Source: Chondrosia reniformis
Taxonomy: Eukaryota; Porifera; Demospongiae; Chondrillida; Chondrillidae
Assembly (NCBI GenBank): GCA_947172415.1
Contig: OX359194.1
Location: 6,268,401 to 6,332,400, forward strand
Length of the DNA: 64,000 nucleotides
Direction of reading: 5' to 3'
Both the position numbers and the translations under genes were made by a program. Below are positions 1 through 64,000 of the stretch, one piece after another (positions within the stretch are counted from its first letter, which is position 1; every line of letters starts with the position of its first letter). The notes under the pieces were generated by a model. The model was given only the letters and a program-made list of their open reading frames with translations. It made no database searches and was not told where the DNA came from.

Positions 1-405
1 GTTCGTGCAAAAACAGGATCTAATTTCGAAAGGTCTTAGAATGACACTCCCAGTAAGATAACAAACCTTAAGGGTGTCAGGTTATGTCCAAAGAGTGATA
101 TATTCAAATTTCATAGAAACATTCTTGTCTCCATTTTTGAAACTAAATAGAATCCCCCTCACACATTCCAATCACACAGTATTCACAACAGTATATTATT
201 CTGTTTATATAGTTAGGAAGTATGTATGTATAGATGTCATAGTGAAGATACTTAACTGCACCAGAAGTGGTAGATTTTCTTATTAAATCTTTGGAAGTGT
301 TCCACTTTTGAAGACTGAAAGTAAAATATAGTCTTCAAAGGTTAAGTTGTCCTAAAGATCTGCCTACAGCCAAAAGGAGCACATCTACAGATATCAGGTA
401 GTAAA
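1..405. other. Left-edge upstream DNA of the adhesion GPCR
   Basis: AT-rich sequence with no coding signature. The 70-codon open frame at 74-286 has no homology that I recognise and no splice partner. This stretch presumably holds the 5' UTR and promoter of the receptor that starts at 406. No clear TATA box or other element was identified. Confidence 0.4.
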
Positions 406-3400
406 ATGAACCACCTAATCAAAACTCTGGTGGTTTTCATCTCAGTCTGTTGGACTGTAACTGAGCAACAAACTATAAATTGTAGTAAGTCTTTACTTAA
501 CAGATATTACATGCACATAAACTTGTTTGTGGCTTTAATAAAATTTGTGTATACTACATGTATATATGGCTAATGTGGTTTAGACCATTCTATAACTTTT
601 GCACAAGGATACGATAATGCCTAAACTACAAAATGTCCTTTTAATTAGTTACAAAAGTTACAAAATGGTACGTATAAAGCCAAGTAAGCCATATTTGTAC
701 TTCTTATATACTCAAACGTTATGGTCTTATATTAGTATTATTATTATTGTTGTTGATTTAAGTGCATCATGTGCTGGACGCACACTATAGGGCTACATTG
801 CCCCATGTAGCACTGTACAAAGAGTAATGAAACATACATTTGGATGGATAAACACAATCCTTATAGCTTCTATATAATTCATCCCCTCCCAACAACCCTA
901 TCTTGAGCTCGAAATCTTCCCTGAGAGAATTGTTTATTCATGATCAGCCTCTGAATTCTCCAAAATCTATGGTTCCATTTTGACTCCAATTCCATCAGCA
1001 GTTCCTCCTTTCCTTTGAGCTCAAACCACCAAATACGTATATGTTCAGTATTATTATTTTAATATATATTATGGACAGTTGAGCTTTTCCTTTACTAAAC
1101 ATGCATGTATCCCTCTCACATCTTAATTACCATCATTTCCTTTAATACATTAATATATGTAATTAAAAATTAAAATTTAACAATTAGAATTAAAAAACAT
1201 ACATATATACAAAATGTTATCCTTTTATCCTTTACAGCCATTACAGATTTCACAGCCGAACCTCTCCCTAGTAACACACAGATGGAACAAGTGACAGTTA
1301 TGCTCCAATGGATGGATCAGCCTAATGCTACCTACAATCTCATTTATTATGAGACTATGAACTCTTCTGATGATAGAACCATTGATAACATAACCACACC
1401 CTACAATGTTACCAACTTGACAGCTTGTACAACCTATATCTTTGAACTCACTGTATTTAATGATACCGGTATGCCCTGTCCCAATAATCCAACGATTATG
1501 CATGAAACAGCCTTAAATGGTAAGTATATTATCAAAAACAAATTTGAGACTTATACTTATAGTTATAACTGTTATATTAACTGTAGCATGAAAAATGAAG
1601 GACTACTTTAAATTGCTTTATATATATAGTGAGATAAATAATTAAGTTTTAATTCTAAAGTACGTATATTAATGCCTCTTAAATACGTATACCTTATGAA
1701 CAGTTGAAAATGGTAAGATTAGCGTCTTTAAAATAATACTTTCAGAACCTTAAAAATTATTGATGATACATAATGATGACTGTATTCTTGTAGATCCACT
1801 GGATGTCTCCATTGACTCACCACCTAATGATCCTGTTGAAAGGACAGTAGGTACTAGTGTTACATTGAATTGTACATGGGACTCTACAGCCTACTATTTT
1901 GGCTGGTACAAGGATGGCAGTCTGGTCTATGCACTGGATCTTGCTTCCGGTGAAGTGTTAAATAACACACTGAATGCTACGTCATCTTATGAGGGTAGGT
2001 ATTCAGAGTTGACCATCCCTGGTTCTAGTCTCGCTGATAGTGGTAACTACACCTGTGTTGTGAGTTGTGAAGCTAGAGATATGGCATTTGATGATATACC
2101 TGGAACACTGGAGGACTCAAAGGAAGTCTGTTTCTTTGGTAAGTCATACTGCTAGAATGACTTTTGAAAAGTTTGATTCTGAAGTGAATATCCTTTACAG
2201 CTGTTCCAGTTAACATTACTGGTCTTGAAATATCCATTCCCGCTGATGACCAAATGCCTGTGACAGCCATGATCACTTGGGATGCATTGTCTGGTAGCGA
2301 CCAAACTGGTATATCTGATGGATGTGCTGACACAGTGGAATACAATTTGACCATTTGTGATGTGAATGATACAATTGTCCATCAAATGACTTATTTGGAT
2401 GCCATGGCAACAGTGTACAATTTAGCATCCTGCAGCAACTACACAGCAAAGGTGCTGGCTGTCAATATACTCCAAAATGGATGGACTGCACAGAGAGAAT
2501 TTGAAACAGTTGAAAATGGTAAGATTGCCAACTTTTAATATACATAATTTCAGAAAGTTAAACTTTATTGATGATACAACATGATGATTGTATTCTTGTA
2601 GACCCAGTGACAGTCTCCATTGTCTCACCATCTGATGATCCTGTTGAAAGGACAGTAGGTACTAGTGTTACATTGAATTGTGCATGGTACCCTACAGCCT
2701 ACTATTTAGGCTGGTACAAGGATGGCAGTCTGGTCTATGCACTGGATCTTGCTTCCGGTGAAGTGTTAAATAACACACTGAATGCTACGTCATCTTATGA
2801 GGGTAGGTATTCAGAGTTGACCATCCCTGGTTCTAGTCTCGCTGATAGTGGTAACTACACCTGTGTTGTGAGTTGTGAAGCTAGAGATATGGCAGTTGAT
2901 GATATACCTGAAGCACTGAAGGACTCAAAAGAAGTCTGTTTCTATGGTAAGCCATACTGCTAAAATATCTTTTGAAAAGTTTGATTCTGAAGTGAATATC
3001 CTTTACAGCCGTTCCAGTTAACATTACTGGTCTTGAAATATCCATTCCCGCTGATGACCAAATGCCTGTGACAGCCATGATCACTTGGGATGCATTGTCT
3101 GGTAGCGACCAAACTGGTATATCTGATGGATGTGCTGACACAGTGGAATACAATTTGACCATTTGTGACATGGATGATACAATTGTCCATCAAATGACTT
3201 ATTCGGATGCCATGGCAACAGTGTACAATTTAGCATCCTGCAGCAACTACACAGCAAAGGTGCTGGCTGTCAATAAACTCCAAAATGGATGGACTGCACA
3301 GAGAGAATTTGAAACAGTTGAAAATGGTAAGATTGCCAACTTTTAATATACATAATTTCAGAAAGTTAAACTTTATTGATGATACAACATGATGACTGTA

Positions 3401-6400
3401 TTCTTGTAGACTCAGTGACAGTCTCCATTGTCTCACCACCTAATGATCCTGTTGAAAGGACAGTAGGTACTAGTGTTACATTGAATTGTACATGGGACTC
3501 TACAGCCTACTATTTTGGCTGGTACAAGGATGGCAGTCTGGTCTATGCAATGGATCTTGCTTCCGGTGAAGTGTTAAATAACACACTGAGTGCTACGTCA
3601 TCTTATGAGGGTAGGTATTCAGAGTTGACCATCCCTGGTTCTAGTCTCGCTGATAGTGGTAACTACACCTGTGTTGTGAGTTGTGAAGCTAGAGATATGG
3701 CAGTTGATGATATACCAGGAGCACTGAAGGACTCAAAAGAAGTCTGTTTCTATGGTAAGCCATACTGCTAAAATGTCTTTTGAAAAGTTTGATTCTGAAG
3801 TGAATATCCTTTACAGCCGTTCCAGTTAACATTACTGGTCTTGAAATATCCATTCCCGCTGATGACCAAATGCCTGTGACAGCCATGATCCCTTGGGATG
3901 CATTGTCTGGTAGCGACCAAACTGGTATATCTGATGGATGTGCTGACACAGTGGAATACAATTTGACCATTTGTGACATGGATGATACAATTGTCCATCA
4001 AATGACTTATTCGGATGCCATGGCAACAGTGTACAATTTAGCATCCTGCAGCAACTACACAGCAAAGGTGCTGGCTGTCAATAAACTCCAAAATGGATGG
4101 ACTGCACAGAGAGAATTTGAAACAGTTGAAAATGGTAAGATTGCCAACTTTTAATATACGTAATTTCAGAAAGTTAAACTTTATTGATGATACAACATGA
4201 TGACTGTATTCTTGTAGACTCAGTGACAGTCTCCATTGACTCACCACCTAATGATCCTGTTGAAAGGACAGTAGGTACTAGTGTTACATTGAATTGTACA
4301 TGGGACTCTACAGCCTACTATTTTGGCTGGTACAAGGATGGCATTCTGGTCTATGCACTGGATCTAGCTTCCGGTGAAGTGTTAAATAACACACTGAGTG
4401 CTACGTCATCTTACGAGGGTAGGTATTCAGAGTTGACCATCCCTGGTTCTAATCTCGCTGATAGTGGTAACTACACCTGTGTTGTGAGTTGTGAAGCTAG
4501 AGATATGGCAGTTGATGATATACCAGGAGCACTGAAGGACTCAAAAGAAGTCTGTTTCTATGGTAAGCCATACTGCTAAAATATCTTTTGAAAAGTTTGA
4601 TTCTGAAGTGAATATCCTTTACAGCCGTTCCAGTTAACATTACTGGTCTTGAAATATCCATTCCCGCTGATGACCAAATGCCTGTGACAGCCATGATCAC
4701 TTGGGATGCATTGTCTGGTAGCGACCAAACTGGTATATCTGATGGATGTGCTGACACAGTGGAATACAATTTGACCATTTGTGACATGGATGATACAATT
4801 GTCCATCAAATGACTTATTCGGATGCCATGGCAACAGTGTACAATTTAGCATCCTGCAGCAACTACACAGCAACGGTGCTGGCTGTCAATAAACTCCAAA
4901 ATGGATGGACTGCACAGAGAGAATTTGAAACAGTTGAAAATGGTAAGATTGCCAACTTTTAATATACATAATTTCAGAAAGTTAAACTTTATTGATGATA
5001 CAACATGATGACTGTATTCTTGTAGACTCAGTGACAGTCTCCATTGACTCACCACCTAATGATCCTGTTGAAAGGACAGTAGGTACTAGTGTTACATTGA
5101 ATTGTACATGGGACTCTACAGCCTACTATTTTGGCTGGTACAAGGATGGCAGTCTGGTCTATGCAATGGATCTTGCTTCCGGTGAAGTGTTAAATAACAC
5201 ACTGAGTGCTACGTCATCTTATGAGGGTAGGTATTCAGAGTTGACCATCCCTGGTTCTAATCTCGCTGATAGTGGTAACTACACCTGTGTTGTGAGTTGT
5301 GAAGCTAGAGATATGGCAGTTGATGATATACCTGAAGCACTGAAGGACTCAAAAGAAGTCTGTTTCTATGGTAAGCCATACTGCTAAAATATCTTTTGAA
5401 AAGTTTGATTCTGAAGTGAATATCCTTTACAGCCGTTCCAGTTAACATTACTGGTCTTGAAATATCCATTCCCGCTGATGACCAAATGCCTGTGACAGCC
5501 ATGATCACTTGGGATGCATTGTCTGGTAGCGACCAAACTGGTATATCTGATGGATGTGCTGACACAGTGGAATACAATTTGACCATTTGTGACATGGATG
5601 ATACAATTGTCCATCGAATGACTTATTCGGATGCCATGGCAACAGTGTACAATTTAGCATCCTGCAGCAACTACACAGCAACGGTGCTGGCTGTCAATAA
5701 ACTCCAAAATGGATGGACTGCACAGAGAGAATTTGAAACAGTTGAAAATGGTAAGATTGCCAACTTTTAATATACGTAATTTCAGAAAGTTAAACTTTAT
5801 TGATGAAACAACATGATGACTGTATTCTTGTAGACTCAGTGACAGTCTCCATTGACTCACCACCTAATGATCCTGTTGAAAGGACAGTAGGTACTAGTGT
5901 TACATTGAATTGTACATGGGACTCTACAGCCTACTATTTTGGCTGGTACAAGGATGGCAGTCTGGTCTATGCACTGGATCTAGCTTCCGGTGAAGTGTTA
6001 AATAACACACTGAGTGCTACGTCATCTTACGAGGGTAGGTATTCAGAGTTGACCATCCCTGGTTCTAATCTCGCTGATAGTGGTAACTACACCTGTGTTG
6101 TGAGTTGTGAAGCTAGAGATATGGCAGTTGATGATATACCAGGAGCACTGAAGGACTCAAAAGAAGTCTGTTTCTATGGTAAGCCATACTGCTAAAATAT
6201 CTTTTGAAAAGTTTGATTCTGAAGTGAATATCCTTTACAGCCGTTCCAGTTAACATTACTGGTCTTGAAATATCCATTCCCGCTGATGACCAAATGCCTG
6301 TGACAGCCATGATCACTTGGGATGCATTGTCTGGTAGCGACCAAACTGGTATATCTGATGGATGTGCTGACACAGTGGAATACAATTTGACCATTTGTGA

Positions 6401-9400
6401 CATGGATGATACAATTGTCCATCGAATGACTTATTCGGATGCCATGGCAACAGTGTACAATTTAGCATCCTGCAGCAACTACACAGCAACGGTGCTGGCT
6501 GTCAATAAACTCCAAAATGGATGGACTGCACAGAGAGAATTTGAAACAGTTGAAAATGGTAAGATTGCCAACTTTTAATATACGTAATTTCAGAAAGTTA
6601 AACTTTATTGATGATACAACATGATGACTGTATTCTTGTAGACTCAGTGACAGTCTCCATTGACTCACCACCTAATGATCCTGTTGAAAGGACAGTAGGT
6701 ACTAGTGTTACATTGAATTGTACATGGGACTCTACAGCCTACTATTTTGGCTGGTACAAGGATGGCAGTCTGGTCTATGCAATGGATCTTGCTTCCGGTG
6801 AAGTGTTAAATAACACACTGAGTGCTACGTCATCTTATGAGGGTAGGTATTCAGAGTTGACCATCCCTGGTTCTAGTCTCGCTGATAGTGGTAACTACAC
6901 CTGTGTTATGAGTTGTGAAGCTAGAGATATGGCAGTTGATGATATACCTGAAGCACTGAAGGACTCAAAAGAAGTCTGTTTCTATGGTAAGCCATACTGC
7001 TAAAATATCTTTTGAAAAGTTTGATTCTGAAGTGAATATCCTTTACAGCCGTTCCAGTTAACATTACTGGTCTTGAAATATCCATTCCCGCTGATGACCA
7101 AATGCCTGTGACAGCCATGATCACTTGGGATGCATTGTCTGGTAGCGACCAAACTGGTATATCTGATGGATGTGCTGACACAGTGGAATACAATTTGACC
7201 ATTTGTGACATGGATGATACAATTGTCCATCGAATGACTTATTCGGATGCCATGGCAACAGTGTACAATTTAGCATCCTGCAGCAACTACACAGCAAAGG
7301 TGCTGGCTGTCAATAAACTCCAAAATGGATGGACTGCACAGAGAGAATTTGAAACAGTTGAAAATGGTAAGATTGCCAACTTTTAATATACGTAATTTCA
7401 GAAAGTTAAACTTTATTGATGATACAACATGATGACTGTATTCTTGTAGACTCAGTGACAGTCTCCATTGTCTCACCACCTAATGATCCTGTTGAAAGGA
7501 CAGTAGGTACTAGTGTTACATTGAATTGTACATGGGACTCTACAGCCTACTATTTTGGCTGGTACAAGGATGGCATTCTGGTCTATGCAATGGATCTTGC
7601 TTCCAGTAAAGTGTTAAATAACACACTGAGTGCTACGTCATCTTATGAGGGTAGGTATTCAGAGTTGACCATCCCTGGTTCTAGTCTCGCTGATAGTGGT
7701 AACTACACCTGTGTTGTGAGTTGTGAAGCTAGAGATATGGTATTTGATTATAAACCTGAAGCACTGAAGGACTCAAAGGAAGTTCTGTTATACGGTGAGA
7801 ATTTTAATATATAAATTCTTGCATACAGTGTACGTACCATTGCCATGTTTGTCTGTACAGGTGTACCTGAAACTGTTGAAGGTTTAACTGCTAAAGTTGT
7901 TGATGGATCTCCAGAAGTAAAAGTCCTTGTTCAATGGAGCAAACTCCTCCCCAATGAGACTGGTATACCAGTTGGAGGGAGTACCTCTCTGGTATACACT
8001 GTTAGGGTATCCTATATGGGAGCTACTCCACTGGAGATGGCAGTGATGGAGTCTGAAGCTACATTTGATAATCTACCTGCTTGTGAAAATCTAACAATAT
8101 CTGTAACAGCTAGCAACACATTGCAAGTGTCTACATCTACTGAAGTTGTTTTTACTACAAATGAAATGGGTAAATACATGCTATATATAATTATATTTTC
8201 CTACGAGCTAAATCAAGGAGAATTTATGTTTGTACATTTAGGAGAAATTGTATATAAAGATGTTAAACCTAGTTTGTTTACCTAAGTGCCTGCATCTTAC
8301 AAATTCTAATTAAGCAGTTGTATTTTCCTTTTAAGTTGCACTTTTTGCTAATGTGAGATGTTACATCTGTGTATAAACTTGATGAACATGCTTCTTTCTT
8401 ATTTAATGTAGCACTACCAACTAAAATCAATATATCTCCAAATAGCAGTGTGTCTGCATGTCCTAAGGATAGTCCTACTTTGACATGTACTTCTGATGAA
8501 CCTGTATTCTATATAGCATGGTTCTATAATGGAAGTCCCATATATGGGAAAAATCTAATCTCTATGACAACTGATATGATGGATGGCAGAGTGTCTGCAA
8601 ATAGTACTTCAACTTCATTAACTATTCCATCAGTCATGAATGAAGATGCTGGAGGGTACATATGTGCCTTCAGTTGTAGAACAGCTGCCCTTGATCTAAC
8701 TCAGATACCTCAGGATCTACGGGAACAGGTCACAGTGACTGTGAAAGGTGCTGATAATTGTTACTGTTATATATGTATGTACGTATGTATATGTATACGT
8801 ACGTATGTTTGTATTTTAATTTTTACAACTGACTAAACAAGCTATAACCAATATGGCATTAACTATAGTGTGTCTCCACCACAGATACCTCAATATCAGT
8901 GGTTGGAGAGAGCTCAAGGCTTTATGGAAATGGTGACACTATTCAGTTGGAATGTAATTACTCTGATGATTTGATGTTCATTGGATGGTGGAAAGATGGA
9001 GAAATGATAGCTAATTCCTCTTTTATGATGCTGGAGATATCAAATGTTAGCAGAAACAACTCTGGAGTTTACGAGTGTAGAGCAATTTGTACCAGTGATT
9101 TCACTGGAGAAGCTCCAGAAGTTTATATGGACAATGTGACTGTGACAGTAGTTGGTAAGTGTGATTGTTGATGACGGTAGGTTCTTTTAAATTTATATAC
9201 GTACCTGTTGCCATTCACACAATGTGCTGATAATGGGGATTAGGTACCATATAGTGAAGAAAATCCTACGCTTTGGTTTTAATTTGTTGCTGGTGGTTTC
9301 TTTAGTCAGAGATGCAAATTTCATGTATTTCTTCTCTTTATAAGCTATATTGGTCCTGGTCTGGCAGAATGCTGTGACAATGGACTATATACATATCCAA

Positions 9401-12400
9401 AACAGTTATAAAGTCCATTGTCTAGGACTTTCACTGAAATCTTATTCCTCAGCTATATATTACACTTGCCTCTGGGTTATATATATATAACTATTACATA
9501 TTTCAAAGATACGTAAATATATCCTGTATATTATGCTAACCAGCCAAGTGACCACAGTCTTATGTTGGCTATAGTCAGCATATCTTTAAGTAACGTTTTC
9601 ATCATATAGTCTTTGCACAGGTTTGTGCAATTAACTCGATTGGTTTATATTGTACGTACGTATATATATTTAATAGCAAAATATACTGTATCTCCCACAG
9701 AGCCACCTAGCAAGCCTATGATATTGTCCTGCAATGAAAGTCTTGGGATTGACACTTCAACTATTCGATGGGATATGCCAACTGATTTTGGAAATGATCT
9801 GAATATCACGTTTGACATCAACATCCTGGCTAAGCCAATGTTACCACAAAATATCATCTCAGCTACTATACCTGCCAATGCAAGTGGTCTCACTAACACC
9901 TCTCATCCCTTTACTGGCCTGCAACCATACACTGTTTATCGTGTCTTTGTGTCAGCAGTAAACAGGCTAAGGGAAAGTGATGCAAGTATCTGTCAGTTTA
10001 GAACTTTGGAAAATGGTAATTAACAGAAATTGCAAAATATAATATTATGTAATTGTGTGAGTACATTTAGGTATACAGTCCCATAATTACCTATTGAAGC
10101 ATAGTAATACCTTTTCCTCAATACATATATTATGGAAACAGTCAATATACGTACTGAATGATGGAGTGTTTGATTATCCATATATACATATTATATTATG
10201 TGTATCTACGTATATATGTATACAAGTCAAATATTGTGATGTACATATATATAGACAATCATATTTTATTTACCTATATAGCACCACTTTAGTCACAGAT
10301 GCAAATCTCATGTATTTCTTCTCTTTATAAGCCATATTGGTCCTATAGCTAGTCTGGCAGAATGCTGTGACAATGTACTATATACATATATAAAACAATT
10401 ATAAAGTCCGTCATCTTGGACTGTCACTGAATTCTTACGTATATTCCCCAACTATAGCCCTTGTCTCTGTCTCTGGGTGTCTCTGGGTTATATATAACTA
10501 TATTATGTATATTATAACTAGTATAGTATAGTATATTATAACTACGTATTACATATATTACATATATGTAATACGTAGTTATATATATGTATATGAAATA
10601 GTGAATAATCACTGGATTCAAAGATATTTACTGTATATTATGCTAACAATCCAAGTGACCACAGTTTTATCTCAGCTATAAGGCAGCATATAATTCACTT
10701 CATTTAACCTAGGAATAGAAATACCAAGGATAGTTTCTAATAACGGAACGTCTGTCTCAGTTAGCAGAGATGATTCCATAGTCCTCTCCTTCTCCATCAC
10801 ACAAGCCATGCCTCCAGTCTCACCTGACGACATTGTGTGGACAATAACAAACAGCAGTGGTACATTTGACTTAGGAAGTGGTGAAGGAGATAATTATGTG
10901 TTTTCTGAAGACAGACTCACATTGAGGATACAAAGGGCCAGAAGAGTAGATGCAGGGACATACAGTGTTGATGCTAGCAATGCGGTTGGAACAGCTTCAG
11001 CTGAGATTACCCTCATGGTCACTGGAGGTACATACCACTGGTTATGCTTTATTGCAATATTCATAACATGGAACTACATGTATACCTTATTCCCACAATA
11101 TATAAATAGCCATGAAAAATCTAAGATACCATTTTCCTACATGCTATGCCTATTCTGTAAAAGAGCCTATAGAGGAACTAAACCTGAAGAGAGCTTTGGA
11201 TGAAGATACAGGAGTCTTTTCTTCCTTCTTTTCCCTTCTTTCATCTTCTTCTCCACTGGGTCAGACAACCGTTTCTGGGAATTCCACCCATCATCAGTGA
11301 TCCTGGGAGTCTTTGTCTTTTTCTTTATCTTGATCTTCTGTGAATCCTTGGCTATATCATATATATCATATCATATCCTATCATATCCTATATCATTTGT
11401 TATACAGTATCCCCTCAAGTAACCACTCCTCTGAGGAACACAACTGTTGTGGAAGGCCAAAGTCTCATCTTAACATGTGCTGCAGTGGCGGACCCTAGCC
11501 CAGTGTTTGTGTGGAGATTTAGAGGAGAAAGGATCTCTGCTATCGCTAACAAGTATGAGATTGTCAGTAACAATAGTGTCAGTACATTGACAGTTGTTGG
11601 AGTTGGGGGAAGTGATGAGGGAGACTACAACTGTTCAGTTTCCAACAGATTTGGTCCAGACAGCACATCAGCTTTCATTACCATACTGGGTATAGTTCTG
11701 TCATACATACATACATACATATGTACGTACATACATATATATATTACACAGTGTCTCTTTATTTACATATATATAGGAAATAAATGTGAAAGAGAATACA
11801 CAGTACATGCATGGTTTCTTTACCTGCTTGTTTGTAACTGTACAATTTTGGGTTAATTATTTATTTCTTATGCAATACCAGGTCCACCAACATTCTTGAT
11901 GACACCTTCTGAGATTCGTGATGTTGTTGAGGGAGAAGTCCTGACTGTAGAATGCCAGGCCATTTCCAATCCACCTCCATCAATAATCTGGATGAAGGAG
12001 AGCTCTATCCTAAATATCGGTACATCTGAAAGTGTTCAAGACAGAGTTGCAATAGGCAGATTAATGATAAGCAACTTAAGCTTAAGTGATGCTGGAGAAT
12101 ATTCATGTGTTGCTATGAATGAGATCGGAAACACATCATCTCCTACATTCACTGTAAATATAGTAGGTCAGTTAGAGCATGTACAAAACATCTGAGGTAC
12201 CGGGACTTGATTCTCACTTTGATTATAAATAGATTTATGTAATAGATTTACCCAGCTGTCCTATGGTTGATGTGGCCAGCAACCAGCTGGTTAAGATGGC
12301 CCCTCCCACTGGAAATGGGCTGGGTCACTGTTTATCAGCTTGTTCTGAAAACACCACTAATTAATGTGAATTCATCATATTTATGCTTAGCATGTACTGT

Positions 12401-15400
12401 ATGTATACACATACGTATGTACATATACGTATATACAGTGTATTTTAGTATTTTAATCATCCTCTTCAGTGAGACCAACTATTTCAGTTATAAGAGAAGC
12501 TTTTGATACTGTTTTTCATGATGGTCAACTGGAAAGGGAGGAAGGATCTACTATCACTCTCCAATGCACAGCTAGTGGACTACCTCAACCTTCCATACAA
12601 TGGTTGAGAAATGAAGCTATACTACAAGGAGATGGAACACGCGTGACAGTTACATCCACCCCTGATTCTGAAAATGGTGATGGTATCTTGAATAGAACCA
12701 GCTCCTTACATTTTACCAGACTGCAGTTAAGTGATGCTGCACAGTACTCCTGTAGAGCAGTGAGTGGATTTGTGGCTCCCATTATTGGTCAAAATGTGTG
12801 GCAATTTGATCTTTTGGTAAAAGGTGAGATCACAGAATGGTATTCCTATATAGAGTAAATATAAACTACCAATAATGTGGGGAGTATGCCTTTACGTATG
12901 TGTACAGGTGTTGTAGAATTTATCTCTATTATGTATTTACAATATGCGTGCGTACAGTACATACTGTATATCCTCATATATTTGTATATGGATACAATAG
13001 ATATATATATATACGTACATTATCATGAGTATACTAATTTATGAGACTCAGCAACAATTGTATTTAAAAACAAATTGAACGTTTCGACCCGGAGGTCTTC
13101 ATCAGCATAATCATACATTATCATATACATACGTATATATATTAAACTGGTAGATCTCCAAGTAGCCTTGTCAGTAGCTAGGGTTATCAGGGTTTTAATG
13201 TGAACCTTTAAAATGTTATTATAGCCTTTAATAACTGTGATTCTGGTCCATGTCAAAATGGAGGCAGCTGTATTGATGGAATTGATGACTTTACTTGTAT
13301 GTGTACTGCCTTTTCAAGTGGATACTATGCAGGGAAAACATGTTCTGAAGGTAAACAAGTTTATATATACTTATGTCTTTAGATTGTAGAGGTGTTGTGC
13401 ATTTATATACTTCATAAAGCTGTATTTTATATATATATACCACACTGTGATTATCTAATATATAGAATTTATTTTATAGACTTTCTCTATGTATGTACGT
13501 ACGTATACGTATGTATATTCGTAGTATTATTTCAAGGAAATTGTGGATATTAATGTTGATTTCATTGTAGAGGTCATTGAAAATACTCCACCTGTAATCA
13601 CTGAAGATCCAGAAGACAAAGATGTAGCTCTGTATAGTTCAGTAACTCTATCTTGTTTGGCAGAAGGCAACCCTGAGCCCCTTATTCAGTGGTACATAGA
13701 TGATAAGCCTTTAAATGTGTTTGGCCAAGCGTATACAATCAGTTCTGTTCAACCAAATGACAGAGGATTTTACCACTGTAAAGCCATCAGTATAGCATTT
13801 AGTGACATAGTTGATTCAAAGCCTGCATTAATCTTGATTAAAGGTACGTACGTACACCTGTACATATCAATATGGAATGTGAACATACATATGTACGTAT
13901 ATAGTGAAAATTAATACTTTATTGATGTACGTATGTATATATGTTTTATATTTGAAGGACTTATTCAGCAGACAGTTACTATTGACTTGTCCCGTAGAAG
14001 GAGAAGGCAGGACAGTGAATACAGTAGTTTTATAGAAGAAGTGGGTTCATTGGTATTGTAAGTACATACATAATATGATAATATATATACGTACGTATGG
14101 GTACTGTACATTATTTACCTACAGTATATATATGTATGTAGTCAAATTAATGTATACACTCCATGTATATATGTACAAGTAAATAAAAAACATTTACAAA
14201 AATGATGTTAGAAGTAGAAATGGCAGTGTTCACTAATACATCTGCAAAAAGCATCGAAACAAGACACTGATTATATGATAAGGCTAATCATACAGAAGTT
14301 GCATATATACTGAAATTTAAGTAACTTAACCATACACTTCTGTGTTTGGGCGCACTAACCTTAAGTAGGAATGGTGCGCCCAAACACAGAAGTGTATGGT
14401 TAAGTTACTTAAATTTCAGTATATATGCAACTTCTGTATGATTAGCCTTATCATATAATCAGTGTCTTGTTTCGATGCTTTTTGCAGATGTATTAGTGAA
14501 CACTGCCATTTCTACTTCTAACATCATTTTTGTAAATGTTTTTTATTTACTTGTATTCCCCCTTTTTTCCTCTTAATATTACTTGTTTTAAATTGATTTG
14601 AAAGTTTTCTTGGCGAAGATCTCAAAATAACGTCTTAGACAAGAGAAATCTGCCGAAAACCATGATCTCTTAATTAAAAAATGGCGTCCGAGAAGACCAC
14701 AATTTTCGCTCTTCACAATTAACATGCTTATTGTAGAGCGCATTCAGATTTAGGGCTGTCTATTCCCTAGTTCCGAAATATTTATGACGATTTATAACTA
14801 GTACGTGCCCGCACAAGTTCGCATATTAGCGCTAGTCTATTCAATAAAAGAAGAAGAAGAAGAAGAAGAAAAAATGAATTTTGGAAGTGGGTCTATTCCT
14901 AGTTAGCCGCTTTTTGAACGCTATAGAGCGTGTAGAGCGTCGAAACATGTTTTGGCATTTAGGAAAGCGTGCATTAATCGCTGCAAATAACCGAATATAA
15001 CCGAAAATCGCTTCGTTGGCGATTTATTAGGTGTTGATTGCTAATACATTGGATAGGGCGGCCATTTTTTTTTCCGGCCATTCCTGCTTAGAGAGTACTA
15101 CCGTACTCTCTGATATGCATATTAATATACAGCTATGTACTGTATATCCGTAGCTTGATTATACATCTTAATCTCAGGTCAATGCTCTCTTATCTGGTAT
15201 GGAGCTTACACTTCAGAGTGGCAATGGTACTCTGAAATCAGAGATAATAAGTGTTTCTTCTCTACCTGATGCTCCTGATAACATTCTTCTAGTGACCACT
15301 GTCACTGACACAGATCAGTCCACGGAAATCCCCCAGTTGTCCACTCTACTGGCAGCACCGCTGCAAGAGGTCGTCCAGGAAGCATCTCAAGTCATCAACC

Positions 15401-18400
15401 AACCATTTCAAGTGTCTCAAATTGTTAGATTTGGTAGGTTTATGTTCAAGATGTATGTATATACGTACCTACCTATACGTAGGTATAGGTAGGTAGATAC
15501 ATAGATGCATATCTGTGTATATACATATATACATATACATGTAGATGGTTGTCCAGCTGAAGAAACTTTGTGTGGAAACATCGGTGGTGTTTATTGGCCA
15601 GAGACGGAGATAGGTGGGGAATCCAGGCAACCATGTCCATGTGGTGTTAGCTCCACAACATTTGAAGATCTTGATTTGGTAGCCACAAGAGAATGCAGAG
15701 GAGATTTTGAAACTGGTGCAAAATGGAGTAGTCCAGAATGTTCTAACTGCAACTTAACAGGAGTGACCAGAGCTTTGTGTGAACTTGTCAATGTAAGACA
15801 AGTTTATATAATTAATTTAATCCTTCTTCCAATATTTAATTAAATTAAATAAGCTCCTTCATATACATAATAGCTATTTATATAAAGTCTCCATGGTTAC
15901 ATTGACCTATATGTTGGTGAGTTCTCCTCCATTAACTACATGTGTCACAGTTTGGGCAGCTCTATATACTGTACATCTATACCTCCTACCTTATAGATAT
16001 ACGTATATACACTTATATATACGTACCTATTGTACACAATTATTAATATTACATATAGATGTGCAACCTCAGTTGAATAACTTGAATACTCCAAATATAT
16101 AGACATCCAGTAAAATGGCAGCTTTAAGTGTATTTAATGGTTAATTTGATTTCTCTGCCACTATGGCGACATTTTAAAGGGTAACTGTACCTATTGGAGC
16201 AATTTGTCAACTCAATAGAGTCTTTTGTTATGATTTTAAGCTTGAAAGTTGTTAACATTTTAAGACACCATTTTCTTTGATATACAGCTATTACCTCTTC
16301 AATGTCAGGAATGTGAGAATGACAATATGCATACTGTAATAAGCCACTCACACTTCGGCCAATAAGGTTGTATATACCTACACAATCATGCATATGCTCA
16401 ACATTCTCTTTTTAGATTGACAATGGAGCTCAGTTGGCCAGTGCTTTAGTAACAGTTACAGAAAACACAGAGGAACTGAGAACTGAAGATCTTGCTTTGA
16501 GTGCCGATCTCTTGGAAGTTATTCCTACCTCAGAGGTTCAAGGAGATGAGAGAGTAAGCTTGAGATTTTATTTTATACTCATCATGCTACCTGTAATTCA
16601 TGCAACTCATCTAATATTGACATACGTACATACATACTTATCCAACATTTCAAACATAATACATACGTATATATATATTGTGAAAAATCAGGACATTATC
16701 ACTAAATGTTTTTATATAAAAAAGGTGTATTAAACATTATTATATACTATTCTAGTGTACATTTACTGCATGTGTGTATGTACTAGTTATTACATGCCAT
16801 TGTGAGCGTGTAATAAGTGGTTTATCGCTAAATTAATCGCTTACTTCTTTGTTTGATCTTTGTAAGTACTGATTGATTTGCAATTAGTGGTGTTTGTGTT
16901 GCTAGCCATGCCTATATTGAAGATGCGTGGGGGCTGTTCTGCCTTAAAGCCATATAAGGAGGTGTTAGGGGCGCTTATGTGTTTCTGGCAGTGCTGGTAA
17001 CCCGTTTACCTGCACACCTTTCCCTTTGATGTATGACGTCATCATGCAATAAGCTGTATTATTCATAGGAGATTGTGCAATACCAAATGTTTAGCTATAT
17101 ACTATTTACTAATGGTTTACCTAACTTCAATATACATATACGTATATCATCTATAAAAGGTGACCTTAGATATACTGGGAACAGTAGATCAGTTGGCTAG
17201 TGCACCACAAGAATCAATTAGAGCAAGTCAACAAAGTACAAATTCCTCATCAAGGTATATACATATACATACGTATATGGCATGTGCCCTTTTTCTTAAA
17301 GGAAAATATCCATTTTGATGATATGTGTGTTTATGAACCTCTTCTACAAATATATCTACTCAAGCACTTATTTTTCATCTCTCAGATTACTAGATATTCT
17401 TCAGACAGTCACTGAAAATGTTCCATTGGAGGAAAATGGAACTTTACAGTTTTTTGGAGAATCCTTTGGTCTTCAAGTACAGGCAGTAATGGTTGATCCC
17501 GAGACACCCCTAGTACCAGACCTGTCCAGCATTGCTGACAGCATTGCTAATAACTCTAACATGAGGCCTCCCTTAGCCAACATAGCTCTACCGGGATCAG
17601 CCATTCCCAACAGTACTGCACTCCGTGTCTCAGCTGCCCTGTACACTAATGCCACACTATTCCAACAAAGCAGTAGCTCTCTGCTTTTCTCAAATGAAAC
17701 AGAAGTGGGAAGTGTAGTGGTTTCATTGTCTATCTTTGGAAATGGACAAGAAATATCTGATTTGGAGGAGGCTGTGACAATTACTTTGGGAATAATGAAT
17801 CAGGTATAACAAAATGTTTGGAAAAAATAGGGAAACTTTAAGATCTAAGGCCGATCTTAAAGCATTGATATCATCATCATTAAACTCTGGATATTACCCC
17901 TGCCCACTCATGTCTCCTGAGGAGTGCAATGAGCTAATGGGTGGAACTGAAGTTTGCTTGATGAGAACCAGAGTCTCCCCTAGCCACTCAAAAAGATGGT
18001 TGAGACATAGACAGCCCCATTACGCTCCTTAGGTGACATGAGTGGGCAGGGGTAATATCCAGAGTTCAATGATGATGAAAACAAAATATTTATGTAGTTG
18101 CTAATGTTCATGCATACATCTTACTTTTTATCTCTTTCCCTGTATGCATACGTATATAGACCATTAACTATATATGAATATTTATATATAAATCATTCTT
18201 TAGGGTTATTTTCCAAGGTGTGCATTTTGGAACTTTTCTTTGGATCGTACGTATACATAGATTTATAATGATACTTATATATACGTATATATATATACAG
18301 TATATCAATACATTTACTATATGTATATGGAATTGATTAATCTTGTACACTATATATACAGTATATACAAGTCCAGGGAGACATTCTATACTGTATATAC

Positions 18401-21277
18401 ACATTCCTTGTATTCTTTTAGGTAACTTTGGTGCTTGGGACAATTCTGGTTGTGATCTTATTAATTCAACAAATAACTATATTGTTTGTGAATGTGATCA
18501 CTTGACTAACTTTGCAATTCTTTTGGTATGTTTTATCTGAAATGGCAGCTACTTAGAATTGGATCATTTTCAGCTATTCCTTGCATTTATAGTTTAACAG
18601 TTAATGCGTTACAAATATTTCAAAGAAACAGTTGAAAATGATCCAATTTTTCAATAGCTACTATATGTAAGTCTTTTAGCAGATGCTGCAGCTGATAATA
18701 CACCTACTATTTATACACATTATACTGTATAGTCTATTGTTGGTATTTTATACATGTTATACTGTATAGTCTATTGTTGGTATTTTATATTATACTTTAG
18801 GATATTTTTCCAGATGTACCGGGACCGCCTGATGATCTTACATTGCAGAACCAGTTCCTGACAGCTGTATCATACATTGGAACAAGTATATCCATCATTT
18901 GCCTTATTCTAACAATAGTACCTTATTTAGCAGACAAGTAAGCTAAAACATTGCATACGCACATATACATATAAGTAAATCATGAATAATTGAAGTGATT
19001 GAAGAAACCGCACACATCACAATAACTCTACACTCTACAGAGACATCATGCAACCATCCTGTAATGATGCAGCTAAATATTACTTGCAGAGATATACATA
19101 TTGAATCACTTAATCAATCAATCAATAAATCAGTATAGACATACGTATATCTCCTAGACAGGAGATCATCCTTAAAAGAAATAGGAAGTAGAAGTAAAAA
19201 CAGTTCACATGAACCATTTAAAATTGTCTATCCACCTCCTTTCCTTGGTCTTCCTCGAGGCCATTTTCCTTCCACCTTTCCTTTAAACACTCTACTTACA
19301 CAACTTCCACTATTTATTACTTACATTTCAATATAATAATAGCTACCTACGTATGTACACGTTTATGGTTAACTTATCACATAAACACTGTAGCTGTCTT
19401 ATTTTGATTTTTGGATTTTTTTATTTATAATTGGTATGTATAAAAGTCACTATGCAGCTCTCTCTTTTACTGAACTACATGGATGTGCAGTATACAATAA
19501 TCACAGAAATGCTTCAATCATTTTTCATCATTCAGTAGTTTAATACTCTAACCAGCTGCACCTCAGTTACCTTACCTATCATTTCCTGTGGGAGGAGTCA
19601 TATAACGCATGAAAAATCTAAGATACCATTTTCCTACATGCTATGCCTATTCTGTAAAAAGAGCCTATAGGGGAACTAAACCTGAAGAGAGCTTTAGATG
19701 AAGATACAGGAGTATTTTCTTCCTTCTTTTCCCTTCTTTCATCTTCTTCTCCACTGGGTCAAACAGCCGTTTCTGGGAATTCCACCCTTCATCAGTGATC
19801 CTGGGAGTCTTTGTCTTTTTCTTTATCTTGATCTTCTGTGAATCCTCATATATATCCTGAAATCCTGTATATCCTATATATATATATATATCCTGTGAAT
19901 CCTCATATATATATAATACATCACATATAACACACATGCATATTCCACCTTAATGTTTTCCACTTAGGACACTTCGACAAGGAATCCACAGACAGCTCCT
20001 GATTAATCTCTGTGTAGCTCTCACAGGGTTGTATGCTACCTTCATAGTCAGCACCTTCTCAATGGCAGTGTGGCAGTGGTGCATTGTTATATCTGCTTTA
20101 ATGCAGTACTTCTTTCTGGCTACCTTCTTCTGGATGACTGCAGAGGCTATCAATCTGTATCGAAAACTGGTTCAAGTGTTCAAACCTGATATCAAAAACT
20201 ATATAGCTATTGCCATGGCAACATGCTGGGGTGAGATGGATTATATTTGAGAATACTACATTTGTTAGCATTTTAACATTATACGCCATAATGCATCATT
20301 CCATATTTTAAACTTTCAGTTGTTCCAGTCTTCATAGTAGCATTCTCCTTAGCTCCAAGATATCAGAACTACTTCCATCAGAACTTGTAAGTTTATTGTG
20401 CATATACACACATATATACAATGCTTTTACGTACGTATATATAGGATTTATAAACCCTAGTTTTCTGAGTTGTATATATTTCAAATCCCTTTTAATACTC
20501 CACTTTAGCTGTCGTGTTTATGATTACTCCTTCTACTTTGGAGTGATTATCCCTTTTGGACTGGTCTACATCTTCAACTGGGTCACCTTCATTCTCATAA
20601 TGGTCTTTCTGTCTTCAAGACCCAACTTAAAGAAGGAAGGCAGCAAGAAGGCCAACTATCGCAAGCTGAAAGAGAACCTGTGGGTTGCTATGGGACTGTC
20701 GGTACTCTTTGGACTGGGATGGGGTATTGGACTCCTAGCCACCACAGGACTGCCTTCATTTATTAATATAATCTTTGAATGGGCATTCACAATAATGACA
20801 GCATTTCAAGGATTAATCATATTCATTCTCTACTGCTTGAGAGCAGCTGAAGCGAGGAAGGTCTGGAAGAGGATTCTGTGCTGTGAGAGCAAGAGACATA
20901 AACATTCATTGGAGCCAAGTAGCAGTGGATGGACTGGTACGCTAGCTACAAAGATTACCACTCTAGGAAGACGTACTTCACGATCCCTTGCCAAAAGGTT
21001 TACTGCAAAGAAGACATCTATAAATGGATCAACAGAAACTGGTCAAATTATATCAAATCCTTCTATTCAGGAGAGTAAGACAGAGCCAAGCTCTTTCAAG
21101 TTTGTATCAGAGCAAACAAGTAGCCACCAAAGCCATCAGGATTCCCAGCAGTTTCTGTTTCAAAGTGTAGATATACATCTGCAACCAACTGCGACTGAAA
21201 AGGGTAATACCATGGCTCAAAAGGATTTGTGTTCATTTGATGAAAACATACAAATACAAGTAGAGGATCCTATGTAA
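406..21277 (+). CDS. Adhesion GPCR with giant Ig/FN3 ectodomain, EGF, HormR, GAIN/GPS, 7TM
   Basis: Multi-exon surface receptor of about 3614 aa. Exon 1 (406-484) encodes a signal peptide (MNHLIKTLVVFISVCW). FN3: 1238-1519. Then Ig exons 1794-2138 plus 808n (n=0-7) alternate with FN3 exons 2201-2518 plus 808n (n=0-6). These are followed by FN3 7861-8169; Ig 8412-8747 and 8885-9154; FN3 9701-10015; Ig 10713-11027, 11408-11689, 11882-12166 and 12470-12823; EGF-like 13225-13350 (six Cys); and Ig 13571-13843. All these domain exons are phase 1-1. Next come an unassigned, possibly SEA-like segment (13958-14052, 15178-15433), a Cys-rich HormR-like exon (15545-15792) and GAIN exons (16416-16553, 17160-17254, 17386-17803). 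The GPS is split over 18204-18246 and 18422-18525, with CDHL|TNFAILL predicting cleavage after about residue 3196 and a tethered agonist. 7TM exons: 18801-18937, 19968-20230, 20320-20386 and 20509-21277; TM7 carries FQGLIIFILYC, typical of adhesion GPCRs. The tail is Ser/Thr-rich. The 14052/15178 junction is uncertain: the strong donor at 14058 is out of phase, whereas GT at 14053 is in phase. Confidence 0.9.
1794..7794 (+). repeat. Tandem array of 808-bp Ig+FN3 exon-pair units (7 full plus an eighth Ig exon)
   Basis: The unit is an Ig exon (345 bp), a 62-bp intron, an FN3 exon (318 bp) and an 83-bp intron. Ig exons start at 1794, 2602, 3410, 4218, 5026, 5834, 6642 and 7450, exactly 808 bp apart, so there are no net indels even in the introns. 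Copies differ by scattered substitutions: LVYALD/LVYAMD, SSLADS/SNLADS, IPGALK/IPEALK, HQM/HRM, AKV/ATV. The first and last units are the most diverged; the eighth Ig ends differently and is followed by a divergent FN3 exon at 7861. Every exon is phase 1-1, so unit gain or loss keeps the reading frame. Ig cores show Cys...W-Y-K-D...D-S-G-N-Y-T-C. Confidence 0.97.
9303..9590 (+). repeat. Intronic segment duplicated at about 10293-10700
   Basis: The intron before the FN3 exon at 9701 and the intron before the Ig exon at 10713 share an extended, moderately diverged sequence. Shared stretches include ATGCAAATnTCATGTATTTC, CTGGCAGAATGCTGTGACAA and CCAAGTGACCACAGT, in the same order. This suggests an old exon-plus-intron duplication about 1 kb apart, independent of the young 808-bp array. 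Confidence 0.75.
11111..11352 (+). mobile_element. Dispersed ~200-240-bp repeat family, copy 1
   Basis: Non-coding interspersed repeat inside a GPCR intron. The core runs from AAAATCTAAGATACCATTTT through CCTATAGAGGAACTAAACC, a CT-rich tract and CCACTGGGTCAGACA to GATCCTGGGAGTCTTTGTC. Eleven copies or fragments occur in the window in both orientations. I see no ORF. SINE-like or MITE-like is an inference: termini and target-site duplications were not resolved. Confidence 0.8.
14174..14555. repeat. Perfect 182-bp inverted repeat (long hairpin)
   Basis: Arms 14174-14355 and 14374-14555 are reverse complements over their whole length as read, around an 18-bp spacer. Inner ends are GGGCGCAC and GTGCGCCC. 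It lies in a GPCR intron. One arm's sequence recurs in diverged form at about 35930-36090, so it belongs to a dispersed element rather than to the gene. Confidence 0.93.
14880..15116. mobile_element. MITE-like element remnant sharing its terminus with 36105-36254
   Basis: The stretch from AACATGTTTTGGCATTTAG to a terminal palindrome (AGAGAGTAC..GTACTCTCT) recurs at 36105-36254, and the same palindromic end recurs at about 55772-55793. At the 35930-36254 copy the hairpin-arm sequence and this terminus are contiguous. The 14174-15116 block may therefore be one composite element. Confidence 0.65.
16740..17100. other. Intron between GAIN exons, no gene seen
   Basis: Part of the intron 16554-17159. 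It contains a less AT-rich block (about 16895-17040) that reads like an old interspersed insertion, but no second copy was found in the window. No coding or RNA signature was recognised. Confidence 0.4.
17866..18078. repeat. Inverted repeat with ~55-bp arms in the intron before the GPS
   Basis: The left arm (about 17866-17923, containing CTGGATATTACCCCTGCCCA) is nearly the reverse complement of the right arm (about 18027-18078), with about 100 bp between. A diverged relative lies at about 28920-29080 in the phosphatase gene. It is probably a small foldback or MITE copy. Confidence 0.75.
18558..18660. repeat. Short inverted repeat in the GPCR intron
   Basis: TTGGATCATTTTCAGCT near the left end pairs with AGTTGAAAATGATCCAA near the right end, giving a foldback with an AT-rich loop in the intron between the GPS and TM1 exons. 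Just downstream, a unit of about 35 bp containing ATACTGTATAGTCTATTGTT is duplicated in tandem (about 18720-18790). Confidence 0.6.
19609..19858 (+). mobile_element. Dispersed repeat family, copy 2
   Basis: Near full-length copy, closely similar to the one at 11111, in the intron between the TM1 and TM2-3 exons of the GPCR. It is followed by an AT-rich microsatellite. Confidence 0.8.
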
Positions 21278-22102
21278 ATAGTGGTAGTGATTCATTGGCA
21301 GATCAAAGTCAAGATAAAAGATAAAGTACAATAATAATGACTACATGTAAATCACTGCTTAAATATCTCCATGCATGCACACATATATAAGAAAATAATA
21401 AGTACATTGCCAGATTATGTCATTTCATATATGTATATATATATTACTTTTGAATATTGTGTGACCTGTCACCATATAAACGGGCATGTCAGCTTGTATG
21501 TGCTGATAAAGGAACTTCAACTTTCATGTACAATAATATTAATAATAACTAGTGCGCATAGTGACCATATATAATTACCTTCGTAGGAAGGAAACATAAA
21601 CATGAATGGAGCATTGCTATGGTAATAGTGTATCATGTGACACTGATTACCATGCAGTTTGATTATAATTGAATATATAAGCCAGTGAAATGAAGGTTAT
21701 ATATATATAATGATCTATAATAGTTGCAATTGCGGTTATCGAGATTGTAATTGCATGCTCCTGCATCTAGTTAAGCACCAGGAGGCTCATAGGAGCTGCA
21801 TGATGTCATTCTGAGCCTCCTCAGTTGTATTTTACAATGGGCTAGCCGGTGCTTATAAGCCAAAAATTGGATTAAAAGTCTAAATTTGATGCCACAGATG
21901 ATGCAAATTCGAATTCGTGTGCTGTTAGTCTTTAGATATAAACAAAACTATAAATTAAATCCTGCATGTAAAGCCAAAAAACTCTTTAACAAAAAGCCCA
22001 AAATTACGTAATATGCATACGGTATGGGCGTAGATATTTGGGGTGTTGACACAAGCAATATATCGCAACCGCCCTCCCAAATCTCGAGAGTAAATTGAAA
22101 AC
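21278..22102. other. Intergenic region between the GPCR and the receptor phosphatase
   Basis: Contains the GPCR 3' UTR and the phosphatase promoter or 5' UTR. No open frame looks coding. A small foldback (AGGAGGCTCA at about 21780 with TGAGCCTCCT at about 21810) is visible. I see no canonical AATAAA close to the GPCR stop. Confidence 0.5.
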
Positions 22103-25100
22103 ATGATAAAGGCTCTCGTCAAGGCTATCGTACAACAGCCAGTTATTTTGCTGTTGTTAGCTCTCAGCCTTAGAGGTGAGGTATATATATTAGTCAAGTG
22201 TTTTGTATGCTGAAGTAATCCTAATTTTCTTCCAATAGCTTTTAGAGTCGTCAATTGTACAGAAACGTTTACTGGAGACCAGTACTTTGAATTTTCAGTT
22301 TCACTTTTATCGCTACCTGGAGAAGTTATAGAAACGTTTAATTTTGATCCTGGAGAGGTATGAACCACCAGAATTACATACTATTGTACATCGGTCTGAA
22401 GGAACAAGATGTGCATAGGGCGTCCATGGCCATGGGTTGCAGCACCATTTACAAAATTTCAAATACGACTTTAAATCTACAATATTTTGTCATTATGCAG
22501 AGAACCGGAGTTGTGCCTACCGATTGCAAGGTTATAATAGAAGAATCAACACCGTTTGGTATTCAGTGCCACGATGAACGTTATGATTTTGATCTCATAG
22601 TGCAGGAAATACTTTCAAAAAGTTCCGTTCGTGAGTACAATTTTTCGATTACTGCAGAAGATCAAACAAGTATGGTTACAGTAAGAATTCGGCCTCCTTC
22701 GATTTCTCTTGCGATCACTTCTGAGATCAATGTTAACCTGATCGAAGTAGGACAAGTGCTCCCTACCAATCCAATATGCATGGATGGCAATGATGACGTT
22801 ACAACTCTGCCTAATGGCAGAAATAATGGAAAATTTGCGTTTTATCTCTATGACTTTGACATCAGTACAAAATCAACTCAAATATACAGCTACTTCAGTA
22901 TCAGGAATGATTCACTGATTGAAATTGTCAGGCATCCCTTGGAGCTATATACTAATAACATCACCAATTTTGTACTCAATATAGTCTGCACAGATTTTGG
23001 CAGTCCCCAGTCCCTAAGGACATTAGCCAGAATCAATATTTCACTGTTTGGTAAGGCAATGCCTTTTAGTTCCTATTTTTACACATGCAGATATTTAAGA
23101 CTTGAAATCATTGCTGGAATTCATCTTTAATACATTTAACAAGTCTTATCCACCCTTAGATGTATATTAGCAATACATAAGAGCCTGTTTTTAGATTCAC
23201 TAAAATCAATTTAGTTTCAGATATTTGGCATACAGCTTGCAATAACCATTGCCCAAATGTGTAATAATCACTGCAATACCCCTTTGAAAACCATCCCATG
23301 GAACTCAGTCTGGTATGTAGACAATTGCTTTAGTTGGTAAAGAAAATGTTTGTGTTTATCATTCTTGGTTGTGAAGGAGGTGAATGTGGCTTGCCTGAGG
23401 TTAAACCAAATGCTGGAGTCAGTTTGCCTGGAGGAACAGATTTTTTTGCTGTTGGAATATATGAATGCAATGATGGTTATATCCTTTCTGGTGATCCTAG
23501 CATCTACTGTCAGACAAGTAAAACATGGACCATTAGTAATGCAACTTGTACAGGTAAGCATGATTGCATTATAGCTATATATACAAGATTTGACAAAAAG
23601 TGAGTAGTACTTACTTGTAGCTCTAAGGCTATGAATATTTGCCTTCCCTTTTTAAAAATGGAAAGGCAGTTACTGTATCTACAACTACGTACATTTTTGT
23701 AGTTTGTGAGCCTCTTCCAAATGTTACCAATGGGTATGTAACATATCCACAAGGATCCAAAGTGGGAACAGCAGCAGAATACATTTGCCATTTTGGATTT
23801 AAGATAACAGGAAATCCATTCCGATTTTGTAATGGAAATGGAAACTGGGGTGGAATTGCACCATCCTGTACATGTACGTAGGTTATTATAAATTAACAAG
23901 CCTTTCTTTTTTCTTTGAAAACATAGCATATTTAAAAATGTGATGATAAGTCTTAAAAAAACATGTATAGCAAGACTGTTGGATTAACTACGTATGTATC
24001 CATAATATCTACATATGTTCATATAGTGGTGGATTGCAACCAGCCAAAGGATGGCTTCAGAAATCATGTTCTGACACCTAATGGTACAACGTTTAATGCA
24101 GTAGCTGAGTATATTTGTGATGAAGGTTACATTATTTATGGTAATGATAAGAGGACCTGTCTCTCCTCTGGAGAGTGGAGCGGCAGTGTTATTCACTGTG
24201 CAGGTAGGTTCCTCCTAGTTTTACTATAATATTTTAAAGTACAAGGGCCAATCTAGAAAATTGTAAGGGGGTACGAAAAGATGGGAGTGTTATAGAGAAT
24301 GGTATGATGTGGTTTGGCTATTATTTTGCCAAAATTTTAAAATTTAAATTTTCTTTTAAAATATGGCTGCTACAAACTCAAACTCAGACAGGGTTACTCC
24401 AGCACCCAGGCCCCCCACCCCCTGAATCCATCACTGCATCTTTTAAGTAATTAAATATTACCTATGTACTATATATCAGTCCTCTCACTGTGTACTACTT
24501 TAATCCATTGTGATATGGCTTGCTACCTCTTACAGTTACTGACTGTGGTGTACCTGAAGATATTCCTAACGGCAGTGTCCTTACACCGGATGGGACTACT
24601 CATGGATCACAGGGGTACTTCAATTGCTCTAAAGGATTCAACCTGCATAATGGACATTTGAATATCATTTGTCTGGGTGGAAAATGGAGTGGATCGCTAC
24701 CCTCTTGTAGTAGTGAGTTTACATGATTACAGGATTTTTTTTACCTTTTTCTGTCATTCTAATTGTAAACAAAAAGAAATATGTATCCCATGCTTTAAGT
24801 AATTAGTGCAAACTACATACTAATAACTGTATATCTACATCTCTGGAATAGAGTATGGCATTTGTATGGTATGAATACTCTATATAACACCTTTTGAATT
24901 TTCTAAAACATCATAATCTTTATAGTTATTATGAAGCTAAAAAACAATTTTCTTAGACTAATGACTTTGGTAATCTATAGAACTTTGGATGATGATGCAG
25001 TTAGGCTTCTTTTCTTCCTTTTGAAGTTTCCACTGGTCCATGTTTGAATCATGTTATCGCTATGATGTACTAATTGAAGTTGATTTTAGAAGTAATAATG

Positions 25101-28100
25101 TGTTTGTGAATCTACTCACTGCAGGAATAGACTGTGGAGAACCAAAGGGTGTTAGATTTGGTGTGATTGATACACACAAGGGGCTCCTGTATCCTTCCCT
25201 TGGCATGTATAGCTGCTTTGAAGGACATCAGCTGATGGATGGTAATCAGGTTATAATGTGCACAGACAATGGAGAGTGGTTTGGGGAAGTTCCCTTTTGC
25301 CAAGGTACGTACTGTACATAATTGTAAATGGACAGATATATACGTAGGTGATATTCAGTTCTACCTTTTAAAAGTTTGTTCAAATTGCCTCTTATGTTTT
25401 AGCATTACCAGCAGTCACTCAGCCCAAATCAGAGAGTAACTTTCCTGCTATAATTGGAGGCTCCGTAGCAGCTGCAATAATATTGGGGTTTTTGATTGGC
25501 TGCATCCTGTGCTTCATATTCACATGTTGCTTTTGTTATCCCTGCTGGTAAGTAACTATTGCAATGAATCCAATAGCCTAATATGAAAATATATCTTGTT
25601 GTATATATAGTATGAACAAATCTGAAGATAACACAACTTATGCTGATGAAATTGAAAAGGAAGACATTGTAAGTACTGGTGTCCATTCTAAAGAGTGTAA
25701 AACAGCATGTTGATGATAAACATGTACCTCTTGTTGACATCTACATATGTATTATTAAATTAGATTGAAGTAACTCATGTTGAAAGAAGAGAAAAAAGTG
25801 AGTACATTCTTAGTTGTTTACATGACTGTTTACATGGCTGTTTACATGGCTGTTTACATGGCTGTTTACATGGCTGTTTACATGGCTGTTTACATGGCTG
25901 TTTACATGGCTGTTTGCATGGCTGTTTACATGGCTGTTTACATGGCTGTTTGCATGGCTGTTTGCATGGCTGTTTACATGGCTGTTTACATGGCTGTTTA
26001 CATGGCTGTTTACATGGCTGTTTGCATGGCTGTTTACATGGCTGTTAACATGGCTGTTTGCATGGCTGTTTGCATGGCTGTTTGCATGGCTGTTTACATG
26101 GCTGTTTACATGGCTGTTTGCATGGCTGTTTGCATGGCTGTTTGCATGGCTGTTTGCATGGCTGTTTACATGGCTGTTTACATGGCTGTTTGCATGGCTG
26201 TTTACATGGTTGTGCCAACTATAAACTTCAATGAAGGTTATGATGTATGTATTTTTATTCTACAGATGGGATAGCAATAAGGGATTTTCCAACTCATGTG
26301 GCTAGATTGCATTCTGAGAATAACATCTACTTTATTGAAGAATACGAGGTACTTCATATTGATAATTTAGAGGCAGTGTTTATCAAGCAAGTTTATAGGA
26401 TTTTTACTGGATATTCTGTGCACATGGATATTACAGTATTGAGTTGATTGTTATTTTAGTATACGTACAATTATACAATTATACCCTTATTATTAGTGTG
26501 CTATTAAATTTAGCTATATTAGCGATTTGACATTTACCGCTAAAATTAGAGTTCGCTAAATATAGTACTACTACTATACTGTATTACTGTAATTAACTAA
26601 CAAAAGTTCCCTGCATCTTGTAAGTCGCTAATATTAAATTCCGCTATGTGGGGTAAAATCCAGTTTCGCTAACTTTTGGTTCCACTTAAATAAAGGGATT
26701 TACAGTATATATCTCCTTTGTATGTATGTATGTGTTCAACATGTCTTTGTAGTACCTATTGTTTTAATAACTTCTGCCACTTAGGAAAGAATACTTAATA
26801 CTATAGTTCTTAACGATCACTTCATTTTCATGCATATGAATCTTTTACAGAAACTTAAGGACTATTCTCCTAATATGGGAGTGGCATTTGCCCAGTTTCC
26901 AGAGAATATTAGAAAGAATAGATATGCTAATATCTTACCTTGTAAGTTTAACATGTAAAAGAACTATGCATATGACAAACGTACAACAATGCAGATGTAA
27001 GAATGTACATATTTGATCAATTTGAAGTTAATGTGCAATTATAGCAGGTCCAATGAAATATCTACTGAAAGGTCCACTTATGTACATAAGTATATTAATT
27101 CACAACATAGCATCCTCAATATAAGTATACCTTATGGAAAGATGCACTTTCCCAAAGAGAGTAGATTGTTACAACTGATTTTTTTTAATATTTCAGACAA
27201 TGATGTTTCCCTTTTTAACCCTATCAGATGATGATTCAAGAGTTACTCTAAACCCACTGGATTTGAACCCAGCAAATAGCTATATTAATGCTAGTTATAT
27301 TGATGTGAGTTAATACTAATATGCATGTGCATACAGTAACAATGTACGTGCATGTAATAAAACTATACTTGCCATTTCTATGGCGATGGGCTGGCTAATT
27401 TCTGGTTTCAGCTATAGTTTATATACACAGTATTACTAAAATTATCAGTCCTATATAGGAAATAAATCTATTAAGTTGTAAACCAATTAGTGGCACTAGC
27501 AAATTACCTTTTCAAGCTTCCACCTTGTTGGCATGGCAACTAGAGGTATATACAAACAGATATACTTCATCATAGTTTGGTGCTCTTGTTAATGAAATCT
27601 GACTGCTGTTTTCATCCTTGTACTATTACAGTACAGGTACATATATACATATACGTACGTATGTATGTATGTTCTTGCATCCCATTTTTATGCTTCCTAT
27701 AGGGTTACATGAAGACTAAAGAATATATTGCCACACAAGGTACTGTATGTATGTTAGTTATGTACGTATTATGTTCCAATGTAGGAAATATATTTCATTT
27801 ACTTTTACTAGACATACATACGTATCCCAGAGTATGTTAATTAATAGTTAACAAAACTCCTAAAATTACGTGTAATTGGTCCAATTACAACTGATTCGTT
27901 TACATTGGTTGGTTGCCATGACAGATAGTACGTATATATTGTCCTAAACTCACAGTACTCACTGTACGTATACAGTAATTGTTTAAGAATACTACTTCCA
28001 TACATGGTCTGTACATAAAGTGGTAACTTCATGTCACCTTGGGGTATACATAAAGCCATGGTAACTTCATGTCACCTTGGGGTATACATATGCAGGACCT

Positions 28101-31100
28101 ACATCACTGACCTGTGATGATTTCTGGAGAATGGTCTGGGAACAGAACTCAAGCTTGATAATCAGATTAACTAACCTTGAAGAAAAGGGAAGAGTACGTG
28201 AATTTTACCTTCTAATTCATTTTATACATATCTATTGTGATATCCCCTTTGGAGTTAATGCATGCTGATTCTTATATAGATAAAATGTGAGAAATATTGG
28301 CCAGATAACAGTGAGATGTATGGTACAATTGAAGTGGAGTTGAGTAACTCAACTGTAGTAGAAGAAGGATTGATTATCAACACCTTCCAAGTTAGAAAAG
28401 GAAGTGAATGTCGCAAAGTTGAACACCTGTCTTTTCTGAACTGGCCAGATCATGGAGTACCAGAGAATGTTCAGCCCTTCCTCAATCTGGTCCAGTGGTT
28501 TGATAAGCTGTACAATCCACAGGAAGATGGCCGTCCCATCATACACTGCAGGTGATGTCCATACTAGTGGTGTGCATGATTGAATGTTTACTACCTTGTT
28601 TCCTCTGTTCCAGTGCTGGTGTTGGTCGCACTGGTACTCTGATTTGTGTAAGGTCAATGATACAGATGATTGAAGATAAAGGAGAAGTTGACATTTTCAA
28701 TTTTGTGGTTGAAATGAGAAGAAAAAGAATGTTTATGGTACAAACTAAGGTCTGTTTTCCTACAGGATTAAATAATTCTTTTTGGTTCACTATATATACA
28801 GGATATGATTTATCTTAGAAAGAATAACACGTTATGTACTTCCTATGCCCTTATTGCAACAAGTCAGTTTGTAGTTGAGCCTAAATTAGCCATTATTAGA
28901 AGAATCTAACAGTCTTGTAAAGCCGATCTTAAAGTGATGACTATCATCATAAATTTGACTCTGGATTTACCCCACCCACTCATGTCTTCTAAAGCTGGAT
29001 TCTAATTTCACTGAATGGAAACCACAGTCCACTTTACCACTCAAAGAGATGGCTGAACCATAGACTAACTATCACAGATGAAACATGCTAAACGTCTACA
29101 GTCCAATCTCTTTAGTGTTTCCATATGTTCAAACTGATGAAAAATCTAAGATACCATTTTCCTACATGCTATATGCCTATTCTGTAAAAGAGCCTATAGG
29201 AGAACTAAACCTGAAGAGAGCTTTGGGTGAAGATACAGGAGTCTTTTCTTCCTTTTTTCATCTTCTTCTCCACTGGGTCAGACAGCCGTTTCTGGGAATT
29301 CTGATGTATAATTCAAGCAAACATCATTGCCTTAATGTTTAACTTATTGCAACAAATTATTATAGATTAAATTATTATAAGTCAAAAGTAAGATTGAAGC
29401 ATTTTGGAAGTTTAAATAGGTCAAGATAATGTATGGCTATAGTAAAATCTATTTCTTGTGTATACTTTGTGTACTTCTAGTGGCAATACATCTTTATCCA
29501 TGATGCGGTGTTGGAATACCTCTCTAACCTACAACAATCTGAAGATGACAAAGAAGCTCTGTAAAGTGTTGAATACCTTCACTGTTGCATAACAGATACT
29601 TGTTTTTTTATATTAGTGTATGACTGTAGCCAACTCTAAGTTTTATTCATGGCTGTAGTGGTTAATCTATGGTCCAACAGTTAAGAATTAGTCTACAAGG
29701 GCCTGTTATAGGTCACGTGACTTCACCGGCTCGTCCGAGTCTCTTATGGTTCGGTCATAGGTATTTATAGGCATACGTTGACATCGACTTCTAATGGTTT
29801 GGTGATCTTCTGGAGGATGGGGTGTTTTGGAAGCCGTCACAGTGAGGTAATCGCTTTTCTCTGGAAATATATAGGAATTCAATGACACCGTTATTGACAC
29901 TGTTATTCTATATATATTGTATCTTTCCATTTTCAATTATGTACAAGTTGTATACTTAAGCAAGAAAACTTTTCTCCGAAATGGTACATATAGCGGAGCT
30001 AGCGGAATAAGTTAACGAATGCTATTTCGACGAACAAGAGATAAAGGATTACCAATGTATCTTTATTGGTATATATATATACGTCTAGTATCTACTATAT
30101 AAACTGTGCTGGCGATAAAATTCAGTAGTTTTAAATTTCTACAACTATACATTTTCGATTTCCGGGTAAAGAAAGACTATATATAGTATCATATCAAGAT
30201 ATTCTTCAAATATATATATATATGAAATAGTTTTGCGTCTTGTAATCTTATATATAGGCCTACTCGTATCTAGCTGGGATAAGCGATATTCTAGAATTGT
30301 CCACCCCTTGTCAATTATGAGGATGTTGGGACACTTAATTTAACTGCAAATTACTTAAAAAGAACCATATTCATGCATACCTTTCATTTAGAGCACCAGT
30401 GAGGATGAAGCTCCACTTCTGAAACTAAGGCAAAGCAAACCTCAAGAGGAGACCAGAAATGTGTCGTTAGTGCATGGCTGTTCCAAATAATGTGTTGACT
30501 CTTAATTGAGTAACTCTACTACTGTATTTTTTAGTGATTCCACTTTGCATGGTTCACGCTTGTCCCGCCAAAATGGAGTACCTAATGGCACCAGACTGTC
30601 CAATGTATGTAGGTCTTTAAGCGTAGCTTTGAGTAATGTATATATCCCCAGCTAATGTATCATCTTGTGATCATGAACTATATTTGTGTCATTTGGTGTT
30701 TAAACTAGATAAAAAGATACTGTTTTTTTATTGAATCAAATAATGTTGACCAAACCATGTTTATCTGTATGATAATTTTTACTATGTCATAATTTACCTC
30801 TGTATCCTATCTTATGTATAGTATACAAGTTTGAGAGCACAGGAAAGAGTTAGGCAGCCAGTGGTACAGGTAAGTGTATTTTAAAACAGAAGTTTCATAA
30901 CTATGATGTACGTATATGTGAGTACTCATTTAAAACACCATTTTCCTACATATTGTATGTACGTACGTCAATTCCATTCTACAGTAAAAGGCCTATAGGA
31001 ACTAGAGCTTTGGATGAGGATATAGTGTGTTCTTATGGCCTCTTATGTGACTTTATCATACCACACTACAGAACACTCTTAAGAATATCATTGATCCCCC

Positions 31101-34100
31101 GTACAGCGTATATTACCTGTGGTACCAGACCTTTTCCTAAATAGTAAATTAGTTTAACCATGCAGCACAAATGAACATAAAGAGGATAGACACAGTGCAT
31201 GATAATTAATTAGGAACCGCTACTATATACAGGAGCTATAGAGACTATTTCTATATATATACGTACTTATGTATAAAGTCATGAAGATTATAAATCAGTA
31301 CATATTGTGTAATACTGTGAAGGTGTGTGAAGGCTATGATGATAAGCATTCAAGTGATTTTTATGTAATACTGTACAGTAGGTTCTGCATAGAGTTGAGC
31401 TAAATGGTATTCTGTTTGTTCTAATTTGTTTGCAGTCTCACAACAAACCAGTTGTACCTCAAGAGGGAAGTGAGTGAGGGATGTCCCCGAACCTGTAGTA
31501 TTTATACCCTGTAGTTGCCTCCTGTTAATGGAAGGGAGAGTCATATATACATGTGTTTATATATATACGTATTGTAAATCCCTTTATTTAAGTGGAACCA
31601 AAAGTTAGCGAAACTGGATTTTACCCCTACACAGCAGAATTTAATATTAGCGACTTACAAAATGCATGGAAGTTTTGTTAATTAATTACAGTAATAAATA
31701 ATTACAGTAGAACTCTATTTAGTAGTAATACTATATTTAGCGAACTTTAATTTTAGCGGTAAATGTCAAATTGCTAATATAGCTAAATTTAAAAGCATGC
31801 TAATAATAAGGGATTTACAGTTTTTAAATAGTACTTTTGTGTGGATGTATGTACCAAAGTAATACTTTGAGACTAAGTCTGTATGTACGTACCTATATAG
31901 ATTTTGCAGACACAGAAGTAGTATCTGCAATATCTTTCAACTTCATGAGATCAACAGATATGGAATTTGTGTTACCTACTACCTTACACTGTTTTGTGTA
32001 TACGAGGAAAGTGACTATGTATTTTACTATTTCTATAGAATGTGTTTCAATCAAAGATTTTCCTAATCACGTTGTGAATTTGCATTCATCCAAAAACCAA
32101 GGTTTCATGGAAGAGTATTTTGTAAGTAAATTACCGTACCATGTATTGTGTATATAATACACATACTAAATTACAAATGTGCCAGTGCAAAAATCAACAC
32201 ATACATATAGTGCAAGTATGTAAACAATATTAAGAAAATCTGATTACATTTGTAGTTTTTCTTATCCTAACACTATCTAATTAGCCTGTCTCATGCAATG
32301 AGCCAAGCACCACCCTTTCTACTTAATGAAAGATTAGGTCATAAGTGCAAATGAAAGTGACACAAGACATTCTTGGCTTCACTGCATAATAACTCTATAT
32401 CATCAAAAGAGAACCAGTTTTGAGTTCAATTCTGCTGATAGCCGCACCCCCCCCTGTGTGTGAGATACATATATATTGTACACTGAAAGTGCATCTCTAG
32501 AAGATACGTATGTACGTAGGAAGAAGAACCCTTTCAAGGATGGGTTTGGGACCATTAGAAGAAACCCATACTATATCATGATTGTACATACCAGATTCTA
32601 AGGGTTCTCAAGAAACTATATACATGCACTATGCATGTACTATATACATGCACTATATACATACAGTACATTTATATACTATACTATATATTATATAATT
32701 GCCTTATCTAAATCAGATGATTCGAGTGGTTGCTTTTCATGTTGTCGCCTTGCTAACACTTAATTAGTTTGATTAATACCTTTAGTTCATCAAATATAAC
32801 CTTGATATGTGACTTACATAACTAACAATGTTAAGGTCCATAGAATGTGGCTTTGTAGTCATTTAATTAACACCTATACATCTATTATACTACATTGCTA
32901 TGCTATGTATGTGCCTATATGCTACAGTTAATATATCATACAATATGGCTTCCTATTGCCTAGTGTGATTGATTGGTATATAGTTAGTTGCAAAAAGCCT
33001 GGTGGGTGTGTCATGTAATTGGTATATAGCTAGTTGCAAAAAGCCTGGTGGGTGTGTCATGTAATTGGTATATAGTTAGTTGCAAAAAGCCTGGTGAGTG
33101 TGTCATTTAATTGGTATATAGTTAGTTGCAAAAAGCCTGGTGGGTGTGTCATGTAATTGGTATATAGTTAGTTGCAAAAAGCCTGGTGGGTGTGTCATGT
33201 AATTGGTATATAGTTAGTTGCAATTGCAAGTCTCAATTACTAACACCCACCAGGTAACTTGTGTACAGTACAATTATAATTCTGGTAATTGTCCATTTTA
33301 TATTTTAGGTATAATACCATTTTCCTACATACTACATCCATTCAGTAAGAGGCCTATAAGGAACTAAACCTAGTGAGAGCTTTGGATGAGGATACAAGAA
33401 TCTTCTCTTTCTTTCTCTGCTTCACTGGACCAGTCAGCTATTTGTGGGAATACCACCCTTCATGCATGACCCTAGAAGTCTTTTTGGAGTTCATTATACC
33501 CTTAGCTCTCTCTTAACTCTAGGGTTATTTATGCAATAGTGAATCCCAACACAACTGTAATACCTTTTCTTTAACAAACTGTAGTTAATTCTATATACTG
33601 AAGCAGTTTTACTGTTTCAGTGAATACTACGATCATCCTCCATGCCTGCATGGTGTTTAATTGATAGGTTCTACTGTATGAAATTGCTGTAGTCATAACC
33701 TTTCTCAAAAGTTTCCATCACAAATAAAGCATTATTAGTGACAACCTTATAAGACTTGGAATGTCTTCCAATTAGAGTTGCCTTTCTATGGCTCAGAGAC
33801 TTGATTGAAAGGCACATAAACATCAGACAAGCTTATGGTTGCTATACAGTAGATTTATGATGATAAGAAACTCCAGCTCCTAAAACCCTAATTATTACAG
33901 AATCTGGTTTTGTGCGGAATATGACCTATTGGTGCCACCAATCAGATTGTAGAATGCATAATGTGAATTTCTTTACCGCAATGCCACATTGGTATACTGT
34001 AGACTGTTAACAAACTGTGCATTAGGATGGGAACTAAAATGTTACCAACCCCACTCTCTACCTAATGTAGACATAAGTGACCACGCCCAATAATCTGGCT

Positions 34101-37100
34101 ACATAGGGGCTGGTAAGCCATACCAATGATCACTGTGACACAGTGTGTTAGATTTGTGGTTGGTTTCTCCAGTGTGATGTAAACTAATCAGTTGTGTAGT
34201 GGCTAGATTAGTCATTGGTTGCAGTGTTCTGCACTTGTGGTAGCTAAAACTCTTTACTCTGTGGTCCCACAGGCTCTCAAAAGGTTCTCTCCTACATCTG
34301 GTAGCAAGACTGCTGCTCAGTTGCCACAAAACAGGATGAAGAATAGATATGCAGATATTGTACCCTGTAAGTCCTAGAAACAGCATGATTTATATAGTGC
34401 ATTGTAATCATGATATACATATATGAATTAACACTGTATTCTAAAAACTATGGTTATCATGTCTATGAAGTTAAGGAAGCTTAAAGAGAATAGACTGAAA
34501 TGCAATTTTCTTAGACTAACGACTTAGAGCAAACCTACATATAGAGTTTTGGATAAGGATACTGTTGGGATTCTTTTATTCCCTTCTCCACTGTGCCAGA
34601 CAGCTAATTTCTTCCTTTATCAGTGACCCGGGGAGTCTTCTTTCTGGTATTTTGTGAGTCCTAAGGTAGACAAGTTTAGAATGAATTATTTTCATTCATA
34701 ACTTTAGCCACAGGCAGCCCAGCCCCTATATTGTTTTCATTTTTATTCCTATTACACTTCTCCATCCAATCGATATAGATATTATATACATATAATACAC
34801 AATTATTATAATTACGTAAATACATCAATTTTGCTAATGGCAGTGTTCGGGAAGCTTAAATTAATTTAGCTTTTTTATAAGTGTGAAGAATCGTTGAGAT
34901 TACAAATATACATATATAAGCCCAACAAAGTTGCCAAAAGTGTTTGAGCCCCACAAGTTTTTGTAACTCGAATTACTTGTTTATCTGAAATATCTCCAGA
35001 TTATGTAGAAAATAGATTTAATATTGCCATATCTCTGTAATGGGTCTCTCTAACTATATATATTTTGTAAATCTCCTTCATACTCATACTATAGATGATC
35101 ACTCTAGAGTACATCTATTTGCTGAACCAGGAATACCTTACAGTGATTACATTAATGCAAGCTTAATTGACGTAAGTCAAAACTTAGTTTTCTTATTTTC
35201 ATATATTCAGGCTACAGCTGTTTTCTCCCAAACAGACTAACTATGCTAGTTTGGGTTGTTATGGACTTTCTATAACCATTTAATCTGGGGGGTAGAATCC
35301 TTCTGAGCAGTATAAAATCGAGTTCGGTTTGAATGTGTTTATAATGTCTGCTGATAAAGATATTCATTGAGTATATGCATAATTATTATATAGTTACATA
35401 TTTCTGTTTACAGGGTTACAAGGTAACCAAGGAGTACATTGCTACCCAAGGTGAGTGTCTTGGGAATGTGTAAAACTATTCATATACAGTAAACACCTAC
35501 GTATCTGACCCCAACAGGACCACCCCACATTCAAGGTCTGGCTATGTGGTAGTCCGCCAATGTATAGCGCTTATTATTATACTGAGTGATAGGAATTTCT
35601 TCTAACTGCACCAGACTTATCTTTGAGATGGTTTCAATCTTTTAAGCTTCTATATAGAAATGCAGGTCGTTTCTTGGGAATCAGTTGTTTCCACCCTGGG
35701 GGTCTTCCTCAGCGACTGAGTTGCATCTCTAGACGCTCACAAGACAAAATATGAACCATCTCAAAGATGATATTATCTTTTATGTGTATGAAAATAAACC
35801 AGATACTTAAGACAAACAAATGGTTCAAACTCATTTACATTTATACATACGTACATATTGAAAAAGGCGGCGGGGCGTTAATTGCACAAAATCTGTGCAA
35901 AAGCTATGATAAAAATATATTAATTACTGTATATAAAAAAGAAATTACAAAAATGATTTTAGAAGTAGGAATGACAGTGACTAGTACATCTGCAATAAGT
36001 GGCGAAACAAGACAGTGATTATATGATAATGCTAATCATACAGAAGTTGCATATCTAACCATACACTTCTGTGTTTGGGTGCACCAATCTGAAGTAAGAT
36101 TGGTAACATGTTTTGGCATTTAGAAAAGCAGGCATGAATGGCTGCAAATAACTGAAAATCGCTTCGTTGGTGATTTATGAGGTGTTGCTTGAAGGCAGCC
36201 ATCTTTTTTCTGGCCATTCCTACTTAGAGAGTACGGTAGTACTCTCTGATATACCAATTTATGTACCCTATGTGTAAGGGTATCTTTTAGATGTACAGTT
36301 GGCTAGTGGCTAATATATATATTGTGCAGATAATGAATCTTATTGTAATAGTATCCATCTTATTGTGTTTGAGAAGAATTTGCTTGTAAAATGTGTTTAT
36401 ATGTATATGCAGCTCCTCTACCAACTACCGCATGTGACTTCTGGAGGATGGTTTGGGAGCAGAGGACAAGACTGATTGTCAGATTGACTAAACTAAAGGA
36501 GAATGTCTATCCCAACAAGGTACACAGTACACATTAGAGTCACCTCCAAATGGCCTGGGTTCTATACACAATTGTCGTGGTTTTGTACAACTAGATATGA
36601 TATATATACATACGTATATATGCACTCACTGCTTTCCATTTCAGACAAAAGTTAAGTGTTTCAAGTATTGGCCAGATGATGTGGATCAATTCAGTGGAAT
36701 TGAAATCCAAATGGTTAAATCACTTACTGTCAGTGAAGGATTGATTATCAACACTTTCCAAGTTAGAAAAGGAAGTGAATGTCGCAAAGTTGAACACCTG
36801 TCTTTTCTGAACTGGCCAGATCATGGAGTACCAGAGAATGTTCAGCCCTTCCTCAATCTGGTCCAGTGGTTTGATAAACTGTACAATCCACAGGAAGATG
36901 GCCGTCCCATCATACACTGCAGGTGATGTCCATACTATTGGTGTACATATATAATTACGAAGTGATAAGGGTTGCTTGTTGCAATCATGATTTAATCCAG
37001 AGGTATTATTGAGCAACAGCAACATAAATTATTGATAATAGTACGTTTCAACCCGTAGGTCTTCATCAGCAAAAACATGACAACTGTTTTGCTGATGAAG

Positions 37101-37776
37101 ACCTACGGGTTGAAACGTACTATTATCAATAATTTATGTTGCTGTTGCTCAATAATACCTCTGGATTAAATATATAATTACATACAGTTTTGGTGGAATT
37201 TGTATGTATACTTCACTGTCTGTTTGTAGTGCTGGCATTGGTCGTACTGGTACTCTGATTTGTGTCAGATCTCTGATTCAAATGATTGAAGAGAAGAAGG
37301 AAGTTGATGTTTTTAATTTCATTTTGAAAATGAGGCAAAACAGGATAAATATGGTACAGACTGAGGCAAGTATACACCATAATCTGTTACTAAAGAATAG
37401 TCTTGTAAAAGTTGTATTTTGGACTTGAGTTTCTTCAGCTGATCTACTCTGGAGAACTAATTTTATCCTTGAGAGTTCATGTACCACTTCATATATATTG
37501 GAACAGTCTCATGCAATTTTCCAAGATCCAAAGTTATATATATATATATACGTATATATTCAACTACAATAGTCTCACCATTGCACTCATCACAACCACA
37601 CATACATATATACAGGTACTTATTATAACGTGGTATACATATATACTGTGCATGTCTGTCCTATTTCCACACATTATAGGATATATGGACATTAATTATT
37701 CATTTTTATCTTCTGTATATAGATGCAATACATCTTTATACACGATGCTTTGTTGGAATACTTACATTATCAGTGA
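22103..37776 (+). CDS. Receptor-type tyrosine phosphatase: cadherin-like region, 5 CCP, TM, two PTP domains
   Basis: About 1273 aa in 31 exons. The signal peptide is at 22103-22175 ([15 protein letters not shown]). Ectodomain exons 22239-22357 and 22501-23050 end in a cadherin-like stretch. Five sushi/CCP exons follow, each phase 1-1: 23377-23553, 23703-23873, 24027-24203, 24536-24712 and 25125-25304. The TM exon is 25403-25547; juxtamembrane exons are 25611-25668 and 25764-25797. D1: 26266-26348, 26851-26941, 27228-27304, 27703-27739, 28096-28193, 28280-28551, 28614-28749, 29481-29560. Linker: 30394-~30462, 30535-30604, 30822-30869, 31436-31469. D2: 32039-32121, 34273-34366, 35095-35171, 35414-35450, 36413-36519, 36645-36922, 37230-37365, 37723-37776. 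D1 has [20 protein letters not shown] and the Q-loop QTKWQY; D2 has [20 protein letters not shown] and QTEMQY. It should dephosphorylate phosphotyrosine proteins under the plasma membrane. The donor near 30462 is ambiguous, and 37366 is a GC donor. Polyadenylation signals AATAAA occur at 37968 and 37984. Confidence 0.9.
24947..25040 (+). mobile_element. Dispersed repeat family, diverged fragment
   Basis: The fragment carries the family's TTGGATGATGATnCAGTTAGG and CTTCTTTTCTTCCTTTT portions, in the intron before the fifth CCP exon. It most resembles the diverged copies at 34485 and 58784. Confidence 0.55.
25815..26213 (+). repeat. 12-bp minisatellite (about 33 copies) in the juxtamembrane intron of the phosphatase
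   Basis: The unit is GTTTACATGGCT, with a frequent variant GTTTGCATGGCT and one GTTAACATGGCT. It has no stop in any forward frame, hence a spurious 165-codon open frame of repeated MAVY/MAVC. The real exon ends at 25797 and the next starts at 26266, so the array is intronic and sits immediately after the donor. Confidence 0.95.
26463..26709. mobile_element. MITE copy A (about 245 bp), inverted relative to 31573-31820
   Basis: Shares its whole length with 31573-31820 in the opposite orientation, including TAGCGATTTGACATTTACCG and CCAGTTTCGCTAACTTTTGG. One end reads AAGGGATTTACAGT and the other resembles its complement, giving short terminal inverted repeats. There is no ORF, so it would be a non-autonomous DNA element. 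Confidence 0.75.
28013..28095 (+). repeat. Two-copy tandem duplication at a splice acceptor
   Basis: A ~40-bp unit containing TGGTAACTTCATGTCACCTT and GGGTATACATA occurs twice back to back, ending at the acceptor AG (28094-28095) of the D1 exon 28096-28193. Confidence 0.7.
29138..29303 (+). mobile_element. Dispersed repeat family, copy truncated at its 3' side
   Basis: Retains the AAAATCTAAGATACCATTTT start and the GGGTCAGACAGCCGTTTCTG segment, then stops. It lies in the D1 intron 28750-29480, just downstream of a relative (about 28920-29080) of the 17866 inverted repeat. Confidence 0.75.
30935..31024 (+). mobile_element. Dispersed repeat family, short fragment
   Basis: Only the first ~90 bp of the family is recognisable (CACCATTTTCCTACAT to GAGCTTTGGATGAGGATA), in the intron between two D1-D2 linker exons. 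Confidence 0.6.
31573..31820. mobile_element. MITE copy B, inverted relative to 26463-26709
   Basis: Begins GTAAATCCCTTTATTTAAG and ends GGGATTTACAGT, giving imperfect terminal inverted repeats around an AT-rich core. It lies in the intron between the last linker exon and the first D2 exon. Confidence 0.75.
32973..33222 (+). repeat. 46-bp tandem repeat (about 5.4 copies)
   Basis: The unit starts TTGGTATATAGTTAGTTGCA and continues AAAAGCCTGGTGGGTGTGTC; copies are almost identical. It lies in the long first D2 intron (32122-34272) and has no coding or RNA signature. Confidence 0.93.
33310..33486 (+). mobile_element. Dispersed repeat family copy
   Basis: A moderately diverged copy from ACCATTTTCCTACATACTAC to GACCCTAGAAGTCTTTTT, directly after the 46-bp tandem array in the same intron. 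Confidence 0.7.
34485..34665 (+). mobile_element. Dispersed repeat family, diverged copy
   Basis: Belongs to the subfamily with CTTAGACTAACGACTTAG and GAGTTTTGGATAAGGATAC, also seen at 58784. It lies in a D2 intron of the phosphatase. Confidence 0.6.
35930..36254. mobile_element. MITE-like element with one hairpin-arm relative and a palindromic terminus
   Basis: The first part resembles one arm of the 14174-14555 hairpin (GCTAATCATACAGAAGTTGC, ACACTTCTGTGTTTGGG). The second part resembles 14937-15116 and ends in AGAGAGTACGGTAGTACTCT. It lies in the D2 intron 35451-36412. Confidence 0.7.
36991..37170. repeat. Perfect 84-bp inverted repeat in a D2 intron
   Basis: Arms 36991-37074 and 37087-37170 are exact reverse complements around a 12-bp loop (ACATGACAACTG). 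The intron (36923-37229) separates the WPD-loop exon from the signature-motif exon of D2. A single diverged arm (CGACCCGGAGGTCTTCATCA) lies at about 13080-13107 in the GPCR. Confidence 0.95.
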
Positions 37777-38005
37777 TTGTGGTCGGATCACTATATACTA
37801 TATTCTGTATACCTGCTATGAAAACTTGGAAATATATATCTTGTTCAACATTACTTTGCAATTTTATTTTAATCAACCAAGTAACCCCATGTAATTCTGC
37901 TATATAATTCTGCTCTTTTTCTGACATATTATAATGAATGGTTGACTATTTTTTGTAAATTGATCATAATAAAATATATTCTGAATAAAAATTGGAATTC
38001 TATCG
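37777..38005. other. Convergent 3' ends of the phosphatase and sulfotransferase genes
   Basis: Only 229 bp separate the two stop codons. Plus-strand AATAAA signals lie at 37968 and 37984, close to the sulfotransferase stop. A minus-strand AATAAA (TTTATT at 37863-37868) lies close to the phosphatase stop. If these are used, the two 3' UTRs overlap antisense to each other. Confidence 0.6.
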
Positions 38006-39265
38006 CTATACATTCCAAAGGAATCGTTCATCCAGAAGTTCCGCTAACCTCTTGTTGTAGGGGCGATAGAATTGGATTAATCTTTCTCTAGCCCTAGAAG
38101 TCATTGCTAGATTATCTTGATGAGTAAATGTCTGTGTGTTAGCTCTACCTAGATGTTTAATTTGCTCACTCAGTTCCTTTCTTTCAATTGTTTGTAATCC
38201 TAAAAATTTGTACATTTTTTCAGCTGTTATCACAGGATCAGCAGCTAACTCATCTGTAGTTAGGAAGAGCATCTTCTCTCTAGGAATATAATTTAACCAG
38301 GCTTCAAGATGAATTGAATAAATAGTAGTCGGTATAAGATACTTCCAACTCCCACATTGCCTTGATTTTATTAGCAGTTCATCTTCTTTAGACATGCTTA
38401 TAAATCTTTTTTTCAAATAATCAAAATTTGCACAGTCTTCGATACGAGCGTGTTTTGTCGAGATGCATTTCGTAAAAGCAGAAGTCATATACATGATAAT
38501 AGTCTCGAAAATCTCTGGTCCTTTTTGCAACATATCACTGGAGATGTTCTCATACCTACATCCGTACCAGAATCTCGAATAGCTCTGTTCTACTGGATTT
38601 CTCATTATCACTATATACTTTGAATGTGGAAACACTTTCGACAGCACATATGGAATAGCATCCAAAGATTCACTTTCGTTGGGTTCATACCAAATAGTAG
38701 AGGCGCTGCAGTCACAAGTTATCATATTCGGATGGTCTTTGATAGAATTAGCAGCATCCACAAAGTAACGGAGGTATGAATATACACCTGGGGGCGACAT
38801 TCCGTTGTGAAAGGGATGTTTTATTTTGTCTTTCTTAAATTTCCAAAAATGCGGCTCTTTATGCTCTGGGATAGCGAATTCTGGATGGATGGTTAAAAAG
38901 CGGTACAACTGTGTTGTACCACACTTAGGGAATCCGGCTAGAAAGAAACTTGGCACACATACAAACGAACGTTTTAAGTACTTTTGGAGGGGGTCGTTAT
39001 CATTTAGGGTCCAACAAGGATTTCTGAATGATTTGTCATATTCCTTGGGTAATACTGTCTGTATGTCTCTTACAAGTCGATCAAGTCTTTCCTTGAAATG
39101 CCCTTCTACAAGAGAAACACGCCAAGCGAATGCCACGTTATCGTCATCATTTACTCTGGCAGGAGAGAGGTTTCCATTATATTTGTAAAAACCATTGACA
39201 AGATATAAGACTATAAATATTCCAACTAAAACAAGGAATACTTTACGGATTTTGACTGGTGGCAT
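38006..39265 (-). CDS. Carbohydrate sulfotransferase, CHST15-like, single exon
   Basis: 419 aa, type II membrane topology: a short basic N-terminus, then one TM at about residues 9-27 (FLVLVGIFIVLYLVNGFY), then a lumenal catalytic domain. The PAPS 5'-phosphosulfate loop GFPKCGTTQLYRF is at 111-123, followed by HKEPHFW at about 135-141. The 3'-phosphate-binding motif IVIMRNPVEQSYSRFW is at about 218-233. This spacing and the KEPHFW motif are typical of GalNAc4S-6-sulfotransferase (CHST15)-type enzymes, which transfer sulfate from PAPS to glycosaminoglycan chains in the Golgi. The substrate here is inferred only from family. The ATG at 39263-39265 is the first in frame and directly precedes the TM. 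There is no intron, unlike most neighbours. The family is recognised securely, the exact orthologue less so. Confidence 0.88.
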   Translation of the reverse strand: MPPVKIRKVFLVLVGIFIVLYLVNGFYKYNGNLSPARVNDDDNVAFAWRVSLVEGHFKERLDRLVRDIQTVLPKEYDKSFRNPCWTLNDNDPLQKYLKRSFVCVPSFFLAGFPKCGTTQLYRFLTIHPEFAIPEHKEPHFWKFKKDKIKHPFHNGMSPPGVYSYLRYFVDAANSIKDHPNMITCDCSASTIWYEPNESESLDAIPYVLSKVFPHSKYIVIMRNPVEQSYSRFWYGCRYENISSDMLQKGPEIFETIIMYMTSAFTKCISTKHARIEDCANFDYLKKRFISMSKEDELLIKSRQCGSWKYLIPTTIYSIHLEAWLNYIPREKMLFLTTDELAADPVITAEKMYKFLGLQTIERKELSEQIKHLGRANTQTFTHQDNLAMTSRARERLIQFYRPYNKRLAELLDERFLWNV

Positions 39266-39642
39266 CTAACACTCTTAATTAACGACTTCTGACCACTGGA
39301 ATATTACATTTTACATATATACGTACGTATATGCACTGAAGCCGGAATGTATAAGCGGTTGCGTTTAGATACGATGGCACCTAAAATTCGAAGGTATCAT
39401 AAACAGATGACTCCAGATCATTACTTGTTCACTTTAAAATTTAAGTTGCAGAAATATGTAGAGAGTGTCATAAAATCAATTCATTGAGTACTTTAGTAGC
39501 TAAATCCCATAAAGAAGTACACGTACATGTCTCATACCTAAGGACCATATAGTCAACCAAGTATACAAAACATTTATCATGGAAATACTTATAATTAAAG
39601 GAACAGTAAACATATACAAATAGCTGAATGAAAACTTTTGAA
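39266..39642. other. Spacer between the sulfotransferase start and HDAC3 stop
   Basis: Both neighbours are on the minus strand, so this holds the HDAC3 3' UTR and sulfotransferase promoter. It contains several TACGTA/GTACGTAC palindromes. No coding signal was seen. Confidence 0.4.
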
Positions 39643-44725
<5,083 letters not shown>

Positions 44726-44797
44726 CTTTATTCTTGGTGGTAACGTTTTTCGTTACTTTCCGTTATTGCTAACGTGCGACGCGGGAAAGGCAGCAAT
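44726..44797. promoter_or_regulatory. 72-bp bidirectional HDAC3/POLE2 promoter with an E2F-like site
   Basis: Only 72 bp lie between the HDAC3 ATG (minus) and the POLE2 ATG (plus). GCGGGAAA at 44781-44788 matches the E2F consensus (reverse complement TTTCCCGC). There are also two short inverted repeats, GTAACG..CGTTAC (44740-44756) and CGTTA..TAACG (44761-44774). No TATA box is present. Promoter function is inferred from the geometry and the motif. Confidence 0.6.
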
Positions 44798-46375
44798 ATG
44801 GAATCAACTTTGAAGAAAAAGATCATATCCAGTTTTAAACTGCAAGGTTTGTCGTTGAAAAGTGCAGCATCATCGTATCTGGTCGATGTTTTGATACCTT
44901 ACACTTACAGCACAGACTTAAACGATATCCTTGACAAGATTTTGGAAGCAATCCAACAGCAACCTTTAAAAACGGCAATTTTATCGCGGGATGTTGTCGA
45001 AAAGGCCGTAGATGAATGCAATGAGGCTTCAGACAGCGATTCAGAGAGGGCATTAGTCGTCATCGATGCTTTTTCTATTCCAGCTTTTGAGTATAATTCA
45101 GACAAAAGAAAATTCTTTCCACGAGATGCTGGCACTGTATTATTTGGCTCTGCAAATGACAAATCTTCTTTGTGGAAAGAGCGTTATAGTATTGTTCGTC
45201 AGGCCACATTAAGGCACGAACTCTTTGCCCCACCAGCTGTCGAAGGAATGAATGCTGGCAGTCGATTTGAGCTCAAAACAGTCGAGTTCTTGTTGAGCAC
45301 TTCCGGTAGTTCAAAGAAGGTGTTGGTGCTAGGGATGCTGGTCCAAATAAAGGAGGGAAAGTACCACTTGGAAGATCCAACGGGTGTGGTTGAGGTGAGT
45401 CTTGCCAACAGCCAATTCCAGATTGGGCTTTTTGTGGAGAATTCCCTGGTCCTAGCTGAAGGGGTGTTTGATGAGAATATTTTTCATGCTACAGCCGTGG
45501 GCTTTCCTCCTTCAGAGCCGTCAGCAAGATCCAGACTCCATCTTGGTAATGTTAACTTCTTTGGTGGCCCTCATAAGACAGGCGCCAAATCCTCAGTGAA
45601 GCTACAGGCAATGGAGCGGCAGCATTCAGGTGCCATGTTTGTTTTTCTGGCTGAAGTCCATTTGGACAATGAACAAGTTATGACTCGTCTCAATCTGCTC
45701 TTCAAAGGATATTCTTCAGTTCCACCGATGGCATTCATTTTAATGGGTAACTTCAGTTCAGCTCCACACGGGAACTACAGAAATTCGGACTTGGCCAACC
45801 ATTTTCAGATGCTTGCAAATATCATTACAAAGTATCCGTCTTTGTTGTCAAAAAGTCAGTTTATTTTTGTCCCAGGTCCATCTGATCCTGGTCCTGGCAA
45901 TCTTCTCCCTCGCCCTCCAATCCCAGCTACAGTTACAAGATCTCTTTCGGAAACTGTTCCTAGTGCTGTATTTTGCAGCAATCCTTGTAGGCTGCAGTTT
46001 TGCACACAAGAGATTGTCATCTTTCGAGAAGACTTAATGTCGAAAATGTGTAGAAATTATGTGAAATTTCCAAGCTCCTCATTTGACATGACCCAGCATT
46101 TAGCTAAGACACTTACTTCACAGTTTCATCTCTGTCCACTACCCCTCCATGTTCAACCCATTTACTGGCAGTATGATCATTCCTTGCGTCTGTACCCACT
46201 GCCAGATCTGATTGTGTTGGGAGACTCCAGCAAGCCCTTCACTGGCACAGAGTTAGAATGTCAAATCACAAACACTGGATCTTTTGCTACCAATGGAGGG
46301 GAATTCAAAGTGTACATGGCAGGCACCAAACTGATTGATGACAGTGTAGTACTTTTACCTACTAGTGTAAAGTAA
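44798..46375 (+). CDS. POLE2: DNA polymerase epsilon subunit 2 (B subunit)
   Basis: Single exon, 525 aa (human POLE2 is 527). An in-frame extension to a GTG at 44774 exists, but the ATG at 44798 (MESTLKKKIISSFKLQGLSL) matches the family start. N-terminal helical domain about 1-75. OB-fold region about 170-270 (VLVLGMLVQIKEGKYHLEDP). Inactive calcineurin-like phosphoesterase domain from about 284 (AEVHLDNEQVMTRLN), with FILMGNFSSAPHG near 312-324, FVPGPSDPGPGNLLPRPP near 356, EIVIFREDLMSKMCRN near 405 and YWQYDHSLRLYPLPDLIVLG near 458-477. It is the structural B subunit of the leading-strand replicase; the catalytic metal ligands of the phosphoesterase fold are lost throughout this family. Its 5' end abuts HDAC3 with an E2F-like site ten bases upstream of the ATG. 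Confidence 0.96.
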   Translation: MESTLKKKIISSFKLQGLSLKSAASSYLVDVLIPYTYSTDLNDILDKILEAIQQQPLKTAILSRDVVEKAVDECNEASDSDSERALVVIDAFSIPAFEYNSDKRKFFPRDAGTVLFGSANDKSSLWKERYSIVRQATLRHELFAPPAVEGMNAGSRFELKTVEFLLSTSGSSKKVLVLGMLVQIKEGKYHLEDPTGVVEVSLANSQFQIGLFVENSLVLAEGVFDENIFHATAVGFPPSEPSARSRLHLGNVNFFGGPHKTGAKSSVKLQAMERQHSGAMFVFLAEVHLDNEQVMTRLNLLFKGYSSVPPMAFILMGNFSSAPHGNYRNSDLANHFQMLANIITKYPSLLSKSQFIFVPGPSDPGPGNLLPRPPIPATVTRSLSETVPSAVFCSNPCRLQFCTQEIVIFREDLMSKMCRNYVKFPSSSFDMTQHLAKTLTSQFHLCPLPLHVQPIYWQYDHSLRLYPLPDLIVLGDSSKPFTGTELECQITNTGSFATNGGEFKVYMAGTKLIDDSVVLLPTSVK

Positions 46376-47147
46376 TACATACTAATTGTGTATCCTTTAA
46401 TTGGTATTGTATAATTCATGATATATCAAGCTTTTAAACAATTGCAATCCATCATATACGATCATATATTAAACCACAATATGTACAGAAATAGATAAGA
46501 GGAATTGTTATAGACATTCAGACCAGGAGAGAGCTGCAAGTGTCTGCATGTAAAAGCCCATACTATACATAGGTATATAGTGAGAGCTTTGGATGAGGAC
46601 ATAAGAGTTTTCTCCTATAATCCTTTCTTCTTGGACCAGACAGCTATTTCTGGGATTTCCACCCTTCATCAGAGACCCTGGGAATCTTTGTCTATTTTTG
46701 AGTCAATATGAGGTATCCTCACTATTAATATTATTATGTCCAACAGGAGTGGAAGAAAAGCTTAGTTACTATTCCTTTTGCACACTTACAGCCAGCCAAT
46801 CATGTATACATAAACATAAGCCTAAGAGTTTAAAGATTACTTGAAAAACATTAGGCATATTTATTACGTATGTACTTCATATAAAAAGAGGAAATTACGT
46901 AAGGAAAAAGGAAAAGAAAACGAAATAAAAAGGAATAAAGAAAAAAGAAAAAGAAGGAAGGTAGAATAGGAAATAGGATAAAAAGAAAATGAAGTGAGTC
47001 AACATATTACTTTATATCCATTGATAGGTATCATATATCCGAGCGTACAAATAACCTAGCAACACTGGAAAGGAGAATTAATGAAGATTTTCAATAAACT
47101 AAATAAAAGTGATTAATGAATTGACCACAGAAAAATATACTATTCAG
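46376..47147. other. Convergent intergenic region, POLE2 to MFSD14
   Basis: Holds two 3' UTRs in a tail-to-tail arrangement. It contains a fragment of the dispersed repeat family (46578-46703) and an A/G-rich tract (about 46900-46990). No gene was recognised. Confidence 0.5.
46578..46703 (+). mobile_element. Dispersed repeat family, 5'-truncated copy
   Basis: Begins at GAGAGCTTTGGATGAGGACA and runs to GACCCTGGGAATCTTTGTC; the AAATCTAAGATACC head is missing. Confidence 0.65.
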
Positions 47148-50100
47148 TTAGTTTGCTGGTAAAGAATCTTCTGAATCACTATTACTATGATTCCGGTGCC
47201 TAGCCTCCCCATAGTGCAGTTCTCCATGAGGACTCTTCTCTGAAACTGCTGCTTTTTCCTCATCCCTCTTATGATTCTTTGGTGACTTATCATTTTTAAT
47301 CGCCATGGCAACCCAAATGGCCAAGAACACCAGGGCAGCTCCAAATAAGAATGGTGCACCATGTAAGCGAGCATGATCTTCTTGTAAGGGCTGAAGTGTA
47401 AAGTACATAGGTCAATGCTGTAAAACAAGTTGGTATATGTAGTCACATACGTACGTACTTTGATTATATTATCTATTTTGATTGGCAAATCATTATTTGA
47501 TCCATTCATTCTTTGAGGAGTGGCCTTCTCTCCCAAATCCACGTGAAATAAATAAAACAGCACTCCGTACACAGCCGGCCCCAGTCCCATACACAGCCCT
47601 CGTATGCCTGTTAGTATACCTAGGGCAACACCTGCAGATTTGGACAAGATGTACCAAGTTAAAAAGGGGCCTTCACCTCAACAAGTTATCCAGAGGTTCC
47701 CAAACAGGAAAAAGACAAAAAAGAGTCATTATATATAGAAACTTTTCATGCAAATGTGTAACAGAAGAACTTGGTAGATCAAACTATACGTACGTGTAAT
47801 TATAAAAGGCTACGTTCTCAACAAGGGTGTAACAGTGTAAGGTTAACATCCGCATCCAATTAGTAAAGTATTCTATAATTTTCGACTCCTCTCACCTTGT
47901 TGATCCGCTTCCGCATTCCTGGAGACAAGGGCACTTATACCAGGATAAGTTATAGAGGACACGGCTGCCAGTACACCTCCCATACACATTATCCTAATCA
48001 AGGGAGAAACAGGGGATAAAGGGGAGGAGGGATGGATATTATCTGCAATGACAGCAGGAAGTGAAAGGTAAGCAGGAAGTGACAGGTAAGTAGGAAGTGA
48101 AAGGTAAGCAGGAAGTGACAGGTAAGCAGGAAGTGACAGGTAAGCAGGAAGTGACAGGTAAGCAGGAAGTGACAGGTAAGCAGGAAGTGACAGGTAAGCA
48201 GGAAGTGACAGGTAAGCAGGAAGTGACAGGTAAGCAGGAAGTGACAGATAAGCAGGAAGTGAAAGGTAAGCAGGAAGTGACAGGTAAGTAGGAAGTGACA
48301 GGTAAGCAGGAAGTGAAAGGTAAGCAGAAAATGAAAGGTAGCAGGAAACAGAAGGCTACAGAAAGCGAAGGGTAGCAAGATTTTTAGCTACCTATATATG
48401 TACGTACATACTAAATATCACATAGAGTAATTATGTATATAGTACATATGTACATAAGTTAGTAGTAGGAGGTGTTCCAAGTGAGACTTACACTTTATCA
48501 GTGGAGAGCCCAAATATTAATAGTTGGCAGAGCTGAAAACACAATCCTATAATGATTGTTCTCTTATATTTGAGATATTGCATTAAAAAACTCAACAGTA
48601 ATGTCTGTGAAAGAGAAAATAAAGTAGAACAATGTGTACAAACAATCTGCTGAAATTTAATAATCTTATATCAACATTTCAAGTTATGTACGTATAAGGT
48701 ATATGTATTATAAGGTGTTGTATGCCAATATTCTATACACTACGTATGCACATGACAATACACTAGGAACGTACATATATTTACGTAAGTACACACATAT
48801 TAGTTATTGACAACCTAGTCTTTGTACAGGTATTGTGCAATCAAGCCTCTTTCTCCATTATTTCCCCTTTACAGGTTTCACCAGTTGTCTAAAAGACACT
48901 CACTTGAGCCAAGACTGACAAAATACACAGAACAGCAATGAAGAAGCCGACACCTTCATTGGTGAATTTCACTACCTGCAAAGGAGAGGAGTAAAAAGGT
49001 CTCACCTTCATATCTGTTAACAAAGACACAAGGAATCACAGTTCTGTAAAGAACAATAATTATATATGTACCATGGACAACAGATACAATACATACATAA
49101 GTATATACGTACGTATACAGTACATACATACCAAGGATTCACAAAAGATTAAGATCAAGAAAAGACAAAGATTGCCAGGGTCACTAGTGAAGGGTGGAAT
49201 TCCCAGAAACGGCTGTCTGGTGGAGCAGAAGAAGAAAGAAAAGAATAGACTCCTGTATCTTCATCCAAAATTCTCTACAGGTTTAGTATTCTTAGGCTTT
49301 ATTACAGAGTAGGCATAGCATGTAGGATTAGATTTAGTGAATAGTAGTAATTTCCACTTTGACATGTTCATATGTACGTACGTATGTACATACTAAAATG
49401 TCTCTAACACATGATGTCATTGATATACGTAAGATTGTGGTTTTCAGAATGGAAACCTTTCAAAATGTAAATGCTTAAAAGTACCCATTTAAAGTTATAG
49501 TTTAAGCATCAAAACGTTTGTTTGCATATCCATTATAACCTCAATCACAAAACATACTTGCTTGAGGTATAAAAAGAAACATGAGTACTGCCCCGCCTCC
49601 GGAAGATAGGACAAGAAGACAACCACACAGATCCTTAACAGTTCTGGGCTGTTACCAATCTTTCGTAAGGACTACACAAAAGAGTATTAAAGTTAAACAT
49701 GTACCTTGTGCATATTTGTACATACGTACATACGTACATATGTGGTAAGTACAATACAAAAAGGCAACATAATCCTAAGACCTAGACTGTGATATTGAAT
49801 ATACACAACATAATCTCCTTTGTGAACATTCATATATGTACATATGTAGAATGTTAGTTTGAACATACGTACACACATTCTAAATGATAATGCTGCCCAA
49901 ATCTACCTCTACGTAATGGAAAAAAACCCATCACTCCCCTATAATCCCTCACACTCCCCTATAATCCCCAGACTCCCTATAATCCCTTATAATCCCTCAA
50001 ACGAGGTTCAATAGTGTACGTATGTGATGTACAGAACAGAGATCTTACAGCAAAAGGGTCTGCATGTTCCCAGCTGATAGAAGAACCCCATGAAGACTTC

Positions 50101-53100
50101 CTTACTGCCTCTTGTAACGACTCAGGTACACAAAATATGATAAAGGCAACGTTGAGGATGGATATTCCGGCCGCAAGAAGGATAACATCCCTCTCTCCAC
50201 CTGCACTGTACTCTATGATGAAATTACCCAGACTTGGACTGATAACCAGACTAGCAGCAAATGTGGCTGACACCTGAGGATGGGTGGAAGGGTGGAAGGG
50301 TGGATGGGTGAAAGGAGTGAATGGGTGGAAGGAGTGAATGGGTGGAAGGAGTGAATGGGTGGAAGGAGTGGAAGGAGTGAATGGGTGGAAGGAGTGGAAG
50401 GAGTGAATGGGTGGAAGGAGTGGAAGGAGTGAATGGGTGGAAGGGTGGAAGGAGTGAATGGGTGGAAGGAGTGGAAGGAGTGAATGGGTGGAAGGGTGGA
50501 AGGGGTGAATGGGTGGAAGGAGTGAATGGGTGGAAGGAGTGGAAGGAGTGAATGGGTGGAAGGAGTGAATGGGTGGAAGGAGTGGAAGGAGTGAATGGGT
50601 GGAAGGGTGGAAGGAGTGAATGGGTGGAAGGAGTGGAAGGAGTGAATGGGTGGAAGGGTGGAAGGAGTGAATGGGTGGAAGGAGTGGATGGGTGGAAGGA
50701 GTGGAAGGAGTGAATGGGTGGAAGGAGTGGATGGAGTGAATGGGTGGAAGGGTGGAAGGAGTGAATGGGTGGAAGGAGTGAATGGGTGGAAGGAGTGGAA
50801 GGAGTGAATGGGTGGAAGGAGTGGATGGAGTGAATGGGTGGAAGGAATGGATGGATGGAAGGAGTGGATTGGTGGAAGGAATGGATGGGATGGATGGAGT
50901 AGATGGAGTGGATGGGAGGAAGGAGTGGATGGGTGGATGGGATGGAGTGGATGGAATGGATGTGTTGGTGGGCAAAAAAATGAAGAGCTGGATGAGTGAG
51001 TGAGTGAATGCACTGAGAACCTACTAAACCATATGAAAAGCTTCTGTTCTCTTCAGATGTACAATCAGCAACATAAGAAAACACAACTGAAAACGTGACA
51101 GCAAATATTCCTGATAGAGCTACTGCTACAAAATAGACACTAGCAAATAGAGAAAAGGAACATTTTGAAACAGATTTGACACTCATTGGCTTCCTAGTCT
51201 TTCAGACATGTAAAACTGTCACTAGAGATTGCCTAAAGCACGTAGGAAATACCTAACACCACACCACAGCATACACAAGACGGATAATAACTAAGAAGGA
51301 AGAGGTTAACCAAGGGAGGCTCCAGAGCAGCAAAAGGGACAGTCTCTCTCTGACACCTGTTTGGCAAGTCATCATGCACATCATAAGGATGAATGCCACG
51401 TACGTATCTATGTACTTACGTATGTACGTACATACAGTACATATACGTACGTATATGTATGTACATATTTCATCAGCTACAGTGCATGAGGAATTGGGAA
51501 AGAATTCCATACCCACATATTATGTACATTAGGAAAGTACAGTATGTTATATTAACCAAATGACCTACATACGTACGTACGTATGTATACAACTAAAGAT
51601 TTCCATATGTGCATACAGGACAGTGTGCTATATTGGCTAGAATACTTATGTACTTTTATGCGTGTACATACGTACATACATATATGAAAGGTACGTATAT
51701 GAAAGGTACATATATGAAAGGTACGTATATGAAAGGTACGTATATGAGAGGTACATATATGAAAGGTACATATATGAAAGGTACATATATGAGAGGTACA
51801 TATATTAAAGGTACGTATATGAGAGGTACATATATGAAAGGTACATATATGAAAGGTACATATATGAAAGGTACATATATGAAAGGTACGTATATGAAAG
51901 GTATGTATATGAGAGGTACATATATGAAAGGTACATATATGAAAGGTACGTATATCTAAAGTACGTAGTGTGTTTGTGTGTAAATAGCTTACAGACTGTC
52001 CAGAAGGAGGATGGGGATGGGAGCACAAGTGAAGAAGACTGCCAGCAGTAGAAACGACTTCCTCCCCCACGCATCCGAAAGGGCCCCAATAAGAGGTGCA
52101 CATAAAAATGACAAAATACCCTAAAAAACACAAGTAAACAAAACAACAGGATAAAGACAAAAATTCCAGGGTCACTGATAAAGGCTGGAATTCCCAGAAA
52201 CAGCTGTCTGGCCTAGTGGAGAAGAAGGTTGAGAAGACTCTTGTATCCTCATCCAAAGCTCTCACCAGGTTTAGTTCCCTATAGGCTTTTTTAATTTATT
52301 GTAGAGTAGGCATAGCATGTAGGAAAATGGTGTATTAGATTATTCATGTAGATGCTTGTAAGTAATGAATCCTAATATCAAAATGAAAACCCACTGTACA
52401 ACAATAAATACTTGTGGAGCATACAAAGTAGTACAAACCTGTTAAAGAGCAGAATACATATAAGCAAACTACAACATTCTCCAAAAAACATACTCAAAAC
52501 TTACTTTGATTCCCTGAACTAGTCCATTAAATAGAAAAGTGTACAATGGAAAGGCCCGGCTGACGGCACTGAGAGTGGGCGTGGTCATGAGACCCCAGGC
52601 AAAGAACTCCCAGAAGATGACCATAGTCGCATGAAACACACTTGGCGAGCCACATCCCTACAGGAGGCATGGCAACACACAGGTATTGGGGACAGTAACA
52701 CTGCAGTAAAGTTGTACTGATTAGTAAATCACATCTATTTATACCATTAAGGACAGCAGTAGTATTGCTCCTGAGTGTGTACACATGAATAGTCATAACC
52801 ATATAGCACTAATGAGACCTTATGACAGAACAGTGTAGCACTAATGTGTGTGTACACTGTTCTGTCTCATTAGTGCTACATGGTTATGTCATAGGGTCTC
52901 ATTAGTGCTACATGGTTATGTCATAGGGTCTCATTAGTGCTACACTGATCTGTCATAGGGTCTCATTAGTGCTACACTGATCTGTCATAGGGTCTCATTA
53001 GTGCTACACTGATCTGTTATAGGGTCTCATTAGTGCTACATGGTTATGTCATAGGGTCTCATTAGTGCTACACTGATCTGTTATAGGGTATCATTAGTGC

Positions 53101-53669
53101 TACACTGATCTGTTATAGGGTCTCATTAGTGCTACACTGATCTGTCATAGGGTCTCATTTAGTGCTACACTGATCTGTTATAGGGTCTCATTAGTGCTAC
53201 ATTGATCTGTCATAGGGTCTCATGAGTGCTACACTGTTCTGTCATAGGGTCTCATGAGTGCTACACTGATCTGTTATAGGGTCTCATTAGTGCTACACTG
53301 ATCTGTTATAGGGTCTCATTAGTACTACACTGATCTGTTATAGGGTCTCATTAGTACTACCCCATTATGCCATAACGGAACTTGTTCTAAACTTAATAAA
53401 CGAAATAACAACGATATCAATTACAATTACCCTACATTCAATTGTATCACAGACCTACAGCTATTTATGTATATAATAAAGAACCTAGCTTGTACGTATA
53501 CTATGTGCGTTTATTTTACTAATTCGCAAATCATCCACCTTCACTGAGCGCCATACGTAAGCTGTACCTTGAATGACTTATCGGCCTTCTCTTCGGGTAC
53601 CACACCTCTCTTTTTCACACTGGTTGAACCAAAAAATCTCTTCAATCGTTTATGAATCATCTTCATCAT
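47148..53669 (-). CDS. MFS transporter of the MFSD14 (hippocampus abundant transcript 1) family
   Basis: Eleven coding exons, 511 aa (vertebrate MFSD14A/B about 490-506). Transcript order: 53568-53669, 52505-52657, 51993-52120, 51025-51139, 50049-50273, 49558-49671, 48904-48975, 48492-48604, 47896-47993, 47459-47631, 47148-47390. Family landmarks: GSPSVFHATMVIFWEFFAWGL (TM1, after exon 2 starts); the MFS motif region GALSDAWGRKSFLLL; GIFAVTFSVVFSYVADCTSE; VSATFAASLVISPSLG; SWEHADPFA; YLPEAGQYSCFFLYLKQ; NAEADQQGVALGILTGIRGL; GLGPAVYGVLFYLFHVDLGE; and a final TM near PFLFGAALVFLAIWVA. It is a twelve-TM solute carrier whose substrate is unknown. Start: MMKMIHKR at 53669; an in-frame ATG at 53732 would add 21 residues and almost abut the TRIR start. 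Introns carry four large minisatellites. It is divergent from TRIR. Confidence 0.93.
48052..48345. repeat. 18-bp minisatellite (about 16 copies) in an MFSD14 intron
   Basis: The unit is CAGGAAGTGACAGGTAAG, with GAAAGG and GATAAG variants. It lies 60 bp from the exon 47896-47993, on its upstream side in transcript sense. On the plus strand each unit contains a donor-like AG|GTAAG, but the gene reads the other strand. Confidence 0.93.
49133..49330 (-). mobile_element. Dispersed repeat family copy, minus orientation
   Basis: A copy in the orientation opposite to those in the receptor genes (CAGAAACGGCTGTCTG and CATAGCATGTAGGA readable on plus). It lies in an MFSD14 intron. Confidence 0.75.
50275..50960. 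repeat. Large degenerate minisatellite, GGGTGGAAGGAGTGAAT-type, in an MFSD14 intron
   Basis: About 690 bp of interleaved 9- and 17-bp units (GGAAGGAGT, GGAAGGAGTGAATGGGT), becoming more irregular towards 50960. The minus strand reads through as long Ser/Pro/His/Thr open frames (up to 332 codons) because the unit lacks stops. The flanking real exons end at 50273 and 51025, so the array is intronic and starts two bases beyond the acceptor AG. Confidence 0.93.
51679..51957. repeat. 15-bp minisatellite (about 18 copies) in an MFSD14 intron
   Basis: The unit is GTACATATATGAAAG, with GTACGTATATGAAAG and GAGAG variants. It lies just downstream (transcript sense) of the exon 51993-52120. Open frames of repeated KGTYM or HICTF type are artefacts of the 15-bp period. 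Confidence 0.93.
52148..52335 (-). mobile_element. Dispersed repeat family copy, minus orientation
   Basis: A well preserved copy (CCAGGGTCACTGATAAAGG to CATAGCATGTAGGAAAATGG on plus) in the MFSD14 intron between 52120 and 52505. Confidence 0.78.
52805..53360. repeat. 32-bp minisatellite (about 16 copies) with an inverted head copy
   Basis: The unit is TCTCATTAGTGCTACACTGA followed by TCTGTCATAGGG, with a TGGTTATG variant. At 52805-52840 a partial unit lies in the opposite orientation (AGCACTAATGAGACC), forming a foldback with the first direct copy. It lies in the first MFSD14 intron (52658-53567). Confidence 0.93.
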
Positions 53670-53753
53670 ACTTTGGTGTTTTGGTGAGAAATAGAGTAAA
53701 ACGAGTAAAACCCTTAATTCTAACAACTGCAATAAACACTTGTGGTTTTTAAA
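53670..53753. promoter_or_regulatory. 84-bp spacer between divergent MFSD14 and TRIR starts
   Basis: Two head-to-head start codons 84 bp apart imply a shared promoter. The sequence is AT-rich. I recognise no TATA, E2F or other specific site. Confidence 0.45.
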
Positions 53754-54738
53754 ATGGCGTCGAAAACGACAAAAGATTCTTCAATAAACAATAAAGGTGA
53801 ATCTGACGATATTCAAACAGTAGTCAATATATTTGCCAACGATGGAAGTTTTCTAGATTACGTTAAAGCGCAGGAAGAGGAGAAGGGAAAACAAAAGCGA
53901 ACAGAAGAGCCTCTACCAGTCGAAAAAGTCAGAACAGTTGATAAGGTTTGTATAAGAAAATGGTGACTTTACGGTATTCAAACACATTATTTTTTCATTT
54001 TATATTCCTTTCCCTGTCACATCTTAATTACCATCGTTTCCTCAATAGTTTCCATAATTATTAAATAATGAAGGCCACCAAAACACTAATATAATCTGTT
54101 ACTATAGGTAATTGATCTAGATCTAGAAAGACCACTAGTCTGATGAAATCAGACCCTTTCATTGCACAATCACTGCTGCAGTCGATAAGCTCTGATTTCA
54201 TCAGACTAAAAGACCGCTGCTATGTATATACGTATATGTACATAAAGATACATCCAAAAAAATTAACAAGAAAATGTTTATAGAAACAAGTTTTATCCTA
54301 ACCCTAATTGTACATAAATAATACATATTTACACTGTTATTAGGTAACAGTAGTTGGTAAAAGGCGGTCGTTATTAAAGACAAACGAACTTCGTGAGAAG
54401 AGAAGGAAGAGAATGGAAGCACAGGAGGTATTTAACAAGCTACATACAATATGCTCTGGAAATGGGAAATTCCCTAAACTCGCCTGTATGCTTCACTATG
54501 TCATCACTACACTTACCACTATCAAATTTCTGATAACCCTTCAACGAAAACGTATAGTCTGTCCTTGTGGCTTGATTTAAAAATTGACATAGAAGTTATT
54601 ATACTTTCAAACCAGGAGAAAGAATCTTCATTGAAGGGAAAGACTAACGCTTGGAAATCTTACATGGCTGAAGTGAAGGACTACGAGTCAAAGGCGTGCA
54701 CTGATAAGGATTCTCACAAAAGGCCTTTAGTAAAGTAG
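53754..54738 (+). CDS. TRIR: TRIR (C19orf43) homologue, telomerase RNA component interacting RNase family
   Basis: Three exons, all joined in phase 0: 53754-53945, 54344-54427 and 54616-54738, encoding 132 aa (human about 176). The N-terminal half contains VVNIFANDGSFLDYVK, matching the family's NLFANDGSFLE signature. Exon 2 begins VTVVGKRR, and exon 3 has KGKTNAWKSYMAEVKDYESK and ends RPLVK, as the vertebrate protein does. The protein is small, highly charged and lysine-rich, probably nuclear. The human protein has been reported as an exoribonuclease acting on telomerase RNA; whether that activity applies here is unknown. The start was chosen as the first ATG in a good family context, although a GTG lies in frame at 53742. 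It is divergent from MFSD14. Confidence 0.88.
54139..54210. repeat. Short inverted repeat in TRIR intron 1
   Basis: AGTCTGATGAAATCAGA near the left end pairs with TCTGATTTCATCAGACT near the right end, with GACC-type flanks on both sides, as in a small MITE or foldback. Confidence 0.7.
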
Positions 54739-55879
54739 TCCGTGAACTTGATATATATTCATATGTGTCTGCACATCTCTGTTGTTAATGATCCATGTAT
54801 GTACATTTCAATAATGTTCAGTTCTACTTTGTAGTTTGTATGTAATTTGATTTAAGTTTGTTTCTTAAACAAATGAAAACTTGACAAATTACATTCAAAT
54901 CATATTATTATATGTACTCGGACTCAACCTACCGGTTTACTATTAAGAAGCATCTGTGGGTTTTGCAGCAAATGAGACAGCGAAACAAGTGAGTTTCCTG
55001 CAACAAAAGGAACTAGCTATACCACAAAAGTGCTTTGAAGATCTGCATGTCTTACACGCATTCAAGGATAGCACAGGGCACGTGAAGAGCCCATTTCTCA
55101 CATTAAGTTGGGCTACAGAGATTGAAAGCTTAGTTTTATTTTCAAATTCAATTATATAAAATAGGCATATAATCAATTAGTGGTAGGAAACTGATTGAAC
55201 CTACATGTATTAATAAAAATATTAGTATAAGCGGAAACAATATAGAGAGACCTAATGATTATGATTTTACCGCTATATGGTGGAAAGGGGTCAGTTTATA
55301 GACAGTAACAGTATTTGATCAAAAATTCATTCAGTGATTACCAAAAAAGTAAGTACGGTATGTAAACGATCGCGATTTCTACAATATCTATCGGATATTG
55401 TATATAAGCCTTAGGGTTCACTTTTAAGTTTATAGCGATTTGAATATCCATGGCCACAAATTAGAGGGATCACCGCAGTGATAAGGACCTTCCCATGCAA
55501 ATGAAATCCTATATACTTGTAATATATACTTAATTCGTTCGAAAATACGACCACCTCACTATATTTATAATATTCCGAATTACACGACCGTTATAGATTT
55601 AGCGCAAATTCGTTTATATCCCTTACAAAAACAACCACCTCGAATTCAATTCCGTACCAAGCATTAGTATTGGGAAGTTCTCCACAAATCAGGCCAAGGC
55701 CACCTCAGAATTTAGACCACTTTTGGTCAGTCCAATGGTGGTCTGAATAGTAAGGTTTCACTGTATCATGCAGAGAGTACGGCAGTACTCTCTAAGTAGG
55801 GATGTATATATAGAATTTCAATTTTAGGGAACACCTATATTAACTGTAGGGAAACTTGGAACTGCTCACATCACAGAAA
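54739..55879. other. Intergenic region between TRIR and the polytopic membrane gene
   Basis: An open frame of 67 codons at 54956-55159 shows no recognised domain. A palindromic MITE-type terminus (AGAGAGTACGGCAGTACTCT) lies at about 55772-55793. A TTTTAG acceptor-like site at about 55830 could end a 5' UTR intron of the following gene. Confidence 0.45.
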
Positions 55880-58800
55880 ATGGAAGAACCTCATGATGAT
55901 CATGACTATCCGATGCCAGAAGAGGAGACAGATCAAGAGCATCCTCATAATCCACAGCAGGCAGCCTTAGTGGGTCCAGATAATGGGGCAGCAGCCAGAA
56001 ATGATCATGATAACTCCACAGACGAAGAGGTACAGATAAGGCCGGGGAATGCGCAAGTAAGAGTAGGAAACAGGCTGACTGGGACCCTACCTAAGTTGGA
56101 GCAATTGAGGGCATACTCTATAACGAAGAGGTTGCCAAAATACAAGTGGCTAGTGAAGACAGCTATAGCAATTGTCATCACTATGCAGCTAATTTTGTTC
56201 AATGATGTGTACAAAGATTGGCAGTATTACAACAAAAATCTACTCTACAGATATCCAAATGCTTTCATTCCACCTTGGATGCTATCAGCTATACTTCGCA
56301 TCATTACAAGACTTGGTCTTGCACTCTCATTATCATGGGTGACTTGGGGTCAGATAGTTGGGAATGCCGAAGGCTTTTGGACATCCTACTCCAAGTTTGT
56401 TGAGGCAGTGAAAGACCCATTACAAAAGGTGTCAGCTCTTGATACTGAAGTGAAGGATTGCATTGAGAATGTAGCATTTCACTTGCAAACAATTGACATA
56501 AAAATGTTAGCTTCGTTGCTGCAATCAATAATCTTCACAATTACCTTAGCTGGGTTTATTGACTTAAAAATAATGGGCTTGGTTGATCTGGTGTCATTTT
56601 TATTAGTCCTTCCTTTAACAGGAATAGCATTTACTTTCTATCTTACTGAGGCTAAAATAAAGTACTACATGCGAAAAATAAGAATTACCACTAATGGCAG
56701 AGGAAGACATGTGAGAAATACCATTAAGGGAAGAGCAAGGGCTGTAGAAGATTGCATCACAGAGAGGTGGTATCGCTTGGAAATTTTCTTCCGGTGTCTG
56801 TCTGTCATAATACCCCAAATTCTCTTTATGAGCTTGGCTTCACAAATACCACTTAGTTGCTGCGGGCAATCACTTGGACAAATCACCCAAACTACCCTAG
56901 GACATTGGATAATCTGTATAGTCATTATTCTGACAGGCTACATGTTCAGCTCCAATCCATATTACATCTCTCCCTTACAGTTTATAGGGATTGCTATTCA
57001 AATCTTGGGATTGGGTTGGCTGTACTGGATTAGTGAGAACCTCCACTGGGGTGCATACATGCATATCACCTATGCTGTCGTACCTCTAAGCTATCTCATT
57101 TGGTACCAAGTGATGTCAATGCAAATGGAATGGATTGCAATTGGCATTAACAAGTCTCAGGGTGATGGCAATGAAGTGCATGTATCTCGTTTTTTTTCTC
57201 GACTTGGCCTTCTAATACTCTGCATCTCTTCTTTGATGGCATCAATAGTAACAGAGTATAACCATGTGAGTTCCTTTATTAACCAAACCGCAACTTGTGA
57301 AATGTCAACGGTCCAGGAATAGCAATACAGCTAGCATTGTATCATCTGTATAACTCGAGATTGAGCAATTTCGAATTCATAACTGATCTTTATACACAGT
57401 GCAATTGAAACTAAACTGCATACAAAAATATATGGAAGACAAAAGCATCTATTCATGAAGAATTACGTATATTTCAGTTCAAGATACATTTGCATACTCT
57501 ATCATTATTATAGTATCATAACTGCTGCCTATAACAATAAATATATACTTAATGTGACTTTTTTTCTGCACATGTAATGCATGACAAATCTAAAATAACA
57601 GCTAGCAAGATGTCGTCGATGTCATCACCTTACGCATTCACGTGAGGCACCGCCCCATTTTTCATGATGATAAGACTATGGTGATAAATCAGACCTCCAG
57701 AAATTCTAATCGTTAAAGACTTCTAGGAAGAACTATGTCGAAAGCGAACAAGATGGTTCCAATTGTAGGAATATGAATGTGTGATGTACATGTAGTTGTC
57801 GCTGATCGAAGATGCATGCAGAACGAAATTATTTGTTTATCACTTTTACCTTTCTAGGGTGCTATAGTTTATAGTGTATTAGCAGCACTAGGATGGGCAA
57901 TATTCTCTGGAGGCTATGGATATAATACCTTACAGATCAACTCGAAATTGTAAGTACGGATACAATATAATTGTGTGTTTGTGATCGACACTACATCAAA
58001 ATGTTAATGCTGTAAAATGAACAGCATTAATAGGCACCGCATGTAGCGATCCAATGTTAAACACTTAATACTTGAGAAAGGGATTTCACTGACGTTTGTT
58101 ACTTTACATGGAAATGTAGGAGCTCAGAACAGAGATCTCAGATCATACATCCTTATATCACTTCCACTCCTTCTGTGGATCTCTTAGCACAAGTATATGA
58201 TGCAAACCTCACAGGATATGTACCGGAATATGGTCACGCTTCTGCTCCATTTTACCTTGCTTTAATTGTGTCTCCACTCCTGATCATTGTCTTCATCGTT
58301 ACTTCATTACTTCTTTTGAGACAAGGATACAGAACTGTAGTACATTCAGCATTTCAAGTTACTGTATCCTCTCCTCACTCCTTTCAGAATATGTTTATAT
58401 GCCAATTGTATTAAACTGAACAGATCAGCCTTAACAGATTCCACAAGATTGTTTTTCTTCTCTTTGTTACTATTCCAAGCATTGGTGCTGTAGTTCATAA
58501 TCTCTCTCTTGCCATTGATATAATCCACATGCAACTGGATAGTACAGCACAAGATCTATCAAGTTACACTTTTGTAGTTGAAACTCCATTTTATATAACT
58601 CTTATGATTGCAGGTGGAGTTTCAGAGCTTATCTTTCTGGTGAGTAAACCTCTTTACTGAGATACTAATGCATACACAGTCAGGTGCTCATACAATATAT
58701 AACAGTGCTAAGAGCATGTATAATGGTTATGAGTAATCTAAAAAAGGATATAAGCCTTTAAAGGTAGGGAAACATAAAAGAGAATAGATTGACATTTTCC

Positions 58801-59371
58801 TAGACTAACAACTTAGGGCAAACCTATAGAGTTTTGGATGAGGATACAGTTAGCCTAAGGCTTCTTTTCCTCCTTTCTCCACTGGGCCATTCGACTGTTT
58901 CAGGCCTTCATCAGTGACCCTGGGAGTCTTTGTCTTCACTTCTTTAGTGAGTCCTTATGTAATTTTGAAAAACTTTGATCAAAATACACTTTTAATGATA
59001 CGTATATATATATATATATCAATGACTGAACCAAGTATGTATTTATGTATAAAGAATATTGGCTGTTCATGTTCTTTTGTGCATAGGGAATGACTTCCAT
59101 TTTGCTTGTGTTGGGGTACTCACACAAAAAATCAGAAGCCAAGGTTAAGGAGCCAAGACGCATATTTAGTGAGCCAAATGGATTTAATGAAGCAAGAGAT
59201 GCATTTAATGAGACGGAAGAAGAAGACATATTTAAGGAGAGAGAAGATGCACTTGAGGAAAGAGAAGACACATTTAAGGAGAGAGAAGATGCACTTGAGG
59301 AAAGAGAAGACACATTTAAGGAGAGAGAAGATGCACTTGAGGAGAGAGAAGACACATTTAAGGATATATAA
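55880..59371 (+). CDS. Unrecognised polytopic membrane protein with acidic repeated tail
   Basis: Five exons, about 740 aa: 55880-57265, 57858-57949, 58120-~58363, 58424-58639, 59087-59371. I do not recognise the family. The first ~90 residues are acidic and hydrophilic (EEPHDDHDYPMPEEETDQEH). About a dozen hydrophobic spans follow, e.g. WLVKTAIAIVITMQLILF, WMLSAILRIITRLGLALSLS, LVDLVSFLLVLPLTGIAFTF, WIICIVIILTGYMF, FIGIAIQILGLGWLYWI, FFSRLGLLILCISSLMASIV, AIVYSVLAALGWAIF, YLALIVSPLLIIVFIVTSLL and IVFLLFVTIPSIGAVVH. The tail carries three copies of a 14-residue charged repeat. Exons 2 to 5 join the 488-codon opening frame through in-phase GT-AG sites; the first donor (57266) lies before that frame's own stop at 57322. 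The exon 3 donor (58358 or 58364) is ambiguous by two codons. AATAAA lies at 59401, 30 bp after the stop. The start ATG at 55880 is preferred over a TTG in frame upstream. A transporter or channel role is possible but unproven. Confidence 0.75.
58784..58960 (+). mobile_element. Dispersed repeat family, diverged subfamily copy
   Basis: Carries CCTAGACTAACAACTTAGGG and AGTTTTGGATGAGGATACAG, like 34485, and ends GACCCTGGGAGTCTTTGTC. It lies in the last intron of the polytopic membrane gene. Confidence 0.7.
59226..59368 (+). repeat. 42-bp coding repeat in the membrane protein's C-terminal tail
   Basis: Three near-identical 42-bp units encode FKEREDALEEREDT (14 residues), ending FKDI-stop. The period is a multiple of three, so copy-number change keeps frame. 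The segment is strongly charged and probably helical, perhaps a coiled coil. Confidence 0.93.
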
Positions 59372-59984
59372 GATGATTCCAAATAGTTCTCATTGCAAAC
59401 AATAAATAAGTAACATTAGAAATCTATGCCTACATGTGTATATTTGTGATTCAAAATTGTAGAATAGATGTTATTGATTTGAAATTATACTTCAGTAGCA
59501 TTGGGTGCAATCAAAGTATAAGTATACCACATACTCTGATCAGCCCTAGCTATATAGGGAGGGCAATACAGCTGTCTGTGGTTCCTTGATGATTTCTGTC
59601 ATCTTGGATGACTGGGAGGCGTTCACTGGTTGGCATTAATAGGCCTTTGGTCTTCCAACCAAGATAAGATTTAAATTCAGTCAATTGGTTAGTAAGGTGT
59701 AATATCTCCCAGTGATTACATTTCCATCATATATAATATCTATCTACATGCTTGTAATAATCAGTAATCATCAACAGTATCATAAACAGTTCGTAGTAAT
59801 CATTGCAAGATTTTCAAGTAACTACATATATATACATATGTATATACAATGTTAGACTAAGGAAAAAGCAATATGAAATGATTTGATTGTCAAGAGATAT
59901 AGGAATGGAATTGTCTATTTTATTATTACTAGAAAATTTCTAAGGAAAACAGAAGTTAACTACTGTTGGAAAATATTGTGTCTA
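59372..59984. other. Convergent intergenic region, membrane gene to filamin
   Basis: Holds AATAAA for the plus gene at 59401 and, for filamin, TTTATT at 59918-59923 (AATAAA on minus, about 60 bp past the stop). No coding signal. Confidence 0.55.
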
Positions 59985-62900
59985 CTAAGTGTGAACAGTG
60001 AATGGGCTTCCTGGGACATGCTCTCCGTGCCACTTCACACTGATCCATGTCTCTCCTGGGTCAGGGATATCGTACTTGATATTAAAGGTATAGTCCCCAT
60101 TGTGAGTGACTGATATATATCTGGCTGGAACAAAGGCTCCAACGGCACACACCTCCAGTACTCCATTACCTCCAGCAAGAGAAGCATCCACTACAAAGCT
60201 ACCAGGAACCTCAATGCCCTTGACTTCACACTTGGATGCATCTGCCTCTGCCCTTTCAACTCGAACACAGAAAGGAACATTCGGGATTTCAACATCTGCA
60301 AACTTGATGATAAACTTGTAAATCCCAGCTACAGTTGGAGTGTAAGTAACTCTGAAAGTTCCATCTTCAGTCTCATGTGGGTGCACTTCTGTACGTCTAG
60401 GTCCTTCCAAGGCTATGCCAAGTGCTCCCTCCCCTGCCTCTTGTACATCAATAGTGAACTCAGCTTCTTGGTTTAGAATTGCCTTCTCCAGACCTGGCCC
60501 ATAGGCTTTGACAGCTGATGGATTGCATATATTTACTGTGAAGGGTCCCCCATTAATCTGACCGCGAGCATATCTCACTGAGACTTCATGATTGCCAGCC
60601 TTTGTAGGAGTGTATATGACTTTGTATTTATCACCTTCAATGCCCTCAACTTCACATGGCACTTCAACCTCATCTGATCCCTTGATATTGCATGATAGTT
60701 TTCCCGGACCAGCATTCTCTGTCTCCACAAAGAAGTGGGTCTCTTCATTAGCAAGTAGGCCAGGAGATAGACCTGGACCGTGTGCTCTGCAGGCTTTTGG
60801 ATTGGAGAGAATGACCCTCTGTGGCTCCCCTACGGGCTGGTCATTGTATAGTATGGTGACATCGAGATCAATGGGAGACTGGGGAACAAACTGCAACTGA
60901 TAGTGATCAGGCTCTACCTCCACAAAGTCATAGTCCACTGGAGCATGAACCTCACCCTGGGGGGTTTCTGTAACTGGTTCAAAGACAGCACTAAGTTTTC
61001 CAGGTCCTGCATCATCAGTGTGCACATCAATTGTGGAAGGCTCCCCGACAGTAGCAAAAAGAGGAAGAAAGTCTGGAGAGCTTTCAGCACCATCAATCCA
61101 CTCCATGGCTATTTGCTCATCCACTTCTGGTAGTTTTAGTTTGACTGAATCGGGTTTTGCAACTGAAACCTTGAAGGGTGAGTCTCCTACAACATCATCT
61201 CCATAGCTGATATCAACTTCGTAAACTCCTGGTTCTTCTGGTAGAAAATCTCCAAAGTAGATTCCAGATTCAACATTGGGTTGAATCTCCATAGAAGCAT
61301 CTTCTTTGACGGGTCTGTCAGGAGAGCTGTCACCAGGCTTACTAGCCCTTACTTTTGCCTTCAAAGGAAACTTTCCATCTGGTTTATCACTATCACCTAA
61401 ACCAGCCTCTAAATCTGGTCTTCCCAGTGCCTCTAAGACAGATAAATCTGCTTCTGAAATAGGCTTGAAATCCATTGGTATTTCTTCTCCATTCGGTGCC
61501 TTTACTGAGGCAGCAATTGGAGCCTTGCCAGCTCTTTTGGTGTCCAGCTTAACTAGTGCAGGTTTGCCGATGGTAGCCCCTTCACCAGATATTGCTGGTC
61601 CAGAGACTTCGACTTTGTCAGCATCGTACACTTGCACAAGAAAAGGAGAACCAGGGACAGGTTTTTCACCAAATTTAGCATTAATTTTGTAATCTCCTGG
61701 ATCGATTGGTGTGAAATTGAAATTTAGCACTCCATCCTCTTGACTGTTTGGAGCCAGTTGAACCTGTGATGGTCCTTCCATTACTATTCCCAGTTCTCCT
61801 TCCCCAGCATCTACTGCACTGATGGCAAAGTCTACCGGAGTTCCAACCTTAATCGGTTCACCGTTCAAATGTTCCCCAACTACTCCAACTTTGCCGGCAT
61901 CAAATACTCCGACCTTGACTGGCGTGTTCGGGATGTCTGTGCCTGAGTATTTCATTGCTACACTGTATGCTCCAGCTTTGTCTGGTGTGTATCTCACCAC
62001 ATAGTTGGTATCAGTGGTCTTCTCTATTTCAACATCCTTGTTGCATCCTTCTGGACCATAAACAGCTACCTCCAAGTCACCCTCTCCGGCATCAACAGTG
62101 TCCACTGCATACACTAAAGGTACACCCACACACTGCACACCATCGTCCTTCACTCCAGGCCCGTTCAGCTTCACCTTAGTGGGATCGCTAATATTTACTA
62201 AGTAGGGACTTCCTGTAATATGTTTCCCATCGTACATAACCATTACTGAGTACTGCCCTATCTTCTTTGGAGTGTATTGTACCGAATAGGTGTCATCATT
62301 GTTATTGGTGATGTGTGCCCTAGCACTGGACCTGAGGGAGCCACGCCTGGGTCTTACACTCTGTTTTCTATTTCCACTAGCATAAGCCGGTGAGGTGGGT
62401 GGGTTGGCATGGATGGGAGTGGTCGACCTGCTCTGGTCCAGAGGTCCATCAATGCTGCATTCAAGAGCCCCTGGACCGGCCTCTGTGGAATCAACTTCAA
62501 ATACTGCTACTTCACCAACTTTCACACCAGTTGGTTCAATTCCGATTCCAGCAGCTTTGACTTTGCTTGCATCTGTGCAAGGCTCAAATACAGGTTTGAA
62601 TGGAACACCGGGGATGGGTTCATCGGCAAATGAAACGTTGACCTTGTATTCGCCTGCCTGCAAGGGCAGGAATTGGACCTTGGCTGTTCCATCTTCCTCG
62701 TCCTGCACTTTAACCTCTGCCTCCTGGGGACCCTCAATAGACATGGTGAGGCCGCCACTTCCTGCCTTTGACATGTCAAGAGTGAACTCTGCCCACTGGT
62801 TAGTGATACCGCCTTCAAGTCCGGGACCATAGGCCTTCACTTTGGCAGGATCTGTTTTCCAAGCTGCGTTGACTTTAAAGGGACTGTGGGGAATATGCTG

Positions 62901-64000
62901 GTCAGCAAAGAGAACATTAATAGTGTACTCGCCAGCTTCCTCTGGATCAATGAAATAGGCAACCTTTTGAAGGCCATCTTCAACTTCTTCAATTTTTAAT
63001 TCTTCTCCGCCACCAGGCCCTGTTACCTGAATCTGGAGTTCTCCCTTCCCAGCCTTTCGTGTGTCAATGAAGAACTCAGCCCACATGTCTGTAAAGAGTT
63101 TCTCCGACTCTAATCCCTCACCATAGACTGCAACAGCATTTGAATCTACTGATGGTTTGATAGATATGTGGTAAGGGCTGTTTGGAATGTGCACCCCCTC
63201 CCAGAGAATGTTAATGTCATACTCTCCTGCTTCCAGTGGAATGTACTCACAGTTGACCACATTGTTTGCCTGATCCTTTATGGTGACTGGTGTACGTCCT
63301 GGACCATTAATGCCAACATGCAGACGACCTTCTCCTCCTTTTCTCATGTCAACAGTGAAGTGGGTCAGCTCTCCGGATACATTGCCGTCTTCCAGTCCCT
63401 TTCCATTGGCCACCACTTGACTGGCATCATAAACATGCAGCTTAATGGGAGTATCGGGAATGGCAGCTTCAGCAAAGGTAGCATTCATCTTCAGTCGGCC
63501 GGCATCGTCTGGAGTGTAGACAATCTTAAAGGTACCATCTTCATTGTCTGTTATCACAGGAGCATCGGCATCATAGTCATCAGGACGTACAGGACCTTGC
63601 ACACTGCATCCAACTTTTCCAGGTCCTGCTCCTCGAGCATCAACAAAGTACTCCAGCGGCTCATTAATGGGAAGGAACTCCCCTTTCATACCCGGTCCTG
63701 TGATGCGGACTTTGCTTGTATCTGTGACAGCTACACTGTACGGAGAACTGGGGATGTGTTCTCCGGCGAACTTCACCTCCACAGTATAGAGACCAGGAGA
63801 GGTTGCCTCATAAGTGTAGTCATAAGTGTAAGGATGGGTCTTGCAGCTGTACTCCAGAGGACCATTGGGACCACGAATGGCAACTTCTGCCTCTCCCTTT
63901 CCAGCATCTTTTGTACGGACCTCAAATTTGGTTGGAATTCCCACACGAACACCCTGAGGCTCTAATCCCGGACCAGATGCCAGCACCTTTGTAAGATCAG
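59985..64000 (-). CDS. Filamin, C-terminal 13 Ig-like repeats (N-terminus off the window)
   Basis: Open from the right edge to a stop at 59985-59987, giving over 1330 residues without an intron. It contains 13 filamin-type Ig repeats of about 90-100 residues. Each opens with a D-x-S/A-K-V-x-x-x-GPGL-like motif, has a central D-x-x-x-A-G-x-G-x-L segment and the Y-x-P-x-x-x-G-x-Y strand, and closes with I-P-x-S-P-F. The first repeat starts at the edge (LTKVLASGPGLEPQG). Repeat 6 (about 62230-62580) has a Ser/Arg/Pro-rich insertion; repeat 9 (about 61160-61620) and repeat 10 carry long insertions that might act as hinges. The final repeat ends HGEHVPGSPFTVHT-stop and, as in other filamins, would be the dimerisation repeat. 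Filamins cross-link actin and bind receptor tails; the actin-binding CH domains are not in this window. ATG/GTG codons near 63986 are internal, not starts. Confidence 0.93.
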   Translation of the reverse strand, partial: DLTKVLASGPGLEPQGVRVGIPTKFEVRTKDAGKGEAEVAIRGPNGPLEYSCKTHPYTYDYTYEATSPGLYTVEVKFAGEHIPSSPYSVAVTDTSKVRITGPGMKGEFLPINEPLEYFVDARGAGPGKVGCSVQGPVRPDDYDADAPVITDNEDGTFKIVYTPDDAGRLKMNATFAEAAIPDTPIKLHVYDASQVVANGKGLEDGNVSGELTHFTVDMRKGGEGRLHVGINGPGRTPVTIKDQANNVVNCEYIPLEAGEYDINILWEGVHIPNSPYHISIKPSVDSNAVAVYGEGLESEKLFTDMWAEFFIDTRKAGKGELQIQVTGPGGGEELKIEEVEDGLQKVAYFIDPEEAGEYTINVLFADQHIPHSPFKVNAAWKTDPAKVKAYGPGLEGGITNQWAEFTLDMSKAGSGGLTMSIEGPQEAEVKVQDEEDGTAKVQFLPLQAGEYKVNVSFADEPIPGVPFKPVFEPCTDASKVKAAGIGIEPTGVKVGEVAVFEVDSTEAGPGALECSIDGPLDQSRSTTPIHANPPTSPAYASGNRKQSVRPRRGSLRSSARAHITNNNDDTYSVQYTPKKIGQYSVMVMYDGKHITGSPYLVNISDPTKVKLNGPGVKDDGVQCVGVPLVYAVDTVDAGEGDLEVAVYGPEGCNKDVEIEKTTDTNYVVRYTPDKAGAYSVAMKYSGTDIPNTPVKVGVFDAGKVGVVGEHLNGEPIKVGTPVDFAISAVDAGEGELGIVMEGPSQVQLAPNSQEDGVLNFNFTPIDPGDYKINAKFGEKPVPGSPFLVQVYDADKVEVSGPAISGEGATIGKPALVKLDTKRAGKAPIAASVKAPNGEEIPMDFKPISEADLSVLEALGRPDLEAGLGDSDKPDGKFPLKAKVRASKPGDSSPDRPVKEDASMEIQPNVESGIYFGDFLPEEPGVYEVDISYGDDVVGDSPFKVSVAKPDSVKLKLPEVDEQIAMEWIDGAESSPDFLPLFATVGEPSTIDVHTDDAGPGKLSAVFEPVTETPQGEVHAPVDYDFVEVEPDHYQLQFVPQSPIDLDVTILYNDQPVGEPQRVILSNPKACRAHGPGLSPGLLANEETHFFVETENAGPGKLSCNIKGSDEVEVPCEVEGIEGDKYKVIYTPTKAGNHEVSVRYARGQINGGPFTVNICNPSAVKAYGPGLEKAILNQEAEFTIDVQEAGEGALGIALEGPRRTEVHPHETEDGTFRVTYTPTVAGIYKFIIKFADVEIPNVPFCVRVERAEADASKCEVKGIEVPGSFVVDASLAGGNGVLEVCAVGAFVPARYISVTHNGDYTFNIKYDIPDPGETWISVKWHGEHVPGSPFTVHT

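What the first reader, a model, noticed from the sequence alone, without database searches (positions are those of the whole stretch)
1794..7794. Freshly homogenised Ig+FN3 exon-pair array in an adhesion GPCR
Seven consecutive units are exactly 808 bp with no net indels in either intron, and differ by only scattered substitutions. This implies very recent amplification or continuing unequal exchange/gene conversion. All exons are phase 1-1, so individuals could differ in domain number without a frameshift. A cell-surface receptor with a copy-number-variable, near-identical Ig array is a natural candidate for a self/non-self or adhesion-diversity receptor. The array is seen directly; the function is inference.
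Basis: partly seen in the sequence, partly recalled or inferred. Interest (0 to 1): 0.88.

Follow-up and report, generated by a model that had tools for sequence, protein, structure and literature searches.

The report
Sponge receptor with near-identical Ig repeats
A sponge cell-surface receptor carries seven almost identical immunoglobulin-plus-fibronectin units, and its sister genes carry different numbers of them, which makes this a good place to look for how sponges might vary their cell recognition, although no such role has been shown.

Summary
The window lies in a 117,379,552-base genome in 15 contigs, which fits the kidney sponge Chondrosia reniformis. Window 406-21277 models as one open 39-exon, 3,614-aa adhesion GPCR. 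Its seven 808-bp Ig+FN3 units differ by 3-30 of 808 bases, the inner five by 3-11, with signs of exchange between units. Neighbouring paralogues have 5, 9 and 7 units. The last one is a chimera: this gene's outer part, identical save 3 intronic bases in 15.4 kb, on another paralogue's 7TM end. A search found 14 genes with this GAIN-7TM tail. The six ectodomains that I read keep the membrane-proximal part; five, E being a copy of F, carry a homogenised array, Ig+FN3 or FN3+FN3. Between paralogues D and F, pN/pS is 0.87 in array Ig, 0.54 in array FN3 and 0.10 in the 7TM. Most likely: an adhesion or recognition receptor whose outer half turns over by unequal exchange. Allorecognition is possible but untested, and regular Ig/FN3 arrays also lie away from 7TM hits.

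The parts
406..21277 (+). gene F: adhesion GPCR, 39 exons, 3,614 aa
   Evidence: spliced model translates with one terminal stop; Pfam Ig, fn3, EGF, GPS, 7tm_2
406..484 (+). exon 1, signal-peptide-like start
   Evidence: signal peptide judged by eye
1238..1519 (+). first FN3 exon, before the array
1794..2601 (+). unit 1: Ig 1794-2138, intron, FN3 2201-2518, intron
   Evidence: 27-30 of 808 differences to the other six units
2602..3409 (+). unit 2: Ig 2602-2946, FN3 3009-3326
3410..4217 (+). unit 3: Ig 3410-3754, FN3 3817-4134
4218..5025 (+). unit 4: Ig 4218-4562, FN3 4625-4942; near-copy of unit 6 (3 differences)
5026..5833 (+). unit 5: Ig 5026-5370, FN3 5433-5750; near-copy of unit 7 (4 differences)
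5834..6641 (+). unit 6: Ig 5834-6178, FN3 6241-6558
6642..7449 (+). unit 7: Ig 6642-6986, FN3 7049-7366
7450..7794 (+). eighth Ig exon of the array (half unit)
7861..8169 (+). FN3 exon after the array, not homogenised with it
   Evidence: 30% identical to the array FN3
8412..10015 (+). distal single-copy exons Ig a (8412-8747), Ig b (8885-9154), FN3 c (9701-10015)
   Evidence: distal single exons pooled, pN/pS 0.88 against paralogue D
10713..13843 (+). constant cassette: Ig d, e, f, g, EGF (13225-13350), Ig h
   Evidence: 78-97% identical in C8 gene 1, 81-96% in C8 gene 2 and 55-77% in the C9 gene, whose distal parts are unlike this one's
13958..15433 (+). linker and pre-GAIN exons
   Evidence: the exon end at 14052 (donor GTATTG) is the least certain of the model
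15545..15792 (+). HRM-like cysteine-rich exon
   Evidence: Pfam HRM 21.7 bits, below its 26.2 cut-off
16416..18525 (+). GAIN exons and GPS (18422-18525) with an HLT motif
   Evidence: GPS 1.3e-15; GAIN-7TM best solved relative ADGRG6, 1.3e-48
18801..21277 (+). 7TM domain and cytoplasmic tail
   Evidence: 7tm_2 2.5e-28; pN/pS 0.10 between D and F

Best explanation
This is one member of a sponge adhesion-GPCR subfamily with a constant membrane-proximal and signalling part (five Ig, EGF, HRM-like, GAIN/GPS, 7TM) and a fast-changing distal ectodomain. In this gene the distal part contains an Ig+FN3 exon-pair array. Misaligned recombination between units adds, removes and mixes units in steps of one or two. 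Because all array exons are phase 1-1, any change in unit number stays in frame, so the result is a receptor of different length and mosaic sequence with the same signalling end. Shown here: an intact gene model, the array, site patterns that fit exchange between units, unit-number differences between paralogues, a chimeric duplicate from a 24-kb tandem event, and strong constraint on the 7TM beside weak constraint on the distal part. Inferred: that the protein is made and cleaved at the GPS, that the distal part binds other cells or matrix, that individuals differ in unit number, and that length or mosaic changes alter binding or signalling.
For: Gene model with one stop; Pfam GPS and 7tm_2; exact 808-bp units with 3-30 differences; minimum exchanges 7/4/13 in F/C/D (73); tree in which the D units form one clade (100/100) while F1 groups with C1, C2 and C5 (95/99) and not with the other F units; unit counts C 5, D 9, E 7, F 7 and, by position, C9 paralogues 6, 6, 1 and 9 plus a part; E has F's head and D's tail, with 3 mismatches in 23,590 bases between the two segment copies; constant cassette with distal parts unlike F's on C8 and C9; pN/pS between D and F: array Ig 0.87, array FN3 0.54, distal single exons 0.88, constant Ig and EGF 0.38, HRM/GAIN/GPS 0.19, 7TM and tail 0.10.
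Against: No RNA, protein or second individual was seen. pN/pS near 1 also fits relaxed constraint, and no test of significance was made. Variable residues are not enriched in CDR-like loops. C8 gene 2 has the constant cassette but no array at lags up to 3,000. Paralogue C has open array exons but lacks the cassette, so an array can sit in a gene that may be broken. Regular Ig/FN3 arrays also occur away from 7tm_2 hits. Against C8 gene 1 the 7TM end is less constrained, pN/pS 0.54.
Confidence: 0.62

Rival explanations
1. Allorecognition receptor: unit number and unit mosaic are polymorphic between individuals and set self/non-self specificity, for example by homophilic binding of like arrays.
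For: Distal Ig pN/pS 0.87-1.17 and distal single exons 0.78-1.20 beside a 7TM at 0.10; unit number varies between paralogues; gene-level chimera; V-set-like Ig, matched to TCR V-alpha chains at 7.4e-7. The Podospora hnwd genes are a known non-self system with homogenised, number-variable repeats (PMC2873952, passages).
Against: No population data. No CDR-loop enrichment (58). The main text of the Amphimedon graft transcriptome paper holds 0 occurrences of GPCR, G protein-coupled or immunoglobulin (PMC5450542, 55).
Confidence: 0.18
2. Microbe-facing receptor: the distal ectodomain diversifies against pathogens or symbionts.
For: Same selection and turnover evidence (21, 46, 73). An adhesion GPCR of the sponge Aplysina aerophoba is up-regulated by microbial patterns (PMC6208332, passages).
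Against: That gene is latrophilin-like by its authors' tree, and its relation to this subfamily was not tested; no binding or expression data for this gene.
Confidence: 0.2
3. Spacer or adhesive stalk: the array only sets reach and avidity. Repeats drift in number because tandem near-identical exons recombine, and the near-neutral pN/pS is relaxed constraint.
For: pN is about equal to pS in the array Ig (F 0.0285 and 0.0281; introns 0.0215 and 0.0138); no loop enrichment; similar regular arrays in other Ig/FN3 regions.
Against: FN3 units keep constraint between genes (0.54-0.60, 21). In D and F the Ig exons diverge more than either intron (21). Residue 30 of the Ig, in the putative BC loop, has five states in 24 exons (58), more than a passive spacer needs.
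Confidence: 0.33
4. Assembly artefact: the E/F duplication, or part of the unit count, is a graph or haplotype error.
For: The two segment copies differ by 3 bases in 23,590 (77), while reads average about 12.9 kb (10.31 Gb / 0.80 M, passages, 10), so few reads can span the identical stretch.
Against: A 6-kb array fits in one read of that length; units carry distinct variants; arrays with other unit counts stand at C, D and A (17), in C8 gene 1 and in the C9 genes; the E tail matches D, not F (17, 46), which a simple haplotype duplicate would not give.
Confidence: 0.12
5. Dscam-like mutually exclusive splicing: only one or a few units enter each mRNA.
For: Tandem phase 1-1 exon pairs (16).
Against: Units are nearly identical, so choosing among them yields little diversity; each unit is two exons; the 21 compared units keep GT donors and AG acceptors, save one Ig acceptor in D (21).
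Confidence: 0.03

Closest known systems
Sponge adhesion GPCRs with Ig, fn3, EGF and HRM domains (Amphimedon queenslandica, PMC4302439; passages and section 8 read)
   Same: Same classes of ectodomain modules, GPS and 7tm_2; the authors say that most of the family groups in sponge-specific clusters.
   Different: The parts I read report no homogenised exon arrays, no variation in array unit number and no constant/variable split; SRCR repeats in two receptors are the only repeats mentioned there.
Podospora anserina hnwd allorecognition genes (PMC2873952, passages)
   Same: Variable number of near-identical repeat units, concerted evolution within and between loci, one constant effector part.
   Different: Fungal, intracellular (recalled), WD40 repeats; population polymorphism, function and four positively selected positions are reported there, none of them shown here.
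Vertebrate ADGRG6 and other solved adhesion GPCRs
   Same: GAIN-GPS-7TM region, E 1.3e-48 to ADGRG6.
   Different: The human receptors are not known to carry homogenised Ig+FN3 arrays (recalled).
Arthropod Dscam (PMC3236188, start of abstract in the listing)
   Same: Tandem duplicated Ig exons in a receptor.
   Different: Dscam exons are spliced mutually exclusively and are diverse; here units are near-identical and probably all included.
Hydractinia Alr and Botryllus fuhc/fester (listing only; otherwise recalled)
   Same: Polymorphic animal recognition loci; Alr is Ig-based (recalled).
   Different: Not adhesion GPCRs, and their alleles are defined by sequence, with function tested (recalled).

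Membership tests
Adhesion GPCR (class B2) | 7tm_2 seven-helix domain | tested here: met
   Pfam 2.5e-28, 99.5 bits against a cut-off of 20.6
Adhesion GPCR (class B2) | GPS motif | tested here: met
   Pfam GPS 1.3e-15; HLT at the expected cleavage site, read by eye
Adhesion GPCR (class B2) | GAIN domain | tested here: inconclusive
   No Pfam GAIN model reached its cut-off (GPR128 GAIN subdomain A at E 0.38), but sequence search aligns the region to ADGRG6 and ADGRG2 from part of GAIN to 7TM
Adhesion GPCR (class B2) | Long ectodomain of adhesion modules | tested here: met
   Ig, fn3 and EGF over cut-off
Adhesion GPCR (class B2) | Self-cleavage at the GPS | not testable with these tools
   needs expressed protein
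HRM-containing subset | HRM domain | tested here: inconclusive
   21.7 bits, cut-off 26.2
Allorecognition receptor | High polymorphism between individuals | not testable with these tools
   one haplotype of one specimen
Allorecognition receptor | Genotype decides fusion or rejection | not testable with these tools
   needs grafts
Allorecognition receptor | Diversifying selection on the binding surface | tested here: inconclusive
   Ig pN/pS about 1; no CDR-loop enrichment, P = 0.36; no structure obtained
Dscam-type splicing array | Mutually exclusive use of diverse tandem exons | tested here: not met
   diversity condition fails: units differ by 3-30 of 808 bases; splicing itself not tested

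The most novel reading that the evidence does not exclude
A germline diversity system built on adhesion GPCRs: a constant GAIN-7TM cassette carries distal Ig/FN3 exon-pair arrays whose unit number and mosaic sequence are reshuffled by unequal exchange fast enough to differ between individuals, and this array genotype is a sponge self/non-self specificity.
Probability: 0.15. Interest if true: 0.92.

Novelty: new variant of a known kind. Interest (0 to 1): 0.64.

Why it matters
The receptors behind sponge graft rejection are not agreed: the Amphimedon graft study saw no significant enrichment of cell-adhesion or aggregation-factor genes, unlike earlier reports that it cites (PMC5450542, passages). 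Here is a compact set of loci, readable with long reads, in which a signalling receptor keeps its inner half and keeps rebuilding its outer half. If unit number differs between individuals, it gives a direct test of recognition in an early animal lineage and an animal counterpart to the repeat-shuffling non-self genes of fungi. If not, it is still a clean case of how tandem domain exons are homogenised in a gene under strong constraint elsewhere. The terms adhesion GPCR and allorecognition occur together in 3 papers of the library searched, none of them on this idea by its listing.

Tried and rejected
Dscam-like splicing was set aside because near-identical units give little to choose from. 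CDR-like hypervariability was tested on 24 Ig exons with loops that I placed by homology and eye: 16 of 33 loop sites vary against 14.6 expected, P = 0.36, so it is not claimed; the high pN over pS in the BC loop and A strands rests on few synonymous changes and was not tested for significance. A phage-collection search was empty, as expected. The FN3 unit has no relative among solved structures at E up to 0.01. A paper search on Chondrosia and allogeneic responses found nothing relevant in the listing, and one on number-variable Ig exons, asking for four of five terms, returned no paper. Array A (18 Ig exons, 15 of them at a spacing of about 828 bp, minus strand) has no cassette exon in the sequence I hold, and C loses homology to D after 6205752; I do not claim either as a working receptor. 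The heterozygosity figure of about 1.5% in the full report is my own arithmetic from the paper's k-mer completeness values with an assumed k of 21, and is rough. The pN/pS values pool non-independent pairs and carry no test. In one search I used hand-picked positions only: 63 of the 150 fn3 rows and 44 of the 150 Ig rows, chosen because they lay close together; those two searches themselves scored 150 of 2,147 and 150 of 972 candidates.
Full report
SOURCE. The window is G000:C6:6268401-6332400 of a genome of 117,379,552 bases in 15 contigs. Contig 6 has 8,731,016 bases. This fits Chondrosia reniformis: 117.37 Mb, 14 chromosomes plus a mitochondrial genome, chromosome 6 of 8.73 Mb (PMC12181767; listing, passages). 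The species name is my inference.

OBSERVATION. At lag 808 the stretch 1501-7000 is 94.7% identical to itself, against 23-27% at the other 16 lags tested from 800 to 816. Seven units of exactly 808 bp are followed by an eighth Ig exon. The 21 unit pairs differ by 3-30 bases; the 10 pairs among units 3-7 by 3-11, mean 7.6 of 808 or 0.94%. Units 4 and 6 differ by 3 bases and units 5 and 7 by 4, which fits a two-unit step; in the unit tree the 4-6 pair has support 98/94 and the 5-7 pair 87/71. As a rough scale, the paper's k-mer completeness (primary 69.43%, alternate 74.54%, combined 93.73%) implies about 1.5% difference between the specimen's two haplotypes if k is 21 (my arithmetic). Inner units are therefore about as alike as two alleles, or more so.

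GENE. Exons joined by splice sites give 39 exons and 3,614 aa with one stop. Pfam gives Ig, fn3, EGF, GPS and 7tm_2 over their cut-offs. An HRM-like exon stays below its cut-off. GAIN to 7TM aligns best to ADGRG6 among solved structures, E 1.3e-48. All array exons are phase 1-1. By sequence the array Ig is V-set-like: titin (1.1e-7) and TCR V-alpha chains (7.4e-7) lead 73 matches at E up to 0.01 in the Protein Data Bank.

NEIGHBOURS. At E up to 0.001 the Ig+FN3 unit matches only between 6.09 and 6.28 Mb of the same chromosome, apart from two weak hits (28-30% identity) at C8:6.79 Mb. Exon search of 6.07-6.33 Mb, of which 25 kb reads N, finds C (5 units plus Ig, no cassette found), D (9 plus Ig, whole), E (7 plus Ig, whole), F (this gene), a degenerate minus-strand set B, and A (minus strand, 18 Ig exons, 15 of them at about 828-bp spacing, no cassette found in the held sequence). 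E equals F in protein from its head through the HRM-like exon and equals D in the 7TM part. Compared at an offset of 24,372 bases, the two copies of the segment differ at 3 positions in the 23,590 bases from 6236832 to 6260421; the 3 lie together at 6253284-6253289, in an intron. Of this, 15,387 bases are E's head against F's. The simplest origin is unequal crossing over between the GAIN regions of D and F, making E a chimera. C loses homology to D after 6205752. In D one Ig acceptor reads AC for AG.

EXCHANGE. Among informative sites, pairs with all four combinations number 35 of 78 in F, 47 of 276 in C and 393 of 1,596 in D; the minimum number of exchanges is 7, 4 and 13. Recurrent mutation can mimic part of this. 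In a tree of 21 units the D units form one clade (100/100), the C and F units another, and within it F1 joins C1, C2 and C5 (95/99); the other F units and C3-C4 fall outside that group, with C3-C4, F4-F6 and F5-F7 as pairs and the rest unresolved. So at least two unit types probably predate the split of C and F, and each gene then rearranged its own array.

SELECTION. pN/pS of array Ig within genes is 1.01 (C), 0.85 (D) and 1.01 (F); array FN3 0.47, 2.18 and 1.27; between genes Ig 0.87-1.17 and FN3 0.54-0.60. Within F the Ig exons have pS 0.0281 and pN 0.0285, the introns 0.0215 and 0.0138; in D the Ig also exceeds both introns, in C it lies between them. Between D and F the rest of the gene gives distal single exons 0.88, constant Ig and EGF 0.38, HRM/GAIN/GPS 0.19, 7TM and tail 0.10. 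C against F gives 1.20 and C against D 0.78 for the distal single exons. Against C8 gene 1 the F values are 0.38, 0.42 and 0.54 for the three inner parts, so the 7TM end is less constrained at that distance. The D-F contrast still shows that these are not dead genes: the signalling end is constrained while the outer end is hardly so. Whether the outer end is relaxed or positively selected is open. Of 115 Ig positions 51 vary among 24 exons; CDR-like loops are not enriched (16 of 33 sites, P = 0.36); position 30 has five residues.

SUBFAMILY. The GAIN-7TM tail search scored 82 of 182 candidates and shows 14 places for the main GAIN exon (35-100% identical) and 14 for TM5-7 (49-95% in the listed stretches): three on C6, four at C8:6.77-6.85 Mb, four at C9:4.55-4.65 Mb, two on C7 and one at C8:4.34 Mb. 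I read six of the 14 ectodomains, or part of them: D, E and F, two on C8 and one on C9. C8 gene 1 keeps the cassette (Ig d 97%, Ig h 78%, TM2-4 95%), but its outer part is unlike F's and holds an FN3+FN3 array of 794-bp units: three full units and two parts in the DNA search. C8 gene 2 keeps the cassette, with about seven outer FN3 by eye and no array at lags up to 3,000, though a second copy of its FN3 set lies about 5.8 kb upstream. The C9 gene keeps the cassette at 55-77% and has an FN3+FN3 array of 744-bp units. The C8 and C9 units are about 70% alike in DNA, so they are one kind of array homogenised separately. Positions give six units in that C9 gene; assigning others to the next tail downstream, six and one in two further genes, nine and a part in the last, and a pair at 4566758 that I could not assign. 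The query unit matches its own gene's other units at 96-97% (91% for the last) and other genes' units at 89-92%. So five of six ectodomains read have a homogenised array (four of five if E, a near-copy of F, is not counted apart), of two kinds.

CONTROL. Regular arrays are not confined to this subfamily. Among the best-scoring fn3 and Ig hits I see FN3 hits every 672-678 bp at C8:1.68 Mb and Ig hits every 914-937 bp at C6:8.12-8.17 Mb (on hand-picked rows), with no 7tm_2 hit listed near them (95 matches, 150 of 153 candidates scored). Their sequence was not read, so whether they are homogenised is unknown. This weakens the argument from array to function, though it may make array turnover a wider trait of this genome's Ig/FN3 genes.

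KNOWN. Sponge adhesion GPCRs with Ig, fn3, EGF and HRM are in print (PMC4302439, passages and section 8), so the receptor kind is known. The nearest match in way of evolving is the Podospora hnwd family, with number-variable near-identical repeats under concerted evolution and a reported role in non-self recognition (PMC2873952, passages). Works-like and is-a must stay apart: unit-number change between paralogues and exchange are seen here, while population polymorphism and function are untested.

VERDICT. Observation confirmed and extended. Best reading: an adhesion or recognition receptor with a constant signalling half and an outer half rebuilt by unequal exchange. Allorecognition is a fair but unproven candidate role.

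Noticed in passing
G000:C6:6090333-6105892 (L011-L012): Array A: 18 Ig exons with FN3 partners on the minus strand, 15 at about 828-bp spacing, 58-74% identical in protein to this unit, with no 7TM cassette in the held sequence.
   Followed up: partly
G000:C6:6244434-6265212 against 6268806-6289674: Paralogue E is a chimera of F's head (3 mismatches in 15,387 bases) and D's tail, from a 24,372-bp tandem event.
   Followed up: yes
G000:C8:1680520-1693999; G000:C6:8123056-8126738 and 8145867-8166999: Other regularly spaced FN3 (about 674 bp) and Ig (about 930 bp) exons with no 7tm_2 hit listed near them; sequence not read.
   Followed up: partly
G000:C6:6070001-6082398 (L009-L010): At least 12.4 kb of a tandem array of a roughly 30-bp unit, cut by the end of the fetched stretch (self-matches step by 30).
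   Followed up: no
G000:C6:6084081-6089182, minus: Two similar ORFs of tectonin-type lectins; the one at 6084081-6084839 matches Pfam Tectonin at 3.9e-58.
   Followed up: partly
G000:C8:6801343-6802224 and 6825796-6827175, minus: Long ORFs of a 26-aa Ser/Thr-rich repeat upstream of two C8 FN3 clusters.
   Followed up: no
window 14174-14355 and 14374-14555: Perfect inverted repeat, 182-nt arms with 18 nt between, inside an intron of the gene, like a short mobile element.
   Followed up: partly
window 11159-11358 and 19657-19856: The same 200-nt element, 95% identical, in two introns of the gene; similar ORF fragments appear near array A and on C8.
   Followed up: partly
window 25774-26274: 12-bp repeat, 33 copies, open in frames on both strands.
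   Followed up: no
window 38006-39265 (-) and 44744-46375 (+): ORFs of a sulfotransferase (Pfam 3.2e-15) and of DNA polymerase epsilon subunit B type (6.9e-50).
   Followed up: partly
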